DNA from: Bacteroidales bacterium
GTDB lineage: Bacteria; Bacteroidota; Bacteroidia; Bacteroidales; UBA932
Direction: 5' to 3'
Length of the DNA stretch: 64,000 nt
Assembly (NCBI GenBank): GCA_017550025.1
Contig: JAFYLU010000071.1
Coordinates: 1-64,000 of the forward strand
In this document: one piece after another, positions 1 through 64,000 of the stretch
Layout of the letters: every line of letters begins with the position of its first letter
Numbering within the stretch: position 1 is the first letter of the stretch
Made by a program: the position numbers and the translations under genes
The notes under the pieces: generated by a model
What the model was told of the DNA's origin: nothing
The model's input: the letters and a program-made list of their open reading frames with translations, nothing else
The model's database searches: none

Positions 1-110
1 AGTCTGGCAGCAAGACGGCCTACCACCAAGTCGGTAGCATCGATCACAACCCACTCCTTCTTGATATCACCTGCCTTGAGGGATACCGTTTTGTAGCTCT
101 GTGTGTCCAT
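1..110 (-). CDS. rplM: 50S ribosomal protein L13, 5' end only
   Basis: The first 36 codons of a leftward gene that runs off the left edge. The translation contains KKEWVVIDATDLVVGRLAA, the N-terminal signature of ribosomal protein L13, an early-assembling protein of the large subunit. The ATG at 110 is preceded by a strong promoter (183-214). In most bacteria rpsI follows rplM; that part lies outside the window. Identification rests on this N-terminal motif only, but the motif is highly conserved. Confidence 0.93.
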   Translation of the reverse strand, partial: MDTQSYKTVSLKAGDIKKEWVVIDATDLVVGRLAAR

Positions 111-182
111 CTTGTACTTTTAAATGGTTAATACTTAATTATTTAAATCTAAAATTGCGATCCCTACACTACATAGGGGGTG

Positions 183-214
183 CAAAGATAAAAATTATTT
201 TTCTTTTGGCCAAA
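183..214 (-). promoter_or_regulatory. Promoter of rplM
   Basis: Read on the minus strand, TTTG (211-214), a 20-nt spacer and TATCTTTG (183-190) give a full match to the Bacteroidetes -33/-7 consensus. The leader to the rplM start at 110 is about 65-70 nt. Confidence 0.75.
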
Positions 215-242
215 TTTTCCGGAAAACAAAATAGTTATGCAT

Positions 243-271
243 TAAAAAAATATCCCCGGCCGAAGCCGGGG
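243..271 (-). terminator. Rho-independent terminator of pfkA
   Basis: On the minus strand CCCCGGC (265-271), TTCG loop, GCCGGGG (254-260) is followed by a run of T (243-250). It lies just past the pfkA stop and separates pfkA from rplM. Confidence 0.88.
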
Positions 272-298
272 ACAACCTATATGTCGGAACACATATTA

Positions 299-1285
299 TT
301 ATATAGATAACACATTCAGCACATTGATAAGCTCACGGTCGATCGGCTTGTCGATGCGGATGGCCTTGTTGAACGGAACATACACGATCTGATCATGCTT
401 CACTCCCACCATCACATTGCGCTGTCCGTCCTTGAGTGCCTCGATGGCAGCCACACCGAGGCGGCTCGCCAGGATACGGTCGTTGGCAGTCGGGATACCT
501 CCACGCTGGAGATGACCGAGGATAGTCACGCGCGCCTCGAATTCAGGATATTCATGAACAAGACGATCTGCATAATACTGGGCTCCTCCGGTTCCGTCCT
601 TCTTGCTCTCGGAAACAAGGACAATGGAACTGTTCTTGCTCTTGCGGACTCCGCGTCCGATGAATGTGGCAAGCTGGTCCACATCGGTCTTGTCCTCCGG
701 AATGATGGCAGCCTCCGCACCGGTAGCAATGGCTGCATTCTGCGCAAGGAAGCCGGCATCACGACCCATCACCTCGACAAAGAAGATGCGGTTGTGCGAA
801 TTGGCGGTATCACGGATCTTGTCGACACACTCCATGATTGTATTGAGGGCAGTGTCATATCCGATGGTAGTATCTGTGCCGTAAAGATCATTGTCGATAG
901 TTCCCGGAAGACCTACACACGGAATATCATATTCCGATGCGATCACCTGCGCACCTGCAAGGGAGCCGTTTCCTCCGATGACGATGAGGGCGTCGATTCC
1001 GTGAGCCTTGAGATTCTCATAAGCCTTCGCACGACCGTCCTCACTCATGAAGTCCTTGCTGCGTGCAGTCCTCAAGATGGTACCTCCGCGGTTGATCGTT
1101 CCGCTGACACTCTCCGAGGTGAAGTCCTTTATCTCATTGTTTATCAAGCCTTCCCAGCCTCTGTAGATTCCCTTGACCTTCCATCCGTTATAGATGGCAG
1201 CCCTTGTCACGGCTCTGATGGCCGCATTCATTCCCGGTGCATCGCCTCCCGAGGTGAGCACACCTATTGTATTTATCTTTGCCAT
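299..1285 (-). CDS. pfkA: ATP-dependent 6-phosphofructokinase
   Basis: A 328-residue PfkA that phosphorylates fructose 6-phosphate to fructose 1,6-bisphosphate, the committed step of glycolysis. Visible family motifs are [12 protein letters not shown] near the N-terminus (ATP site), [25 protein letters not shown] with the catalytic Asp, and EVMGRDAG (substrate binding). Length matches bacterial group A PfkA. The start at 1285 ([14 protein letters not shown]) is chosen over an upstream in-frame codon because the family begins a few residues before the glycine-rich loop. Monocistronic, with a terminator at 243-271, and divergent from the dus gene. Confidence 0.95.
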
Positions 1286-1306
1286 AGCATCAAAATTTAG
1301 CAGTCG

Positions 1307-1314
1307 CAAACTTA
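1307..1314 (-). promoter_or_regulatory. Promoter -7 element of pfkA
   Basis: TAAGTTTG on the minus strand matches TAnnTTTG and lies 22 nt upstream of the pfkA ATG. No clear -33 element is seen. Confidence 0.5.
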
Positions 1315-1336
1315 CAAAAAAACCGCGAATATTTTA

Positions 1337-1344
1337 TATTTTTG
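1337..1344 (+). promoter_or_regulatory. Promoter -7 element of the dus gene
   Basis: TATTTTTG matches TAnnTTTG and ends only 9 nt before the ATG at 1354, so the mRNA would be nearly leaderless. It is divergent from the pfkA promoter about 25 nt away. Confidence 0.45.
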
Positions 1345-1353
1345 CCGCCAGTT

Positions 1354-2421
1354 ATGAAGATAGGAAACATAGATCTAGGAGACAGGCCGCTGCTGCTTGC
1401 GCCGATGGAGGATGTGACTGACGCATCCTTCCGATTCATTTGCAAGGAATTCGGGGCTGATATGATGTATACCGAATTCATCTCGTCCGACGGACTTATC
1501 CGCGATGCCCGCAAGGCGCTCGAGAAGCTCGTGACATATGACTACGAGGCTCCGATAGGCATACAGATTTACGGAAACATCCCGGAGGCCATGGTGGATG
1601 CGGCAAAGATGGCCGAACAGGCTGCAGAAATAACATCTCAGCTTGAAAGCGTGAAAGGCGTACCGGGCGCTGGCCATGGAGCCGACCTGGTGGACATCAA
1701 TTTCGGATGTCCCGTGAACAAGATTGCGCGCAGGGGGGCCGGTTCCGGAATGATGAGGGAGCCGGACAAGATGGTGGAGATCACAAGGCAGGTTGTAGAG
1801 GCCGTGAAGATGCCGGTGACGGTAAAGACCCGTCTCGGATGGGACGAGGACTCCAAGATCATAGTGGAACTGGCCGAAAGACTCCAGGACGTCGGCATAC
1901 AGGCCCTTACCATTCATGGCCGCACACGCTGCCAGATGTACACAGGCGAAGCTGACTGGACCCTGATAGGAAAGGTGAAGGAGAATCCGCGAATGCATAT
2001 CCCTATCATCGGCAACGGTGACATAAACTCCCCGCAGAAAGCAAAGGAATATTTCGACAGATACGGCGTTGACGGCATCATGATAGGCCGTGCCACATAC
2101 GGACATCCATGGATATTCCAGGAGATAAAACATTATCTGAAGACTGGGGAACTGATGCCGCCGATGAGCGTGAGCGACAGAGTAGCACTTGCAAAGAGAC
2201 ACCTCGCCAAATCTTTGGAGATCAAGGGTGACAGAGTGGGAATATTAGAGATGCGCCGCCACCTGTCATGCTATTTCAAGGGACTTCCCGACTTCAAGGA
2301 AACCAGGTTGAAACTGGTTACACTGAACGACCCTGCCGAACTTTTTGAGACGCTGAATTATATCGAAGAGAGATGGGGCAACATAGAGGCGCCTCCGGCA
2401 GCAAACGTGTACCACGTTTAA
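1354..2421 (+). CDS. dusB: tRNA-dihydrouridine synthase, DusB/NifR3 type
   Basis: A 355-residue FMN-dependent enzyme that reduces specific uridines in tRNA D-loops to dihydrouridine. Motifs: LLLAPMEDVTDASFR at the N-terminus (FMN binding), DINFGCPVNKIARRGAGSGM with the catalytic Cys, KTRLGWD, TIHGRT and GNGDI...DGIMIGRATYGHPWIF of the TIM barrel, then a helical C-terminal domain. An insert of about 12 residues (around SQLESVKGVPGAGH) precedes the FGCP motif. The ATG at 1354 is preferred to the in-frame TTG at 1342. Paralogue assignment to DusB is from overall pattern, not from a tree. Confidence 0.88.
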   Translation: MKIGNIDLGDRPLLLAPMEDVTDASFRFICKEFGADMMYTEFISSDGLIRDARKALEKLVTYDYEAPIGIQIYGNIPEAMVDAAKMAEQAAEITSQLESVKGVPGAGHGADLVDINFGCPVNKIARRGAGSGMMREPDKMVEITRQVVEAVKMPVTVKTRLGWDEDSKIIVELAERLQDVGIQALTIHGRTRCQMYTGEADWTLIGKVKENPRMHIPIIGNGDINSPQKAKEYFDRYGVDGIMIGRATYGHPWIFQEIKHYLKTGELMPPMSVSDRVALAKRHLAKSLEIKGDRVGILEMRRHLSCYFKGLPDFKETRLKLVTLNDPAELFETLNYIEERWGNIEAPPAANVYHV

Positions 2422-2444
2422 AAGAAAACCGAACTTAACAGACC

Positions 2445-5009
2445 ATGAAGAACCTTATAATCATACTCACACTACTGTTTTTCGCTCTTGCAGCCGAAGC
2501 CCAGACGCATTCGGCGGGGGGAACCGTAGTCGACTCTCTGAACAGAAAGCCGATGGAGTATATTTCTGTGTACTTCAAAAACACGGCTTCCGGCTGCCTC
2601 ACTAATTACAAGGGTGAATTCTTCGTAAAGGATTCTTCAGGGGCCGACACACTGGTAATCGACGCCATCGGTTACGAAAAGAGATACATAAAGCTCAAGC
2701 CAGGACAGAATACCGGAATGAAGATACAGCTGAAGCAGGCCAACATAAGGCTGACCGAAGCTGTAGTCAGGCCCAAAAGGGAAAAGTACAGAAAGAAGGA
2801 CAACCCTGCCATCGAGCTTATCAGAAACGTCATTGCCAACAAGGACAGGAACAGGATAGAGGACTACGACTATTACAAATGTGACCTGTACGAGAAACTG
2901 ACCATTTCCCTTGATGACTACAGTCCCGACTTTGAAAAGAAGAAGAAACTGGAATATCTCAAGCAGTATATCGACACATCGGAAATCACCGGCAAGCCCA
3001 TCCTCACCGTTTCCATCAGAGAGACGATGAATGACTACTATTACAGGAAATCTCCGAAGGAAGAGAAGACCATAAGAAAGGCGCAGCAGCACATCGGACT
3101 TGACAAGGAGTTCGACCATAACGGCGGACTTACCGTCAGTCTGGAACAGATATTCACTGGCGTGGACATCTTTGACAATGAGATCGCATTCATAGCGAAC
3201 CGATTTGTCTCCCCTATCTCGTCTGTAATGGCCACATCTTATTACAAATATTATATAATGGATACTGTCCGTGTCGACGGCATCCCATGTACCGACCTTG
3301 CATTCGTCCCATACAACAGTCAGAGCTTCGGCTTCACAGGAAGACTGTACATAACCAATGACGGCAAGTACTCCATTAAGAAAGTCCAGCTCAATTTCCC
3401 GTCCAGCAGCAACATCAACTGGATAGACAGGCTCCGTATAGACCAGGAATTCACCCAGATGAAAGACGGAGCGTGGGCTCTGAAAAGGGAGGATTCATAT
3501 GTGAACCTCACCGTCATAGAAGGCACGCAAGGACTGTTCGCCCATCAGACGAGATACTTTGACAATCACACCACCGACAGCACACTTCTGGCAGAAAATC
3601 CTGCATTCAGGATAGACGGCCCACTGGAAATCCTGCCCGATTCCAGGTCATATGACACAGCATACTGGGAAAAGAACAGGCTTACACCTTTGAGCAAGAG
3701 GGAAAAATCCGTACCGCAGGCTTCAAAGGAAATAGCAGAGAAATCATCTGTAACCACATGGATGCGTGTCATGGATGCATTCATATCGGAATATATACCG
3801 ACATCCAAGTCCAAGGAGTCCTCTAAATTCGACTTCGGTCCTATATTGAGCTATGCCGGACACAACTACATAGAAGGATTCAGGTTAAGGCTGGGAGGTA
3901 TGACTACAGCAAACCTGTCCAAAAGATGGTTTGCGAACGGATACCTTGCCTACGGAATGCGTGATGAGAAAATCAAGGGAAGCATACAGCTGATTCACAG
4001 CTTTAATGAGAAGCACTACCATTCCGGCGAAAGACCGCTGGACAATCTGTCGGTTTCATACACATACGATATCTTCAGCCCTGAAGTGATCGGTGAGCAG
4101 CACGGAGTCCTGACATCGATAAAAGCCGGTACCGTCAAGAAACTGCAGTATATAAGGAAGACAAATCTGAAGTATGAAAAGCAGTGGACCAACAGTTTCA
4201 GGACAAGCTTCTGGATCGAGAACAATAAGTTTACCCCGGCCACGACCGATGACCCGGGCACTCTCCGATATGACAGGATTCTTGCAGACGGAACTACCGT
4301 GAGAGTGCCGGATATAACCTCAACCGAATTAGGTGTAAAGTTAAGATGGGCTCCCGGCGAAAGGAACTTCAATGCGGTATCCCAGATGGCCAACATGGAC
4401 AAGGACACACCTGTGTTCTCTCTGTCACATATGGCCGGAATAAAGGGATTACTGGGAGGAGATTACAATTATCAGCACACTGAATTCGAAGCATTCAAGC
4501 GCTTCCATCTTTCTGTCGCAGGATTCATGGACGTAAAGCTCACCATGGGTAAGATCTGGGGACAGGTGCCTTATCCTCTTCTGATCATGCCTACAGCAAA
4601 CCAGTCCTTCGTGTACAAGAGAGAGACCTTCCATATGATGAACGCACTGGAATTCGCTACAGACCAGTATGCCCAGATAAACATGACATGGCATATGAAA
4701 GGTATGATATTCAACAGGATTCCTCTCATCAAGCACCTGAAGTTAAGGGAGATCATCGTATTCAACGGACTGGCGGGAAGTCTTTCAGACAGAAACAACC
4801 CGGCCTTACGCCACCCTGGACTGTTTGAACTTCCGGAAGGAACAGGTCCCATGAACGGAGTGCCTTTCCTCGAAGTAGGTGCAGGTGTCGAAAATATATT
4901 CCAACTCTTCAGAGTCGTATATTACTACCGCATAACACATCGTGACAACAATCTTACATGGCTTGGAAAATGGGGAGGCATCCGATTCGGAGTATATACA
5001 GACTTTTAA
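2445..5009 (+). CDS. DUF5686 family outer-membrane protein with carboxypeptidase-regulatory-like domain
   Basis: An 854-residue exported protein. It has a signal peptide (residues 1-19, ending AEAQ), then a carboxypeptidase-regulatory-like beta-sandwich (about 22-105: GGTVVDSLNRKPMEYISVYF... DTLVIDAIGYEK), then the long DUF5686 region of alternating strands ending in aromatic residues (VYTDF), which fits an outer-membrane barrel. This architecture is common in Bacteroidetes; its molecular function is not established. It sits 23 nt after dus and 18 nt before lpxK, so the three may be cotranscribed. Confidence 0.82.
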   Translation: MKNLIIILTLLFFALAAEAQTHSAGGTVVDSLNRKPMEYISVYFKNTASGCLTNYKGEFFVKDSSGADTLVIDAIGYEKRYIKLKPGQNTGMKIQLKQANIRLTEAVVRPKREKYRKKDNPAIELIRNVIANKDRNRIEDYDYYKCDLYEKLTISLDDYSPDFEKKKKLEYLKQYIDTSEITGKPILTVSIRETMNDYYYRKSPKEEKTIRKAQQHIGLDKEFDHNGGLTVSLEQIFTGVDIFDNEIAFIANRFVSPISSVMATSYYKYYIMDTVRVDGIPCTDLAFVPYNSQSFGFTGRLYITNDGKYSIKKVQLNFPSSSNINWIDRLRIDQEFTQMKDGAWALKREDSYVNLTVIEGTQGLFAHQTRYFDNHTTDSTLLAENPAFRIDGPLEILPDSRSYDTAYWEKNRLTPLSKREKSVPQASKEIAEKSSVTTWMRVMDAFISEYIPTSKSKESSKFDFGPILSYAGHNYIEGFRLRLGGMTTANLSKRWFANGYLAYGMRDEKIKGSIQLIHSFNEKHYHSGERPLDNLSVSYTYDIFSPEVIGEQHGVLTSIKAGTVKKLQYIRKTNLKYEKQWTNSFRTSFWIENNKFTPATTDDPGTLRYDRILADGTTVRVPDITSTELGVKLRWAPGERNFNAVSQMANMDKDTPVFSLSHMAGIKGLLGGDYNYQHTEFEAFKRFHLSVAGFMDVKLTMGKIWGQVPYPLLIMPTANQSFVYKRETFHMMNALEFATDQYAQINMTWHMKGMIFNRIPLIKHLKLREIIVFNGLAGSLSDRNNPALRHPGLFELPEGTGPMNGVPFLEVGAGVENIFQLFRVVYYYRITHRDNNLTWLGKWGGIRFGVYTDF

Positions 5010-5027
5010 TAACTTTATTTAAACATC

Positions 5028-6167
5028 ATGATTGACAAGATTCTACTCTTTCCTTACTGGCTGACCCTGAAATTCAGGCATGCCTTCTACAATATCGGAC
5101 TGTTCAAATCCCACAAGGCAGAAGTTCCGACCATATGCGTCGGCAACATCACCGTGGGAGGTACAGGCAAGACACCTCATACAGAAATGATAGTAAGACT
5201 GCTGCTCGAGAGCGAGGAGTGGAAAGACAAGAATATAGCCGTCCTTTCAAGAGGCTACAAGAGAAAAAGCAAGGGATTCCAGCAGGTAACAGTCGACGGA
5301 ACCGCAGAAGATTATGGAGACGAGCCTCTTCAGATAAAGAGGAAGTTCCCTCAGGTCACTGTAGCCGTAGACAAATCAAGGAAGGAAGGATGCCAGTTCC
5401 TCTGCAACCCGGAGCTGCTGCAGACATCCAAGAAGGCTCGCAGATGCATAAACAAGAACATCCCTAAAGCCGACATAATCATTCTCGACGACGCATTCCA
5501 GCATCGCGCCCTCAAGCCCGACCTGTCCATCGTGCTTGTGGACTACAGCAGACCGACATTCAAGGATTATCTTCTGCCTATAGGAAGACTCCGCGACCTG
5601 CCGGAAAGAATAGCGGCAGCCGATGTTGTCGTCGTGACCAAATGTCCGACATACATTGACGACCAGCAGAGAGCCAGATGGGCGGAGAATCTCGGCATCA
5701 AGGAGTATGACCCGCAGACATGCCTGGGCAAAAGAAAAAGGAGAAAAGGTGGAAAGACACAGAATATCTTCTTCACATCGATATCCTACGACATGGCCCA
5801 GGCGATATTCCCGGAAGGAGACCCAAGGTATATCTATGCACAGAGACTCATCCTCTTTTCTGGAATTGCAAACGACACTCCACTCAGGAACTATCTCTGC
5901 GGCAAATACAAGATAGTCAAGCATTTCAATTTCCCTGACCATCACAAGTTCACAAGAACAGACCTTCATTCGATCAGAGATGCAGCGGACACATACCCTA
6001 CATCCGTGATCATGACCACAGAGAAAGACTGTCAGAGAATCAGAGACTGCCGATTCATTCCCGGCGGCCTCAAACAAAGAATGTTCCATGCCCCCATCAA
6101 GGTTGAATTCCTTACTGACGAGGACAGGAACATATTCAGTTCAGTGCTTACTTCTGCCCTGAAATAA
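5028..6167 (+). CDS. lpxK: Tetraacyldisaccharide 4'-kinase
   Basis: A 379-residue inner-membrane-associated kinase that adds the 4'-phosphate to the lipid A disaccharide in the Raetz pathway. The N-terminal segment YWLTLKFRHAFYNIGLFKSH is the membrane anchor. It is followed by a Walker A region (GNITVGGTGKTPHTEM), LSRGYKRKSKGFQQV, YGDEPLQIKRKFPQVTVAVD and ILDDAFQHRALKPDLSIVLVD, all diagnostic for LpxK. Length is normal for Bacteroidetes. Its last 20 nt overlap the 3' end of the convergent aromatic operon. Confidence 0.95.
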   Translation: MIDKILLFPYWLTLKFRHAFYNIGLFKSHKAEVPTICVGNITVGGTGKTPHTEMIVRLLLESEEWKDKNIAVLSRGYKRKSKGFQQVTVDGTAEDYGDEPLQIKRKFPQVTVAVDKSRKEGCQFLCNPELLQTSKKARRCINKNIPKADIIILDDAFQHRALKPDLSIVLVDYSRPTFKDYLLPIGRLRDLPERIAAADVVVVTKCPTYIDDQQRARWAENLGIKEYDPQTCLGKRKRRKGGKTQNIFFTSISYDMAQAIFPEGDPRYIYAQRLILFSGIANDTPLRNYLCGKYKIVKHFNFPDHHKFTRTDLHSIRDAADTYPTSVIMTTEKDCQRIRDCRFIPGGLKQRMFHAPIKVEFLTDEDRNIFSSVLTSALK

Positions 6168-7248
6168 TCTCATTCTGGACTTCCACAGAAGCTTCATGTA
6201 TAGCATTGAATACGGCCTTGAGGAACTTCTCCGACAGCCCGTATTCGGCGCCCTTCTCCACTACCTTCGCAAGGACCTTGTCCCACCTCGAAGTCTGGAG
6301 GATGGCCACATTGCTGTTCTTCTTATACTCACCGATCTGGCGGCTCACCTTCATTCGGGATCCTAATGCATAAAGGATGTTCTCATCTATGATATCGATC
6401 TTTGCACGCAGCTGGTCGATGTTATCCTTCCACTCCGGAGCATCCGAATCCTTGTCCTTCACTACTATCTGTTTGTAAAGAAGATCGCTCAATTCTGAAG
6501 GCGTGAGCTGCTGCCTGGCATCACTCAAAGCGGTCGCAGGATTGCAATGCGACTCAATCATGAGGCCTTCGAAGCCAAGGTCGAGAGAACGCTGGCTGAT
6601 TTCCCTTATATAATCCTTGCAACCTGCCATATGGCTCGGATCCACAAAGAAAGGAAGGTCAGGGTAGCGGTTCCTCAATTCGATGGCAACCTGCCACTGC
6701 GGATCATTCCTGTACTGGATCTTGTCAAATGTGGAGAATCCTCTGTGGATGACGCCAAGCTTGCGTATTCCGGCCCTGTTAAGACGCTCCAATGCTCCGA
6801 TCCACAGGTCAAGGTCTGGATTGACAGGATTCTTGACAAGGACCGGGATATCAGTATCCTTGAGAGCATCGGCAATCTCCTGAACCAGGAACGGATTCGC
6901 CGTCGTCCTCGCTCCGAGCCACACCAGATCGACGCCATACTTCAGGCACTCGAACACATGCTTTTCGCTTGCGACCTCTGTCGAAATCTTGAGGCCGTAC
7001 TCCCTCTTTGCCTTCTGCATCCATTTCAGGCCTTCAGCACCAACTCCTTCAAACGAACCGGGATGAGTCCTCGGCTTCCATATGCCGGCACGATACACAT
7101 TGATTCCCAAGTCCCTCAATCCACTTGCAGTCTCCATGACCTGCTCTTCAGTCTCCGCACTGCACGGACCTGCCACGACACTCGGCCTTGGTTCCGTAAA
7201 CATTCCCCATTCATATAAAGGAATGATATCCAAATTCTTGTTTGCCAT
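6148..7248 (-). CDS. Bifunctional DAHP synthase / chorismate mutase (type II)
   Basis: A 366-residue fusion for two steps of aromatic amino acid synthesis. Residues ~1-260 form a DAHP synthase of the DAHP synthase/KdsA TIM-barrel family (VAGPCSAET, GIWKPRTHPGSFEGVG, VLVKNPVNPDLDLWIGAL, VDPSHMAGCKDY). Residues ~275-355 form an AroQ-class chorismate mutase (LRAKIDIIDENILYALGSRMKVSRQIGEYKK). Fusion of entry step and branch-point mutase usually allows prephenate feedback. Last gene of the leftward operon with pheA, an aminotransferase and tyrA; 18 nt after tyrA. Confidence 0.93.
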   Translation of the reverse strand: MANKNLDIIPLYEWGMFTEPRPSVVAGPCSAETEEQVMETASGLRDLGINVYRAGIWKPRTHPGSFEGVGAEGLKWMQKAKREYGLKISTEVASEKHVFECLKYGVDLVWLGARTTANPFLVQEIADALKDTDIPVLVKNPVNPDLDLWIGALERLNRAGIRKLGVIHRGFSTFDKIQYRNDPQWQVAIELRNRYPDLPFFVDPSHMAGCKDYIREISQRSLDLGFEGLMIESHCNPATALSDARQQLTPSELSDLLYKQIVVKDKDSDAPEWKDNIDQLRAKIDIIDENILYALGSRMKVSRQIGEYKKNSNVAILQTSRWDKVLAKVVEKGAEYGLSEKFLKAVFNAIHEASVEVQNEIISGQK

Positions 7249-7266
7249 ATCAATATCAGTTGTATA

Positions 7267-8127
7267 TTATCTAATAATCCTTCGTATCCTGTTCGCTTCC
7301 TCTATCAATCCCCTGACGGCATCTTCATCGCCATCGGCGATAGCCTGACGGAAAGCATTCATCTTCTCTATATATGTATCCATCACATGGAGCACATTCT
7401 CCCTGTTCTGTGACAGGATAGGAGTCCACATTTCAGAGCTGCTCTTGGCAAGACGCACAGTCGAAGAGAAGCCTCCCGAAGCCAGATCGAATATATGCTT
7501 CTCATCCTTCTCCTTGTCAAGGACTGTCAAGGCCAATGCAAAGGAAGACACATGCGATATATGAGAGACATAAGCCGCATGCACATCATGACTGGAAGAA
7601 CTCATGTATATCATCCTCATGTTCAGAACATCATAGAGTTCCTCCACACGCCTCACAGCATTCGGAGCGGACTCTTCCGCATCACATATTATGCAGGCAT
7701 GACCGTCAAAAAGTCCGGACATTGCTGCCCACGGTCCGCTATACTCCGTTCCTGCCATAGGATGGGTCGCCACATACTGTCTGCGGCAGGGATGATACCT
7801 TACGCAGCGAGCAAGATGCTCCTTTGTGGAACATACGTCAATCACAATCTTTTCAGCAGATCCGGCAGCATCGAAACTGTCAAGAATCCGGGGAAGAAGT
7901 CTGACTGCAGCCCCTACAGGCACAGCCAGCACCACCATATCACTTTCCGAAAGGCATTCATCCAGGTCTGTCACCTTGTCGACAAGACCTATCTTTAATG
8001 CTGCGGCCGCATTGACCTGATCGGTTTCAACACCCAAAATCTCATGAGCATGTCCCCTGCGTCTCAAATCAACGGCTATCGAGCCGCCGATAAGACCTAA
8101 CCCTATGATTCCTACCTTCATAGCCAA
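7267..8127 (-). CDS. tyrA: Prephenate dehydrogenase
   Basis: A 286-residue NAD(P)-dependent enzyme converting prephenate to 4-hydroxyphenylpyruvate for tyrosine synthesis. The N-terminal Rossmann motif VGIIGLGLIGGSIAVDLRRRG and the substrate motif THPMAGTEYSGP are clear; the C-terminal half is the helical dimerisation domain. There is no C-terminal ACT or mutase domain; the mutase is fused to the DAHP synthase downstream. The start MAMKVGI could also be the second Met at 8121. It lies 5 nt after the aminotransferase gene in the same operon. Confidence 0.92.
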   Translation of the reverse strand: MAMKVGIIGLGLIGGSIAVDLRRRGHAHEILGVETDQVNAAAALKIGLVDKVTDLDECLSESDMVVLAVPVGAAVRLLPRILDSFDAAGSAEKIVIDVCSTKEHLARCVRYHPCRRQYVATHPMAGTEYSGPWAAMSGLFDGHACIICDAEESAPNAVRRVEELYDVLNMRMIYMSSSSHDVHAAYVSHISHVSSFALALTVLDKEKDEKHIFDLASGGFSSTVRLAKSSSEMWTPILSQNRENVLHVMDTYIEKMNAFRQAIADGDEDAVRGLIEEANRIRRIIR

Positions 8128-8132
8128 TTATT

Positions 8133-9323
8133 TTAAAGGTACTGCGATATACCAATACCTGCATTCCTGATTTTTTCCGCAGCACGTTTCAGCACCTGAG
8201 GCTTCGCACAGAGCGAAATACGTATATATCTCTCGCCATTCTTTCCGAAGATGAAGCCCGGAGTGATAAACACGCCCGCCTCATACAGTATCCTGTCGGA
8301 AAGCTGCTGTCCGGAAACAGATCCGGTCCTGCCCCAAAGGAACATTCCTGTGCTGTCATGATCATACTCTACTCCGAGCATATCGAAGATCTCTCCTGCA
8401 AGTACACGACGCCGACGATATTCCTCGTTCAGAGCGGCAAACCATTCCGGTCCCTGCGCAAGAGCCTGGACGGCCGCAAGCTGCAAAGGCTTGAACATGC
8501 CCGAGTCCATCTGGCTCTTCACCTTGAGGATCTCTCGGATCACATCAGGCTCTGCCGCAACCATTCCGATTCTCCATCCGGCCATATTGTGCGCCTTGCT
8601 GAGCGAATTCAGCTCCAGGCAGCAATCCTTCGCACCAGGCACAGACAGGATTGAAAGAGGTTTGTCATTCAGAATGAAACTGTACGGATTGTCATTACAG
8701 ATCAGTATCCCATGTCTGCGACCGAAATCCACCAGCCTTGAATACAGATCTTCAGACGCAGGGGCTCCTGTCGGCATATTAGGATAATTGGTCCACATTA
8801 TCTTCACTCCCTCCAGATCCATCTTCTCCAATGCATCGAAGTCCGGCCACCATCCGTTTTCCTCACAGAGGTCATATGTCACGATATCCGCCTCCACAAG
8901 CTTTGACGCCGACGAATATGTCGGATAGCCGGGGTCCGGAACCAGCACCTTGTCTCCCTTGTCAAGAAATGCAAGAGATATCAGCAGGATTGCCTCTTTC
9001 GAACCGACAAGCGGCTGTATTTCGGTTGCAGGATCCAGCTCCACACCATACCAGCGGGCATACCAGCCGGCGAAGGCACTGCGAAGCTCCGGAAGGCCTA
9101 TATAGCTCTGATACGCATGGTTGCCAGGCTGACGTGCACTTTCGCACAAGGCATTTGTCGCTTCCGTCGGAGGCATTCCGTCCGGCGAACCGATACCAAG
9201 ATTTATAACAGGTTCATCACCAATGGCGAGACGCTCCGCATTCATGCGGGCAATCTCTTTCAACTTCATCGAGAAATAATATTCTCTGACACTCTCCGTC
9301 CTTTTTGCCGCCTTTATAATCAT
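8133..9323 (-). CDS. PLP-dependent class I/II aminotransferase of the aromatic operon
   Basis: A 396-residue fold-type I aminotransferase. Visible are the N-terminal NLGIGSPDGMPP, the TNYPNMPTGAP loop, NDNPYSF with the PLP-binding Asp/Asn region, and the Schiff-base lysine in LNSLSKAHNMAGWRIGM. It resembles LL-diaminopimelate/aspartate aminotransferases. Its place between pheA and tyrA makes transamination of phenylpyruvate or hydroxyphenylpyruvate, or of prephenate, its likely job (inference). The ATG overlaps the pheA stop by 4 nt (ATGA), implying translational coupling. Confidence 0.87.
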   Translation of the reverse strand: MIIKAAKRTESVREYYFSMKLKEIARMNAERLAIGDEPVINLGIGSPDGMPPTEATNALCESARQPGNHAYQSYIGLPELRSAFAGWYARWYGVELDPATEIQPLVGSKEAILLISLAFLDKGDKVLVPDPGYPTYSSASKLVEADIVTYDLCEENGWWPDFDALEKMDLEGVKIMWTNYPNMPTGAPASEDLYSRLVDFGRRHGILICNDNPYSFILNDKPLSILSVPGAKDCCLELNSLSKAHNMAGWRIGMVAAEPDVIREILKVKSQMDSGMFKPLQLAAVQALAQGPEWFAALNEEYRRRRVLAGEIFDMLGVEYDHDSTGMFLWGRTGSVSGQQLSDRILYEAGVFITPGFIFGKNGERYIRISLCAKPQVLKRAAEKIRNAGIGISQYL

Positions 9324-10150
9324 ATCGCCGCTACATATTCACCTAAAACATCAAGATCCTCCATCAACGGCCTTACCGCCGCCAATGCCTGCTCGTATCT
9401 CACATAATCATCGAACTTTATGTCCACATAGAAGAAATACTGCCATTCCTGTCCCGGTATCGGGAGAGACTGGATCCTCGTGAGATTCATCCCGTAGAAC
9501 GAGAGGATAGTGAGCACATGCGCCAATGATCCCGGAGTATGGGAGAGAGTGAAACAGAGAGACACCTTGTTGACCTGTGACTTGTCCACTTCGAGCGCAT
9601 CATCGAAGATAAGGAATCTCGTGAAGTTCTGCTTATATGTCTCAATGCTCTCCGCCAGTATATCAAGTCCGTAAAGCTCTGCAGCAAGCACAGACGCAAC
9701 AGCTCCGACTCCCATCAGCCCTTCATCAGCCACATCTGCAGCACTCTTGGCTGTATCTTCCGACTCCACAAGCCTGATCCACGGATAATCCTTGAAGAAT
9801 GTACGGGTCTGGTTGATGGCCATATAATGGGTCCTGACTTCCTTTATGTCCTCTATCCTCTGCCCAGGCAACGCCATGAGATTCTGCTGGATGCGCAGGA
9901 ACACCTCGCCCTTGATCTTGCGGTCGTATTTGCGAAGAAGTTCGAAATTCGGCAGAAGTCCGCCGGAAACAGTATTTTCTATCGCCATCACCGCAGCATC
10001 CGCCTTGCCACTGTCCAGACTCTTATATAACCCGTCAAAGGTCAGGCACTCTACTATATCGGTCACAGAAAGCCCATGCTGGTCATAAAACATCCTGGCC
10101 GCCTGCTCATGAAAGCAACCTTTGACGCCCTGTATTGCTACACTCTTCAT
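9320..10150 (-). CDS. pheA: Prephenate dehydratase
   Basis: A 276-residue enzyme converting prephenate to phenylpyruvate. The N-terminal domain (about 1-180) carries AIQGVKGCFHEQAA, AIENTVSGGLLPNFELL and the TRF motif (NFTRFLIFDD). The C-terminal ACT domain (about 190-270: LCFTLSHTPGSLAHVLTILS) is the phenylalanine-sensing regulatory module. I start at 10150 (MKSVAIQG); a second ATG lies directly before at 10153. First gene of the aromatic operon, promoter candidate at 10302-10309. Confidence 0.93.
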   Translation of the reverse strand: MKSVAIQGVKGCFHEQAARMFYDQHGLSVTDIVECLTFDGLYKSLDSGKADAAVMAIENTVSGGLLPNFELLRKYDRKIKGEVFLRIQQNLMALPGQRIEDIKEVRTHYMAINQTRTFFKDYPWIRLVESEDTAKSAADVADEGLMGVGAVASVLAAELYGLDILAESIETYKQNFTRFLIFDDALEVDKSQVNKVSLCFTLSHTPGSLAHVLTILSFYGMNLTRIQSLPIPGQEWQYFFYVDIKFDDYVRYEQALAAVRPLMEDLDVLGEYVAAI

Positions 10151-10301
10151 CATATCAGAAAAAAAATGCTGTCCGAGCAACCGGACAGCACGATAAAACA
10201 TTCTATATCAATCGATACGCAGCACCCGGTCTACCCCCTTCTCTGGAAATAGAAAGAATAAAAACCGAAGCTGCTAAATCGATAAGTTCCCATAATGGTC
10301 A

Positions 10302-10309
10302 CAAATATA
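10302..10309 (-). promoter_or_regulatory. Promoter -7 element of the aromatic operon
   Basis: TATATTTG on the minus strand matches TAnnTTTG and lies about 150 nt upstream of pheA. The leader between it and pheA contains several short complementary stretches but I see no convincing attenuator or leader peptide. Confidence 0.4.
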
Positions 10310-10338
10310 GTTATATTTTTGAAATATCCTCCAGACTA

Positions 10339-10902
10339 TTATACAGTCATGATATCCTTTTCCTTTGCCGCAACGAGCTCGTCAACCTTCTTTGTGAAAG
10401 CGTCTGTCTCCTTCTGCACGAGCTGCTCATACTCCTTCTGAAGGTCTTCAGGCATTCCTTCCTTATTTGCCTTCTTGAGATGCTCGATAGCATCACGACG
10501 TGCATTTCTCACGCTTACCTTTGCATTCTCACCGGCAGACTTTGCCTTCTTGATGAGCTCCTTACGACGGTCCTCTGTAAGAGGCGGAATAGTACAACGG
10601 ATGCTCTCGCCGTTGTTTGATGGTGTGAGGCCGATGTTTGCGTCAAGGATAGCCTTCTCGATCGCAGCGATCATCTTCTTCTCCCATGGCTGAAGCATGA
10701 GGGTCTTCGCGTCAGGAGTAGTCACCGAAGCAACCTGTGGAACAGGAGTTGGACAGCCATAATAATCAACCATCACATTATTGAATACCAACGGATTGGC
10801 CTTTCCTGCACGATATGTCTTGAGTTCCTCGTCGAGGTGATGGACAGCACCTGTCATCTTTGACTTTGCACCCTCCAGAATTTCTTTAGCTTTTGTAATC
10901 AT
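10339..10902 (-). CDS. frr: Ribosome recycling factor
   Basis: A 187-residue RRF that splits post-termination ribosomes together with EF-G. The whole length aligns by eye with the family: KMTGAVHHLDEELKTYRAGK (family LRTGRA region), VASVTTPDAKTLMLQPWEK, LTEDRRKELIKKAKSAGE and the C-terminal helical hairpin. It follows pyrH by 19 nt in a conserved pyrH-frr pair. Confidence 0.96.
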   Translation of the reverse strand: MITKAKEILEGAKSKMTGAVHHLDEELKTYRAGKANPLVFNNVMVDYYGCPTPVPQVASVTTPDAKTLMLQPWEKKMIAAIEKAILDANIGLTPSNNGESIRCTIPPLTEDRRKELIKKAKSAGENAKVSVRNARRDAIEHLKKANKEGMPEDLQKEYEQLVQKETDAFTKKVDELVAAKEKDIMTV

Positions 10903-10921
10903 AGTATATTGTATTAGTTAT

Positions 10922-11632
10922 TTACACATGTACCAATGTTCCGACCTTCTCGCCCTTCACCAGCTTGGTAAGATTTCCCTTCTGGTTCATGTCGAAGACG
11001 ATGATAGGCATGTTGCCCTCGCGGCATAGCGCAAACGCAGTCTGATCCATGACCTTGAGACGGTCTTCGATTGCCTTGTCAAACGAAAGTTCCTCATACT
11101 TTACAGCAGAAGGATCCTTCTCCGGATCAGCAGTATATACGCCGTCGACGCGTGTACCCTTGAGAAGAGCGTCTGCTCCGATCTCAAGCGCCCTGAGGGC
11201 AGCACCTGAATCAGTAGTGAAATATGGATTGCCTGTACCTCCTGCAATCAGGGCCACGCCGCCTTTCTCCATTACGGCCACAGCGTCATCCCTCATATAG
11301 TATCTTGCCACAGGCATCATCGGAGTCGCGGTGAAGACCTCTGCCTCAACACCTGCAGAACGGATAGCCATAGCCAGACCGAGCGAGTTGATCACGGTCG
11401 CAAGCATACCCATCTTGTCACCGTTCACTCTGTCGAAACCCTTGCCCACGCCCTGAAGTCCACGGAAAATGTTTCCGCCGCCGATGACGATGGCCACCTG
11501 AAGGCCGTTCTTCACAGCACTTGCCACTTCTTCGGCATAAGCTGCAAGCCAGTTCTCATCAATACCTTTGCCAGCGGGCCCTCCAAGGCTTTCTCCGCTC
11601 AATTTCAAAAGAACGCGTCTGTATGCTCCCAT
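10922..11632 (-). CDS. pyrH: UMP kinase
   Basis: A 236-residue amino-acid-kinase-fold enzyme phosphorylating UMP to UDP. Motifs: YRRVLLKLSGESLGG (phosphate loop), AIVIGGGNIFRG, DKMGMLATVINSLAL-like segment, and TRVDGVYTADPEKDPSA. The start at 11632 (MGAYRR) fits the family; in-frame ATGs at 11638 and upstream would add residues not typical of PyrH. Upstream partner of frr. Confidence 0.95.
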   Translation of the reverse strand: MGAYRRVLLKLSGESLGGPAGKGIDENWLAAYAEEVASAVKNGLQVAIVIGGGNIFRGLQGVGKGFDRVNGDKMGMLATVINSLGLAMAIRSAGVEAEVFTATPMMPVARYYMRDDAVAVMEKGGVALIAGGTGNPYFTTDSGAALRALEIGADALLKGTRVDGVYTADPEKDPSAVKYEELSFDKAIEDRLKVMDQTAFALCREGNMPIIVFDMNQKGNLTKLVKGEKVGTLVHV

Positions 11633-11663
11633 AATCATTAATGTTTTCAAAAATTCAAGCAAA

Positions 11664-11671
11664 CAAAAGTA
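11664..11671 (-). promoter_or_regulatory. Promoter -7 element of pyrH-frr
   Basis: TACTTTTG on the minus strand (TAnnTTTG), 32 nt upstream of the pyrH start and divergent from the sdhC promoter. Confidence 0.5.
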
Positions 11672-11703
11672 TCGAATTATTATGAAACTTCCAAGAAAGA
11701 ATA

Positions 11704-11711
11704 TATCTTTG
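11704..11711 (+). promoter_or_regulatory. Promoter -7 element of sdhC
   Basis: TATCTTTG, an exact TAnnTTTG match, 57 nt upstream of the sdhC ATG. Confidence 0.55.
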
Positions 11712-11767
11712 CATGACAGAAGAGCATATTCAAACCGAATATTAACTATAAAAGAATATAAACTATT

Positions 11768-12454
11768 ATGGCACTTTCTTCAATTACCAAGAAGCTTATC
11801 ATGAGTATAAGCGGCCTTTTCCTCATCGTTTTCCTCCTTCTCCACATGACAATCAACTTCTTTTCAGTGATTGACACATTCAAGGGAACATACGGAGCGG
11901 CAGACGGACTCTTCCAGGCAGGTTGCGACTTCATGGCGCTTCCTATCATCACCATCATGGTTCCTGTTCTTGCAGCAGGCTTCTTCGTACACATCATCTA
12001 TGCGTTCATCCTTTCTTACGGCAACTACAAGGCCCGCGGAACAGAGCGCTATGCTGTTGCAAACAAGACAAAGGCTGAATCTTGGGCATCAAAGAATATG
12101 CTCGTCCTCGGTATCGTAGTTCTCGGTATCGTAGTATTCCACCTCAACCACTTCTGGGCAGAAATGCAGCTCAAGGAGTTCCAGGGACATCACGCAGAGA
12201 ACCCATACGAGCTCCTCAATGCAACATTCCAGAACGGATGGATGGTAGTCGCATATGTAATCTGGTTCGCAGCTCTCGGCCTGCACCTTATGCACGGCTT
12301 CTGGAGCGCATTCCAGACAATCGGTATGAGCAACAAGGTATGGGAGAGCAGACTCCTCCTCATCGGCAAGGTAATCGTGGGAATCATCGTTCTCGGATTC
12401 TCTGCTGTTGCAGTCAATGCATTCATTCAGGCAAACGGCTGTTGCTGCTGCTAA
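11768..12454 (+). CDS. sdhC: Succinate dehydrogenase/fumarate reductase cytochrome b subunit, b558 type
   Basis: A 228-residue five-helix membrane anchor that binds haem and passes electrons between the quinone pool and the FrdA/SdhA-FrdB/SdhB head. Hydrophobic segments lie around residues 8-30, 58-80, 112-130, 160-180 and 200-220; histidines in LLLHMTINFF, FFVHIIYAF, FHLNHFW and GLHLMHGFW are candidate haem ligands. The protein ends in four cysteines. It is unusual that no sdhA/sdhB follows: a strong terminator stands immediately downstream and the next gene is convergent. The head subunits must be elsewhere or missing. Confidence 0.9.
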   Translation: MALSSITKKLIMSISGLFLIVFLLLHMTINFFSVIDTFKGTYGAADGLFQAGCDFMALPIITIMVPVLAAGFFVHIIYAFILSYGNYKARGTERYAVANKTKAESWASKNMLVLGIVVLGIVVFHLNHFWAEMQLKEFQGHHAENPYELLNATFQNGWMVVAYVIWFAALGLHLMHGFWSAFQTIGMSNKVWESRLLLIGKVIVGIIVLGFSAVAVNAFIQANGCCCC

Positions 12455-12464
12455 TCCTGACCGG

Positions 12465-12514
12465 ATATAAACGAAATAAGGCTGACCGCTTGGTCAGCCT
12501 TATTTCGTTTATAT
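12465..12514. terminator. Bidirectional terminator, perfect 23-bp stem
   Basis: Two perfectly complementary 23-nt arms (12465-12487 and 12492-12514) around a GCTT loop, between the convergent sdhC and Rsh genes. The outer stem is A/T-rich (ATATAAACGAAAT) and the inner stem G/C-rich (GGCTGACC), so each strand ends in a U-rich stretch after the GC core. Confidence 0.88.
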
Positions 12515-12524
12515 GGACATTCCT

Positions 12525-14399
12525 TTATTCTATGTCTATTCTCTGAACCTCATCAACACCCGGGATCGAGGCAATACTGTGCATTGCGGTCTGGAGTTCG
12601 TTCATGGAGTGGACGGCGAAGTCGATCGTGCAGACACCTATATGATCGATGGTTTCCGTACGGAGGCCCAGCATCGAGAGATGAAGCTTCTCCGTGATGC
12701 AGTCCACGAGGTCGCTCAAGAGATGGTACCTGTCGATGGCTCTGACGCTTATGCGCACCGGATAGAGAAAATCAGGGTTCTCCTCAAAAGCCACATCTAC
12801 GATGGAGTCGCCAAGCTGCGAGGCCATTCTGATAGCCGTAGGACAATTCCTCTTATGCACCTGAACCGGCTTGCCTTCTCTTCTGAATCCGATGACCTCG
12901 TCTCCCGGAAGAGGATGACAGTTCGGACAGCGGTCATAGACCGATATAGGCTTATGTGAAAGATGTGAACTGATGTGCTTGCGGGCCTTGTATGTGGAAA
13001 CATGCTCCAGCCAGTCAGGCTGCGGCTCGATATCATCATTTGTTCCGATCTCCACACAGTCACCTCTTCGAAGCACGGTCTTTATCGAAGACAGTTTTCC
13101 GTTGATACGTGCATAGTGCGCATGCTCACCTATATGACTGTGGATCTCGAATGCGAAGTCCAGGGCTGTGGCGCCCTTTGGCAGAATCACACATTTTCCT
13201 TTAGGAGTGAACACCATTATATCATCATAGTAGAAGGAAGATGTAACTCCTTCCATGAAGTCTATTCCTTGGTCCTGATAGGCGAACTCTTTCAGCAGCT
13301 CGTTGAACTTGTTGAGCCACGCCTTGATGTTTTCATCAGTTCTTTCCGCAGCACATCCAAGACGGCCGTTGCGGACCATTCTTTCGGATGATATATGAAG
13401 TTCCTCCCATTTTCCCTTTTCGTTAAGGAGCTTGACCTGGAAACTCTGATAGCCGTTTTCCTTGGGTGCATCGATATAGTTGGACACACTTCCCGGACGC
13501 TCCTTGAATGTATCGGTAAGCAATGAGTAGATACGGAGACTCGTATCCTTTTCAGACCAAGGTTCAACGTTCTGGTAGACAACCCTGACATAATACTTGG
13601 TAGGGACATGGGCAAAGTCACAGCCTTTTGCATGCATCTTCATCCAGATGCTGTAAGGCCTTCTGTAACGGACTTCCGTGCGGGCCTTGATTCCTCCCGC
13701 CTTCAATATGCTCTCTATCTTGGACGTGAATGCGTCGATATGAGGACGCTCGGCCTCGAATTCTTCAGCGAGCAGTCTTTCAAGCATGGCATATTCTCTG
13801 GGACAGCGATATCTGAACGAAAGGTTCTCAAGCTCGGTCTTCACATGATAGAGTCCGAGTCTGTTGGCCAACGGTGCATAGAAGTAGTCGGTCTCACCGG
13901 CAATCTTCATCTGCTTGTCCGGCCTCATGCTGTCGAGTGTACGCATGTTATGAAGACGGTCCGCCAGCTTGATGAGCAGGGCTCTGACATCATACTGCAT
14001 CGAGGCAAGAATCTGACGGAAATTATCTATCTGCTTGGACTGCACATACTTATCCTTCTTCTCCTTGGTAACGACACCGACAAGAAAGGCCACCTCGTCT
14101 CCAAAGCGGTCACGGATATCATCGATGGTATAATGAGTATCCTCAACGACATCATGAAGAAAAGCCGCAATCACAGGATCGGCTCCCAGCTCGAGCTCTT
14201 CGGCAACGATTCTGGCCACATTCACAGGGTGGATTATATAAGGCTCACCGGACTTGCGGCGTTGCGGACTATGCGCTTCACGGGCAAATTCGAATGCTGT
14301 ACGGAGTCTATCCAGATTTTCGGTACATTCCTTGCAGGCCAGGCTCGCGATAAGCTCATCTACATCGGCCTGGATCATGACATCGTAGTTCGTTTCCAT
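12525..14399 (-). CDS. RelA/SpoT family (p)ppGpp synthetase/hydrolase (Rsh)
   Basis: A 624-residue long Rsh that controls the stringent-response alarmone. Order: HD hydrolase domain (YIIHPVNVARIV, AAFLHDVVEDT, LADRLHNMRTLDSM), synthetase-like domain (YRRPYSIWMKM, KENGYQSFQVKLL), TGS domain (DDIMVFTPKGKCVILPKGATALDFAF), a Cys/His motif (CPNCHPLPGDEVIGFRREGK) and a C-terminal ACT domain. The synthetase region departs from the E. coli pattern (EELHISSERM where EVQIRT is usual, no AAHW), as I recall for other Bacteroidales Rsh. Whether it is bifunctional cannot be read from the sequence. Start set at METNYDV. Confidence 0.9.
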   Translation of the reverse strand: METNYDVMIQADVDELIASLACKECTENLDRLRTAFEFAREAHSPQRRKSGEPYIIHPVNVARIVAEELELGADPVIAAFLHDVVEDTHYTIDDIRDRFGDEVAFLVGVVTKEKKDKYVQSKQIDNFRQILASMQYDVRALLIKLADRLHNMRTLDSMRPDKQMKIAGETDYFYAPLANRLGLYHVKTELENLSFRYRCPREYAMLERLLAEEFEAERPHIDAFTSKIESILKAGGIKARTEVRYRRPYSIWMKMHAKGCDFAHVPTKYYVRVVYQNVEPWSEKDTSLRIYSLLTDTFKERPGSVSNYIDAPKENGYQSFQVKLLNEKGKWEELHISSERMVRNGRLGCAAERTDENIKAWLNKFNELLKEFAYQDQGIDFMEGVTSSFYYDDIMVFTPKGKCVILPKGATALDFAFEIHSHIGEHAHYARINGKLSSIKTVLRRGDCVEIGTNDDIEPQPDWLEHVSTYKARKHISSHLSHKPISVYDRCPNCHPLPGDEVIGFRREGKPVQVHKRNCPTAIRMASQLGDSIVDVAFEENPDFLYPVRISVRAIDRYHLLSDLVDCITEKLHLSMLGLRTETIDHIGVCTIDFAVHSMNELQTAMHSIASIPGVDEVQRIDIE

Positions 14400-14465
14400 A
14401 ATTTGGCGAATAAGGAGCACAAGTTAGGAAAAAAAACTCAATGTTGTTCTGATAAGTCCTGTTTT

Positions 14466-16277
14466 TTAGATAGGAGCAGTCTTGAAACGCAGCCATGCAG
14501 CCACATCAGGCGGCAGAAGCGGTGACAATGTCCTGTAGACCCTCTCATTATATGCATTGAGCCATGCGGTAGCTTCCGCTCCGAGCACATCCTTCAGCAC
14601 AGCCGACGTATCTATATGGCAGCAGGTAAGCGTCTCGAATTCCAGCCACTCGCCGAAATCGCTGGTTCCCGCCTCACGGCACAGCACTATGTTCTCATGG
14701 CGTATTCCGTGCATCCCCTCGCGATACAGTCCCGGTTCGTTGGAAGTGACCATTCCCGGAAGCAGAGGCTGGGGATTGTATTGATATCGGATAGACTGCG
14801 GACCCTCATGCACGCAGAGGTAATAGCCTATTCCGTGTCCTGTTCCATGTCCGAAGTTGCGCTTTGCCTTCCAGAGAGGCATGCGGGCAAGGGCATCAAG
14901 CTGACATCCTGCCGTTCCTTTCGGGAACACCGCCATCGAAAGGTCTATCATACCTTTCAGAACCAATGTGTAGTCTTCCTTTTCAAGGCCGGTGCATTCG
15001 CCCATCGGAACCGTTCTGGTAATGTCTGTCGTTCCTGTGAGATACTGTCCGCCGGAATCCACAAGATACAGTCCGCGAGGCCGGATCACCTGCGAACCGA
15101 CGCGCGGTGTCGAATAATGAGGCAGTGCCGCTCCCGGACCATAGGCCGAGATGTTCTCGAAACTGTTTCCCCTGTATCCCGGGATTTCAGAACGGAAAGC
15201 CGTAAGCTTCTCGGAAGCCTCCCATTCGTCAACGACCCTGCCCGACGCGACTTCACCCTCAAGCCAGAACAGGAAACGCTCCATCGCCACACCGTCATCT
15301 ACATAAGTCTGACGAAGATTGTCTATTTCCGAAGCAGTCTTGACCGCCTTTTCAAGTATTACTGGAGAAGTGCCGCAGATTACGGCATCCTTATCGAAAC
15401 ATCCGCAGATATATTCATATACATGCGAATTCAGAGTCGAAGGATCCACAAAGATGGTTCCTGAAGTTCCGTCTTCGCCAAAGTCTGACAATGCAAAGAA
15501 TACAGCATCATAATCCTCAATGTCGACGCCGTCCATTTCAAGCTCGCTGAAGCTGTCGACAGTATCAGGATCATGCGCAGCATCAGCCTTGCGCACGAAC
15601 CACTTCACATAATCCTGGGAAACAAGGAGATATGAAATCACCAGCGGATTGTATTCGATGTCGCTTCCTCTCACATTCAGCATCCATGCAACCTCATCAA
15701 GAGAGGATAGAAGCACCTTATCATAACCGCCCAAGAGCATCCATTTGCGAAGCCATGATATCTTGTCCACCCTCTGGATGCCGCCAAAGCACTCCACATC
15801 CAGAGTAGTGACAGGAGTCACCGGCATAGCAGGTCTTCCGTCCCAAAGTTCCTGAAGCATATCCGGAACATCCACGACAAGCCCGCCTTCTCCCAAGGCA
15901 TCCGCAAGTTCCTGCACGGAGCTGACGCTATGACAGAGTCCGTCTACAGCCACCACACGCGCCTTGTCAGAAAGCCACTGCGGTATGGACACCGCTCCCG
16001 GAACACGGGTCTTGTGAAGTTCAACACCAGTGTCCTCAAGCTGGGTCAATGCCTGGATGAAATATCTCGAATCCGTCCAAAGCCCTGCATGATCGGCCGT
16101 AACCACAACATCACCAGCCTCCCCGGTAAATCCTGTAAGCCATTCCACCTGCTTCCAGCGAGGCGCCGGATATTCACTTGCATGAGGATCAGAGCCTGTG
16201 ACCACCACAGCATCCCAACCGTTCCTTGACATCATGCCCCTCAAGGCATCAATCCTTTCAGAATAGACATTTCCCAT
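14466..16277 (-). CDS. pepP: Xaa-Pro aminopeptidase (M24B, aminopeptidase P family)
   Basis: A 603-residue dimetal peptidase that removes N-terminal residues preceding proline. It has two creatinase-like N-terminal domains (TGSDPHASEYPAPRW, GLWTDSRYF) and the pita-bread domain with the expected metal ligands: Asp pair in LVDSGGQYLTGTTDITRTV, His in GHGTGHGIGYYLCVHEGP, Glu in SNEPGLY and Glu in LEFETLTC. The C-terminal extension is the usual ~600-residue Bacteroidetes/eukaryote-like form. Start at 16277 (MGNVYSERIDALR) is preferred; an in-frame ATG at 16295 is possible. 126 nt downstream of hemW. Confidence 0.92.
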   Translation of the reverse strand: MGNVYSERIDALRGMMSRNGWDAVVVTGSDPHASEYPAPRWKQVEWLTGFTGEAGDVVVTADHAGLWTDSRYFIQALTQLEDTGVELHKTRVPGAVSIPQWLSDKARVVAVDGLCHSVSSVQELADALGEGGLVVDVPDMLQELWDGRPAMPVTPVTTLDVECFGGIQRVDKISWLRKWMLLGGYDKVLLSSLDEVAWMLNVRGSDIEYNPLVISYLLVSQDYVKWFVRKADAAHDPDTVDSFSELEMDGVDIEDYDAVFFALSDFGEDGTSGTIFVDPSTLNSHVYEYICGCFDKDAVICGTSPVILEKAVKTASEIDNLRQTYVDDGVAMERFLFWLEGEVASGRVVDEWEASEKLTAFRSEIPGYRGNSFENISAYGPGAALPHYSTPRVGSQVIRPRGLYLVDSGGQYLTGTTDITRTVPMGECTGLEKEDYTLVLKGMIDLSMAVFPKGTAGCQLDALARMPLWKAKRNFGHGTGHGIGYYLCVHEGPQSIRYQYNPQPLLPGMVTSNEPGLYREGMHGIRHENIVLCREAGTSDFGEWLEFETLTCCHIDTSAVLKDVLGAEATAWLNAYNERVYRTLSPLLPPDVAAWLRFKTAPI

Positions 16278-16403
16278 ATTGCTTTCAGTTTGCATGTTCG
16301 GTTTAATCCTACAATATTACTGAAAATAAATGAGAATCCTGTCAGTTGGCTGGCAAAGTGTCTTCTATATCCGGATTTACGCACAATAAGACAAGAGCTT
16401 ACA

Positions 16404-17567
16404 TCAGACTATTTCAGAAATTATACCGTCAGAAACAAAAGAACGGTTTTCAGGAATACGGATTTTTCCGGAAGGGGCAAGGACGAGGCTGCCTGTCCGG
16501 AAGGCGTGGTCAAGACTGGCCGGATCGCAGTTTTCTTTCAGAAAGCCGGCTGAAATGCCGTCAGATGTACGCAGGGCAAGCATTATCTTTTCAAGGACAA
16601 GCTGTTCTTCATCCAGGACCTCTGATTCACGGACCGAAGCCGGGTCGGAGATATATGTCTGCAGGTCCTGAAGATTCCATGACCTTGACGGCAGGCTGCC
16701 CATACCGGAAGCAACGAAGCTATGGGCACCAGGTCCCAATCCTACATACGGCACATGTTTCCAGTATGCGGAATTATGCACAGCCTCGTAGCCCGGGATG
16801 GCGAAGTTGGATATTTCATAATGATGATAGCCGGCCCGGGCCAATGTTTCGCAAAGCATCATATACTGATGTTCGCAAAGTTCGTCGGAGGCCTCCTCGA
16901 ACATTCCCTTCTCCACCATCCTCGCCAGCATGCTGCCAGGCTCCACAGACAGCTGATAGGCGGATATATGCTTGGGAGGAATCCCCGAAGGAGATATCTC
17001 CAGGGCATTCTTCAAAGTCTCGCGCCACTGATCGTCATCAAGTTGAGGAAGTCCGAAGATCAGGTCTATGCTGATGTTTCCGACTCCGGCTTCTTCAAGG
17101 ATTTCATAGGCCTTGCGGGCTGCGGATGCATCATGACGGCGGTTCATGAACTTCAGGATCCTGTCATCAAAAGACTGCACGCCCATGCTGATGCGGTTCA
17201 CCCCGAGGGCAAGAAGCCCCCGCACATACTCTGCGCCCTTCTCGATGATATCCTCCGGATTCACCTCTACGGTAAACTCCTTGTAAGGACCTCCATGCCC
17301 GACATCCTTCAGGGCAGAGACAATTCTCTCAAACACAGAAAGGGGCAGCACCGATGGGGTGCCGCCTCCTATATATAACGTGTCCGTATCATCAGATATT
17401 TCTTCCGCACGCTGTCCGATCTCGACAGCAAGGGCTTCAGCATACTTTTCAAACATCTCCTCCTGCCTGCGTGCATCCTCCGCCCCGTGACATTTTGCCG
17501 CAACTTCAGAATAAAAGTCGCAATAGGTGCAGAAGCTCCTGCAGAAAGGAATGTGGATATATATCAC
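16404..17567 (-). CDS. hemW: Radical SAM haem chaperone HemW (coproporphyrinogen III oxidase-like)
   Basis: A 387-residue radical SAM protein. The N-terminus IYIHIPFCRSFCTYCDFYS holds the CxxxCxxC cluster motif followed by CDF rather than the extra N-terminal segment of true HemN, so HemW (haem trafficking) is the better name. Other family motifs: TLYIGGGTPSVL, EFTVEVNPEDI, NRISMGVQSFDDRIL, NISIDLIFGLPQ and the C-terminal HemN domain. It starts 2 nt after the coiled-coil protein gene and is probably cotranscribed with it. Confidence 0.92.
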   Translation of the reverse strand: MIYIHIPFCRSFCTYCDFYSEVAAKCHGAEDARRQEEMFEKYAEALAVEIGQRAEEISDDTDTLYIGGGTPSVLPLSVFERIVSALKDVGHGGPYKEFTVEVNPEDIIEKGAEYVRGLLALGVNRISMGVQSFDDRILKFMNRRHDASAARKAYEILEEAGVGNISIDLIFGLPQLDDDQWRETLKNALEISPSGIPPKHISAYQLSVEPGSMLARMVEKGMFEEASDELCEHQYMMLCETLARAGYHHYEISNFAIPGYEAVHNSAYWKHVPYVGLGPGAHSFVASGMGSLPSRSWNLQDLQTYISDPASVRESEVLDEEQLVLEKIMLALRTSDGISAGFLKENCDPASLDHAFRTGSLVLAPSGKIRIPENRSFVSDGIISEIV

Positions 17568-17569
17568 GG

Positions 17570-18433
17570 TTATCGGAGCATAAGCTCGGCAGAACCGAGG
17601 AGAGACTGCTGCGTATATGCCTCTACGGTGTAGATACCCTTGATGTAGCCGGTGATGTCATTGAGGTAGATGCTCATCTCAACCTCCTTGCCCTGATAGT
17701 CCACCTCACGCGAAGCAGAGCAGATCATAGGCTCGCCATTGACCTCGAATGTCCTCTGTGTATCATTTGTAAGAAGGATTCCGTCCGGTCCCTTGACTCT
17801 GATATAGACTCTTACAGGGCCCTTTGGCGCCAGATCATTCTCCACAAGGCTCAAGGTTGTGAGAAGCCTTATTACACGGCTGCTTCGGTCTGTAACCTTG
17901 TCTGAAGCATTATATGCCTCTATCCTTATTCCGCGTGCCTTGATCACTGATCCTGCAGCCACCTGGCCGGAAAGGTTCTCCACCTCCTTGCTCAGCTCCT
18001 GCTGTCTTTTCTTGCTTTCAGCTGCCTCACGACGGGCAGCAGCCGCATCTGCGGTAAGCTTCTTGTTAAGTGTATTGAGGGAATCGATCTGAACGATATA
18101 GCTCTTCATGATGCTGCGAAGTGTTCCGAGCTCCCTCTCATACTGACGTATCTTGCTTCTGTTCGTCGCCTCTGTCTTGGTTATCTTCTCGATGAGCATC
18201 TGCACTTCGAGACGCGACGAATCAAGCTGGAGGTTTATCTCATCATAGTCCGAAGACAATGTCGCATAATCGTTCTGAAGGGCGATCATCTGCTCTGTGA
18301 GCTCTTCCTTCTCAAGGGTGAGGTCCTTTACGAGTGATGACTTCTCATACCATATGTATGCGAGTGTACCGGCAAGAAGCACGGCCACGGCAATAAGGGC
18401 ATACATGACTTTTTTCAAGCTCTGCTCTTCCAT
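17570..18433 (-). CDS. Membrane-anchored coiled-coil protein, function unknown
   Basis: A 287-residue protein with one N-terminal transmembrane helix (residues ~10-28, MYALIAVAVLLAGTLAYIWY), then a long heptad-rich coiled coil (~30-150, KEELTEQMIALQNDY... KKRQQELSKEVENLSGQ), then a beta-rich C-terminal domain (~160-287). It looks like a widely conserved Bacteroidetes hypothetical; the topology suggests an envelope scaffold. I do not know a function. Promoter candidate at 18466-18473; cotranscribed with hemW. Confidence 0.75.
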   Translation of the reverse strand: MEEQSLKKVMYALIAVAVLLAGTLAYIWYEKSSLVKDLTLEKEELTEQMIALQNDYATLSSDYDEINLQLDSSRLEVQMLIEKITKTEATNRSKIRQYERELGTLRSIMKSYIVQIDSLNTLNKKLTADAAAARREAAESKKRQQELSKEVENLSGQVAAGSVIKARGIRIEAYNASDKVTDRSSRVIRLLTTLSLVENDLAPKGPVRVYIRVKGPDGILLTNDTQRTFEVNGEPMICSASREVDYQGKEVEMSIYLNDITGYIKGIYTVEAYTQQSLLGSAELMLR

Positions 18434-18465
18434 TTCTTCTTTGTTTTGATGTGTTTATAGATTCG

Positions 18466-18501
18466 CAAAGATAACAAAATATCGGATTTTTCTTACCTTT
18501 G
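18466..18501. promoter_or_regulatory. Divergent promoter pair
   Basis: TATCTTTG on the minus strand (18466-18473) serves the coiled-coil gene, and TACCTTTG on the plus strand (18494-18501) serves the gene at 18540. The two -7 elements are 20 bp apart. Confidence 0.6.
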
Positions 18502-18539
18502 TAAGGATTATAGTTAGACAAACCCGCAAATTTAAAGCC

Positions 18540-19007
18540 ATGAAATACCTTATCAGATCAGTAAAGTACTTTTTCTACTTCGCATTCCTCACTACTGCAA
18601 TCGTCTATGCACTGGTCCTCATAGGAGCAGTCGAAGGCAATATCAACACAATTTTTGAAGGCGGATACAACGCATTGTGGAAGATTGCCATATTTTTTGC
18701 ATTGGTGGCAGCCGTATATCCGAAGGTAGGTTTCATCAGCCGTCATATAGCCGTGGACCGCGACTGGAATGAGATCCGCAACGAAGCAGTGGAATACTTC
18801 CGCGAGAAGAGATATGTCATCGAGTCGGAAAACGAAGAAAAGGTAACGCTCCGATTCAAGGATATGGCCGGAAGGATCTCGAAAATGTTTGAAGACAGGA
18901 TCACTCTCACCAGGGCTGCCGGCGGTTATGAGCTTGAAGGCTTGAGAAAAGACGTATGGAGACTTGCCACAGGACTGGAGCACCGCCTGTCTCCAGACAA
19001 CGAATGA
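18540..19007 (+). CDS. Small two-helix membrane protein, unknown function
   Basis: A 155-residue protein with two N-terminal transmembrane helices (about 10-30 and 42-60) and a soluble domain (VDRDWNEIRNEAVEYFREKRYVIESEN...) rich in charged residues. Typical of a short conserved Bacteroidetes hypothetical; I cannot name a family. Own promoter at 18494-18501; the stop overlaps an ATG (19004) of the next gene's reading frame. Confidence 0.7.
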   Translation: MKYLIRSVKYFFYFAFLTTAIVYALVLIGAVEGNINTIFEGGYNALWKIAIFFALVAAVYPKVGFISRHIAVDRDWNEIRNEAVEYFREKRYVIESENEEKVTLRFKDMAGRISKMFEDRITLTRAAGGYELEGLRKDVWRLATGLEHRLSPDNE

Positions 19008-19039
19008 CAGGCCTGACAGGAACTTTAAAATCTCTGGTA

Positions 19040-19258
19040 ATGGATGAACTTAAGACCGTCGCCAAATTCGGCGATCCGATGCTGGCAAGCATCTCAAAGG
19101 GCCTGCTCGAAGCAAACGGCATCAAGGCGGAAATATTCGGAGCATACTCCTCATATCCCTCCTTCAATGCCGTCGAACAGGACATCGAACTTAAGGTCAA
19201 TGCAGAAGACTACGAGTCGGCATTGAGCATCTTGGCTGCCTCTGACAAGGCAGAATAG
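19040..19258 (+). CDS. DUF2007-type small protein
   Basis: A 72-residue protein with the pattern of the DUF2007 'putative signal transducing protein' family: LKTVAKFGDPMLASISKGLLEANGIKAEIFG... then a strand-helix end (ELKVNAEDYESALSILAAS). I choose the ATG at 19040; an ATG at 19004, overlapping the upstream stop (ATGA), would add 12 residues and imply coupling. The last 49 nt overlap the convergent DUF3109 gene. Confidence 0.65.
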   Translation: MDELKTVAKFGDPMLASISKGLLEANGIKAEIFGAYSSYPSFNAVEQDIELKVNAEDYESALSILAASDKAE

Positions 19259-19806
19259 AAATCTTCGCCAAAATAACGTTCAATAGGTTCGCGCAGGAAT
19301 TCATACACGCGGACCTTTTCTCTTTTGCCCTTTGCAAATGCATCCTGGCAGATATGCCATCTGTGAAGGTTAAGGGCTCTGGTACCGTTGCTGAGCTGGG
19401 TGATGCGTATAGGATAGAGCCAGCATGAGATTGGCTTGCGGAAGTCACCCTTACCCTGGAACCAGCATCTTTCCATAGAACAGAAGCAGTTTCCGTCCTC
19501 ATCGAACAGGGTATATGCGCATTCCTCGCTGCCAGGCACCAGAGGAGTGACCATGTCACCGTCTCTGTCTATTTCAAAATAGCCCTTGGCCGCAACAGCA
19601 GCACGGCCCTCATCCGACATTATCGGAGAAAAGATGTGATAGTTCTTTTCGATGGCTTCAGCCTCACATTCCTCCATCGGGGCACCGCTGTCGCCTATGA
19701 CGCAGCAGCAGCCCTTGCACTTCTCGTAATCACATGCAAAATACTCGGTCAGAATCTCCTCTGACACAAGACAATCGTCGATCTGGATAATTGTTCCGTG
19801 GTACAT
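19210..19806 (-). CDS. DUF3109 family cysteine-rich protein
   Basis: A 198-residue protein with a cluster of conserved cysteines: CDYEKCKGCCCVIGDSGAP near residues 25-42, CAYT, CFCSMERCWFQGK and ISCWLYPIRI, and ICQDAF. This is the DUF3109 pattern, related to the zinc/iron-cluster-binding YkgJ-like proteins. The cysteines probably bind a metal cluster; role unknown. It starts 5 nt after the stop of the M16-like gene, so the two likely share a transcript. Confidence 0.82.
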   Translation of the reverse strand: MYHGTIIQIDDCLVSEEILTEYFACDYEKCKGCCCVIGDSGAPMEECEAEAIEKNYHIFSPIMSDEGRAAVAAKGYFEIDRDGDMVTPLVPGSEECAYTLFDEDGNCFCSMERCWFQGKGDFRKPISCWLYPIRITQLSNGTRALNLHRWHICQDAFAKGKREKVRVYEFLREPIERYFGEDFYSALSEAAKMLNADS

Positions 19807-19811
19807 ATAAA

Positions 19812-22436
19812 CTAATCTTTCATTATTACATATTCAACCTTGCTGCCCGACACAAGAGAAGATAGCATAGCCTCCACCTTTTCCGCTGTCACGGCATCTA
19901 TCTTCGAGGCATAATCAGTGGAAAGATCCTTTCCGTCAAGATGTCTCAACGCTATAGCCGTGGTCCAATATGACGGGTCATTCATTTCCACAGCGATTTC
20001 ATTCTTGAGACGGGACATGTAGCCTGAAATGGCAGAACCGTCAACCCCCTTGTGCGATATATCCGACAATAAGGACCTGATGATACCGAGAACATCCCCG
20101 GCAGTCATGCCTCCGCCTCCAGATGCGAATCCGTCAGGATCCGCCTCGGAAACGGATATGCTCACATTCACCCTGTCTTCCGGATAGACCCTGCACACAT
20201 GTGACACAGACAGGTGATATCCGGTATCTACCAACGATTCGGCAAGCTTCTGCTCAAGATACATCACCGCAACCGCCGCTGTCATATAGCTGTCAGCCGT
20301 AATCGAAGCCCTTGCAGACATCACCACATCTATGCTGTTTTCCTCACCGCCCTTCGTATATGTAGACCATCCGGAAATAGGCTGATAGCGGACATTCGGC
20401 CTGCGCACTGCAGCATCCCTTGTCCTGAACGCACCGACATAATCAAGAAGAATCTTCTTGAGCTTGTCTTCCCTGATATCTCCAACCAAGATGAGCAGAC
20501 CGTCATTCATCTTTGCCATCTGTGAAGACAGGTAACTGCCTGTTCTTCCGGCGAAGCCAGGGGAGATCTTACCGGGTGCCTTATATGACGAATATCTGTA
20601 TCCCGGACACATGATGCTGTCTATTGCAGTCATTCTCGCAGTCCTGGAAACCTTCCCGTACTCCAAGGCAAGGTCTTCTCCTGCCGCATAATACCCCAAG
20701 GCTTCCTCCGAAGGACTGCATCCCTGCGACAAGGCAAGCAGAGCCTTCATCAGAAGTCCTGCTTCCTGTTCCGGTGCTGTTCCGCTGACCATAAGATTCG
20801 ACAAATGCACCTTCGTGCCCATTGTTATTCCCTGCGTCATCAGAATATCCCTGAAATCCTTTCCCTTTATTCCTGACACATAGCAGTAATCAAGGAAGTC
20901 TGACATGTATGCACCCTCCCCCACAGCAAGATCCTCGACATGTCCATATCCTCCGTTAAGGGCCAGCATATAATGCAGCTGACCGTCCGAAGGCATGTTA
21001 CGATACACCACCTTGAATCCGTTCGAGAAAGTCCAGACAGAGCCTCCCGAAACATGGTCCTTCTTGACTGACTTGAGCTTAACCTTCGGTCCAGATCCAG
21101 GAAACGAAAGTGTGTCGCTCATGTTCGGGGATGAGGAGCGTAAAGACTTTCCTTCCTGCCCCGCCACCCATACGGAATCGAAGAGAGACCTGACAGCCAG
21201 GCTGTCGGCCATACCGGTCACACTTACCTCTATATTCTCATCCTTGTCGAGCAAGGCCGAAATGATGCCGTTAAGCAATCTTACTCCCGTAGTATCCGGA
21301 ATATTTCTCGACGAGTGGTATGAAAGGCGTTCTTTTGCCGAAGCCAATGACGAACCGTTCATAAAAGCCGATATGCATCTGTCCACATAATCACCATCTC
21401 CGTTCAACTCTCTTCTGGCCTTCTCACGGAGAGTATTCTTGAACCTTGACATGGCAAGGCGTCGTTCTCCCGTCGTCACACCTGCCGCATCCATAGACGA
21501 CATGACCATTGAAACAGTCTCCACAGCCGCCTCGCAGTCCTTCTCTGCAACGGCCAGCCTCACCGTGAACGAATGATCGGAAGGAGAGTCCACCCCGTCA
21601 GAATACTCATACCTGACATCGGCAGATGGTATGCTCCTGTCTTCCAATATATCAGCTATCCTTTCGCATGCGATGTCACCCATCACCTCCATAGCCATTG
21701 CAAACACCTCCGACCGGACTGTATTCATATATTCACGCGGCGTCCTCGCAGAAAACCATGTGACAGAGACTTCCGCCAAAGGTCCGTCTGTATCAACCGC
21801 CGAGAATACTGCAGGCCTTTCCTTCCAGACATATTCCTCGCGTGGCAGTGATTCTCCGGAATGGACCATCAGCGACATGACGCGCAGCTTTTCCGCCACG
21901 GATGCAGGATCGATATCTCCTGACACTATGACAGCCTGATCTCCCGGAACATACCATCTGCTGACAAAATCATCATCCGTCCTGTTGCACCTGTCCACAA
22001 GATTCATCATGACCATAAGAGTGGAATCAAGGGCAGCCGGAGAACTGATGCCGATACCGGAAAAGAGAAAGACAGTAGCATCGTCTGTAACCTTCACGAA
22101 ACCGTCACGGTCTGGGGATGCGCCATGACGTACCATATAGTGCTGGAGAGTGGAAGATACCGTTCCGCATGGTGAAGCCAAGGCTTTCCGTGCCGCCGCC
22201 ACAGGCTCGGAGGGACAGTCTGTCACTGTCTTCCTGCCGGTCTTCTGTACAAGGGCGAAATCCGCCTGACCTTTGGCAGACCTGTCGGAAACCAGATAAT
22301 AATTCAGTCCGTCCGGCAGAGTCCCGCTGACAATAGCCGGATCCCGGGGAAGGACGGCAATGCCTTGAGCCATTGCGGCCGAGTGGAGAAGAACGGCCGA
22401 CAATAGTGTAAACATCTGTATCAAAAATGATTTCAT
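19812..22436 (-). CDS. Peptidase M16-like protein without the zinc motif
   Basis: An 874-residue exported protein with a signal peptide (MKSFLIQMFTLLSAVLLHSAAMAQ) and the tandem two-domain M16/insulinase layout (SGTLPDGLNYYLV at the start of the first half, TFSNGFKVVYRNMPSDG and NGGYGHVEDLAVGEGAYMSDFL in the second). The HxxEH zinc motif expected around residues 60-80 is absent, so it is probably a non-catalytic M16 homologue. Many M16 proteins pair an active with an inactive partner, but no partner gene is nearby. Start at 22436 chosen for the signal peptide. Confidence 0.75.
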   Translation of the reverse strand: MKSFLIQMFTLLSAVLLHSAAMAQGIAVLPRDPAIVSGTLPDGLNYYLVSDRSAKGQADFALVQKTGRKTVTDCPSEPVAAARKALASPCGTVSSTLQHYMVRHGASPDRDGFVKVTDDATVFLFSGIGISSPAALDSTLMVMMNLVDRCNRTDDDFVSRWYVPGDQAVIVSGDIDPASVAEKLRVMSLMVHSGESLPREEYVWKERPAVFSAVDTDGPLAEVSVTWFSARTPREYMNTVRSEVFAMAMEVMGDIACERIADILEDRSIPSADVRYEYSDGVDSPSDHSFTVRLAVAEKDCEAAVETVSMVMSSMDAAGVTTGERRLAMSRFKNTLREKARRELNGDGDYVDRCISAFMNGSSLASAKERLSYHSSRNIPDTTGVRLLNGIISALLDKDENIEVSVTGMADSLAVRSLFDSVWVAGQEGKSLRSSSPNMSDTLSFPGSGPKVKLKSVKKDHVSGGSVWTFSNGFKVVYRNMPSDGQLHYMLALNGGYGHVEDLAVGEGAYMSDFLDYCYVSGIKGKDFRDILMTQGITMGTKVHLSNLMVSGTAPEQEAGLLMKALLALSQGCSPSEEALGYYAAGEDLALEYGKVSRTARMTAIDSIMCPGYRYSSYKAPGKISPGFAGRTGSYLSSQMAKMNDGLLILVGDIREDKLKKILLDYVGAFRTRDAAVRRPNVRYQPISGWSTYTKGGEENSIDVVMSARASITADSYMTAAVAVMYLEQKLAESLVDTGYHLSVSHVCRVYPEDRVNVSISVSEADPDGFASGGGGMTAGDVLGIIRSLLSDISHKGVDGSAISGYMSRLKNEIAVEMNDPSYWTTAIALRHLDGKDLSTDYASKIDAVTAEKVEAMLSSLVSGSKVEYVIMKD

Positions 22437-22457
22437 AATAATATTAAGTTCGGATTG

Positions 22458-22487
22458 CAAAAATACGACAAAAAATTCCTATTTTTG
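22458..22487. promoter_or_regulatory. Overlapping divergent promoters
   Basis: TATTTTTG on the minus strand (22458-22465) fits the M16-like gene, and TATTTTTG on the plus strand (22480-22487), with TTG at 22455-22457, fits the TPR gene. The -33 region of one overlaps the -7 of the other, so the promoters probably compete. Confidence 0.55.
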
Positions 22488-22535
22488 CATCTTGTGGTAC
22501 TTTTGAATATTAATGTTAAACAAATTGATGATACT

Positions 22536-23477
22536 ATGAAGAAAATTTTCCTTCTTTTTGCAGCTGCTGTAATGACAGCAGGAGTAATGTCCGCACAGGA
22601 CATCAACCAGGCTACAGAGGCATACAACAACGGTGCTATGGAGCTCCAGATGGGCAACACAACTGCAGCTATCGAAAACTTCCAGACAGCTCTCACAATG
22701 GGTGAGGCTCTCGGAGAAGCAGGTGCTGATCTCGTGGCAAACTGTAAGAAGGCAATCTGCTCGGCAACCCTCAGCCATGCAAAGGATCTTTACAACGCAA
22801 AGGATTTTGAAAACGCTATCGTTGCATTCCAGCAGGCAAAGGATGCAGCTGAAGCTTACGGTGAGGCTGAAATCGCAGCAGAGGCTGGCGAGCTTATCGG
22901 CCAGACAGAGATGGTAAAGTACAACACTGACGGAAAGGCTGCGATGAGAGCAAAGGACTACCCTACAGCTATCGCAAACTTCACAAAGGTTCTCGAAATG
23001 GATCCTGCAAACGGTGGAGTTGCAATTCAGCTCGGACAGGCTTACATGAGAGCAGGCCAGCTCGACGAGTCTATCGCAGCGCTTGAGGTTGCACAGGCTA
23101 ACGGAGAGGGCGAGAACGCATCAAAGCTTCTTTCAAACATCTACCTCAAGAAGGCTCAGGCAAGCAACAAGGCAAAGAAATACCAGGAGGTTGTTGATTT
23201 CGCCGCAAAGTCAAACGAGGCTCTTGAGAACGGCAATGCTTACAAGCTTGCTGCAAGCGCACTCCAGAAGCTCGGAAAGAACGACGAGTGCATCGCTGCC
23301 TACGAGAAGTATCTTGAGGTAACTCCGGATGCAAAGGATGCTGGCGGAATCAACTGCACAATCGCAGTACTTTATCAGCAGGCCGGCAACAAGGCAAAGG
23401 CAAAGGAGTATTACGAGAAGATCGTAAACGACCCACAGTTCGGTGCAACTGCACAGGAGCAGCTCAAGACCCTCTAA
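22536..23477 (+). CDS. Exported tetratricopeptide-repeat protein
   Basis: A 313-residue protein with signal peptide (MKKIFLLFAAAVMTAGVMSAQ) and at least five TPR-like helix pairs (AYNNGAMELQMGNTTAAIEN, KDLYNAKDFENAIVAFQQAK, GKAAMRAKDYPTAIANFTKV, GQAYMRAGQLDESIAALEVA, AYEKYLEVTPDAKDAGG). A periplasmic scaffold is likely; no enzymatic domain. Codon use is strongly biased (AAG, GCA, CTC), as in highly expressed genes. Three nt before the U32 peptidase gene. Confidence 0.85.
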   Translation: MKKIFLLFAAAVMTAGVMSAQDINQATEAYNNGAMELQMGNTTAAIENFQTALTMGEALGEAGADLVANCKKAICSATLSHAKDLYNAKDFENAIVAFQQAKDAAEAYGEAEIAAEAGELIGQTEMVKYNTDGKAAMRAKDYPTAIANFTKVLEMDPANGGVAIQLGQAYMRAGQLDESIAALEVAQANGEGENASKLLSNIYLKKAQASNKAKKYQEVVDFAAKSNEALENGNAYKLAASALQKLGKNDECIAAYEKYLEVTPDAKDAGGINCTIAVLYQQAGNKAKAKEYYEKIVNDPQFGATAQEQLKTL

Positions 23478-23480
23478 TCA

Positions 23481-25370
23481 ATGAGACAGCTTGAACTGCT
23501 TGCTCCGGCAAGAGACGCACAGATCGGCATCGCAGCAATCGACTGCGGTGCCGATGCTGTGTATATCGCCGGTCCGCAGTTCGGAGCCAGACAGGCGGCG
23601 GGAAACAGCATGGAGGATATCCGCCGGCTTTGCGAACATGCCCACAGATATGGGGCGAGGATCTTCGTCGCACTGAACACCATACTTTACGACGACGAGC
23701 TCGAAGCCGCATATAATCAGATGCTTGCCGTACAGGAAGCCGGAGCTGACGCCCTGATCATACAGGACATGGCCGTGCTTGAAATGGCAAGGAAAGGCAT
23801 TGCAGACTTAAGGAAGGACTTCCGTCTGCCTCTCCATGCATCCACACAATGCGCCATCCGCACACCGGAGCAGGCCGCATTCCTCGAAAGCCTCGGATTC
23901 TCGAGACTCATCCTCGAAAGAGAACTATCACTGGACCAGATTAAGGCAATCCGTGATGCGGTCAGCTGCGAGCTCGAATTCTTCGTACATGGAGCACTCT
24001 GTGTATGCTATAGCGGACAGTGCTACCTTTCAGAACAGATCGCCGGCAGAAGCGCCAACCGCGGAGCATGCATACAGGCCTGCAGGTCAAGGTATGATCT
24101 TGTGGATTCCGACGGAAAGACTTTGGTAAAGGACAAGGCCCTGCTTTCACTCAAGGACTATAACCTGAGGGAGAGGATAGCGGACCTTGCCGAAGCGGGA
24201 ATCACTTCATTCAAGATAGAAGGAAGACTGAAGAACGAATCATATGTGAGGAATGTCGTACGCGACTACTCGATCATGATCGACAGGACAATTGCCGGAA
24301 TGCCTGACAGATATGAAAGAGGATCATACGGACATGTCACCGGAGGATTTACCCCTGACACGGCAAAGACCTTCAACAGAGGTTACACGGAACTTTTCAT
24401 AGACGGGAAACGCGGCAGATGGGCAGCCATGGACGCGGCAAAGGCCATGGGTGAGGGAATCGGTCAGGTGACAGGCCTGAACAAGGACAAGACCGCAGTC
24501 AGCCTCAGACTTTCAGGAAAAGGAACAGATCTCAACAACGGAGACGGTTTCTCTTTTGTCGCCAAGGACGGAAGCGTATGCGGATTTCGTGGTGACATAT
24601 GCGACGGGAAGACGATAAAATGCAAGAGCACTCCTGCCCTTTTTGTCGGAGCAAGAATCTTCAGGAACATCAATGTAGCCTTTGAAAAGGAGATAGAAAG
24701 ACAGGCTTGCGCAAGGGAAATCCGGGTCATGACAGAAATGGACTTCATCCTGTCTGACGATGGATCATGGACAGTCAGGGCCCATGCATCAAGCGAGGAC
24801 GGCAGAAGGATTTCCGAAGACTTCACGGCAGGAAACCAGACAGCCAACAACAGGGAGCGCATGGTGGAGATGATCAGAAGCCAGATCAGCAAGTCCGCCG
24901 GCATATACAGGTTCGACATCGACCTGACTTCTTGTCCGGAAGACATCCCGTTCATGAGCGCTTCATTCCTGAACAACATCAGAAGAACCCTCGCGGAAAG
25001 GCTGGAGAGCCTTCCGTGCGGGAAAAAGGACATCCTTCACAGGGATCTGGAAAAAGTAACTGAAAAACATTTCCCCCTGAAGGATGCCACATACAAGGCC
25101 AATATATCAAACACAGTTTCAGAAGCCTTGTACAGAAGAACCGGAGCAGAAAATATCGAAAAGGCATTTGAGCTTGTGCAGACAGAGTCTGCAGAACTGA
25201 TGCGTACCAGGTACTGCATACGCTATGAGCTCGGCATGTGCCCGAAACATCATGGCTGCAAAGCCGTAAAGGATCTTTTCCTTCTCAACAACGGCCGCAG
25301 ATTCGCCCTGCATTTCGACTGCAGGTCCTGCGAAATGACTGTCCTCAATACTCCACAATCTCGAAAGTAA
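23481..25370 (+). CDS. Peptidase U32 family protein
   Basis: A 629-residue U32 protein. The TIM-barrel N-terminal part has LELLAPARDAQIGIAAIDCGADAVYIAGPQFGAR-type sequence, the cysteine motif GALCVCYSGQCYLSEQIAGRSANRGAC and SFKIEGRLKN. A C-terminal domain has further cysteines (RYELGMCPKHHGC, HFDCRSCEM). Members studied in enterobacteria (RlhA, TrhP) take part in rRNA or tRNA hydroxylation rather than proteolysis, so 'peptidase' may mislead. Starts 3 nt after the TPR gene; its last 26 nt overlap the convergent lipoprotein gene. Confidence 0.88.
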   Translation: MRQLELLAPARDAQIGIAAIDCGADAVYIAGPQFGARQAAGNSMEDIRRLCEHAHRYGARIFVALNTILYDDELEAAYNQMLAVQEAGADALIIQDMAVLEMARKGIADLRKDFRLPLHASTQCAIRTPEQAAFLESLGFSRLILERELSLDQIKAIRDAVSCELEFFVHGALCVCYSGQCYLSEQIAGRSANRGACIQACRSRYDLVDSDGKTLVKDKALLSLKDYNLRERIADLAEAGITSFKIEGRLKNESYVRNVVRDYSIMIDRTIAGMPDRYERGSYGHVTGGFTPDTAKTFNRGYTELFIDGKRGRWAAMDAAKAMGEGIGQVTGLNKDKTAVSLRLSGKGTDLNNGDGFSFVAKDGSVCGFRGDICDGKTIKCKSTPALFVGARIFRNINVAFEKEIERQACAREIRVMTEMDFILSDDGSWTVRAHASSEDGRRISEDFTAGNQTANNRERMVEMIRSQISKSAGIYRFDIDLTSCPEDIPFMSASFLNNIRRTLAERLESLPCGKKDILHRDLEKVTEKHFPLKDATYKANISNTVSEALYRRTGAENIEKAFELVQTESAELMRTRYCIRYELGMCPKHHGCKAVKDLFLLNNGRRFALHFDCRSCEMTVLNTPQSRK

Positions 25371-26568
25371 GGTCGACATCTCCAAAATGTCCGACAAGAT
25401 TGTTGTTGGCTTCCAGCCAGCGGCTTGAAAGCTGACCTCTCCATACTATGTCGTCACGGGAATTGAACGGAAGCTTCAGTTCCACTCCGTAGCTTTTCGA
25501 CTCGATCCTCACAAGAGCCGTGCACTGCCATTCGGTCCTGGTACCTCCGTCATCTTCAGTGATCATGAAGGCACAATGGGTCATCTGCCCCGTCCAGTCG
25601 GAAACCAATACCGCATTAAAAGGCACCGGACTACCCATCTGGCTACGCTTGACCACCACCATGAAATCCGTGACCGTGGGAGCATACAGGCGAAGCTCCG
25701 CTTCCGTAGCTGCCGTGAAATCCTCCACGGAGCCTGTCTTCACGAAGAATTCAGATGCTCCGGCGAACCATGAATCATAATTGCGTTTCATTGTGAAATC
25801 CTTGAGGATCAGCGTCCTCACAGGGGTCTTCGTCTTTGTCGGCGGTGCAGCTGAATTCGGTCTGACGATTATGTTTCCGCCTCCCTCGCCCCATTCCGGA
25901 TTCTCTCTCCTCAACATTTCGAGTGTAGTGTAGTCTGCGTCTGAATTCCTGTTAACAACCCAAACAGGCACATTCCTCGCCATCTCCTCATCCACCATCA
26001 CCTTCTCCACATGGCGGAAACCATTATCGTCAGTCATAATTCGATATCCTATATTTATTTCTGACCCATCTTCAGGGTCGAATGTCATCACCGGCATGGA
26101 CTTTCCGTCCCATGACCGGGAAAAAGGCCAGTATATCTGAATGTCAGAATCAGTCAGCGCATCCAGAAAATCTTCCGGTTCCACATCAGCGGCCCGGGAA
26201 TCATGCAAGGCCTTTGTCACTGCATTTTCCCTGACATAATCCGCTATCAGATCCCTTAAGGATCCGGCTGCGGCTCCCCCAGCCTTGGAATGAGGATCAC
26301 CTACTCCCGCACCAGGATTGAGGAACAGGTCACGCATAGTATATTCTTCGTCATAACCGTTATCCGATGACGAGTTGACAGCAGAATATACCTCATCCAG
26401 ATGCACAGAGGACATCGGCACGGCAGCCAATATGCGGGCCACCTCGTCAAGACCGACATACAAAGAATCCGCTACATGCCTGTCGGGATCATTGTCCACA
26501 ACCTCACATGACTGCCAGGAAAGAAAGACAGGCAGTACGGCCATAATCGTCAAAACAAGTCTTTTCAT
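25345..26568 (-). CDS. Predicted lipoprotein, unknown family
   Basis: A 407-residue protein with a lipoprotein signal (MKRLVLTIMAVLPVFLSWQSC, Cys at 21), acidic after the Cys (EVVDNDPDR), then a region with DPEDGSEINIGYRIMTDD and a beta-rich C-terminal half (VRTLILKDFTMKRNYDSWFAG...). I recognise no catalytic motif. It is monocistronic. The spacing between conserved-looking blocks suggests a surface or periplasmic structural lipoprotein, but that is inference. Confidence 0.7.
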   Translation of the reverse strand: MKRLVLTIMAVLPVFLSWQSCEVVDNDPDRHVADSLYVGLDEVARILAAVPMSSVHLDEVYSAVNSSSDNGYDEEYTMRDLFLNPGAGVGDPHSKAGGAAAGSLRDLIADYVRENAVTKALHDSRAADVEPEDFLDALTDSDIQIYWPFSRSWDGKSMPVMTFDPEDGSEINIGYRIMTDDNGFRHVEKVMVDEEMARNVPVWVVNRNSDADYTTLEMLRRENPEWGEGGGNIIVRPNSAAPPTKTKTPVRTLILKDFTMKRNYDSWFAGASEFFVKTGSVEDFTAATEAELRLYAPTVTDFMVVVKRSQMGSPVPFNAVLVSDWTGQMTHCAFMITEDDGGTRTEWQCTALVRIESKSYGVELKLPFNSRDDIVWRGQLSSRWLEANNNLVGHFGDVDLTFEIVEY

Positions 26569-26640
26569 GATATGCTTTCTTTTTTCCGATACAAAGTTCC
26601 GGAGGATTATCCGTGTAACGAAAATTTATGAGCTTATCTG

Positions 26641-26673
26641 AAAAAATCGGCCTCCCACTTACGCAGGAGGCCG
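26641..26673 (-). terminator. Rho-independent terminator of the PBP1A-ddl-prmC operon
   Basis: On the minus strand CGGCCTCC (66-73 of this block), 10-nt loop, GGAGGCCG (48-55), then a run of six T. It follows the prmC stop by about 58 nt. Confidence 0.88.
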
Positions 26674-26730
26674 GTTCTGACCAGAAAATTTATTCAATAT
26701 TTTAAAATATCTTATAAAATGCGGAGACAT

Positions 26731-27594
26731 TCATCGTTCAAAGACCACAAATCTGTCCTTTTCATTCAGATCCTTCACCGTACGGACATTTCGGAAATGC
26801 AGATTTCGGAACACCATCTCCGTCTCGGGAGCGAGCGCTTCATTTATCTCGACTATTCCGAATCCTCCCGGCTTCAGCAAGGCAATGGCCCATTGTCCTA
26901 CAGCCCTATAGAACAGGAGAGGATCTTCATCTGACACGAAAAGCGCAAGGTGAGGTTCATGTTCCAGAACATTCTTCCTCATCAGAGCCTTCTCCGACTC
27001 CATGACATATGGAGGATTGCTGGCAAGCACATCGAATTGTCCGAGTTCTTCCGAAGGGCGTCCAAGGACATCCGCCTTCACGAAAGACGGCGACAAGGCT
27101 CCGGAAGACTTCATCTCCTCTGAAAAATCCTGACCTGCAGCCACCTTCAGGGCCTCATCGGATATATCCACACCTGTCACCTCCGTTCCGGGCATTTCCA
27201 GGGCAAGTGTCCATGCAATGCAGCCGCTTCCTGTGCAAAGGTCTATAATCCTGCCGGCAGTCCGGGCATTAACCACTTCACGACAAAGAAGCTCTGTCTC
27301 CGGTCGCGGGATAAGCACTGAGGGACTCACATTGAACCTCCTTCCATAGAAATAGGATTTTCCCATGACATACTGGACAGGCACACCGGAGGCCATAGAA
27401 GCGAATGCGGCACGGATATCATCACAGGCCGGTCCCGGCACTTCGTATGAAGGATCTATGATGTGGGTATGCCTTGTCGTACCCAGACGATGCTCCAGAT
27501 ACACCAAGACCATCTCGCGCGCCTCCATTTCCGGATATAGCGCCGAAACGGTCTTCGTTCCTTCAGATATGATATCCTTAAGTTTTATGATCAT
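26731..27594 (-). CDS. prmC: Peptide chain release factor N5-glutamine methyltransferase
   Basis: A 287-residue SAM-dependent methyltransferase that methylates the GGQ glutamine of RF1/RF2. Motifs: IPRPETELLCREV, IIDLCTGSGCIAWTLAL (SAM loop), VTGVDISDEAL and the catalytic NPPYV in DVLASNPPYVMESE. Length and layout match HemK/PrmC. Begins 1 nt after ddl; last gene of the PBP1A-ddl-prmC operon. Confidence 0.94.
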   Translation of the reverse strand: MIIKLKDIISEGTKTVSALYPEMEAREMVLVYLEHRLGTTRHTHIIDPSYEVPGPACDDIRAAFASMASGVPVQYVMGKSYFYGRRFNVSPSVLIPRPETELLCREVVNARTAGRIIDLCTGSGCIAWTLALEMPGTEVTGVDISDEALKVAAGQDFSEEMKSSGALSPSFVKADVLGRPSEELGQFDVLASNPPYVMESEKALMRKNVLEHEPHLALFVSDEDPLLFYRAVGQWAIALLKPGGFGIVEINEALAPETEMVFRNLHFRNVRTVKDLNEKDRFVVFER

Positions 27595-27595
27595 C

Positions 27596-28600
27596 TCATG
27601 AGTTCTCTATTACCGTGGTAAGGAAATCCGTCATGTTCATGCCGGCAGCACGAACCATCTGCGGTACGAGCGAAGCCGATGTCATGCCTGGTATCGAATT
27701 GATTTCCAAGAAATACAGGCCGTCTTCAGCACTGATATAATCCACACGCACAAGTCCGCTGCATCCGAGCTGGGCATAAATCTTCTTCGAGGTCTCCTGG
27801 ATCTCGTCTCTCAAGCTGTCCGGGATCTGAGCCGGACAAACCTCCTTGCTGTGTCCGTTATACTTGGCCTCATAGTCGAAGAACTCATTCTCGGTTATGA
27901 TTTCTATCACCGGAAGAGCCACAGTTTCCCTGCCGTCAAAATATACGGCACATGTCAGCTCACGGCCTGTGATGGCAGCCTCGGCAATAAGCATGTTTCC
28001 TTCCGAGAATGCATATTCCACAGCCTTGTCGAAATCCTCTGCAGACTTTACCTTGGTCACTCCAAAGCTGCTGCCTCCGTCAGTAGGCTTCACGAACATA
28101 GGAAGTCCGAGCCTTCTGACAGCCTTTTCAGCCACTCCTTCTATAGAGTCACCTTTACGGAGAAATATATCATCGGCACATTTCACGAAATCAACATCCT
28201 TCAGATAGCTCTTGCATGAAAACTTGTCGAATGTGATGGCGGAAACGAAGGCATTGCATCCGCTGTGAGGAACGCCGAGCATCTCGAGATATCCCTGCAT
28301 GAGTCCGTTCTCGCCAGGGGTACCGTGCTGCATTATATATGCATAGTCGAACTTTATCTTTTCACCGCCAAGCATCACGGAGAAGTCGGTCTTGTCGACG
28401 GTCACCTCGCCGTCGGAAAGGACTATCCTTGCCTCCCCGTTCCTTCTGTATGCCTTAAGAAACCAGTTGCCGAATCTGGCAAAGATCTCATATACATTAT
28501 ACCTGGTTCCATCTATCTGTGAAGCGGTAAACTCACCGCTTCGCACCGACACCTCCCACTCGGAAGAGTCGCTGCCATATATCACTGCAATATTTTTCAT
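27596..28600 (-). CDS. ddl: D-alanine--D-alanine ligase
   Basis: A 334-residue ATP-grasp ligase forming D-Ala-D-Ala for peptidoglycan precursors. Motifs: N-terminal IAVIYGSDSSEWEVSVRSGE, MQHGTPGENGLMQGYLEMLGVPHSG, MFVKPTDGGSSFGVTKV (ATP binding) and FLEINSIPGMTSASLVPQMVRAAG with the Mg ligands. Start ATG overlaps the PBP1A stop (TAATG), so translation is probably coupled. Cell-wall precursor synthesis and polymerisation are thus in one transcript. Confidence 0.95.
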   Translation of the reverse strand: MKNIAVIYGSDSSEWEVSVRSGEFTASQIDGTRYNVYEIFARFGNWFLKAYRRNGEARIVLSDGEVTVDKTDFSVMLGGEKIKFDYAYIMQHGTPGENGLMQGYLEMLGVPHSGCNAFVSAITFDKFSCKSYLKDVDFVKCADDIFLRKGDSIEGVAEKAVRRLGLPMFVKPTDGGSSFGVTKVKSAEDFDKAVEYAFSEGNMLIAEAAITGRELTCAVYFDGRETVALPVIEIITENEFFDYEAKYNGHSKEVCPAQIPDSLRDEIQETSKKIYAQLGCSGLVRVDYISAEDGLYFLEINSIPGMTSASLVPQMVRAAGMNMTDFLTTVIENS

Positions 28601-30954
28601 TATTCAAAGAAATAGTCTGTGCTTTCTTCAGCCTTGACCTCCGCATCAGCATCGCTGCCGTCGCAATCGAGGTTGAGCGATATGCCCGGAGGGGCCATGA
28701 AAGTCTCGTTTTCATCAATCTTGAGCGAAGCGTCCTTGCGGCACTTCTGCATGAAGAGTCCCCAGATAGGGAGGGCCATGTTGGAACCTCCTCCGAGAGA
28801 AAGTGACTCGAAGTGTACCTGCCTGTCTTCAGCACCGACCCATACACCAGCCGTAATCGACGGAGTATAGCCGATGAACCATCCGTCCGACTGGTCGTTT
28901 GTGGTTCCGGTCTTTCCTGCGATTTCTCCCTTGAGACCGTATTTTGCACGGAGACGCACTCCTGTTCCGCTGTTCACAACGCCCTGCATGAGGTTTGCCA
29001 TGAGATACGCGGTATATTCGCTGATCGCCTCACGCTTTGTATTGTTGAATTCTCCGAGGACATTTCCCATGCTGTCCTCTATCCTCGTCACGAATATAGG
29101 AGACACATAGACTCCTCGCGAAGGGAATGTGTTATACGCCGCCACCATCTCATATACAGCGATGTCCGCCGCACCCACGCAAAGTGAGTTCACTGGATCG
29201 AGGTAACATCCGATACCCATCTTACGCATCATGTCCACCATGGCTTCAGGGCCATACTGCTTCATGAGATAAGCGGAAACATTGTTCGAACTCTTTGTCA
29301 GACCCCACTTGAGGGTTACTGTCTGGCCGATCCATTCATCCTTGTCAGTACTTGCAGGCGTCCATGTCTCTTCCTCATTGACAATGAATGTCTGCGGCAC
29401 ATTAACGACCTTATCGCACGGGCTCATGCCTTCCTGCATTGCAAGCGTGTAAAGGAAAGGCTTGATTGTCGATCCGACCTGTCTCTTTCCCTGACGGACA
29501 TTGTCATACTTGAAATAGCGGTAGTTCGGTCCTCCGACATACGCCTTTATATGTCCTGTCTCCGGCTCTATCGCCATGAAGGCTGCACGGAGATGGGATT
29601 TGTAGTATCTGATAGAATCGTTCGGAGTCATGACTGTGTCGATGTAGCCCTTTCCTTTCCAAGAGAACACCCTCATCTTCACAGGCTCGTCAAAGCTCTT
29701 GCGGATCTCCGCCTCCGATGCACCGTTGTTCTTCATTATGCGGTAGCGGTCGCTCCAGCGCCTTGCCTGCTTCATGAGCTGATTGATAGTCTCCTTGTCG
29801 ATGTCATTCGAGAAAGGCTTGTTGGTCTTCCACTTCAGGTCTCGCCAGAAACTCTGCTGAAGGTCTTTGCCAAGATGTTCAGCCACAGCCTCTTCCGCAT
29901 ACCTCTGCATCCTTGAGTCGATTGTAGTGTAGATACGCAGGCCGTCCTTGTCAAGATTATACGGAGTGCCGTCCGCCTTGTGGTTCTTGTTGAGCCATCC
30001 GTAGAGCTGGTCGTCCGCCCAGAGAAGCGAATCCACTACATAATCCTCATACTGATTGTAAGAAGACCTCTTCGGCTTCTTTGCATTCATGGTACGGCGG
30101 AGCATATCCCTGAAATACGGGCCGACTCCGGCATTGTGGTCCTGGATCTGATATGAAAGAGAGATAGGTATCTGCTGGAGCGAATCCCTCTGCGCCTCCG
30201 TGATGAATCCGTTCTTCTCCATACGGGAGATCACGAGGTTTCTTCTTGCAAGGGACTTGTCCGGATTGATTACAGGGTTGTATCTCGTAGGCTTGTTGAC
30301 CATTCCGACAAGGGTAGCCGCTTCCTCGACCGTAAGGTCGATAGGGTTCTTGCCGAAGAAGGTCTGGGCCGCAGACTTTATTCCATACGCATTGCTGCCG
30401 AAGAAGATCTGGTTCATGTACATGGTCATGATCTCGTCCTTTGTGTAGTTGCGCTCGAGCTTCACGGCTGTAATCCACTCCTTCAGCTTGATCCATACCA
30501 TCTTCAGAACGGATACACCGGGAATCCTGCTGCTGACATCCTCACGAGGATACAGGGTCTTCGCAAGCTGCTGGGTAATGGTACTTCCTCCTCCCTGGCT
30601 CGAATCACTGCTGATGAGGGTCTTCACAAGGACACGGGCAAGGCTCTCGAAGTCGATGCCCGAATGCCTGTAGAAACGCTCATCCTCGGTCGCCACAGCG
30701 GCATTCACCACATTCGGTGAAAGTTCCTCATAGCTTATGAAAGACCTGTTCTCTATGTGGAACGTAGTCAGAATCTCGCCGTCTGAAGATATGACCTGGG
30801 TAGCAAGCTTGCTGTCCGGGTTCTCAAGCTCCTCGAACGAAGGTATGTCCGCAAAAGCCCACACCGCCGCAAGCAGCAGAATCACAGACATCACACCTGC
30901 CGTGAACAGGCCCCAGAACCAACGGGTTATCTTCTTCTTTGTTGTCTCCTTCAT
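28600..30954 (-). CDS. Class A penicillin-binding protein 1A
   Basis: A 784-residue bifunctional peptidoglycan polymerase. An N-terminal membrane helix (residues ~12-32) leads to the GT51 glycosyltransferase (ATEDERFYRHSGID, SQGGGSTITQQLAKTLYPRE, KDEIMTMYMNQIFFGSNAYGI). The transpeptidase has the three active-site motifs: SxxK in GSTIKPFLY, SxN in TKSSNNVSAYL and KTG in IAGKTGTTNDQSDGW. The C-terminal tail is acidic. First gene of the operon with ddl and prmC. Confidence 0.94.
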   Translation of the reverse strand: MKETTKKKITRWFWGLFTAGVMSVILLLAAVWAFADIPSFEELENPDSKLATQVISSDGEILTTFHIENRSFISYEELSPNVVNAAVATEDERFYRHSGIDFESLARVLVKTLISSDSSQGGGSTITQQLAKTLYPREDVSSRIPGVSVLKMVWIKLKEWITAVKLERNYTKDEIMTMYMNQIFFGSNAYGIKSAAQTFFGKNPIDLTVEEAATLVGMVNKPTRYNPVINPDKSLARRNLVISRMEKNGFITEAQRDSLQQIPISLSYQIQDHNAGVGPYFRDMLRRTMNAKKPKRSSYNQYEDYVVDSLLWADDQLYGWLNKNHKADGTPYNLDKDGLRIYTTIDSRMQRYAEEAVAEHLGKDLQQSFWRDLKWKTNKPFSNDIDKETINQLMKQARRWSDRYRIMKNNGASEAEIRKSFDEPVKMRVFSWKGKGYIDTVMTPNDSIRYYKSHLRAAFMAIEPETGHIKAYVGGPNYRYFKYDNVRQGKRQVGSTIKPFLYTLAMQEGMSPCDKVVNVPQTFIVNEEETWTPASTDKDEWIGQTVTLKWGLTKSSNNVSAYLMKQYGPEAMVDMMRKMGIGCYLDPVNSLCVGAADIAVYEMVAAYNTFPSRGVYVSPIFVTRIEDSMGNVLGEFNNTKREAISEYTAYLMANLMQGVVNSGTGVRLRAKYGLKGEIAGKTGTTNDQSDGWFIGYTPSITAGVWVGAEDRQVHFESLSLGGGSNMALPIWGLFMQKCRKDASLKIDENETFMAPPGISLNLDCDGSDADAEVKAEESTDYFFE

Positions 30955-31028
30955 ATCAAAACATCAATAAATTTCTTCCTCATCCATCACCTTTAGGTGA
31001 TAGTCCTGTATATAATGGTACAAGATGA

Positions 31029-31078
31029 CAAAAATAGCAACAAAATTTGGAAAATTGCTTCATTTGTACCTTACTTTG
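31029..31078. promoter_or_regulatory. Divergent promoters of PBP1A and topA
   Basis: TATTTTTG on the minus strand (31029-31036) for the PBP1A operon. On the plus strand TTTG (31046-31049), 21-nt spacer and TTACTTTG (31071-31078, one mismatch to TAnnTTTG) for topA. Confidence 0.45.
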
Positions 31079-31111
31079 CAGTTCATTTTTGAAAAAGAAG
31101 AGGTTTAGAGC

Positions 31112-33424
31112 ATGGCGAAAGGAAAAAATCTTGTTATTGTGGAGTCTCCTGCAAAGGCCGACACCATTCAGAAATTTCTCGGAAACGATTATATCGTAAA
31201 ATCAAGCTTCGGACATATACGCGACCTTCACGACAGCGAGCTCAGCATTGACGTGGCTGACGGATTCAAGCCCGAATATGTAATCCCTGCAGAGAAGAGA
31301 AAGCTCGTATCGGAGCTGAAGAAAGCAGCCAAAGAGGCAGAGACCGTATGGCTGGCATCCGATGAGGACCGCGAAGGAGAAGCTATCTCATGGCATCTTT
31401 TCGAGACTCTCGGACTCAAGGAAGAAAACACGAAACGTATTGTATTCCACGAGATTACAAAGAACGCAATCCTGAACGCCATCGAGAACCCGCGCGAGAT
31501 CGACATGAGTCTCGTAAACGCACAGCAGGCAAGAAGAGTGCTCGACAGACTCGTAGGTTTCGAGCTCTCGCCGGTGCTTTGGAGAAAGATCCAGCCGAAG
31601 CTGTCTGCAGGCCGCGTGCAGTCGGTAGCCTTAAGGCTCGTGGTGGACCGCGAAAGGGAGATCCTCTCGTTCAGCAACGAGGCATATTATAAGGTAGACG
31701 CACACTTCCATCCGGAAGGAACACCCGACACTACCCTTGTCAAGGCTACCCTCGACAGAAGATTTCCGGACATAGACTCGGCACGTGAATTCCTCGAAAG
31801 ATGCATCGGCGCACGATTCACCGTAAGCAGCATCGAAAAGAAGGAAGGATCAAGGACTCCTGCAGCGCCATTCACCACTTCCACCCTCCAGCAGGAGGCT
31901 GCAAGAAAGCTCAGGCTGTCAGTAAGCCAGACCATGAGCATCGCGCAGAAGCTCTACGAGCACGGACTCATCACATACATGCGTACCGACTCGACCAACC
32001 TCTCCTCGCTCGCCGTAAATACTGCGAAGGAGTTCATCACAGAGAATTTCGGTGAGGAATATTCAAAGGTCAGACAGTACAAGACCAAGGCGAAGGGCGC
32101 ACAGGAAGCCCATGAGGCCATCCGCCCTACATATATAAAGAACACTTCCATCGAGGGCACCCCACAGGAGCAGAGACTCTACGAGCTCATCTGGAAAAGG
32201 ACAGTCGCCTCACAGATGGCAGATGCAAGCATCCTGAAGACCGACATAAAGGTCTCATCCGACAAAGGTGAGGAGAAATTCAATGTCCAGGCAAGCCAGG
32301 TGCTGTTCGACGGATTCCTCAAGCTTTATATGGAAAGCACAGACGAGCCGTCACAGGATGACGAGACCGTAATCCTTCCTGAAATGCATACAGGAGCACA
32401 GATGGAAGAAAGAGGCATAACTGCAGAATGCAAGTTCACTGCCGCCCCTTCAAGATATTCGGAAGCCACACTGGTCAAGAAGCTGGAAGAACTCGGCATA
32501 GGCCGTCCTTCCACATATGCACCTACAATCTCGACCCTGACAAAGGGAAGAGGATATATAGTAAAGGGTGACAAGACCGGCGAAAAGCATCAGGTCACCA
32601 ACCTTTCACTTTCAGATGGAATCATCAAGGCATCGGCAAAATCAGAAACCGTAGGAGCAGAGAAGAGCCGTCTTCTCCCGCAGGACATCGGAATGATCGT
32701 AACCGACTATCTTGTAAAGAATTTCGACACCATCCTCGACTATGGATTCACCGCAAATGTGGAGAAGGACTTCGACAGGATCGCCGAGGGCGAAATGGCA
32801 TGGAACAGCATCATAGGCGAGTTCTACGGACCGTTCCATACTAAAGTACAGGAGACCATGAGCAACAGGGAATACAGCCATGTAAGCCGCGAACTGGGCA
32901 CAGATCCTAAAGACGGACAGCCTCTCGTGGCCCGCTTCGGACAGTACGGACCGTATGTGCAGAAAGGCGATGGCGACAGCAAGCAGTATGCAAGCCTTGC
33001 TCCGGGACAGCTCATAGAAAGCATCACACTCGAAGAAGCTCTGAAGCTGTTTGAACTTCCGCGCACCGTAGGCCAGTACCAGGACATCGACATAATATGT
33101 CTCAAGGGACGTTTCGGACCATACATAAAGTACGGAGACAAGAACGTGTCACTGCCAAAAGGAACAGATCCGCTCAAGGTGGATCTGGACACATGCATCA
33201 GAATCATCGAAGACAGCCTCAACAAGAAGACCGGAGGCATCATAGCAGAGTATAAGGACAGCGATATCCAAGTGATAGACGGCAGCTACGGACCATACAT
33301 CAAATGTGCCGGAAACAACTACAAAATCCCAAAGGGAACCGACCCTACGACCCTTACAGAAGAAAATTGTAAGGAGATAATTGCCAGCTCCGAGCCTACA
33401 GGCCGTAAGAAAAGACGCAAATAA
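31112..33424 (+). CDS. topA: DNA topoisomerase I
   Basis: A 770-residue type IA topoisomerase relaxing negative supercoils. Toprim domain at the N-terminus (LVIVESPAKADTIQKFLG, WLASDEDREGEAISWH), the catalytic Tyr289 in TYMRTDSTNLS, GRPSTYAPTISTL, and a C-terminus of Topo_C_Rpt repeats (FGQYGPYVQKGDGDSKQYAS, FGPYIKYGDKN, YGPYIKCAGNNYKIP) instead of zinc fingers, as is usual in Bacteroidetes. Ends in a basic tail (GRKKRRK). Confidence 0.96.
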   Translation: MAKGKNLVIVESPAKADTIQKFLGNDYIVKSSFGHIRDLHDSELSIDVADGFKPEYVIPAEKRKLVSELKKAAKEAETVWLASDEDREGEAISWHLFETLGLKEENTKRIVFHEITKNAILNAIENPREIDMSLVNAQQARRVLDRLVGFELSPVLWRKIQPKLSAGRVQSVALRLVVDREREILSFSNEAYYKVDAHFHPEGTPDTTLVKATLDRRFPDIDSAREFLERCIGARFTVSSIEKKEGSRTPAAPFTTSTLQQEAARKLRLSVSQTMSIAQKLYEHGLITYMRTDSTNLSSLAVNTAKEFITENFGEEYSKVRQYKTKAKGAQEAHEAIRPTYIKNTSIEGTPQEQRLYELIWKRTVASQMADASILKTDIKVSSDKGEEKFNVQASQVLFDGFLKLYMESTDEPSQDDETVILPEMHTGAQMEERGITAECKFTAAPSRYSEATLVKKLEELGIGRPSTYAPTISTLTKGRGYIVKGDKTGEKHQVTNLSLSDGIIKASAKSETVGAEKSRLLPQDIGMIVTDYLVKNFDTILDYGFTANVEKDFDRIAEGEMAWNSIIGEFYGPFHTKVQETMSNREYSHVSRELGTDPKDGQPLVARFGQYGPYVQKGDGDSKQYASLAPGQLIESITLEEALKLFELPRTVGQYQDIDIICLKGRFGPYIKYGDKNVSLPKGTDPLKVDLDTCIRIIEDSLNKKTGGIIAEYKDSDIQVIDGSYGPYIKCAGNNYKIPKGTDPTTLTEENCKEIIASSEPTGRKKRRK

Positions 33425-33437
33425 TCTTATAAAATAT

Positions 33438-33499
33438 CAAAATCCGACCGCATTTTTTGACATTTTGATTTTTGTCACTAATTTTGCGGTCGGAATTTG
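33438..33499 (+). promoter_or_regulatory. Promoter of the Lrp-type gene within a long inverted repeat
   Basis: TTTG (33456-33459), 19-nt spacer and TAATTTTG (33479-33486) form a promoter 30 nt upstream of the Lrp-type gene. The same stretch is framed by an inverted repeat: TCCGACCGCA (33443-33452) and TGCGGTCGGA (33485-33494), extendable to 15-nt arms with one mismatch. The right arm overlaps the end of the -7 element. It could be an autoregulatory operator or a topA terminator with a long loop. Confidence 0.5.
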
Positions 33500-33516
33500 T
33501 TATAAATTGTTAAGCT

Positions 33517-34050
33517 ATGCCAAATTATCAGATTGATCAGATTGACCAGAAGATTCTTTCGTTCCTCGTAAAGAACGCGAGAATGCCTTTCCTTGAGATA
33601 GCACGCGAGTGTGGAGTCTCGGGAGCAGCCATCCATCAGCGAGTGAAAAGGCTGGAGCTGAACGGTGTCATCACCGGCTCACGCCTCCTCGTGAAGCCCC
33701 AGGCCCTCGGCCTGAATGTGTGTGCATTCGTAAGCGTATCGCTTTCGGAAGCCAACAAATATCCGGAAGTGATAGAGTCATTCAAGAAGATTTCTGAAAT
33801 CGTGGAATGCCATTTCGTGACAGGAAAGCACGCACTTCTCATCAAGCTCTTCTGCTTCGACCATGACCACCTCATGCAGATTCTCCTGAACACAATCCAG
33901 AAGATCCCATATGTTCAGCAGACAGAGACACAGATTTCGCTTGACCAGGCAATCGAGCGTCAGGTGTGGGTCAAGGAATATCAGAACACAAGCTTTTCGG
34001 CAAGCGTAAAGAAAGAAAACAGCGAAGAAGAAACCGGAGAAGAAGACTAA
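33517..34050 (+). CDS. Lrp/AsnC family transcriptional regulator
   Basis: A 177-residue regulator. Residues ~5-65 are the winged HTH (IDQKILSFLVKNARMPFLEIA, GVSGAAIHQRVKRLELNGVI); residues ~70-150 are the RAM/AsnC ligand domain (FVSVSLSEANKYPEVIESFKKISEIVECHFVTGKHALLIKLFC). A 20-residue acidic tail (SEEETGEED) follows. Lrp-type proteins form octamers and often control their own gene; an inverted repeat covers the promoter. Target genes unknown. The stop overlaps ispD by 4 nt (convergent). Confidence 0.9.
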   Translation: MPNYQIDQIDQKILSFLVKNARMPFLEIARECGVSGAAIHQRVKRLELNGVITGSRLLVKPQALGLNVCAFVSVSLSEANKYPEVIESFKKISEIVECHFVTGKHALLIKLFCFDHDHLMQILLNTIQKIPYVQQTETQISLDQAIERQVWVKEYQNTSFSASVKKENSEEETGEED

Positions 34051-34748
34051 TTCCCACGCATGGACATCACGGCCTCGGCCAACACAAGGTCATCAGGGGT
34101 CGTAATCTTGATATTGAGCCTCTCCCCCATTACATAGGAGAGGCTTTTTCCGTACTTTTCAAGGACTGATGCATCGTCTGTGAACGATGTGTCGTAAGCA
34201 AGCGAATAGGCTCCCTTAAGCTCCTCGGAGCAGAAGACCTGCGGAGTCTGGGCTCCGTAAAGTATTGATCTGTCGGCCTTTGCCCCGGTAACGATCTTGA
34301 GATCGTCTCCTTTCTTTTCCAGGACCTTGAGAGTCTCCACGCATGGAGTGACTGGTATCACTCCTGTCTTGTCCTCCGCAAGATCGAAGAGTTTCCTTAC
34401 CAGGGCAGGAGTGACAAGAGGGCGGACACCGTCATGTACAGCCACAAGTGCCCCATCCGGAACCTTTTCCAAAGCATTCCTTACGGAATGGAAGCGGGTT
34501 ATGCCTCCCGGCACAAGAACCTGCGGACAGACGAAGTTGCGGTCAAGGCAATATTCCCTCCACCATGAAATGAAATCATGAGGAAGCACCGTCACGACAT
34601 TGATGCCCGGACATGCCTCAAGAAAGACCTCTATGGTTCTCTGCAGAATAGCCTTCCCTCCCAATTCCAGAAACTGCTTGGGGCTTCCTGCACCCATTCT
34701 CGTACCGCTTCCCGCAGCCATTATTATCACGAATCGCTTCCTTTCCAT
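34047..34748 (-). CDS. ispD: 2-C-methyl-D-erythritol 4-phosphate cytidylyltransferase
   Basis: A 233-residue nucleotidyltransferase of the MEP isoprenoid pathway, joining CTP and MEP. N-terminal IIMAAGSGTRMGAGSPKQFLEL, then VPGGITRFHSVRNAL, VAVHDGVRPLVTP and SFTDDASVLEKYG are the family signatures. Monocistronic with its own promoter candidate at 34768-34775. Confidence 0.95.
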   Translation of the reverse strand: MERKRFVIIMAAGSGTRMGAGSPKQFLELGGKAILQRTIEVFLEACPGINVVTVLPHDFISWWREYCLDRNFVCPQVLVPGGITRFHSVRNALEKVPDGALVAVHDGVRPLVTPALVRKLFDLAEDKTGVIPVTPCVETLKVLEKKGDDLKIVTGAKADRSILYGAQTPQVFCSEELKGAYSLAYDTSFTDDASVLEKYGKSLSYVMGERLNIKITTPDDLVLAEAVMSMRGN

Positions 34749-34767
34749 TGCATTTCATTCAATAGTG

Positions 34768-34775
34768 CAAAAATA
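34768..34775 (-). promoter_or_regulatory. Promoter -7 element of ispD
   Basis: TATTTTTG on the minus strand, 20 nt upstream of the ispD start. No equally good plus-strand element was found for mreB in the remaining 80 nt. Confidence 0.45.
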
Positions 34776-34857
34776 ATAAAATTACCCCTTAATAATTGCG
34801 AGTTTTTTTGTAATTTTACGCGCTAATTTTTCCAAACTGAAAAAAGTAACAACAAAT

Positions 34858-35880
34858 ATGGGATTTTCAATTTTGACACAAGAGCTTGCGATTGACCTCG
34901 GTACAGCGAACACGGTCATCTTCCAGAACGACCAGATCGTGCTTGACGAGCCGAGCATCGTAGCGATCGACAACAGTACAGGCAAGGCCCTCGCTCTCGG
35001 ACAGAAGGCGAAGCTCATGCAGGAAAGAGAGAATCCGGGCATCAAGACCATCCGTCCGCTTAAAGACGGAGTCATTGCAGACTTCAACGCTGCAGAGATG
35101 ATGATCCGCGGATTCATCAAGCAGGTTAACAGCAAACGCAGATCCCTTTTCACTCCGAACCTCAAGATCGTGGTAGGCATCCCTTCAGGAAGTACTGAAG
35201 TGGAGATCCGTGCGGTCCGCGACTCCACAGAGCATGCAGGAGGAAGAGATGTATATCTGATCTATGAACCGATGGCATCGGCACTCGGTATCGGTCTTGA
35301 CGTAGAGGCACCGAAAGGAAACATGGTCGTGGACATAGGAGGTGGTACGACAGAAATCGCCGTTATCTCCCTCGGAGGTATCGTAGTCCAGGATTCCATC
35401 AAGGTGGCAGGTGACGTGTTCACAAACGACATCCAGCTCTACCTTCGCCAGCAGCACAACATCAAGGTCGGCCAGATCACTGCAGAGAAGATCAAGATCG
35501 CGATCGGAGCCGTGATTCCTAACCTTGAGGAAGAACCGGAGCCATACAACATCACCGGTCCTAATCTCATGACAGCACACCCGGTACATGCGACAATCAC
35601 TCACCAGGAGATCGCACACTGCCTTGACAAGTCGGTTGCGAGAATCGAGAGCGGCATCATCCATGTACTCGAGCAGACTCCACCAGAGCTTTACTCGGAC
35701 ATCGTGGAAAACGGTATCCACCTCGCCGGCGGCGGTTCGCTCCTCAGGGGACTTGCAACCCGTCTCACTGAAAAGATCAACATTCCGTTCCATGTAGCGG
35801 AAGATCCGCTCAGGGCCGTAGCACGCGGAACATGCCTGGCGCTGAAGAATACGGATAACTACACATTCCTTATGAGATAA
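34858..35880 (+). CDS. mreB: Rod shape-determining protein MreB
   Basis: A 340-residue bacterial actin that directs lateral wall synthesis. Actin-fold motifs: AIDLGTANTVIF (phosphate 1), MVVDIGGGTTEIAVISLGG (phosphate 2), IYEPMASALGIGLDV and ENGIHLAGGGSLLRGL (adenosine). First gene of the five-gene elongasome operon mreB-mreC-mreD-mrdA-rodA, complete and in canonical order. Confidence 0.96.
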   Translation: MGFSILTQELAIDLGTANTVIFQNDQIVLDEPSIVAIDNSTGKALALGQKAKLMQERENPGIKTIRPLKDGVIADFNAAEMMIRGFIKQVNSKRRSLFTPNLKIVVGIPSGSTEVEIRAVRDSTEHAGGRDVYLIYEPMASALGIGLDVEAPKGNMVVDIGGGTTEIAVISLGGIVVQDSIKVAGDVFTNDIQLYLRQQHNIKVGQITAEKIKIAIGAVIPNLEEEPEPYNITGPNLMTAHPVHATITHQEIAHCLDKSVARIESGIIHVLEQTPPELYSDIVENGIHLAGGGSLLRGLATRLTEKINIPFHVAEDPLRAVARGTCLALKNTDNYTFLMR

Positions 35881-35884
35881 GGCC

Positions 35885-36709
35885 TTGCGAAAAAGCAATA
35901 TAATATATCATGTAATCAATGCAGCTATCTTCATCCTACTGGAGGTAGCTGCGTTGAATATGCTCAGCAACAACGGAGAGTTGCAGAACATATGGATTTC
36001 GAAAGGCGTACAGGCGGTCTCCGGAACAGTCTGGGGAGGCGTACAGGATGTGAAGGATTATTTCTCATTGAGAAAAACGAACGATGCGCTTGCATTGGAG
36101 AACCACGACCTGAGGGTACGCATTGCGGAGCTGGAAGCGATGACAGAGGACAGTCTGTCTGCCGCAAGAATGTCTCTCACAGGCCAGGTGGCGGGAGGAT
36201 TCAGATATACACCTGCCATCATCACGAAGATCAGCAACAACACCAGGCACAACTACATCATCATAGGCAAGGGAACCGCCGACGGGGTCAGGAAAGGCTC
36301 CGGAGTAATAACAGGCAAGGGTGCCATAGGAGTGATCGATGCCGTCAGCAGGAACCACTCCTATGCAAGGTCATTCAAGAACCATGAGATGAGCGTAAGT
36401 GCCCGACTTGGAAAAGAAGGTGCAGTGGGTCCCATGAGCTGGGACGGAATCAGCAGCAGGAAGGCTATCCTCAAGGAGATTCCTCACCATGTCACCTTCC
36501 AGCAGGGAGACACAGTGTATACAAGCGGCTTTTCATCGATCTTTCCGCCTGACATCCCTCTCGGAACGACAGGACAGTCAAAGGTCGTGAACGGAGCCAC
36601 ATACGAGATAGAAATCACCCTTTTTGAGGACTATGGAGCGCTGCGATATGTGACCATAGTGGAGAATCTCGGCAAGGATGAAATAAAGATTCTGGAGGAC
36701 GAGCAATGA
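35885..36709 (+). CDS. mreC: Rod shape-determining protein MreC
   Basis: A 274-residue bitopic protein linking cytoplasmic MreB with the periplasmic synthases. One N-terminal transmembrane helix (IIYHVINAAIFILLEVAALN), a coiled coil (~60-85: RKTNDALALENHDLRVRIAE), and the beta-barrel MreC domain (RKGSGVITGKGAIGVIDAVS, GDTVYTSGFSSIFPPDIPLG). The start codon must be TTG (35885): the next Met (residue 25) would delete the membrane helix. Four nt after mreB. Confidence 0.92.
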   Translation: MRKSNIIYHVINAAIFILLEVAALNMLSNNGELQNIWISKGVQAVSGTVWGGVQDVKDYFSLRKTNDALALENHDLRVRIAELEAMTEDSLSAARMSLTGQVAGGFRYTPAIITKISNNTRHNYIIIGKGTADGVRKGSGVITGKGAIGVIDAVSRNHSYARSFKNHEMSVSARLGKEGAVGPMSWDGISSRKAILKEIPHHVTFQQGDTVYTSGFSSIFPPDIPLGTTGQSKVVNGATYEIEITLFEDYGALRYVTIVENLGKDEIKILEDEQ

Positions 36710-37221
36710 AGACAGGACAGAATTTCGGACTTCTATACTTCATGCTGCTGATCTGTCAGACAGCACTTTGCAACTTCTCCCCTCTCGGGCCGTACATCAT
36801 GCTCTCGATGCTGCCTGCAATGATTCTGTGCATCCCCACAAGCGTCAGCACAATCACATGCATGCTCGTAGCATTCGCAAGCGGCCTCGGTGTGGACTGG
36901 TTCTCTGAAGGACTCATCGGAATAAATGCAGCGGCACTGGTGCCAGTGGCATTGGCAAGAAAATCAATCGTCAAGATATTCTTCGGTGAAGACCTCATTT
37001 CAAGAGGAGACAGCTTCTCATTGCGCAAATACGGAGTAGCGAAGGTTTCAGCGGCGATAATGTCGTCATTGACAATATATCTTGCATTATACATAATGCT
37101 TGACGGTGCAGGAATGCATCCGACATGGTTCAATCTGGCCTATTTCGGAGCTTCCCTCATACCCAACTGGTTCCTCTCCCTCATTGTGACGCAGATCCTT
37201 ACCCCTGACGACAGAAAATAG
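36706..37221 (+). CDS. mreD: Rod shape-determining protein MreD
   Basis: A 171-residue hydrophobic protein with about five transmembrane helices. Motif-poor, but its position, size and the segment VAFASGLGVDWFSEGLIGINAAALVPVALARK fit MreD. ATGA overlap with mreC signals coupling. Confidence 0.88.
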   Translation: MKTGQNFGLLYFMLLICQTALCNFSPLGPYIMLSMLPAMILCIPTSVSTITCMLVAFASGLGVDWFSEGLIGINAAALVPVALARKSIVKIFFGEDLISRGDSFSLRKYGVAKVSAAIMSSLTIYLALYIMLDGAGMHPTWFNLAYFGASLIPNWFLSLIVTQILTPDDRK

Positions 37222-37231
37222 GAGGCAGCAG

Positions 37232-39076
37232 ATGAAACTGAACAGGGAGAACAGACTTCTCATCGGACTCTGCACAGCAGCAGCCATATTGATAGCAAAG
37301 CTTTTCAGCATCCAGATCCTTGACGACAAGTACAAGATGGACGCTGAAAACAACTCTATGGTTTACAGCACCATCTACCCTACAAGAGGTATCATCCATG
37401 ACAGGAACGGGGATATTCTCGTGGGCAACAAGGTAGCATATGACCTTCTTGTCACTCCGAAGGAGGTAGAGGAATTCGACACTCTCGCCTTCTGCGAAGT
37501 ACTGGATGTCACACCGGAATTCGTCAGGGAGAAGATGCAGGAATACCACAGGAACCGAAGAAGGATCGGCTACCAGTCCGTGGTGATGCTCAAGCAGCTT
37601 CCGCCGGAGACCTACATGAAATTCGCGGAGCTCGCATACAAGTTCCAGGGTTTCAGAGGACAGGCCAGAAGCATACGCGAATATCCTTTCAATGCCGGAG
37701 GAAACCTCCTCGGATATGTGTCCGAAGTCGATGCGGCATATCTGGCAAAGCATCCCGGAGAATACAAGTCCGGTGACTACGCAGGAAAGACCGGCATCGA
37801 GGCGGCGAGAGAGACCGAACTGCGAGGAGAGAAGGGACACAACATCTGGCTGCGCAACTCGCGCAACAGGATTGAATCAAGATATAAGGACGGAGAGCTT
37901 GATAAGGAAGCCGTTCCTGGCAAGGACATAACAACGACCATCGATGCAGAACTCCAGCACTACGGACAGCTGCTCATGGCCAACAAGGTCGGCAGTCTTG
38001 TAGCAATCGAACCATCGACAGGAGAAATCCTCACGATGGTATCAAGCCCCGGAATAGATGTAGAGATGCTTGCTGACATAGGACAGCATTATAAAGACAT
38101 CGCCTCCGATCCGTATAAGCCTATGTTCAACCGAGCTGTCCAGGCTTCATACCCTCCGGGATCAGTATTCAAGCTTGTGAACGGACTCATCGGACTACAG
38201 GAGGAGGTATTTACGCCTAACACCATGTACCCTTGCAGCATGGGATTCCACTTCGGACGCAACAAGCTCGGATGCCATGCGCACAAGTCGCCGCTCAACT
38301 TCGAGGAATCCATCATGATGTCATGCAATGCCTATTATTGCTACATCTTGAGAAGTCTGCTTGAAAACAGCAAGTACGGATCCATCGATGAGGCCATGGA
38401 CAAATGGAACGAGTATGTCAGGAGCTTTGGTTTCGGACAGAAACTCGGCAGCGACTTCCCGTCAGAGCTGGGAGGTAATATTCCAAACTCAAAATATTAC
38501 AACAAGGTCTACAGAAAGGGAGGATGGAAGGCCACTACCGTGATTTCGCTCTCCATCGGACAGGGAGAGATCGGATGTACTCCACTTCATCTTGCCAACC
38601 TTTGTGCAACCATTGCAAACAGAGGATTCTACTATATTCCGCACATCATCAAGGATTCGGAACATGTGGAGATCGATCCGAAATATAAGAAAAAGCAGTA
38701 CACCATGGTCGACACCACGCATTTCCCTAAAGTGGTAGGAGGAATGTACCGTGCTGTCAACAGCGGATTCGGCTCGGGCGGTACTGCGAGCATCGCTGCT
38801 GTCGAAGGACTCGAGATCTGCGGAAAGACAGGTACAGCCCAGAACCCGCATGGACATGACCACTCGGTGTTCATCTGCTTCGCTCCGAAAGATAATCCGA
38901 AGATTGCTGTAGCGGCATATGTGGAAAACGGAGGATTCGGCGCGACATGGGCAGCTCCGATAGCATCACTCCTTACGGAAATGTACCTTACAGGGGAGAT
39001 CCGCGAAGACAGGAAACCTCTTGAAGACAGGATTCTGAATGGAAATCTGATGGACAGGGTAAAAGTGAAGAAGTAG
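37232..39076 (+). CDS. mrdA: Penicillin-binding protein 2 (class B transpeptidase)
   Basis: A 614-residue monofunctional transpeptidase of the elongasome. N-terminal transmembrane helix (LLIGLCTAAAILIAKLFSIQ), pedestal domain (IYPTRGIIHDRNGDILVGNK, NLLGYVSEVDAAYL) and the catalytic motifs: SxxK in YPPGSVFKLVNGLIGL, SCN in IMMSCNAYYCY, KTG in ICGKTGTAQNPHG. Works with the glycosyltransferase RodA, encoded 2 nt downstream. Confidence 0.95.
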   Translation: MKLNRENRLLIGLCTAAAILIAKLFSIQILDDKYKMDAENNSMVYSTIYPTRGIIHDRNGDILVGNKVAYDLLVTPKEVEEFDTLAFCEVLDVTPEFVREKMQEYHRNRRRIGYQSVVMLKQLPPETYMKFAELAYKFQGFRGQARSIREYPFNAGGNLLGYVSEVDAAYLAKHPGEYKSGDYAGKTGIEAARETELRGEKGHNIWLRNSRNRIESRYKDGELDKEAVPGKDITTTIDAELQHYGQLLMANKVGSLVAIEPSTGEILTMVSSPGIDVEMLADIGQHYKDIASDPYKPMFNRAVQASYPPGSVFKLVNGLIGLQEEVFTPNTMYPCSMGFHFGRNKLGCHAHKSPLNFEESIMMSCNAYYCYILRSLLENSKYGSIDEAMDKWNEYVRSFGFGQKLGSDFPSELGGNIPNSKYYNKVYRKGGWKATTVISLSIGQGEIGCTPLHLANLCATIANRGFYYIPHIIKDSEHVEIDPKYKKKQYTMVDTTHFPKVVGGMYRAVNSGFGSGGTASIAAVEGLEICGKTGTAQNPHGHDHSVFICFAPKDNPKIAVAAYVENGGFGATWAAPIASLLTEMYLTGEIREDRKPLEDRILNGNLMDRVKVKK

Positions 39077-39078
39077 AA

Positions 39079-40605
39079 ATGAGAGATCTAGGAGGACATA
39101 GGGGAAGAGGTCTGGCGAAGACCATCGACTGGAAGCTGGTGATATGCTACCTGCTGCTCATCCTGATAGGATGGGCTAACATTTACGCATCCATCCATTC
39201 GTCAGAGCCTGCATCGGTATTCGATTTCGACAGCAGAAGCGGAAAGCAGTTCGTATGGATCATCACTGCATTCTGCATTGCAGCAATCATCCTCTTTGCC
39301 ATAAACCCGAGAGTATACGAGAGTATGTCCGTGCCTATATACCTCTTCGTCATGGCCTTGCTCATCGCCGTGATATTCCTTGGAATCGAAGTGAAGGGTT
39401 CGAGGTCATGGTTCGCATTCGGCGCCATAAGGTTCCAGCCCGCGGAAATATCGAAGATATCCACATCCCTGATGCTTGCGACGGTCATGAGCCAGCAGAA
39501 CTACAGGATAGGCAGGGCAAAAGACTTCATCGTCACAGCAATGATAATACTGGTGCCGATGCTCATCATCGTGCTTCAGAGTGAGACGGGATCCGCCCTT
39601 GTTTATGTAGGATTCCTGTTCATGCTGTACCGCGAAGGACTTTCAGGATGGCTGATCTTCCTTGTGGGAATGTCCATACTTTCATTCATCCTGACCCTTA
39701 CGGCATCGTCATATGTAGCAATTCTTGTAATTGTCGGCATTGCATCACTATGCATATGCCTCTATTCGGGAAGATTCAAGTGGTGGCTCATAGCAGGTAT
39801 TCCGCTGATTGTGCTGTTCGCCTTCGTCCCTACACTTATGAACATATGGACAGAGAGCCTTATAGGTGCGGAAGGTCTTGAGGCTCTTGCAGCTGCAGAG
39901 GGAGACTTCATTGCTGCCGGAGTCGAGATGCCGTTCACGATGAAGATAAAGCCGATCTACATACTTCTCGGATTTACCGGACTCTGCATCCCTGTCACAG
40001 CATATACTGCATATCGCGAAAGGAACATATTCTCGAACCTTGCGATAATCTCGATGCTTGCCGGTATAGCCCTCGTATTCTCGGCCGAATTCATCTTCAA
40101 CGATGTGCTTCAGGACCATCAGAGAAAACGTATCGAGGTGCTCTTGGGCATGAAGGAAGACCCTACCGGCGTGGGCTACAATGTCAACCAGTCGATGATT
40201 GCAATCGGTTCAGGCGGACTTACCGGAAAGGGCTACCTCAACGGCACGCAGACGACATACGGATTCGTTCCGGAGCAGAGCACGGACTTCATCTTCTGCA
40301 CAGTCGGAGAAGAATGGGGTTTCCTCGGTTCGACATTCGTCATCCTGCTGTATGTGTTCCTCATATGGAGGATCATCAGGAACGCAGAACGAAGCAGGGA
40401 GGCATTTACGCGCATCTACGGTTATTGCGTGGCATGCTGCATATTCATGCACCTGTTCATCAACATAGGCATGACCATCGGACTTATGCCGGTGATCGGT
40501 ATTCCTCTGCCGTTCGTGAGCTATGGAGGATCATCCCTCTGGGGATTCTCGGCACTGCTCTTCATATTCATAGCATTGGACAGAAACGAAAGGAAGTATT
40601 TCTAG
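39079..40605 (+). CDS. rodA: Peptidoglycan glycosyltransferase RodA (SEDS family)
   Basis: A 508-residue multispanning SEDS protein (about ten helices) that polymerises lipid II during elongation. Family segments: KGSRSWFAFGAIRFQPAEISK, LQSETGSALVYVGFLFMLYREG, TEQSTDFIF-type VPEQSTDFIFCTVGEEWGFLG and the C-terminal GIPLPFVSYGGSSLWGF. Longer than E. coli RodA because of a loop around residues 250-300 (LIGAEGLEALAAAEGDFIAAG...), usual for Bacteroidetes. Last gene of the elongasome operon. Confidence 0.95.
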   Translation: MRDLGGHRGRGLAKTIDWKLVICYLLLILIGWANIYASIHSSEPASVFDFDSRSGKQFVWIITAFCIAAIILFAINPRVYESMSVPIYLFVMALLIAVIFLGIEVKGSRSWFAFGAIRFQPAEISKISTSLMLATVMSQQNYRIGRAKDFIVTAMIILVPMLIIVLQSETGSALVYVGFLFMLYREGLSGWLIFLVGMSILSFILTLTASSYVAILVIVGIASLCICLYSGRFKWWLIAGIPLIVLFAFVPTLMNIWTESLIGAEGLEALAAAEGDFIAAGVEMPFTMKIKPIYILLGFTGLCIPVTAYTAYRERNIFSNLAIISMLAGIALVFSAEFIFNDVLQDHQRKRIEVLLGMKEDPTGVGYNVNQSMIAIGSGGLTGKGYLNGTQTTYGFVPEQSTDFIFCTVGEEWGFLGSTFVILLYVFLIWRIIRNAERSREAFTRIYGYCVACCIFMHLFINIGMTIGLMPVIGIPLPFVSYGGSSLWGFSALLFIFIALDRNERKYF

Positions 40606-40624
40606 ACATACATTCATAATGATA

Positions 40625-40663
40625 CAGCCGTCTTGAAGACATCGGGTGCTTTCAAGACGGCTG
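40625..40663. terminator. Hairpin terminator between rodA and ahcY
   Basis: Perfect 13-bp stem, CAGCCGTCTTGAA (40625-40637) and TTCAAGACGGCTG (40651-40663), between convergent genes. The trailing T content is modest on both strands, so efficiency is uncertain. Confidence 0.7.
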
Positions 40664-40686
40664 CATTCAGTATATGTAATCGTATA

Positions 40687-41940
40687 TTATTCGCCGAAGA
40701 GATAACGATGCTGCTCCGGAGTGAGGACATCTATCTCGCAGCCCCAGTATGAAAGCTTGCGTCTTGCAACCTCCTGATCGATCTCCAGAGGAACATCATT
40801 CACCATCTGACCAGGCTCACGTGACACCTTTTCGTGATTCTCGACGAGATACCTCGCGCTGAGGGCCTGGATTGCAAAAGACATGTCCATGATCTCCGCA
40901 GGATGTCCGTCGCCTGCCGCAAGGTTCACCAGACGGCCTTCAGCAATCACATATAGCTTGTTTCCGTTCTCGAGAGCATATCCGATGATGTTCTTTCTCG
41001 CAGGCTTCACCTCGACAGCCATCTCGCGGAGGCATGCCACATCCACCTCGCAGTCGAAATGACCGGCATTGCAGCAGATGGCGCCGTCCTTCATCTTGAG
41101 GAAATGCTCCTTCACGATCACGCCATCGCAGCCTGTCACTGTGACGAAGATATCGCCTATGGCAGCTGCCTGTTCCATCTTCATGACCTTGAATCCATCC
41201 ATAACGGCCTCCATTGCCTTGATCGGATCCACCTCGGTCACAATCACTTCCGCACCAAGACCCTTCGCCCTCATGGCAACACCCTTGCCGCACCAGCCGT
41301 AACCGGCAACGACAACATTCTTTCCGGCCACAATGAGGTTGGTGGTACGGTTGATTCCATCCCATACCGACTGTCCTGTGCCGTAACGGTTATCAAAAAG
41401 ATGCTTGCAGTCAGCATTGTTCACAAGCATCATAGGGAACTTGAGAGCCTTTGCCTTATTGAGCTGGACGAGGCGGAGAATACCTGTAGTTGTCTCCTCG
41501 CAGCCTCCGATCACTTCCGGAATAAGGTCCACATATTCTGTGTGCATAAGATTGACAAGGTCACCGCCGTCGTCAATGATGATGTTCGGACCGACCTCGA
41601 GTACTCTTCTGATATGCTCCTCATATTCCTCAGGTGTGGCATCGTACCATGCGAATACATTAAGTCCGGCCTCCACAAGGGCTGCAGCCACATCATCCTG
41701 TGTTGAAAGCGGGTTACTTCCGGTCACATACATTTCTGCACCACCGGCAGCGAGCACCTCACAAAGATATGCAGTCTTTGCCTCGAGATGAACAGAAAGC
41801 GCCACCTTCTTTCCCTTGAACGGAAGCGTGCGACGGAACTCCTCTTCCAGTCCGTTGAGAAGAGGCATATGATGCTTTACCCAATCTATCTTCAGGCGGC
41901 CTTCCTGCCAGAGCTGAAGATCACGAATTTCACTTGCCAT
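40687..41940 (-). CDS. ahcY: Adenosylhomocysteinase
   Basis: A 417-residue NAD-dependent hydrolase that splits S-adenosylhomocysteine into adenosine and homocysteine. Motifs: ALSVHLEAKTAYLCEVLAAGGAEMYVTGSNPLSTQDDVAAAL-type start, the NAD loop VVVAGYGWCGKGVAMRAKGLGAEVIVTEVDP, and the C-terminal lysine/tyrosine dimer arm (LSYWGCEIDVLTPEQHRYLFGE). Compact form without the ~40-residue insert seen in many AhcY. Start at 41940 (MASEIRDLQLW) rather than the upstream in-frame ATG, which would precede the promoter. Confidence 0.94.
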   Translation of the reverse strand: MASEIRDLQLWQEGRLKIDWVKHHMPLLNGLEEEFRRTLPFKGKKVALSVHLEAKTAYLCEVLAAGGAEMYVTGSNPLSTQDDVAAALVEAGLNVFAWYDATPEEYEEHIRRVLEVGPNIIIDDGGDLVNLMHTEYVDLIPEVIGGCEETTTGILRLVQLNKAKALKFPMMLVNNADCKHLFDNRYGTGQSVWDGINRTTNLIVAGKNVVVAGYGWCGKGVAMRAKGLGAEVIVTEVDPIKAMEAVMDGFKVMKMEQAAAIGDIFVTVTGCDGVIVKEHFLKMKDGAICCNAGHFDCEVDVACLREMAVEVKPARKNIIGYALENGNKLYVIAEGRLVNLAAGDGHPAEIMDMSFAIQALSARYLVENHEKVSREPGQMVNDVPLEIDQEVARRKLSYWGCEIDVLTPEQHRYLFGE

Positions 41941-41979
41941 TTTGTATAATATGTTTATCTGTTTGCGTATAAATCGGGG

Positions 41980-41987
41980 CAAAGATA
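41980..41987 (-). promoter_or_regulatory. Promoter -7 element of ahcY
   Basis: TATCTTTG on the minus strand, 40 nt upstream of the ahcY start. I see no SAH riboswitch-like structure in the leader. Confidence 0.55.
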
Positions 41988-42058
41988 AGTTTTTTTGACC
42001 ACATAAACGGTTTTTTTGCCACAATGGGCAAATTTTAGCCAATTGCCGGCAGAAACTC

Positions 42059-42089
42059 TTGGCAGTTCAAACGGATATGGATACTTTTG
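42059..42089 (+). promoter_or_regulatory. Promoter of fabG
   Basis: TTG (42059-42061), 20-nt spacer, TACTTTTG (42082-42089): a good Bacteroidetes promoter, 21 nt upstream of the ATG. Confidence 0.65.
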
Positions 42090-42110
42090 CATCCGTCAAA
42101 CTAAATAACC

Positions 42111-42857
42111 ATGGGAATACTGACCGGTAAGACAGCTCTCGTAACAGGTGCGACAAGAGGCATCGGAAGAGCAATAGCATTGAAATTCGCCTCCGAAGGG
42201 GCAGATATAGCATTCACATACAGATCACAGCATGAAGCAGCCAGGACTCTCGTCGAGGAGATCGAGGCTATGGGAGTGCGCGTAAAGGCATATACTTCCG
42301 ATGCAGCCGACTTCGCACAGGCACATGAAGTGGTGGAGGATGTGAAGGCCACATTCGGAAGGATCGACATACTGGTGAACAACGCTGGCATAACAAAAGA
42401 CGGACTCATGATGCGCATGGATGAGGCGCAGTGGGATGCGGTGATCGATACGAATCTCAAGTCTGCATTCAATTTCATCCACGCCTGCACACCGATAATG
42501 GCACGCCAGAGAGGCGGAAGCATGATCAACATGTCATCAGTGGTTGGTGTTTCCGGAAATGCCGGACAATGCAACTACTCCGCATCGAAGGCCGGACTCA
42601 TTGGACTGACAAAGTCCATCGCCAAGGAAATGGGGCCTCGCGGAATAAGGGCAAACTGCATAGCGCCCGGATTCATCGGCACCGACATGACCGAAGCCCT
42701 GCCTGAAAACATCCGTCAGGAATGGGAGAAGCAGATTCCGTTGAGACGAGCAGGCAAGCCGGAAGATGTAGCAGGCGTTGCTCTCTTCCTCGCAAGCGAC
42801 ATGTCAGTATATGTGACAGGACAGGTCATCAACTGCTGCGGCGGAATGAACTGCTAA
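42111..42857 (+). CDS. fabG: 3-oxoacyl-[acyl-carrier-protein] reductase
   Basis: A 248-residue short-chain dehydrogenase/reductase that reduces 3-oxoacyl-ACP with NADPH in fatty acid elongation. Cofactor motif TGATRGIGRAIALKFASEGA, NNAGITKDGLMMRM, catalytic Ser in INMSSVVGVSGN, YxxxK in NYSASKAGLIGLTKSIAKE, and the C-terminal VTGQVINCCGGMNC (family VTGQTLHVNGGM). It stands alone, not in a fab cluster, so another SDR substrate is possible. Confidence 0.88.
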   Translation: MGILTGKTALVTGATRGIGRAIALKFASEGADIAFTYRSQHEAARTLVEEIEAMGVRVKAYTSDAADFAQAHEVVEDVKATFGRIDILVNNAGITKDGLMMRMDEAQWDAVIDTNLKSAFNFIHACTPIMARQRGGSMINMSSVVGVSGNAGQCNYSASKAGLIGLTKSIAKEMGPRGIRANCIAPGFIGTDMTEALPENIRQEWEKQIPLRRAGKPEDVAGVALFLASDMSVYVTGQVINCCGGMNC

Positions 42858-42911
42858 ACTTTACAGAAGAAAACTACACACAATAGTATTTGCACAAAAA
42901 CCCAAACCTTG

Positions 42912-42957
42912 CCTCCCGTATGATGCGAATCGTATGGGAGGTTTTTCTGTTTTTTAA
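42912..42957 (+). terminator. Rho-independent terminator of fabG
   Basis: CCTCCCGTATGAT (42912-42924), GCGA loop, ATCGTATGGGAGG (42929-42941; 13 pairs with two G-U) followed by a T-rich run. Confidence 0.88.
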
Positions 42958-43013
42958 ATGTTGTTTTTCCTTTTTTTAAACACCTTCTGCCTTCTTTTGC
43001 ATTAATTGCAGGC

Positions 43014-43775
43014 ATGAAACAGATGATTACAGAAGGGCTCTCCCTGCTTGCCGATCTTATACTGCCCAGGACATGCATAACATGCGGACAAAGACTGCTG
43101 ATGTACGAACAGCATCTTTGTCTGAAGTGTCTTATGGACATGCCACTGACCTATTTCTGGCAGAGGTCGCATAACCCGATGGCTGACAGGTTCAACGAGG
43201 TCATCCAGAAGAGCATTGCAGGATGTACGGCTCCGCACGAGCCATATGCATATGCAGCAGCCTTGTTCAGTTACAGAAGCGACGGATCATACAGGCAGAT
43301 CCCGTATCAGATCAAATACCACGGCAACACAGAAGCCGGCAGACATTTCGGCAGGATGCTCGGACGGAAGCTGGCATCATCTGACTACCTGAAAGATGTG
43401 GACATGATGATTCCTGTCCCGCTACATTGGACCAGGCAATGGCAGAGAGGCTACAACCAGGCGGAAATGATTGCCGAAGGTGCAGCATCCGTGATGAACG
43501 CCCCCATGAGGACTGATATGATTGTCAGGAGAAGAAGGACAAAGACACAGACAAGACTGGACATAGAAGGCAAGGAGCGGAATGTAGCAGGAGCATTTGA
43601 GTTCCGTAAAGACCGACTGCCGGAGAATGGCAGCACCATCCGTCACATCCTGCTTATAGATGACGTATTCACCACGGGTTCAACCTTGCATGCATGCTTT
43701 GTCGCGTTGCGGTCTGTCTTCCCGCCGAGCGTTAGAATCAGCGTCGCTACACTGGGGTTTGTAGGAGGGGGCTAA
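43014..43775 (+). CDS. comF: ComF family phosphoribosyltransferase-like protein
   Basis: A 253-residue protein with an N-terminal zinc ribbon (CITCGQRLLMYEQHLCLKC) and a PRTase domain (PLHWTRQWQRGYNQAEMIAEG, and the PRPP loop ILLIDDVFTTGSTLHACFVAL). ComF proteins are linked to DNA uptake; the exact activity is unknown and the gene is found in many non-competent bacteria. Last core gene before a repeat-rich accessory stretch. Confidence 0.88.
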   Translation: MKQMITEGLSLLADLILPRTCITCGQRLLMYEQHLCLKCLMDMPLTYFWQRSHNPMADRFNEVIQKSIAGCTAPHEPYAYAAALFSYRSDGSYRQIPYQIKYHGNTEAGRHFGRMLGRKLASSDYLKDVDMMIPVPLHWTRQWQRGYNQAEMIAEGAASVMNAPMRTDMIVRRRRTKTQTRLDIEGKERNVAGAFEFRKDRLPENGSTIRHILLIDDVFTTGSTLHACFVALRSVFPPSVRISVATLGFVGGG

Positions 43776-43785
43776 ACCAGATAGT

Positions 43786-43892
43786 GTGCGGAGATTGGGC
43801 TCGGGGTACAAAGCAGGCTGCGCGAGCCCTTCGGCGCAGCTAGCGCAGCTTGCTTTGAGCGGCTGGCCGGCGTACTTGCCAGCCGCGGTGCC
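43786..43892. repeat. Structured intergenic repeat, copy 1
   Basis: About 107 nt, related to the copy at 44030-44126. Shared features: a GGAGATTxGGCTCG start, an outer stem CAAAGCA/TGCTTTG around a GC-rich CGAGCCCTTCGGCGCAG core, then a hairpin GCGGCTGG/CCAGCCGC with a CCGGCGTAyTTG loop. Copy 1 carries an extra CGCAGCTAG duplication in the core. No coding potential seen. Confidence 0.8.
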
Positions 43893-44029
43893 TGATTACA
43901 CCATACTCCCACCATCTAAATCGTGGGCTGTCCATAAAAAGGGCGGTTCTGGTGGATAGGATGGTCAGTTTGAGGTTTCTGCCCTCGAAAAGGGTCACTC
44001 TGATTGACAGGGCACAACAAATGAGAGAG

Positions 44030-44126
44030 TTCGGAGATTTGGCTCGAGACACAAAGCAGCGTAGCGAGCCCTTCGGCGCAGCTTGCTTTGAGCGGCTGGC
44101 CGGCGTATTTGCCAGCCGCGTTGCCT
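44030..44126. repeat. Structured intergenic repeat, copy 2
   Basis: Second copy of the two-hairpin repeat, about 97 nt, direct orientation, 240 nt from the first. Sequence changes in the loop keep the stems paired. After it, CTGACCA and TGGTCAG (about 44129-44167) form a further stem. Confidence 0.8.
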
Positions 44127-44180
44127 CTCTGACCAAGTGTCCGGTCTCACAATCGTGAAGTGGTCAGGGAAAGGCTTCAT

Positions 44181-44300
44181 TTTCTAGCCATTAAGCGCAA
44201 ATGGTCTTCGATTTCCAAGAAAAGGCCTATATTTCTGGAAGTTAGCAGCAAAATGTTATCAACTTCCAAGGAAATGGGCATTTTTCTGGAAGTTACAGGG
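44181..44300. repeat. 51-bp-period palindromic tandem repeat upstream of the RAYT gene
   Basis: TTTCTrG begins at 44181, 44232 and 44283, and TTCCAAG at 44213 and 44264: exact 51-bp spacing, with the first unit degenerate and partial. Each full unit is an imperfect palindrome, e.g. AACTTCCAAGGAAA pairing with TTTTCTGGAAGTT around a short loop (44261-44294). The array ends about 20 nt before the RAYT start codon, a REP-like arrangement. Confidence 0.75.
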
Positions 44301-44319
44301 GATATTAAACACAAAATAT

Positions 44320-45252
44320 ATGAAGAAGGATTTTAGTGCTCTGAGTTTTTCGGAGAAGGAGAGGATTTGTGAAAGTATATATATCAGCCATGGACCATAT
44401 TGGCATATCTATACTGACGGGACCAGGATGCAGAACATATTCTGCTGTGATAAGGACTTCGTGACTGGAATGTGGTGTCTGGCGGCAGGAGTACATTTGT
44501 GCAAGGGGGTAGTGATGCTCACGTTCGAGTTAATGGCCAACCACGTACATCTAATTCTGGCTGGCAAACCAGAGGATTGCATTAAAGCATTCGACCTGTT
44601 CGCGGCAAGACTAAAAAAGGCGTTTCCCAAAAGGGAGCGAGCAATCGATTGGAGCCAGTTCAAAATGGAGATGCTACAGATAGAAAGTCTCCAGGCACTG
44701 CGAAATGAAATCATCTATGTCAATCGAAATGCGTTTGTAGCCAAGCCTTCTTACACTCCAGACTCATATCCTTGGGGAGGAGGATGCACATATTTCTGCC
44801 CATGGCTTAAACATCTCAAGCCTGTTCCTTTTGCGGAACTGCCCATCCTGACACAAAGAGGAATCCTCCATACAAGGGATATCGCCCCATTTGCTGACTT
44901 GAAAGAAATCAATTCAATGCCATTCATCCCATCCTTCTGCGACATCCAGCTCGGAGAAAGCATGTTCAGAGATGCCAGGAGCTACTTCAACTCACTCACC
45001 CGCAATGCCGAAGCATTCAGCCAGATAGCATCCCGACTCAAAGACGCAATTTTCCTCACCGACGAGGAACTCTACTCAGTCATATGCTCGCACATCAGCA
45101 AGGAGTACTCCGTCAAGATCCCATCACAGCTCAGTGCCCAGCAAAAGATCGACACCGCCCGCCACATGCACTTTGGCTACAACGCCACCAACCAGCAGCT
45201 CAGAAGAATGCTTCGCCTGGACATAGCGATTCTGGAGGCACTCTTTCCATAA
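44320..45252 (+). CDS. REP-associated tyrosine transposase (RAYT)-like protein
   Basis: A 310-residue Y1-HUH protein. The HUH pair is His75 and His77 in LMANHVHLIL, the family's typical PNHVHLLL site. The candidate nucleophile is Tyr133 in NEIIYVNRNAF, aligned with the RYIHxNPV region of TnpA_REP, followed by SYPWGGG (family YPWSS). The C-terminal ~100 residues (Leu/His-rich, QQLRRMLRLDIAILEALFP) resemble a helical DNA-binding part. RAYTs are single-copy domesticated relatives of IS200 transposases linked to REP palindromes; palindromic repeats lie on both sides here. No IS ends seen. Confidence 0.8.
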   Translation: MKKDFSALSFSEKERICESIYISHGPYWHIYTDGTRMQNIFCCDKDFVTGMWCLAAGVHLCKGVVMLTFELMANHVHLILAGKPEDCIKAFDLFAARLKKAFPKRERAIDWSQFKMEMLQIESLQALRNEIIYVNRNAFVAKPSYTPDSYPWGGGCTYFCPWLKHLKPVPFAELPILTQRGILHTRDIAPFADLKEINSMPFIPSFCDIQLGESMFRDARSYFNSLTRNAEAFSQIASRLKDAIFLTDEELYSVICSHISKEYSVKIPSQLSAQQKIDTARHMHFGYNATNQQLRRMLRLDIAILEALFP

Positions 45253-45626
45253 GCCGCCCTCCACAGAAGGAGCGTAGTCGTAAGAGATGCCCGGTCGGAG
45301 CTGGGCATGACGAAACGAACAGACGAACATGACGACCCACCAGTCATTGCCGGCTGCAACCGGCAATCTCACAAACCCAACCGTCATCCATGAACTGATC
45401 GGGAATCTAAAAAAGGCACCCAGTCATAGACCGGATGCCTGCGAAATTTCTGTTTGGATTCTTTCGCTTCGTTCAAGCGACTTTATCGATTAGACCGATC
45501 AAACCAGTAAGAACGCACGGGGCGACACGCCCCTTCGGTCTCGCGCCTGGCGCGAGAGGAAAGACGCAAAACGCATATTCAGTCAATCCCGCAAAGCAGG
45601 GATTGACTGAACACGCTGATTAAAAG
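45253..45626. other. Gene-free stretch with several hairpins
   Basis: No coding region found. Besides the two-palindrome element at 45285-45369, it holds a hairpin near 45415-45440 (AGGCACC/GGATGCCT), GGGGCG/CGCCCC (about 45519-45533), CTCGCGCC/GGCGCGAG (about 45540-45556) and CAGTCAATCCC/GGGATTGACTG (45580-45609). The last is placed to terminate the leftward lipoprotein gene but lacks a T-run. Confidence 0.6.
45285..45369. repeat. Two-palindrome REP-like element, copy 1
   Basis: Palindrome A: ATGCCC (45287-45292) / GGGCAT (45303-45308) followed by GACG. Palindrome B: ATTGCCGG (45346-45353) / CCGGCAAT (45360-45367) followed by CT. The same two palindromes in the same order occur at 47569-47630. 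Lies 33 nt after the RAYT stop. Confidence 0.7.
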
Positions 45627-47492
45627 TTATTCTTCAACATTCGCTCCTGCGACTTCGTCGATTACTCTGACGCAACGAACCGAGAGTCCGTACGCACGAT
45701 TTATGTCGCACGACGGATTGACGTAGCCATTGTTTCTGAGGAGCAGGCAGTACGCAGTGCTGCTACAAGGAGAAGCAGACCAATAGTAGCCGCGGTCTCC
45801 GAAACCATAGAAAGTACCATTGTAGCCGTCGCGATAACCCAAAGCTGGATACCAGATCGTTGAGGCAGAACCGAACTTGCCGGAGAAGTTCATGCCTTTA
45901 TTAGTGCTAGAGTATGGATAGTCGCTAAAGGATAAACTTGACCCAAGAGCCTTTGACCATACACCATTGATTCCACCATCGGGAACACGCCATCCAACTG
46001 GGCATGGGTCGTAAATAGACTTTTCACAGCTTGATTCTGCCCAACGAGTATTTTCTGTTGACAACGCCGTACCGGTATAATACCAATCACCATTATTACT
46101 ATAGCTTATAAAAGTAGTTGGTTTAGCAGTAGTGTATGCTATGGTACCATTACTTGAATCTGAACGCACTGATGATGGCCAAGTGAGAGTAGATTTGGCA
46201 ACAGCGCTTGATGAAGTAGAAGACGCCCCCAAGAACGGATCCTTACGACCCCACTGATAAAGAAGGCCAAGAGCACCGACGTCGCCAGGAGTAGCAGACG
46301 TAGCACCGAGGTTACGGTCCATCATCGTTCTTCCGGCATTGTTGTAACACACCTGTCCTTCTGGTTGGTCAGTTAGCCAGATATGCCATGACCATAGAAT
46401 TTTGTTGGAAGCGTCCTTGGCAGCGATGACAGCATTACCCTCCTTGAAAGTTTCTGCGGTCTGGAAGGTGACTTCACCATTCTTGTAAGAAACATTCTTC
46501 ACCAAATCACCCACATTCGGAGTCACATCAGTGCCAAAGCTCTCCCAAAGCACCTCGGCCGATGCTACAGCACCAACCGACTCATTGCTGTTGCCCTTGA
46601 CGGTGGTGAACTTGTACGACCCGGCCGCTGAAACGATATAACTGTTTGCTGTTCCATTCTCTGAGAGATCAACCACGCCACCCTCAATGTCGCCTTCAAC
46701 GGAAGTACCCATATTGACAGCAGGCATGAGCTTCAATGTCTTGCGGCCTATCTTGTTCGTAACAGTATTGGAATATGACCATAAAGACTTGTCTCCAGCC
46801 CAAAGTTCCAGACCGAGAGTCGTATAGGTACCCACTGGAAGCGGAACATAAAGACTGATGTCTGAAACTGACTGTAATGCATCAAAGTTAAGAGTAACTG
46901 TCTTTTCTGATTCAGAAGATGCAGCCGAAGTCTCGATAACCGGCAAAGCCTCCGAAAGGTCGGCGCTAAACACGCCGCTGATCTTCTTATCAAGAGTAAG
47001 TTGGAACCTGTCTGTACCGACAGGAGCGTTCCTGAAGACGAAGCGCATCACGCCGCCGAGGTGATTGAATCTGATGGTTCCATCAACATCGACGCCATAC
47101 ATCGCGGCATTGGCGTTTGTAAGATTCGAGCCAAGATCATATGAGGCTGGCAGAACGAAGCAGAGCTCATCATCCGAAATCGAGTGGGAAGCATTATATG
47201 GATAAACCGCCTTGCCTGTCAGTTCGCCGATAAACCCACCTGTAGAAAAACTTGCGCGCGATGATCCGGCTCCGGATGAAAGGGTTCCGACAACACTTCC
47301 ATTTGTTGTCTGAAGCCACACCTGGTCACCAGCAGACCAGGAAAATACACCTCCATCGGTGACAGAAGTACGGGTCAGTTCACCTTCCATTACAGCGAGG
47401 ATTGTATGTTCTGTTACAGGAACTTCCTCGACTGCGCAACCGCCCAGGAAGAAACCTGCTGCAAGAGCATACACGGATAATAGTTTTTTCAT
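45627..47492 (-). CDS. Fimbrillin-like / FISUMP-domain lipoprotein 1
   Basis: A 621-residue surface lipoprotein. Signal with lipobox LGGC (Cys19). Residues ~25-265 form a fimbrillin (Mfa/FimA)-like region (TRTSVTDGGVFSWSAGDQVWL, FVLPASYDLGSNL, LKLMPAVNMG). Residues ~285-370 are a linking module (WSWHIWLTDQPEG). Residues ~375-615 are a FISUMP (Fibrobacter succinogenes major paralogous)-type domain (MMDRNLGATSATPGDVGALG, YQWGRKDPFLG, YDPCPVGWRVP, YYWSAS, LSVRCVRV). The FISUMP fold is C-type-lectin-like, so ligand binding is plausible. Headed by the small peptide gene at 47630-47749, with a REP-like element between. One of four paralogues here. Confidence 0.85.
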   Translation of the reverse strand: MKKLLSVYALAAGFFLGGCAVEEVPVTEHTILAVMEGELTRTSVTDGGVFSWSAGDQVWLQTTNGSVVGTLSSGAGSSRASFSTGGFIGELTGKAVYPYNASHSISDDELCFVLPASYDLGSNLTNANAAMYGVDVDGTIRFNHLGGVMRFVFRNAPVGTDRFQLTLDKKISGVFSADLSEALPVIETSAASSESEKTVTLNFDALQSVSDISLYVPLPVGTYTTLGLELWAGDKSLWSYSNTVTNKIGRKTLKLMPAVNMGTSVEGDIEGGVVDLSENGTANSYIVSAAGSYKFTTVKGNSNESVGAVASAEVLWESFGTDVTPNVGDLVKNVSYKNGEVTFQTAETFKEGNAVIAAKDASNKILWSWHIWLTDQPEGQVCYNNAGRTMMDRNLGATSATPGDVGALGLLYQWGRKDPFLGASSTSSSAVAKSTLTWPSSVRSDSSNGTIAYTTAKPTTFISYSNNGDWYYTGTALSTENTRWAESSCEKSIYDPCPVGWRVPDGGINGVWSKALGSSLSFSDYPYSSTNKGMNFSGKFGSASTIWYPALGYRDGYNGTFYGFGDRGYYWSASPCSSTAYCLLLRNNGYVNPSCDINRAYGLSVRCVRVIDEVAGANVEE

Positions 47493-47568
47493 ATCGTCAA
47501 GACTAATTATTTACATTTATTAAATGGCTTTTGAGCTTCTTGTACCGCATTGTTTATGCAACGGTATC

Positions 47569-47630
47569 AGATACCCGATCAGGTCGGGCATGACGAGAGT
47601 ATGTTGTCATTGTCGGCTCGACCGGCAATC
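47569..47630. repeat. Two-palindrome REP-like element, copy 2
   Basis: Palindrome A': ATACCCGA (47571-47578) / TCGGGCAT (47584-47591) then GACG; palindrome B': ATTGTCGG (47609-47616) / CCGGCAAT (47622-47629) then CT. It touches the stop codon of the small peptide gene and lies in the transcribed gap before lipoprotein 1, so it would form hairpins in that mRNA. Confidence 0.7.
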
Positions 47631-47749
47631 TACATGTTTCCCTCTTCCGGATCCATATCAAGATCCTGATCCAGACTGCCGCAGAGCACTCCCTCTACAT
47701 AAATCTCCATAACTTCCGCTTCCGGCGTAATGTACTCCTTACATTCCAT
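47630..47749 (-). CDS. Small conserved peptide A (39 residues)
   Basis: A 39-residue acidic peptide, MECKEYITPEAEVMEIYVEG then VLCGSLDQDLDMDPEEGNM. Two relatives occur at 52488-52604 and 57283-57393 with the same frame: Y-x-x-PExEVxE[IV], EGVLCGS, DMDPEEG-x-M and stop. All three stand directly upstream of a fimbrillin/FISUMP lipoprotein gene. There is no signal peptide or membrane segment; one invariant Cys (Cys23; a second at residue 3 here only). Promoter -7 at 47771-47778. Conservation of protein sequence with third-base changes argues for real translation. Function unknown. Confidence 0.78.
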   Translation of the reverse strand: MECKEYITPEAEVMEIYVEGVLCGSLDQDLDMDPEEGNM

Positions 47750-47770
47750 ATAGACACATATTATCACCTG

Positions 47771-47778
47771 CAAAGGTA
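47771..47778 (-). promoter_or_regulatory. Promoter -7 element of peptide A
   Basis: TACCTTTG on the minus strand, 21 nt before the peptide A start; leader only about 15 nt. Confidence 0.5.
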
Positions 47779-47903
47779 TAAAAATCCCACAATCTCATAT
47801 TGCTTTCATATCACATATTATGTTTGCCTGCTTTCAGGTACTGGAGACCCGCCAAGGTTGCACATCAATGTGACTATGCCGGCGTTTGTGGGAGGGGATA
47901 AGA

Positions 47904-47927
47904 ATGCCCGGTCATCGGGCCGGGCAT
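47904..47927. terminator. Hairpin downstream of lipoprotein 3
   Basis: ATGCCCGG (47904-47911) / CCGGGCAT (47920-47927), 39 nt past the stop of the leftward lipoprotein 3 gene. Similar to palindrome A of the REP-like elements, so it may be a solitary repeat that acts as terminator. Confidence 0.55.
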
Positions 47928-47965
47928 ATAAAGGGGCTATATCTGCAAATTATTGATGACAGACA

Positions 47966-49807
47966 TCAATATACATTACTTGATTCATCCTTGATACAAC
48001 GGACAGCCTGTGCCCTTCCGGCCTCAAACACTCCGTCATAATCCACAAAAGTGGACGAAAAGTAAAATGAATCAAACCAGGCACTGGTATTGCTTTGAGG
48101 CGCAGTCGACGTCCAATACAATCCATAGTTGAAATACTTAAATGAATCATATGAAGTCAGTTGTCCGGTATTAGGATACCAGATCTCTTTCCCTGCCCCG
48201 CTGAATTTTCTACCACATTTATCAGTGTCTGACTGATTTGTTTCTGTATGAAATTTAGCATTATGATAGAATGCCATATCCGGAACTTTCCAGCCAGATG
48301 GACAAGGGTCATAAATCGTCTTCACCTCACCCCATCTTGTATGATCTATCTGATAATAATTATCATAATAGAGCCAGTCGTTATAGTTACCTTCGGTTAT
48401 GAAGGTCATCGGATTCATAATTGAAAATTCAATAGAACCTGTCGACATATCCGAACAGCTGATGTCAAACCAAGTATTGGTGGCCTTGGCGACTTTCGGC
48501 GTATCAATGCTCGAGGACCCAAGGAAAGGGTCCTTTCTTCCCCATTCATACATGAGACCTAAAGCGCCCACTTCGCCTGGAACAGCAGAAGTAGCACCAA
48601 GATTTCTGTCCATCGTTATACCTGCATCATCAACGCAGACATATTCCTGAGGCTTGTCTGTAAGCCAGATATGCCACGACCAGAGGATTGTACCGTTCGC
48701 ATTTTTTGCCGCAATCACAGCATTACCTTCCTTAAAGTTGTCAGGAGTCTCAAAGCTGATGTATCCATCTTCATACTTCGGATTTCTGATAAGGTCACCG
48801 ACAGAAGGCACGACATCTGTTCCGAATGATTCCCAATACACCTCAACAGATGAAATGTCCGTTATAAATTTCAGGCTACTGCCTCGGGTAGGCTTGAAGC
48901 GATAAGTTCCTGCTGCCGACACTATGTACGAGTTTGCATAGCCCTCCTCTGAAAGATCCAGATCAACGGGACCATCATATTCAGAGGAATAATCCTCATC
49001 AATCTCACCGTCAACTGTTCCTCCCATATTGACTGCCGGCATAAGAATCAGACTTTTGCGGCCGACTGTATTGGTTACGGCATTTGAATATGTCCAGACT
49101 GACTGATCACCAGCCCAAAGATCAAGAGCAAGAGTTGCGTATGTTCCCAAAGGAAGCGGAACATACAATGCAATATCCGATGCTTCTGTAAGGGCATCGA
49201 AGTTCAAGGTGATCGTCTTCTCCGCAGCGACATCAGTAACTTCTGTCTGAATCACCGGATAGTCATCAGTCAGATCGGCCTTAAATATACCGTTGATCTT
49301 CTTGTCAAGGGTCAGCTGAAATCTGTCAGTTCCGGCTGGAACATTCCTGAACTTGAATCGCATGACACCGGCAAGGTGATTGAACATAATCTTTCCGTTC
49401 ATATTCTCACCATACATCGCGGCGTTCGTGTTGGACAGATCGCCCCCGAGGTCATATGAGGCCGGAAGAACCACATCAAGTTCATTTCCTGACACAGAAT
49501 GTCCGGAATTATATGGATATACAGCCTTACCTGTCATTTCACCAAAGAATGCCCCAAAGTCAAAGTTCGCACTTGCTGTACCAGCACCTGAAGAAAGCGT
49601 GCCGACAATACCTCCGGCAGTGGTATGCAGCCATACCTGATCACCAGCCGACCAAGTGAAAGAGCCTTCATCGGTTACGGAAGTACGTGTCTGGTCATTC
49701 TCCATCACAGCCTTTACGGTACCTTCTACCGAAGGAATTTCCTTAACGGCACAACTCACCGGAAACATCCCTGCAATAGCAGAAATTAAAAATAACCTGA
49801 ATTTCAT
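47966..49807 (-). CDS. Fimbrillin-like / FISUMP-domain lipoprotein 3
   Basis: A 613-residue paralogue of lipoprotein 1. Signal MKFRLFLISAIAGMFPVSC (Cys19; Pro/Val before the Cys make a weaker lipobox), fimbrillin-like region (TRTSVTDEGSFTWSAGDQVWL, VLPASYDLGGDL), linking module (WSWHIWLTDKPQE) and FISUMP domain (TMDRNLGATSAVPGEVGALG, WGRKDPFLG, YDPCPSGWKVPD, YWTSTAPQ, AVRCIKDE). Starts 40 nt after lipoprotein 2, and has no peptide gene of its own: it is the distal gene of the operon peptide B - lipoprotein 2 - lipoprotein 3. Confidence 0.85.
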   Translation of the reverse strand: MKFRLFLISAIAGMFPVSCAVKEIPSVEGTVKAVMENDQTRTSVTDEGSFTWSAGDQVWLHTTAGGIVGTLSSGAGTASANFDFGAFFGEMTGKAVYPYNSGHSVSGNELDVVLPASYDLGGDLSNTNAAMYGENMNGKIMFNHLAGVMRFKFRNVPAGTDRFQLTLDKKINGIFKADLTDDYPVIQTEVTDVAAEKTITLNFDALTEASDIALYVPLPLGTYATLALDLWAGDQSVWTYSNAVTNTVGRKSLILMPAVNMGGTVDGEIDEDYSSEYDGPVDLDLSEEGYANSYIVSAAGTYRFKPTRGSSLKFITDISSVEVYWESFGTDVVPSVGDLIRNPKYEDGYISFETPDNFKEGNAVIAAKNANGTILWSWHIWLTDKPQEYVCVDDAGITMDRNLGATSAVPGEVGALGLMYEWGRKDPFLGSSSIDTPKVAKATNTWFDISCSDMSTGSIEFSIMNPMTFITEGNYNDWLYYDNYYQIDHTRWGEVKTIYDPCPSGWKVPDMAFYHNAKFHTETNQSDTDKCGRKFSGAGKEIWYPNTGQLTSYDSFKYFNYGLYWTSTAPQSNTSAWFDSFYFSSTFVDYDGVFEAGRAQAVRCIKDESSNVY

Positions 49808-49847
49808 ATAACAATTCTTACTGATCATGCATTTATCCATCTGGCCA

Positions 49848-52472
49848 TTACTCGCGCTGACATCTTACTGAAAGGCCATCCTCAGCAATCATACTATAAT
49901 TCACCCCATATGCATATGAGGCATCACCCGTCTGAGCAAATCGAGCACACATAAAGCCAGCATTCCATTGATTGTAACTTGAGCATGTCCACGTTCCGCT
50001 CCATATATCAGAGGACTGAATCTGACCGGTGTCGCCATCAATGCATCCTGTAAACGGATACCAGATAGAATAATAGTCTCCAAGCAGGTTGTCAGAGTCA
50101 GTAATGTAACCGTAGTCACCACCTGTCCAATGTGACGTTATTGCATCATTATAATATTCAGTTGTTGTATCCTGCGACCAGCCCCATGCATTTTTCCATA
50201 CGTTCATTGATGGAAGCTTCCATCCTGCCGGACATGGATCATAGATAGTCTTGGTGCTTCCCCAACGGGAAGATTCGCTGGATTTTTCTCCGGTATAATA
50301 CCAATCGTTATTGTACGAATTACCTTTTATGAAAGTCGTCGGATTTGCTATAGTGTATTCTATAGTTCCGGTTGTGGATGTAGACGTTACAGGTGACGGC
50401 CAGCTATATGTCGATGCTGCCATTGTCGTACCTGCAACCTTTCCGGACGCAAGGAAAGGATCCTTTCTTCCCCATTGATATAGCAATCCCAACGAGTACA
50501 CCGACGCTCTTGAACAACTGGTGGCTCCCAGATTCCTGTCCATCATCTCCTTGGTATTGTTATAATACAATTGTCCTAAAGGCTGGTCAGTAAGCCATAT
50601 ATGCCATGACCATAGAATTGTTCCGTCAGCATCCTTTGCAGCGATTAATGCATTTCCCGCCTTAAATGTCTCCGGAGTCTCAAAACAGATCATTTCACCA
50701 TCATATCTTGCATTTCTGACAAGAGAGCCAGCCTCTGGAGCAGTATTCGTACCGAAGGTTTCCCACAAAACTTCAACAGAAGCGATAGTTCCTACAGACT
50801 CGTCGCTATTACCCTTTGTCGGCCTGAAGCTATATGTTCCTGATTCGGATACCATATAGCAATTTGCCGTTTCCTCTGATGACGGGTCAGAGGATTCCGG
50901 AGGAGTTACCTCTTGCTGAAAATCACGGACACAACGTACAGTGGCTCCTGTTGCGCGACCCAGATTGTCGATAGTGATCTTACTGTTGCTGATTTCAAAG
51001 CCATAAGTATATCCTGTATCCTCTTTGCCATCAACACACGGTTTTGAGGACCACAGAACAGCCGCGCAACCACGATCATAGAAATATCCGTTGTCACCAA
51101 TCGTACCTGCAGCCGGAACAAATATCTGAGGAGGTCTGCTTTCATTGTAAGCCTTTGAGCCACAAAGCCAATACCCTTCCTGATCTGATGCATTTGTCGT
51201 CCAAGAAGACCTATTCTGAACCAATTTCTTTAATTCAGAAAATGTCGGAACACGCCAACCTTCAGGGCATGGATCATATTCTGTCTTGACCGGATCTGTA
51301 TCTGTTCCTGAATTCCACAATTGAGCGTCATCTACAGACAGCCAGTTCCAGTTCGTTAAGCCGGTAGCCGTATAGAACAGATTTGAATTTTCTGAACTCT
51401 GGGCATTTGACAATGTCGTCGGCCCACTGACAACTGTCGCGGATGTGGCGTCCGAATATGTTCCCGTTTCATTGCCATCAGTGTAAAAACCACCATTATA
51501 TCCCTGTCCATACTTTCTTCCCCACTGATAGAGTTTACCGTACTTATAGTCAGAAACATGATATCCGCAATTGACCGGAGCCCATACAACACCGTCAATT
51601 TCCACTCCGGGACCATGATTTATGCCATACTCATCAATATACACTTCGGCATCCTCACCACTTTCAATATCACCATTCACCGAACCAGACATGGTTACAG
51701 CCGGCATCAGCTTCAGAGTCCTGAGGCCGATAGTATTGGTAACAGTATTGGAGTATTCCCACAGGGTCTCCTCATCGGCATACAGACCTATACCCAGTGT
51801 AGTATAAGTTCCCACCGGGAGCGGAACATACAGCTTGATGTCAGAGACTTCCTTCAAGGCGTCGAAGTTGAATGTAACTGTTTTCTCCGAAGCCACATCT
51901 GTAGATTCGGTCGAAAGAACAGGAAAATCTGCTGTCAGATCTGCAGTAAATGTACCGTTGATCTTCTTGTCAAGAGTAATCACAAAACGGTTTGCCCCTG
52001 CAGGGACATTCTTGAGGACGAAGCGCATAATGCCGGCAAGATGGCGGAACCTTATGACACCGCTTTTGCTCTCGCCGTACATTGCAGCGTTAGTGTTGGA
52101 CAGATTTGAACCAAGATCATACGATGCAGGGAGAACGAAATGGAGCAAATCTCCCGACAAGGAATGGTCGGCATTATAAGGATATATGGCCTTACCCGTC
52201 ATATCCCCGAAGAACACTCCGTAAGTAAAGCTTGCACTTGATGTGCCTTCGCCAGAGGAAAGAGTTCCGACAACACCTCCGGTTGTAGTATGAAGCCACA
52301 CCTTATCTCCTGATGACCAGGTGAAGCTTCCCCCATCACTAACCGACGTACGAGTGTCATCATTCTCTATCACAGCTGTGACAGACCCCGTTCCCATCGA
52401 AGTTTCCTCAAAAGCGCAGCTGCCGAATAACAGCACTGTCGCCGCTAAAGATGAAAAGAATCGGAATTTCAT
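49848..52472 (-). CDS. Fimbrillin-like lipoprotein 2 with two FISUMP-type domains
   Basis: An 874-residue paralogue. Signal MKFRFFSSLAATVLLFGSC (Cys19), fimbrillin-like region (TRTSVSDGGSFTWSSGDKVWL), then a first FISUMP-type domain not present in the other paralogues (~290-520: VVWAPVNCGYHVSDYKYGKL, CPEGWRVPTFSEL, VLWSSKPC, ATVRCVRD). It continues with the linking module (WSWHIWLTDQPLG) and a second FISUMP domain (MMDRNLGATSCSRASVYSLG, WGRKDPFL, CPAGWKLPSMN, LSVRCQRE). The extra domain looks like an insertion between fimbrillin-like and linking parts. Starts 15 nt after peptide B. Confidence 0.85.
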   Translation of the reverse strand: MKFRFFSSLAATVLLFGSCAFEETSMGTGSVTAVIENDDTRTSVSDGGSFTWSSGDKVWLHTTTGGVVGTLSSGEGTSSASFTYGVFFGDMTGKAIYPYNADHSLSGDLLHFVLPASYDLGSNLSNTNAAMYGESKSGVIRFRHLAGIMRFVLKNVPAGANRFVITLDKKINGTFTADLTADFPVLSTESTDVASEKTVTFNFDALKEVSDIKLYVPLPVGTYTTLGIGLYADEETLWEYSNTVTNTIGLRTLKLMPAVTMSGSVNGDIESGEDAEVYIDEYGINHGPGVEIDGVVWAPVNCGYHVSDYKYGKLYQWGRKYGQGYNGGFYTDGNETGTYSDATSATVVSGPTTLSNAQSSENSNLFYTATGLTNWNWLSVDDAQLWNSGTDTDPVKTEYDPCPEGWRVPTFSELKKLVQNRSSWTTNASDQEGYWLCGSKAYNESRPPQIFVPAAGTIGDNGYFYDRGCAAVLWSSKPCVDGKEDTGYTYGFEISNSKITIDNLGRATGATVRCVRDFQQEVTPPESSDPSSEETANCYMVSESGTYSFRPTKGNSDESVGTIASVEVLWETFGTNTAPEAGSLVRNARYDGEMICFETPETFKAGNALIAAKDADGTILWSWHIWLTDQPLGQLYYNNTKEMMDRNLGATSCSRASVYSLGLLYQWGRKDPFLASGKVAGTTMAASTYSWPSPVTSTSTTGTIEYTIANPTTFIKGNSYNNDWYYTGEKSSESSRWGSTKTIYDPCPAGWKLPSMNVWKNAWGWSQDTTTEYYNDAITSHWTGGDYGYITDSDNLLGDYYSIWYPFTGCIDGDTGQIQSSDIWSGTWTCSSYNQWNAGFMCARFAQTGDASYAYGVNYSMIAEDGLSVRCQRE

Positions 52473-52487
52473 ATAACCAAGCATTTA

Positions 52488-52604
52488 TTACATTTGTCCC
52501 TCTTCCGGATCCATATCAAGATCTGAACTTCCGCAAAGAACACCTTCGGGAAAAACATCCAGAACCTCTGTTTCCGGACTATGATAATTCTGTGTCGATT
52601 CCAT
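52488..52604 (-). CDS. Small conserved peptide B (38 residues)
   Basis: Starts MESTQNYHSPETEVLDVFPE, then GVLCGSSDLDMDPEEGQM. Shares the core EGVLCGS and DMDPEEG with peptides A and C; one Cys (Cys24). It ends 15 nt before lipoprotein 2, which probably depends on it for translation. The promoter candidate at 52728-52735 leaves a ~115-nt leader. Function unknown; net strongly acidic, no export signal. Confidence 0.78.
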   Translation of the reverse strand: MESTQNYHSPETEVLDVFPEGVLCGSSDLDMDPEEGQM

Positions 52605-52727
52605 ATGTTTAATTTAATAAGATCGCAGCCTCAACGAATCTGATCAGACAGCCATGCGAAAGTGTGAAGCCAACCTGGCATTCGTGCAAAAGGCACATTC
52701 ATCCAGGACACTTTCATATTTATCCGC

Positions 52728-52735
52728 AAATGTAC
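52728..52735 (-). promoter_or_regulatory. Promoter -7 element of the peptide B operon
   Basis: TACATTTG on the minus strand matches TAnnTTTG; about 115 nt of leader before the peptide B start. Confidence 0.45.
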
Positions 52736-53048
52736 CATTTTCCTTTTAAAAGTGATTAAAAGATAAGAAACATTGACAGTTCATATGAGAGAAATACTGC
52801 GGATGCGATCCTTTCCTCTGCAAGAGCGCTTTAGACAATGTCAAACTCTATCGTTCGGATAAACGAAGAGACACTATGGCAGGTATTCCCCGGTGGGCAA
52901 GCCTCTGTCTTTTAAAACTGTCAAACCGCTATAGACTTCCTCCGCAGGCATCAGTGCAGATACTATAGGAAGGCAGATGCATACACTGATTTACCCGGTC
53001 AAGAGCTTTATTTGAGTTACAATTTATCGGATTTAGTGATTTTTATTA

Positions 53049-53056
53049 TAATTTTG
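53049..53056 (+). promoter_or_regulatory. Promoter -7 element of the DUF1295 gene
   Basis: TAATTTTG, an exact TAnnTTTG match, 64 nt before the ATG at 53121. Confidence 0.5.
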
Positions 53057-53120
53057 CCACACTTGACCGGATGAACCTATGCCAACATTGCATATTATTA
53101 ATCACTAAATAAAGAACATT

Positions 53121-53924
53121 ATGAATTATTTGTTGATTCTTCTCGCTGTTTCGATGGCGGTTTCAGGACTCGGATGGATATATTTCATCTATTTCTTCAG
53201 CCTTGGATATGGATTTGGTGTATCTGCATTAGCAGTAACGATAGCTATCCTTTTCAAAGATGTAATCACTTTGCCAACAGCACTTTTATGTGCCGTGATG
53301 TTCATTTTCGGATGCAGGCTCGGACTATATCTCCTTACACGTGAGAAAATGTCTCCTGAATATAAGAAGATTCTATATGGACCGGACGCAGCAAAGAAGA
53401 AGCCGCTGTTTGTTGTGATTACAGTATGGATTTTCTGCGCATTGCTCTATGTAGGTCAGGTCAGCCCTGTGGCATTTTTCCTTGCAAACAAATCAGCAGG
53501 TGCCCCTGTAAATGAGGTATGGGCATGGATCGGCGCCGGTCTGATGGCTGTCGGAGTCATTCTTGAAAGCGTTGCAGACGCACAGAAAAAAGCAGCAAAG
53601 AAGATAAACAAGCACAGATTTGTAGACACTGGAGTGTACAGGCTGGTACGTTGCCCGAATTATCTTGGCGAACTTGTCATATGGACAGGATCATTTATCG
53701 TATGTTTCGGAGCATGCTGTGCCGTATGGCAGTGGATCATTGCAGCAATAGGATACATCGGAATCGTATATGTGATGTTCAGCGGAGCCCGCAGACTTGA
53801 AATCCGTCAGAACGGAGCCTACGGAAGCGACCCTGAATATCAGGCATACATAAAGAAAACCCCTATCCTTCTCCCATTCGTTCCGATCTACAGCGTAGAG
53901 AAGCATAAGTGGCTGCAGGCATAA
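53121..53924 (+). CDS. DUF1295 (steroid 5-alpha-reductase-like) membrane protein
   Basis: A 267-residue protein with about seven transmembrane helices. The C-terminal part has the signature of the DUF1295/isoprenylcysteine methyltransferase-like group: KHRFVDTGVYRLVRCPNYLGE followed by helices and SGARRLEIRQNGAYGSDPEYQAYIKKTP. Substrate unknown; lipid or steroid-like reductase or methyltransferase activity is inferred only from the family. Monocistronic, with its own terminator. Confidence 0.85.
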   Translation: MNYLLILLAVSMAVSGLGWIYFIYFFSLGYGFGVSALAVTIAILFKDVITLPTALLCAVMFIFGCRLGLYLLTREKMSPEYKKILYGPDAAKKKPLFVVITVWIFCALLYVGQVSPVAFFLANKSAGAPVNEVWAWIGAGLMAVGVILESVADAQKKAAKKINKHRFVDTGVYRLVRCPNYLGELVIWTGSFIVCFGACCAVWQWIIAAIGYIGIVYVMFSGARRLEIRQNGAYGSDPEYQAYIKKTPILLPFVPIYSVEKHKWLQA

Positions 53925-53960
53925 AGCGGAAACAGATCCTTATTTCTGACATATTACATC

Positions 53961-53998
53961 AAGGGCCGGTATTATATTTTACCGACCCTTGATTTTTT
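53961..53998 (+). terminator. Rho-independent terminator of the DUF1295 gene
   Basis: AAGGGCCGGTA (53961-53971) pairs with TACCGACCCTT (53980-53990; one mismatch) and is followed by GATTTTTT. Confidence 0.88.
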
Positions 53999-54037
53999 AT
54001 GGCATGCACTGCTGCAGACCTTAAGCTGACAGTCGGA

Positions 54038-54295
54038 TCATCTTACCGTTATCTTGTCTTTCGGAACAAAATAATACCTTACGACATCAACGGCGAGTTT
54101 CGGACTGCCGGCAATGACATGATCGGCCCTTCGAAGGGCACGACGGAGCCTGTGGTGCTTATAATGCCTTCTGAACCATCCGTATCGGTGGACACGGTCG
54201 CTGATGAAACTCAAATCATTCACCTCGACGACCTTTCCTGTTATCTTATATTCTTTGTTCTTCTTCACGATCATGTGGTTTTCCAGCTCCCTCAT
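54038..54295 (-). pseudogene. Possible fragment of a group 1 glycosyltransferase
   Basis: An 85-residue leftward reading frame with YKHHRLRRALRRADHVIAGS then PKLAVDVVRYYFVPKDKITV. This matches the linker after the N-terminal domain of GT4-type glycosyltransferases (…ADxIIAxSxxTxxDLxxxxxVPxxKIxVI). Such enzymes are ~370 residues; the N-terminal domain and the nucleotide-binding domain are missing, so this is either a decayed remnant or a chance frame. Confidence 0.35.
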
Positions 54296-54338
54296 GCAGA
54301 AATCCGGGGATGCCGCTGATTGTTTATGCAAATTTAAC

Positions 54339-54346
54339 TATTTTTG
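54339..54346 (+). promoter_or_regulatory. Promoter -7 element of the PAP2 gene
   Basis: TATTTTTG, 13 nt before the ATG at 54360. Confidence 0.5.
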
Positions 54347-54359
54347 CGATGCTGCAAAA

Positions 54360-55463
54360 ATGAAACATCGCCTTAAATATATCACCGCCTTTCTGATCCT
54401 GCTCTTCCATATGGCAGGAGCAGGATGCGCGCATGCACAGTTCACAGTCGGTTTCGACAGCGACATCCATTCGGTCAGAAATTCCATAATACCGGATTTC
54501 AGATACAAATATGATGATTATCTGCAGTATGCCCCAGCTGCCCTGATGGTCGGAATGAAGGTCGGAGGCTACGAAAGCCGCAGCTCATGGGGAAGGATGC
54601 TCGTTTCAGACGCGTTTTCCGTAGCGATCATGACAGCCACCGTCAACGGACTGAAATATACCGTAGGCCGCCCGAGGCCGGACGGAAGCCGCAACAACTC
54701 ATTCCCTTCAGGTCACACAGCAACAGCATTCACCACAGCCACGCTGCTGCACAAGGAATACGGATGGCGAAGCCCATGGTTCAGCATCGGAGGATATACG
54801 GCAGCAGCTGTCACGGGATTCTCGAGAATTATGAACAACAAGCACTGGATGACCGACGTGATGGCCGGGGCGGCAATAGGAATAGGATCCGTACACCTGG
54901 GATACTTCATCGCAGACAAGATATTCAGAGACAGAGGATTATACGGAATGTTCACGGATCCGACATACCAGTACGACCCATATCGGAAGCATTATGTGGC
55001 GGAACTTTTCTTAGGAAGGAGATTCATCATCGGGGCAGAAGGAATGAAGGAGATGGGAGTGCTGCCGCTTCGCGGAGGCATAGTGGGCCTGTCGACCGAT
55101 ATACCGATAAAGCCCGGACTTGGTGTTACAGCCCGGGCATCAGCAAGTTCCATGACATATTATTCAGGAACGATATCTCCTATGTACAGCCTCACAGCCG
55201 GAGGATACTGGAACTTCCATTTCGCAAGGATAATGGAGCTTCAGTTACGTGTAATGGCAGGAGGGGCATGGATGGAAAATCCATCTCAAGGTCACGCAGC
55301 CGATTTCGGTACTGACCTGTCCGGCGGCATCGCCCTCAGCATCATCACCGACTCCAATTTCAAGATCAAGGGATTCGTCGACCTCGAATCAGTCAGCCTC
55401 TCCCCTGACCGTCCATGGATCAACACCCTCATCGTAGGATGGAGCTCCGCATGGTTCTGGTAG
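54360..55463 (+). CDS. PAP2-superfamily phosphatase with C-terminal barrel-like region
   Basis: A 367-residue exported protein. Signal peptide (MKHRLKYITAFLILLFHMAG, cleaved near AHAQ). The PAP2 acid phosphatase motifs are complete: KYTVGRPRP, NSFPSGHTATAF and SRIMNNKHWMTD. Residues ~230-367 are beta-rich with alternating aromatics and a terminal Trp-Phe-Trp, suggesting an outer-membrane domain, as in some Bacteroidetes lipid phosphatases. Substrate unknown; lipid A or undecaprenyl phosphates are reasonable guesses. Start at 54360 chosen for signal peptide and promoter. Confidence 0.85.
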   Translation: MKHRLKYITAFLILLFHMAGAGCAHAQFTVGFDSDIHSVRNSIIPDFRYKYDDYLQYAPAALMVGMKVGGYESRSSWGRMLVSDAFSVAIMTATVNGLKYTVGRPRPDGSRNNSFPSGHTATAFTTATLLHKEYGWRSPWFSIGGYTAAAVTGFSRIMNNKHWMTDVMAGAAIGIGSVHLGYFIADKIFRDRGLYGMFTDPTYQYDPYRKHYVAELFLGRRFIIGAEGMKEMGVLPLRGGIVGLSTDIPIKPGLGVTARASASSMTYYSGTISPMYSLTAGGYWNFHFARIMELQLRVMAGGAWMENPSQGHAADFGTDLSGGIALSIITDSNFKIKGFVDLESVSLSPDRPWINTLIVGWSSAWFW

Positions 55464-55465
55464 GC

Positions 55466-55891
55466 CTATACGACTTTTACCTTGAAGATAGCCTTGTGGA
55501 TAGAGCCCTCTCCGATGAGCGGAGCATGCGCCATATCAGGAGCGAAGGTAACGATCTCGCCAGCCTCGGCAGAAACGGTTTCCTCAATCGGATCATCGAA
55601 AAAGATGATGTCATCGGCAAGATTCATCTCACCCACAGGCATAGTGCACTCCGAACGAGGCTTCACGCCGTAGGTTTCTCCCTTCGAAAGAGGTACCTGA
55701 ACATCGATATATACATCATGAGCCTCAAGCTTGGCCTGCTCCACAGACCTGAGTCCGGCATCAACGATGTTAACGAACAGATTTTCACCGTCGATGATAT
55801 GTCTGCCATTAGCAAGAGAATTAAGGTCATGGGTCTTGATATACTCGATTGCCTTGGCATAATTGGGGTTTGTCATCAGTTTCTCGTCCAT
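55466..55891 (-). CDS. YhcH/YjgK/YiaL family protein
   Basis: A 141-residue cupin-like protein: NGRHIIDGENLFVNIVDAGL, EAHDVYIDVQVPLSKGET (metal-binding His/Glu region) and FFDDPIEETVSAEAGEIVTF, FAPDMAHAPLIGEG, HKAIFKVKV. Family members act in sugar-acid or N-acetylneuraminate catabolism (anomerase-like). No sugar genes are adjacent. Convergent with the PAP2 gene, 2 nt apart. Confidence 0.88.
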   Translation of the reverse strand: MDEKLMTNPNYAKAIEYIKTHDLNSLANGRHIIDGENLFVNIVDAGLRSVEQAKLEAHDVYIDVQVPLSKGETYGVKPRSECTMPVGEMNLADDIIFFDDPIEETVSAEAGEIVTFAPDMAHAPLIGEGSIHKAIFKVKVV

Positions 55892-55916
55892 AAAAAAATG
55901 CGGTTACAACAATTTA

Positions 55917-55950
55917 TTTGCGCTAAGTTAAGAAAATTGACTTATCTTTG
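55917..55950 (+). promoter_or_regulatory. Promoter of tRNA-Leu
   Basis: TTTG (55917-55920), 22-nt spacer, TATCTTTG (55943-55950); the mature tRNA begins 10 nt later. Confidence 0.65.
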
Positions 55951-55960
55951 CAACCTCATC

Positions 55961-56330
55961 GCTCTGGTGGTGGAATAGGTAGACACGCGGGACTTAAACG
56001 AGGCCACACGAAAAACGGCCTCACTGAGTGCCTCAAAGGAAACTTTGAGAGTAGAACTCCCCTAACAAACGGAAACCTCGCCCGCAGAAATGCAGGCTTT
56101 GGCGACGGCTCACTAAATTCAGCACATGCTGATAAATGGCGTAGAGACTATACAGGGAGGACCTAAACGCAGAACGGACAGTGCAACAGCACATCCAGCG
56201 CATGGTCAAGAAATAGTCCAGACTACAACGGCTGAACATTTCGGATGAAGCCGGCTTGCGTAAAAGCAAGAGTAGCAAGAAAATCCCGTGGCCAGAAATG
56301 GCCGTACGGGTTCGATTCCCGTCCGGAGCA
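55961..56330 (+). tRNA. tRNA-Leu(UAA) interrupted by a group I intron
   Basis: Exon 1 (55961-55995) starts with the acceptor strand GCTCTGG and the leucine-type D-arm GTGGAATAGGTAGACAC, and ends CGGGACTT. Exon 2 (56280-56330) starts AAAATCCCG, has a class II variable arm (TGGCCAGAAATGGCCGTA), the T-loop GGTTCGATTCC and closes with CCGGAGCA. Joining them gives anticodon stem CGGGA/TCCCG, loop CTTAAAA and anticodon UAA. CCA is not encoded. A good promoter precedes and a terminator follows. The 3' end (from 56309) is repeated at 63483, marking it as an integration site. Confidence 0.93.
55996..56279 (+). ncRNA. Group I intron (IC3-like) in the tRNA-Leu anticodon loop
   Basis: A 284-nt insert after U34, with U before the 5' splice site and G as last base (56279), the hallmarks of group I introns. 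Elements: P1, exon CUU pairing with GAGUGCC (56026-56032, U-G at the splice site), extended by GAGGCC/GGCCTC; P2, CTCAAAG-GAAA-CTTTGAG (56032-56049); P3, CTCCC (56057-56061) with GGGAG (56155-56159); P7, GACTAT (56146-56151) with ATAGTC (56213-56218) inside the conserved GTAGAGACTA and AATAGTCCAG; P8, GGACC/GGTC; P9 hairpins (CTTGC/GCAAG). No homing endonuclease ORF. The core resembles the Azoarcus/cyanobacterial tRNA introns. Confidence 0.9.
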
Positions 56331-56373
56331 CATGATCCCTCTTGGAAATTCCGAGAGGGATTTTTGTTTTTGT
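56309..56373 (+). repeat. Left attachment-site repeat
   Basis: 65 bp comprising the T-arm, acceptor end and terminator of tRNA-Leu; the copy that keeps the tRNA intact. Confidence 0.82.
56335..56372 (+). terminator. Rho-independent terminator of tRNA-Leu
   Basis: ATCCCTCT (56335-56342) / AGAGGGAT (56354-56361) followed by a T-rich run. The identical hairpin recurs at the right repeat (63509-63547). Confidence 0.9.
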
Positions 56374-56424
56374 GACCGTGCTTTGGCACAAGTAGGATAT
56401 CTTTACCGTTAAAAACACCTATAT

Positions 56425-56892
56425 ATGGCAAACAAACGGACAAAAGAAGAATTTGAAATCGCGGCCGCACATTCATATAGCATCGCGGGAATGTGCCGGT
56501 ATCTAGGACTCATTCCAAGCGGAGGAAATTACCGGATAATACATAATGCTATACGAAAATATTCTATAGATACCAGACATTTCACAGGACAAGGATGGAA
56601 CATCGGCTTGGCATTCAAGCCTTTTGAAGCCAAATCGACAAATAAGATTCTTACGACTGATTCCACATATCAATCATTCAAACTAAAAGCACGATTAATC
56701 CAAGAAGGTATCAAAAAGCATATCTGCGAACAATGCAGACTGACTCAGTGGCAGGGAAGACCGATACCCTTGGAGCTACATCATATAAATGGCAACAACA
56801 CCGACAACCGTCTGGAGAACATTCTGCTTCTTTGCCCGAACTGCCATGCCCTTACTGAAAGTTACAGGGGCAAGAACAAGAAGACTAAATAA
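56425..56892 (+). CDS. HNH endonuclease
   Basis: A 155-residue protein with an N-terminal HTH-like segment (EFEIAAAHSYSIAGMCRYLGL) and a C-terminal HNH nuclease with zinc site: Cys101/Cys104 (HICEQC), the HNH core LELHHINGNNTDNRLENILL (His119-His120, Asn residues) and Cys137/Cys140 (LLCPNCHAL). Such small HNH proteins are carried by phages and islands, often as homing or packaging-type nucleases. First gene of the island, 50 nt past the left repeat. Confidence 0.85.
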   Translation: MANKRTKEEFEIAAAHSYSIAGMCRYLGLIPSGGNYRIIHNAIRKYSIDTRHFTGQGWNIGLAFKPFEAKSTNKILTTDSTYQSFKLKARLIQEGIKKHICEQCRLTQWQGRPIPLELHHINGNNTDNRLENILLLCPNCHALTESYRGKNKKTK

Positions 56893-57282
56893 GACAATAA
56901 CAACTTTGACCATATTACGCAATACCCCAGTGAGTGTTGTCCGTTTATAAAAACTTTTTCTTACCTTTGTAAGGTCTCGCGGTTGTCCGCTTGACATTAC
57001 ATATTTGTGAAAGTGTTTTTCGCAAGTCCTTTTCTGAAAATGTGGAAGTTTTCTTGATCATAAGGGCGGAACGGAACAACACTCACTTTCGTATAGATAC
57101 CTGTGGCAGGTCGCGTTCTGCGTACCCGTACCCCATATCTATTCGAGTGTGGGGTATTGTGTCGTCTATCTATGATCAGGGTCTTTCCACAACCTTCAGA
57201 AGGATAAACGAAAGTCAGCTCCACACTTTCTTTGTATATACACCATAATCATCTTTGGAGTTGAGGATGTTTATCCAGAAAA
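56893..57282 (+). promoter_or_regulatory. Long leader region of peptide C
   Basis: 390 nt without a convincing gene. A promoter -7 TACCTTTG at 56962-56969 would give a leader of about 305 nt. Paired elements: AGTGAGTGTTGT (56931-56942) with ACAACACTCACT (57078-57089), spanning the promoter; TACCCCA/TGGGGTA (about 57128-57157) as a hairpin; and GATCAT/ATGATC segments. Possible regulatory RNA or DNA-binding sites; unproven. Confidence 0.45.
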
Positions 57283-57393
57283 ATGGAATCAATACAGAAT
57301 TATTTAGCACCAGAGGTAGAAGTAATGGAAATTGTGCCGGAAGGTGTTCTATGTGGCAGTATGGATATGGATCCAGAAGAAGGTTATATGTAA
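57283..57393 (+). CDS. Small conserved peptide C (36 residues)
   Basis: MESIQNYLAPEVEVMEIVPE then GVLCGSMDMDPEEGYM. It has the same start (MESxQNY) as peptide B and the shared EGVLCGS and DMDPEEG cores, with the region between them shortened by two or three residues. Codon choice differs widely from A and B while protein is kept, supporting translation. It ends 18 nt before lipoprotein 4. Carried on the island. Confidence 0.78.
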   Translation: MESIQNYLAPEVEVMEIVPEGVLCGSMDMDPEEGYM

Positions 57394-57411
57394 TCAATAA
57401 AACTTAACAAT

Positions 57412-59235
57412 ATGAAATTTAGATTATTTACAATTTTTGCAGCTGTTGGACTATTGTTTACTGGCTGTGCAGAGAAATCATATCCGATAGTAGACGGTTC
57501 CATTATTGCAATAATGGAAAATGACGAAACCCGTACATCTGTTACGGACGACGGTATCTTCACTTGGTCTAGTAATGACCGGGTATGGCTTCACACGACA
57601 AACGGAGGTATAGTCGGAACGCTTTCTTCTGGTGCAGGTACACCTAATGCCTGCTTTTCTTATGGGGTATTTATTGGAGACATGACTGGTAAAGGAGTTT
57701 ATCCATATAATGATAGCCACTCCATATCAGACAATAAACTAAGTTTTGTTCTTCCTGCATCATACGACCTTGGCTCTGACTTGACTAATAACAATGCAGC
57801 TATGTATGGCGTTAATGTTGGTGGAACAGTCTGGTTCAACCATCTTGCTGGCGTTATGCGATTCAAGTTCCAGAATGTCCCAGCAGGTACGGACAGGTTT
57901 CAGCTTACTCTTGACAAAAAGATTAACGGAACATTTACTGCCGACCTTTCTGAAGTCATACCTGTTATTGAGACATCTGATGCATCTTCGGAGTCCGAGA
58001 AAACAGTTACTTTGAATTTTGATGCCTTGAAGTCTGTTTCGGACATCTATCTTTACGTCCCACTCCCTGTTGGCACATATACAACCCTTGGCATAGACCT
58101 CTGGGCAGGCAACAAATCTATATGGTCATATTCAAATACTGTAACGAATAAGATAAGCCGTAAGACATTAAAACTCATGCCAAACATTAACCTTGGCGGT
58201 TCTGTCAATGGCGACCTTGAGGGAAGTGTAACCAATCTCTCTAAAAACTTCACCGCAAACTGTTATATCGTCTCTGAAGCAGGTTCATACAAATTTACTC
58301 CTACTAAAGGCAATAGCGGCGAATCTGTCGGTTCTATATCATCTGCAGAAGTTCTTTGGGAAAGTTTCGGTACAGATGAGACTCCGAATGTGGGTGACCT
58401 AGTGAAAAATGTGAAGTATGTGGATGGTGTCATCAGTTTTGAAACTCCGAGTACATTCAAGGAAGGTAATGCTGTGATTGCAGCTAAGGAAGCTTCTGGT
58501 AATATTCTTTGGTCATGGCATATCTGGCTTACCGACCAGCCTGAAGGTCAAGTATATTATAACAATGCAGGCACTATGATGGATCGCAACCTTGGCGCAA
58601 CTTCGGCAACTCCCGGAGATGTTGGTGCTCTCGGACTGCTTTATCAGTGGGGGCGCAAGGATCCGTTCTTGGGCTCTTCTTCAATTTCATCGGATATTGT
58701 TGCAAAATCCACCATCACTTGGCCTTCAGCTGTCAGTTCTAATGCAAACAATGGTACAATAACCTATGCTACTGCTAACCCTGCGACTTTCATTACTTAC
58801 AATAACAGTAATCAAGATTGGTATTACACTGGCTCATCATCTACAGACAATACTCGTTGGTCTGAATCAAGCAACGCAAAGTCCATTTATGACCCATGTC
58901 CAGTTGGCTATCGTGTTCCGAATGGTGGCAACAATGGAGTCTGGCGTAAGGCTAATGAATATTTGAATTTTAATGGGTTTGACGAGTCTAATAAAGGTAT
59001 GAACTTCTCTGGAAAATTCGGCCCAACCTCTACAATCTGGTATCCGGCTTCGGGTCTTCGTGATGGCATTGATGTCAGTCCCATCCATGTTGGCAAGCAA
59101 GGCACTTATTGGTCTGTTGCATCCGACAATCTATATCTAGGTCAGTATATGGAATTCTATAATAGTGAGCATGTTTTTTTAACTGGCAATACATCTCGCG
59201 CTTACGCATTATCTGTCCGTTGTATCCAAGAATAA
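57412..59235 (+). CDS. Fimbrillin-like / FISUMP-domain lipoprotein 4 (island copy)
   Basis: A 607-residue paralogue nearest in layout to lipoprotein 1. Signal MKFRLFTIFAAVGLLFTGC (Cys19), fimbrillin-like region (TRTSVTDDGIFTWSSNDRVWL, FVLPASYDLGSDL, LKLMPNINLG), linking module (WSWHIWLTDQPEGQVYYNNAG) and FISUMP domain (MMDRNLGATSATPGDVGALG, WGRKDPFLG, YDPCPVGYRVPNGG, YWSVAS, LSVRCIQE). Codon use is clearly more A/T-rich than in the three chromosomal paralogues, so it has a separate history. Forms a two-gene unit with peptide C. Confidence 0.86.
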   Translation: MKFRLFTIFAAVGLLFTGCAEKSYPIVDGSIIAIMENDETRTSVTDDGIFTWSSNDRVWLHTTNGGIVGTLSSGAGTPNACFSYGVFIGDMTGKGVYPYNDSHSISDNKLSFVLPASYDLGSDLTNNNAAMYGVNVGGTVWFNHLAGVMRFKFQNVPAGTDRFQLTLDKKINGTFTADLSEVIPVIETSDASSESEKTVTLNFDALKSVSDIYLYVPLPVGTYTTLGIDLWAGNKSIWSYSNTVTNKISRKTLKLMPNINLGGSVNGDLEGSVTNLSKNFTANCYIVSEAGSYKFTPTKGNSGESVGSISSAEVLWESFGTDETPNVGDLVKNVKYVDGVISFETPSTFKEGNAVIAAKEASGNILWSWHIWLTDQPEGQVYYNNAGTMMDRNLGATSATPGDVGALGLLYQWGRKDPFLGSSSISSDIVAKSTITWPSAVSSNANNGTITYATANPATFITYNNSNQDWYYTGSSSTDNTRWSESSNAKSIYDPCPVGYRVPNGGNNGVWRKANEYLNFNGFDESNKGMNFSGKFGPTSTIWYPASGLRDGIDVSPIHVGKQGTYWSVASDNLYLGQYMEFYNSEHVFLTGNTSRAYALSVRCIQE

Positions 59236-59283
59236 GTTCCAATACCAATGCTACTATTTATCAAACCAGATAATCCGATAATT

Positions 59284-59835
59284 ATGAAAGTTACAAGTAA
59301 ACAAATATCCAATTGGATTAAGGACTACATTGATGTTTGTAATGGAAATATCCACAATAGAAAATGGAGGAAGAAATATGTTTATCTTCATGCTCCGTAT
59401 AACAATGCGGAAGATTGCTATCATAAATGGCTTGACTGGGTGGATGAGAACAAAGAAAGGTTGATAGCATTACCAACTTTTGAGGACATCCTTGCGGAAC
59501 TTGAAAAGAAGGAAATGAAAGGCATTGGCCCTTTGACAAGATATGATACTGCTACTCAATTGGCTTTCCCGGACAATAAGTTCCCTAAAAAAGTCCATCT
59601 ATGTGCAGGGGCGGCAAAAGGAGCAAGAGCATTGGATGTTACTGGTTTAGTAGTCGACAAACAGGTATTTGTTAATATTTGTCCTGACTTTGCAAAGATG
59701 AGCACTGCTCAGATAGAAGATTTCCTCTGTGTCTATAAATCATATCTGTCTGGTGAATTCGAAGATGAACTGAAGTCTACGTCTAATGGTTGTTGTACAG
59801 CAAAGCCCGGCAAACCCAGAGGATGCGGCAAGTAG
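59284..59835 (+). CDS. Uncharacterised Cys-rich protein with possible HhH-like segment
   Basis: A 183-residue protein, start MKVTSKQISNWIKDYID at 59284 (an upstream in-frame ATG at 59248 would sit 12 nt after the lipoprotein stop). It has the segment EMKGIGPLTRYDTATQLAFP, which looks like a helix-hairpin-helix-type GIGP motif, then KKVHLCAGAAKGARALDV and a Cys/Gly/Pro tail (NGCCTAKPGKPRGCGK). I do not know a family function; nucleic-acid binding is a guess from the HhH-like motif. Confidence 0.7.
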   Translation: MKVTSKQISNWIKDYIDVCNGNIHNRKWRKKYVYLHAPYNNAEDCYHKWLDWVDENKERLIALPTFEDILAELEKKEMKGIGPLTRYDTATQLAFPDNKFPKKVHLCAGAAKGARALDVTGLVVDKQVFVNICPDFAKMSTAQIEDFLCVYKSYLSGEFEDELKSTSNGCCTAKPGKPRGCGK

Positions 59836-59967
59836 TTAAGATTCTTTGCAGTTGGTTACAGAGCGTAACCAACTGCTTTGTTTATATGCAGTCATCACAA
59901 AATGTTTTCAAGCAAGGTCAGACATCTTGAAGAAGAAATCTATATCTTTGTAGAAAATGTATGACAC

Positions 59968-61758
59968 ATGGAGAAGACATTGTTTGACAATATAGAGTTC
60001 GTGGAAAGGCTGGAAAGTCTTATGGAGGGATACGAGTCTACAGATATTGAATTTAAATCTGCCAAGGGAGGTTTCCCTGGTTCCCTTTGGGAGACTTACT
60101 CTGCTTTTGCCAACACACAGGGTGGAGTAATTGTGCTCGGTGTCAAAGAAAAGGATGGCCACTTCATGATTGACAATCTTTCGGAAGATCAGATACAACG
60201 ATACAAGAGTGATCTGTGGAATGGACTGAACAACAAATCAATCTGCAGCACCAATATTCTGAAAGATAGTGATGTTCAAGACGGCGAGTATAATGGTTCG
60301 CATGTATTGGTCATTAATGTACCAAGAGCTCAAAGAACTCAGATTCCGATCTACATAAAGAACAATCCCGACAATGTTTTCAAAAGAAACCACGAGGGCG
60401 ATTATCAGTGTACTCCTGACAACGTAAGGAGGATGTATGCAGACGCCGATGTAGAGCATACTCGAGACAGTCGCATTCTGCCGGAGTTCACAATTGAAGA
60501 AGATATTGACAATGAGTCTCTACAGCAATATAAACGCATTGTATCAGCACATTCACCATCACACCCTTGGCTTTCTCTCAGTGATAAGGAGTTACTTAAA
60601 AAATTAGGCGGATATCGTGCAGACAAGAGAGAGAAGAAGGAAGGACTCACCATTGCAGGATTGTTAATGTTCGGTAAAATCGACAGCATTACGGATCAAT
60701 ACTGCTGCCCAAACTACTTCCCAGACTATAGAGAGTATTTCAGCAACGACCCTCATGCCAGGTGGACCAACAGAGTTTATGCTGACGGCACATGGGAAGC
60801 GAATCTGTTTCAATTTTATCTCAGGGTTTACAACAAGTTAGCAGCAGCACTACCGAAGCCTTTTGCATTAAGCAATGGTATTCGTGTCGAAGAGACCTCT
60901 GCACATGTGGCGATCAGAGAGGCATTTATAAACGCTTTGGTTCACTGCGATTACTCGATTAATGCCAGTCTCATTGTCGAGCAGCATAAGGACTATATCA
61001 AGTTCTCGAATCCTGGTTCATTATTGATTCCGATGGATCAGTTCTATCATGGTGGGGAAAGCGTGTGTCGAAACAAATATCTACAGCAGATGTTCACTCT
61101 TATGGGTGCTGCGGAAAAGGCTGGAAGCGGAGCGGATAAAATCTTGCAGGGATGGAAGGAGGCAGATTACAGAAGTCCGGAACTCAAAGAAAGGACTCAG
61201 CCGGATAAGGTAGAACTAAAACTTCCATTGGTGAATTTGTTGTCTGCGGACATCCTTTCTTACCTTAAAAGTCATTATGGGGAGGCATTTAATGAACTTA
61301 CCCATGATGAACTTATGACCCTAGCGACTTGCTATAGTGAGGGGGAGGTTACAAATTACAGGCTTCAGATTATCATTGATAAGCATAGTGCAGACATCAC
61401 TAAGTTGCTGAAGGCCCTCTGCGATAAGGGCTTCCTGACCTCATACGGTTTCGGCAGGGGTACAAAGTATCAGATTAATGAGGAGTACGAACTATCATCA
61501 CTTCAAAATGATGACAGTAAGGGTGTAAGTAAGGGTGTAAGTAAGGGTGTAAGATCGTCGTCTGAAAAGGTTAAGAAAGACATCTTGGAAGCATGTTCTG
61601 ATTATGCATCAATTGAAGAAATAGCGTCAAAAGTTGGGAAGAGCATAGTATACTTGAAGAACAAAATAATACCTCAGATGCTTAAAGACGGTTTATTAGA
61701 GTGGCAGTATCCTAATGCCCCAAGACATCCTTACCAGAAATATAGAACTAAGAAATAG
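59968..61758 (+). CDS. AlbA_2/Schlafen-type ATP-binding protein (COG2865-like)
   Basis: A 596-residue protein. N-terminal AlbA_2 (Schlafen AAA_4) domain, residues ~15-140 (DIEFKSAKGGFPGSLWETYS, AFANTQGGVIVLGVKEKDGH). Middle HATPase_c_4-type region, ~330-420 (VAIREAFINALVHCDYSINA, KFSNPGSLL, MGAAEKAGSGADKILQGW). C-terminal winged-helix segments (~520-590). Homologues are annotated as putative transcriptional regulators and turn up in islands and defence neighbourhoods. An in-frame 12-nt tandem repeat codes for (SKGV)3 near residue 517-528. Confidence 0.83.
   Translation: MEKTLFDNIEFVERLESLMEGYESTDIEFKSAKGGFPGSLWETYSAFANTQGGVIVLGVKEKDGHFMIDNLSEDQIQRYKSDLWNGLNNKSICSTNILKDSDVQDGEYNGSHVLVINVPRAQRTQIPIYIKNNPDNVFKRNHEGDYQCTPDNVRRMYADADVEHTRDSRILPEFTIEEDIDNESLQQYKRIVSAHSPSHPWLSLSDKELLKKLGGYRADKREKKEGLTIAGLLMFGKIDSITDQYCCPNYFPDYREYFSNDPHARWTNRVYADGTWEANLFQFYLRVYNKLAAALPKPFALSNGIRVEETSAHVAIREAFINALVHCDYSINASLIVEQHKDYIKFSNPGSLLIPMDQFYHGGESVCRNKYLQQMFTLMGAAEKAGSGADKILQGWKEADYRSPELKERTQPDKVELKLPLVNLLSADILSYLKSHYGEAFNELTHDELMTLATCYSEGEVTNYRLQIIIDKHSADITKLLKALCDKGFLTSYGFGRGTKYQINEEYELSSLQNDDSKGVSKGVSKGVRSSSEKVKKDILEACSDYASIEEIASKVGKSIVYLKNKIIPQMLKDGLLEWQYPNAPRHPYQKYRTKK
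61516..61551 (+). repeat. In-frame 12-nt tandem repeat
   Basis: Three perfect copies of AGTAAGGGTGTA inside the AlbA_2-type gene, coding Ser-Lys-Gly-Val repeats in the linker before the C-terminal winged helix. Copy changes would lengthen or shorten the linker without frameshift. Confidence 0.9.
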
Positions 61759-61895
61759 TCTATGCTACTATCATCATTTTCATGCAGGACTTAATGATGA
61801 TAGTAATGATGCAAGTAATGGTGATAGTAAAGGTGTAAGTTGCTAGTAAGGTTGCTAGCTGAACCCAATGAGACTTAATCAATATAAACAAGCAT

Positions 61896-63350
61896 ATGGC
61901 AAAAAAGAAACAGCAACAACAGCAGATAAGTCCGGAGAGATTGATTCGCGAAAGAGGGCGTTCATTGGAAATTTACGAATGCTTGATGGACAAAGAATCA
62001 ATGAAGAAAGATGGAGAGTCGCCAATCATTGTCACCCGCAAGCACAAGGGAGATAAGTATACTTCGGCATTTTATCTGGTGGATTCATATTGCACAGGCG
62101 TGAAGGATACGTTCTATAGAGTCCGTTTGGATGAAGATGAATATAAAGACCTTATGCGCCATATGCGTAGGGGCTGCAATCTGGAGAAAGTAGATTATGT
62201 TGAGGCTCACAACTGGATTTTCGGAGCGATAGAATTTGCCGCCGAGGCCGGGATTGAACCGCACAAAGACTTCGCTGTCACTAAGTGGCTTCTGGAGGAT
62301 GATGAGGAAGACACTATTCCAATCATAGAATATGAATTCGGCAAAGATGGTAAACATTTCCTTTTTACACATTCGCAGGATGAGGCCAACAAGTATCTGC
62401 CAGCATTGCGTGCTAATTTAGGAAATGACTTTACTTTTGTTTGTGGATTTGCACCAGGGTTTGATGAGGAAGAATATGACGAGGAAGAGGATGACGACAA
62501 CCCATTTGATTTCTTCTCCCAGGGAACCGAGGATACGGTATATAAATATGACCATCCTGACTATCCTACAAGTTTGAATGTCAAAAATAAGGAAATATTA
62601 GAGTTTATAGACAAGTGGAATACCAAGTGTCCCACCAAAGAAGCAATAGACGGAGTTCTGAAAATGGACAGAGATTCATTAATCGATGATCTTCAAAATA
62701 TCATACTTTATGACATAGGAAAGAGCTGCTGTGAGGAACTTTATGAAGACCCTCTTTATCCAGCATCAAGAATGATATATTCTTTGCTTCTTCTTGGAGA
62801 GATAGGCAGCCATGAATCTATTAACATTGTCCTAGAAACTCTCAGACAAAATGAAGAGTATATGGACTACCACTTCGGGGACTATTCTGAGCAGATTTTT
62901 GCCCCAGTCCTCTGCAAACTTGCAAAAGATAATCTGGACGCGCTATATGATTACTTGCTTGAGCCGAACAGATATACTTTCGCCAAGGCTCTGATTTTCC
63001 CTGCAGTATATGCTATTGGAAAGAATTATCCTGAGAAAATGCCTGATGCCATCAAGTGGTTCAAGGATGCTTTAAGTTTCATAGAACTTGAGTTGTACGA
63101 AGGAACAGATTACTGCGACAGTACATTAGCCGGCTTTGCTGTTCACCATGCTGTCAATCTTGCAGGAAAGGAGTTCATACATGAAATAGAAATGCTATAC
63201 GAGACAGAATGTATGGATCCGACTATAGAAGGAACATTGGAGGATGTCTTGAAATACATAAATAGTCCTGAATCCGAGAGATATTGTCCGGATTACTCTC
63301 TTGACATTTATCAGGCATTCAAGGACTACGCCATGTTCTGTAATTTTTAA
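61896..63350 (+). CDS. Large acidic protein, possible DUF1186-like C-terminus
   Basis: A 484-residue cytosolic protein. N-terminus MAKKKQQQQQISPERLIRER; a first domain with KHKGDKYTSAFYLVDSYCTG and GVKDTFYRVRLDEDEYKDLM; a very acidic stretch (EEEYDEEEDDDNPFDFF, ~200-216); and a C-terminal helical half (YPASRMIYSLLLLGEIGSHE, FAPVLCKLAKDNLDALYDYL) reminiscent of DUF1186/HEAT-like repeats. I recognise no catalytic motif. 137 nt after the AlbA_2-type gene, same strand; a functional pair is possible. Confidence 0.7.
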   Translation: MAKKKQQQQQISPERLIRERGRSLEIYECLMDKESMKKDGESPIIVTRKHKGDKYTSAFYLVDSYCTGVKDTFYRVRLDEDEYKDLMRHMRRGCNLEKVDYVEAHNWIFGAIEFAAEAGIEPHKDFAVTKWLLEDDEEDTIPIIEYEFGKDGKHFLFTHSQDEANKYLPALRANLGNDFTFVCGFAPGFDEEEYDEEEDDDNPFDFFSQGTEDTVYKYDHPDYPTSLNVKNKEILEFIDKWNTKCPTKEAIDGVLKMDRDSLIDDLQNIILYDIGKSCCEELYEDPLYPASRMIYSLLLLGEIGSHESINIVLETLRQNEEYMDYHFGDYSEQIFAPVLCKLAKDNLDALYDYLLEPNRYTFAKALIFPAVYAIGKNYPEKMPDAIKWFKDALSFIELELYEGTDYCDSTLAGFAVHHAVNLAGKEFIHEIEMLYETECMDPTIEGTLEDVLKYINSPESERYCPDYSLDIYQAFKDYAMFCNF

Positions 63351-63482
63351 AGGGTGAGGACAAATTCACCTCTTTTTAAAAAGAGCAACTACCGAAAATT
63401 TTTAGGTAGTTCAAGATGCGGTGTCACCATAATCGCTTGTAAAACTGCTTGTAAGTGATGTAACTTACTGATAGTCATATAT
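63351..63482. other. Palindromes and short repeats at the right end of the island
   Basis: Contains the perfect palindrome CTCTTTTTAAAAAGAG (63370-63385), a hairpin AACTACC/GGTAGTT (63387-63411), a direct repeat GCTTGTAA (63435-63442 and 63447-63454) and GTAAGT/ACTTAC (63451-63468). The first two may terminate transcription; the last two sit beside the right repeat like recombinase arm sites (inference). Confidence 0.5.
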
Positions 63483-63547
63483 GGTTCGATTCCCGTCCTG
63501 AGCACATGATCCCTCTTGGAAATTCCGAGAGGGATTTTTGTTTTTGT
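63483..63547 (+). repeat. Right attachment-site repeat (displaced tRNA-Leu 3' end)
   Basis: 65 bp matching 56309-56373 except one base in the acceptor stem. No tRNA sequence precedes it, so it is a displaced 3' end and not a second tRNA gene. Confidence 0.82.
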
Positions 63548-63832
63548 CATATTCTAATCGCAATACCCCGGCGAAAGGCAAATATCGCCCGTTTTTTGCC
63601 TTTCAGTGCTCGATTTTGGCCGGCGAGCTCCAAAAATCCGCTACCTTTTCCCTTTTACATGAGATGAGATCCGCGACCGAACCGGGGATGACCGTAAATT
63701 TACATTATTTCCAAAAACATCCACCTGAAATCTGATCGGAGTCAGCCTAAATCAGGAAATGACAACACCTGAATCCACTCAAAAATCCAGAAGAAACAGG
63801 GCAAAAGACGAGATTGTTGCCTTACACAAATA
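63548..63832. other. Gene-free stretch between island and vsr
   Basis: No convincing ORF. GGCAAATATCGCCC... with TTTTTTGCC near 63577-63601 can form a weak hairpin. Otherwise nothing recognised until the vsr promoter. Confidence 0.4.
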
Positions 63833-63864
63833 TTTGCCAGTTGGCGAAGAATGACATAATTTTG
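63833..63864 (+). promoter_or_regulatory. Promoter of vsr
   Basis: TTTG (63833-63836), 20-nt spacer, TAATTTTG (63857-63864): full Bacteroidetes consensus, 26 nt before the vsr ATG. Confidence 0.72.
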
Positions 63865-63890
63865 CAGGGAACCGATGATTATGTCGAAAG

Positions 63891-64000
63891 ATGGCTGATA
63901 TCCTCACTCCAATACAGCGCCACTCATGTATGTCCCGGATCCGCGGCAAAGATACCAAGCCGGAAATCCGGGTCAGGAAGGGGTTGCATAGGCGTGGGTT
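63891..64000 (+). CDS. vsr: Very short patch repair endonuclease Vsr, 5' end only
   Basis: The first 36 codons: MADILTPIQRHSCMSRIRGK then DTKPEIRVRKGLHRRG, running off the right edge. The CMSRIRGKDTKPE block is the N-terminal signature of Vsr, which nicks next to T:G mismatches arising from deamination of 5-methylcytosine. Vsr genes normally sit beside a C5 cytosine methyltransferase, often in a restriction-modification system, so one is expected just outside the window. Confidence 0.9.
   Translation, partial: MADILTPIQRHSCMSRIRGKDTKPEIRVRKGLHRRG

Follow-up and report, generated by a model that had tools for sequence, protein, structure and literature searches.

Three short genes in a 64,000-nucleotide stretch of Bacteroidales DNA (hereafter the window) each encode a peptide of 36 to 39 residues and lie upstream of a large lipoprotein gene, which raises the question as to what such small proteins may do. 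The preliminary description of this DNA left four options side by side: a coupling leader, a chaperone, the precursor of a modified peptide, or a regulator. The precursor option is favored by a YxxP leader motif, by co-occurrence across genomes, and by partial linkage to PqqD, HPr-kinase-like and ABC genes. We consider it probable that the window peptides are YxxP precursors, modified and exported by a PqqD/HPr-kinase-like/ABC set from another contig, and that each partners the predicted surface lipoprotein in the operon that it leads. For the family as a whole, our best reading is that of RiPP-type precursors dispersed over the genome, one to each adhesin operon, and matured in trans.

The Three Peptide Genes

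The relevant features of the window are as follows.

45627..47492, minus strand: fimbrillin-like/FISUMP lipoprotein, 621 residues, after peptide 1; family paralogue, weak FISUMP match
47630..47749, minus strand: short peptide 1, 39 residues; confirmed ORF, profile member
47771..47778, minus strand: TAnnTTTG element upstream of peptide 1; promoter predicted by motif match
47966..49840, minus strand: second fimbrillin-like lipoprotein of the middle operon, 624 residues, without its own peptide; fourth paralogue
49848..52484, minus strand: fimbrillin-like/FISUMP lipoprotein, 878 residues, after peptide 2; family paralogue, weak FISUMP match
52488..52604, minus strand: short peptide 2, 38 residues, heading the middle operon; confirmed ORF, profile member
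52727..52734, minus strand: TAnnTTTG element upstream of peptide 2; promoter predicted by motif match
56962..56969, plus strand: TAnnTTTG element upstream of peptide 3; promoter predicted by motif match
57009..57230, plus strand: long hairpin-rich 5' leader (GAAAGTG...CACTTTC) upstream of peptide 3; folding z −3.95 for 56985–57260
57283..57393, plus strand: short peptide 3, 36 residues; YLAPEV leader motif, EGVLCGS, acidic tail; used for pN/pS
57412..59235, plus strand: fimbrillin-like lipoprotein, 607 residues, after peptide 3; N-terminal domain modelled as type V pilin, FISUMP matched weakly at the C-terminus

All three peptide ORFs were found where they had been placed, and their products share 22 identical residues, including the Y and P of the leader motif, EGVLCGS and DMDPEEG. 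None carries an export signal. As described, one lipoprotein family supplies the gene downstream of each peptide, with gaps of 137 nt (621 residues), 18 nt (607 residues), and 3 or 15 nt, according to which start codon is taken (878 residues). The statement that the genes differ mostly at silent sites did not hold in general, since silent and replacement differences number 11.2/19.8, 19.0/16.0 and 14.4/15.6 for the three pairs. The accompanying statement that the protein is conserved did hold: pN/pS per site is 0.40, 0.19 and 0.26, rather than the value near 1 that had been named as evidence to the contrary. Because of these ratios, purifying selection at the protein level is supported by comparison of the three genes.

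A Peptide Family of the Bacteroidales

A profile of the three window peptides, which as its own seed are not counted as independent matches, finds a further copy in the same genome at E = 9.6e-12, with more at E-values between 1e-5 and 2e-4. With a match of this strength, the resemblance is beyond chance. Intact copies number 9 in the source genome and 31 (E ≤ 0.003) in a related genome, and members occur in 16 families of Bacteroidales. The wider set of short Y-x-x-P...(L)CxS proteins that the first description had mentioned is present in profile searches across the order. These figures come from samples of 61, 392 and 60 genomes that include several incomplete MAGs; the source genome itself is 83.5% complete. 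The peptide set omits a copy with an internal stop (G033:C1), one inside a DNA polymerase III-like ORF (G039) and three duplicate loci. A scan of 89 peptides against Pfam and NCBIfam returned no describing model, any matches being of the chance type and confined to one or two members, and the peptide profile found nothing beyond chance level in the PDB. One ORF, at locus L150, looks as if peptide and lipoprotein had been fused in frame; we give this single case no evidential weight.

Y-x-x-P is present in 170 of 171 distinct peptides and serves as the anchor for position counts, from which the sole peptide without it was left out. The N-terminal half is kept, and the tail is acidic, ends in an aromatic residue and varies in length and sequence. 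Serine stands at Y+19 in 116/170 peptides, compared to a mean of 13.9 and a maximum of 23 in shuffled sequences; in one family (f53) it is found at Y+20 in 28/31 members and at Y+19 in 2/31. Core position 1 is C or A in 115/170. Position −2 is V or I in 74/170 and in all three window peptides, and G or P in 57/170. A hydrophobic residue (V, I or F) occupies position −12 in 107/170 only, with A, T and V in the window peptides. The close group does keep the cysteine described as invariant; across the wider family it occurs in 83/170 and is otherwise mostly replaced by L or A. Given its replacement in half of the family, chemistry based on an invariant Cys was rejected. A lipobox or sortase-type signal in EGVLC was also rejected, as no hydrophobic stretch precedes it.

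Pairing with Surface-Protein Genes

A lipoprotein gene, as called by a lipobox rule of our own, is the next downstream gene for 75 of 84 same-genus peptides, compared to 39/216 in the background, at a median gap of 13 nt. In the wider set the strict rule finds one downstream of 53/78 peptides, or 57 with four added by eye. An absence of homologues beside such lipoproteins, which would have spoken against the pairing, was therefore not what we found. In other families the peptide follows a surface gene with a T9SS-like tail; these tails were assigned by eye, and Pfam confirmed one (L258) of three proteins submitted. Gene order is the line of evidence from which we infer a functional link between peptide and lipoprotein.

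FISUMP matches of the lipoproteins are weak and below curated cut-offs; the N-terminal fold of the one protein modelled, that of 607 residues (about 22–271), is predicted to be of type V pilin type, behind a lipobox. In the whole-protein model, confidence is restricted to about residues 50–255, with pLDDT < 50 for 300 residues. The likeness to type V pilins and tip or anchor proteins (BACOVA_04980, Mfa2, Mfa3, FimA) belongs to this neighbor, not to the peptide. Among proteins downstream of peptides, Mfa_like_1 (Pfam) matches only 5/76. Behind the pilin-like module the relatives vary, carrying CotH, BACON, GLUG, FISUMP or other domains, each in few members.

This arrangement would also suit a dedicated intracellular chaperone or targeting factor for the adjoining surface lipoprotein or secreted adhesin. 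The peptide has no export signal, its neighbor is mostly a large exported protein (downstream, a fimbrillin-like lipoprotein; in other families, an upstream gene product with a T9SS-like tail), and peptide tails differ by lipoprotein type. A chaperone leaves YxxP and the association with PqqD, kinase and exporter unexplained, however, and of 67 strong fimbrillin-like matches in two genomes, 33 lack an upstream peptide match. We give this explanation very little likelihood.

The short distance to the lipoprotein gene is compatible with a cis-acting leader, that is, an ORF that serves the lipoprotein gene by translational coupling or pausing, with no role for the peptide itself. The upstream regions fit this idea. 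TAnnTTTG, which we take to be the Bacteroides-type −7 box consensus, occurs 3 times in the three 400-nt stretches upstream of the peptides, compared to 0.7 expected in all, and the hairpin-rich 5' leader of peptide 3 recurs in whole or part at two other peptide loci of the same genome. Rfam gave no match in the window at the gathering threshold. At E ≤ 1, the sole match in 55900–57420 was to a tmRNA T-arm, at chance level. In arrest peptides, the C-terminal end sits nearest the catalytic center of the ribosome. Here the N-terminal half is the conserved one, and since the acting end would be the variable end, we rejected an arrest peptide. Some members lie downstream of the surface gene, and co-occurrence with PqqD and kinase would again go unexplained, so that a cis-acting leader appears unlikely.

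PqqD, Kinase and Exporter

Precursors matured in trans call for modification and export genes elsewhere in the genome. In the source genome, a single contig (C33) carries PqqD, the kinase and the exporter, apart from the peptides.

C33:4900-5166: PqqD; PF05402 above cut-off
C33:7540-8562: HPr-kinase-like gene; H-G-G-G-K-S-D-D motif
from C33:8618: ABC exporter, on the same contig as PqqD and kinase

By eye, C33 also carries two sugar-nucleotide genes. The model of its PqqD predicts a winged-helix RRE fold, for which the best six Foldseek matches are TbiB1 and TfuB1 (TM 0.70–0.77, E 3e-4 to 1e-3), lasso B1 proteins whose structures have been solved with leader. A 20-row PqqD profile likewise matched these two and PqqD-family proteins in the PDB; the single C33 sequence matched none. 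The kinase label is based on profile and motif, together with weak matches to HprK models that stay below cut-off, and the C33 protein has no Pfam kinase family match. Its H-G-G-G-K-S-D-D motif recurs in all 13 rows of the kinase alignment (L340 has Ala at the first Gly), with the last motif spacing two residues longer than in BsfK in most rows. A nucleotidyltransferase and an ABC exporter are present in many genomes with kinase and PqqD; NTP_transf_5 had no match in the source genome or the peptide-richest genome, and we saw no S24-type peptidase in the source-genome stretches read.

Some divergent peptides lie inside or beside PqqD/HPr-kinase-like/exporter clusters. They adjoin PqqD, HprK-like, S24-like, NTP-transferase or ABC genes at L267, L301, L309, L326 and L384, where labels by eye are those of ABC (L326, L267/L369, L309), S24-like (L301) and NTP-transferase (L384). 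Six of 89 peptides are within 5 kb of the kinase, compared to 0.3 expected. The kinase (E < 1e-20; 3 of 13 profile rows come from peptide-linked loci) is found in 28 of the 30 genomes with peptides and in 28 of the remaining 362 (P = 6e-25), a test that counts genomes of shared ancestry, so that lineage may explain part of the effect. By family, it occurs in 15/16 peptide-positive and 12/96 others, assuming a total of 112 from the highest family number listed. Two of the 30 peptide-positive genomes lack the kinase, and in 28 of 56 kinase-positive genomes no peptide was found.

Relation to Lasso Peptides

The closest known systems are the phosphorylated lasso clusters (bsf of Bradymonas; paeninodin type). 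PMC10368454 places YxxPxL at −17 to −12 of the lasso leader, and PMC12710340 includes YxxP among RRE recognition motifs. The Bacteroidales peptides have such a leader, as expected of a RiPP precursor, but L at −12 is poorly kept; the genomes also hold the expected RRE, tailoring and export genes, clustered with some precursors. Many peptides share V/I at −2 and Ser3 with the lasso precursors, and the family Ser at Y+19 corresponds to the BsfK site, core Ser3 in lasso numbering. The machinery is alike in its discrete PqqD-type RRE, its H-G-G-G-K-S-D-D kinase and, in many genomes, a nucleotidyltransferase and ABC exporter.

Could these be true lasso peptides, in which, after leader removal, core residue 1 would be linked to Asp or Glu at position 7–9? 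Leader, B1-like PqqD, kinase and nucleotidyltransferase would agree with this, as would a core that mostly begins with C or A. Lasso peptides require two enzymes, a B2 peptidase and a cyclase of Asn synthase type, neither of which is among the 25 families listed, out of 54 matched in Pfam, for 99 proteins around PqqD and kinase (98 of 147 ORFs near the kinase plus the C33 PqqD), each of the 29 other families having at most one member. Asp/Glu at core 7–9 is not enriched (70/168; other triplets 61 to 88), and none of the 89 peptides matched a Pfam or NCBIfam precursor family. With neither cyclase nor lasso peptidase seen in the surroundings of the kinase, and no excess of acidic residues that could close a ring, we doubt that these are true lasso peptides and judge the idea quite improbable. 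In one genome (G013), PqqD does lie beside an Asn synthase; the best peptide match there has E 0.04.

Unlike bsf and paeninodin, the Bacteroidales loci have an S24/S26-like peptidase gene instead of a nearby cyclase or lasso B2, and their numerous precursors are scattered, mostly each in a pair with an adhesin-type gene. A second relative may be the SynChlorMet cassette (ScmC HprK-like, ScmD PqqD-like), a likeness seen in these two proteins: kinase and PqqD match the NCBIfam models weakly and far below curated cut-offs. Known Bacteroidales RiPP clusters have GG-motif leaders and C39/PCAT exporters (PMC10352776). They share the order and a leader–core precursor with the present family, whereas GG motifs and PCAT exporters are theirs; in the text of that paper, "HPr", "S24" and "fimbrill" do not occur and "PqqD" occurs a single time.

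Proposed Role and Implications

For the precursors matured in trans, PqqD would bind the YxxP half of the peptide, and the kinase would phosphorylate the conserved Ser, whose counterpart in the lasso precursor BsfA is core residue 3. An S24/S26-type peptidase may then cut after the leader and the ABC exporter secrete the tail, which would work at the cell surface with the co-encoded lipoprotein. Tentatively, one PqqD/HPr-kinase/S24/exporter set could thus serve dozens of scattered YxxP precursors and yield phosphorylated non-lasso peptides, each a ligand, cap or tether of the adjoining type V pilin-like lipoprotein or T9SS adhesin; we put this forward as a possibility that we do not yet favor. 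Among open-licence PMC papers, we found none that assigns a precursor to the PqqD/HPr-kinase-like/exporter cluster or reports a modified peptide paired with a surface adhesin. If true, the proposal would assign a substrate to a cluster that is spread across Bacteroidales, add hundreds of unannotated precursor peptides to this dominant gut order, and tie post-translationally modified peptides to surface adhesins.

Peptide family and its distribution

A profile built from the three window peptides matched further copies in their own genome, and a wider profile raised the number of intact copies there to nine. A further copy runs off the end of contig C8, and another, on contig C104, is decayed, with internal stops (locus L012); a fimbrillin-like gene near the latter carries an internal TAG. 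The seven-row profile A2 was run on the genus, where 22 of 37 genomes contained members (E ≤ 0.01); genome G032 had 25 matches. With the wider profile A3, this genome gave 34 matches at E ≤ 1 and 31 at E ≤ 0.003; one pair is identical, on two contigs. Order-wide, A6, a profile of divergent members, was positive in 30 of 392 genomes (E ≤ 0.001), which span 16 families, the own family counted. A protein search matched 793 proteins at E ≤ 1, 120 of them listed. Some relatives have been deposited under the label hypothetical protein (e.g., in Dysgonomonas sp. 511). A Pfam/NCBIfam scan of 89 peptides gave no family beyond chance-type matches. In a sub-group from other families of the order (L297, L312, L318, L326, L329), E-I-S-L-x-M-x-S or a similar motif replaces EGVLCxS and no lipoprotein lies directly downstream.

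Genomic neighbors of the peptides

All 89 non-own loci from the A2 search were fetched, and removal of three duplicates and two false matches left 84 peptides. By a strict lipobox rule devised for this analysis, the next protein is a lipobox protein after 75 of these 84, compared with 39 of 216 among the loci's other ORFs (P = 3e-31). The gap is −7 to 39 nt in 74 of the 75 (median 13). Three further downstream proteins are lipoproteins by eye. The remaining six comprise L060 (G024, contig C53), where the gene right after a typical peptide encodes, by eye, an MlaE-like permease instead of a lipoprotein; L115, at a contig end; and L096, L099, L130 and L135, which show no clear lipoprotein.

From the 392-genome search, 78 of 82 non-own loci were fetched: 53 have a lipobox protein next, 4 more do so by eye, 4 lack a downstream ORF on the contig, and 17 have no lipoprotein next. 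At the four remaining loci (genome G356), the peptide precedes a lipoprotein in all. Inspection of those 17 loci plus L315 placed the peptide 10 to 74 nt downstream of a large same-strand gene in 10 of 18 cases; most of these genes have T9SS-like C-termini by eye, which Pfam confirmed for L258 out of three submitted. The own genome offers a similar case on contig C34, where the peptide copy begins 36 nt after a fimbrillin-like gene stops; the protein encoded after the C98 copy is short, exported and not fimbrillin-like.

The reverse comparison used the 67 strong fimbrillin-like matches (E < 1e-15) among 92 in G032 and G016. A peptide match lies just upstream of 34 of them, and 12 of the 33 others follow a further fimbrillin-like gene of the same strand. 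A Pfam scan of 76 downstream proteins assigned Mfa_like_1 to only 5 and BACON to 5, with CotH, GLUG, F5/8, M64 and others in one to three each; their treatment as one group rests on a common alignment and one predicted structure. At L150 (G254, contig C10) a YxxP peptide, a lipobox and a following exported part appear joined in frame within a single ORF, either a natural fusion or an artefact. This genome has a kinase match at E 2e-99.

Candidate processing machinery

The own genome encodes the following candidate machinery on contig C33.

4900-5166, minus strand: PqqD gene
7540-8562, plus strand: HPr-kinase-like gene
from 8618, plus strand: ABC exporter gene
between the PqqD and kinase/exporter genes: two sugar-nucleotide-type genes (by eye)

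The structure model of this PqqD has the RRE fold, and the six best PDB hits are all lasso B1 structures determined with their leader peptides. A 20-row PqqD profile matches the lasso B1 protein TfuB1 at 4e-7.

PMC12710340 and PMC10368454 describe PqqD-type proteins as RiPP recognition elements and Y-x-x-P-x-L as the lasso precursor leader motif. PMC10368454 and PMC7533575 describe lasso clusters that include an HPr-type kinase and a nucleotidyltransferase. The kinase BsfK carries H-G-G-G-K-S-D-D (PMC10368454), a motif also present in the C33 kinase; the target of BsfK is Ser3 of a precursor carrying Ile at −2.

Physical linkage is found in several genomes. In G122 (L326) a PqqD gene and an HPr-kinase-like gene flank a peptide; a gene weakly matching S24 and, by eye, an ABC-type gene come next. 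In G054 (L301) the order is peptide, kinase, S24-like gene (by eye), PqqD, NTP_transf_5 and ABC transporter; G242 (L267, L369) has peptide, lipoprotein, kinase, signal-peptidase-like gene, PqqD, NTP_transf_5 and ABC gene (by eye). An NTP-transferase-like gene and a kinase precede peptide and lipoprotein in G371 (L384), and G143 has a kinase within 5 kb of a peptide. Altogether, 6 of 89 peptides lie ≤5 kb from a kinase (expected 0.30; P = 7e-7); the same six are found at ≤10 kb (expected 0.59; P = 4e-5). Among 31 genomes searched, NTP_transf_5 matched in 19, with no match in the own genome or G032.

PqqD is present in 52 of 60 chosen genomes and, within the genus, in 21 of 22 peptide-positive versus 10 of 15 peptide-negative genomes (P = 0.03). 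The kinase profile has 13 rows, 3 of them taken from peptide-linked loci. Among the same 392 genomes as in the peptide search, it matched 56 at E < 1e-20: 28 of 30 peptide-positive versus 28 of 362 others (P = 6e-25). At E < 1e-55 the counts are 22 of 30 versus 9 of 362; 36 additional genomes have weaker matches, down to 1e-5. Counted by family, the kinase occurs in 15 of 16 peptide-positive versus 12 of 96 others (P = 2e-10), assuming 112 families, the highest number listed.

Comparison with lasso precursors

If the peptide Tyr is numbered −17, the lasso-leader convention, core position 3 is occupied by the conserved Ser in 116 of 170 peptides (shuffled mean 13.9, maximum 23); since the profiles that gathered the peptides contain this Ser, the shuffle test gauges its position, not independence. 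Broken down by set, it is 84 of 92 for the own genome plus genus and 32 of 78 for the wider set; in the latter, Ser stands one residue later in 46 of 78, mainly in family f53 (28 of 31). Position −2 is V or I in 74 of 170. Where lasso leaders have L(−12), 107 of 170 peptides carry V, I or F, and the three window peptides have A, T and V; this imperfect conservation counts against the lasso-leader analogy.

Around PqqD and kinase, 99 proteins (98 of 147 ORFs near the kinase plus the C33 PqqD) gave 54 Pfam families, and neither Asn synthase nor lasso peptidase is among the 25 listed. Asp/Glu at core positions 7-9 is not enriched (70 of 168). These observations make true lasso identity doubtful. 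At L333 (G013, contig C1; same genus) a lasso_PqqD_Bac-type PqqD gene adjoins an Asn synthase gene, possibly a true lasso-peptide cluster; the best peptide match in G013 has E 0.04.

Other features of the window and 5′ leaders

By eye, a tRNA-Leu (UAA) at window positions 55960-56330 is split at the anticodon by an insert of ~260 nt, possibly a group I intron. ARAGORN reported no tRNA, and Rfam gave only a chance-level T-arm match. An HNH-type ORF follows directly.

56425-56892: HNH-type ORF

A long structured 5′ leader is common to three own-genome peptide loci (window 57009-57230, L013 421-775, L011 8289-8560). The fold z is −3.95 for the window copy, the middle part is missing from one copy, and the downstream lipoproteins are of different types. 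Rfam gave no match to this leader. Upstream of the second peptide stands a shorter hairpin with an identical GAAAGTG/CACTTTC stem (by eye).

Proposed mechanism

The literature searched yielded no description of dozens of scattered precursors, most paired with an adhesin-type operon; the system's parts resemble known RiPP logic. Gene order and tail composition are observed, with an aromatic among the last three residues in 117 of 170 peptides (expected 57); the other steps we infer. Transcription would start upstream of the peptide, and peptide and lipoprotein would be translated together. PqqD may bind the Y-x-x-P half as an extra β strand, offering the Ser to the kinase. Cleavage near this Ser would fall to a peptidase; the acidic tail with its aromatic end would be released by the ABC exporter and may then act at the site of lipoprotein display.
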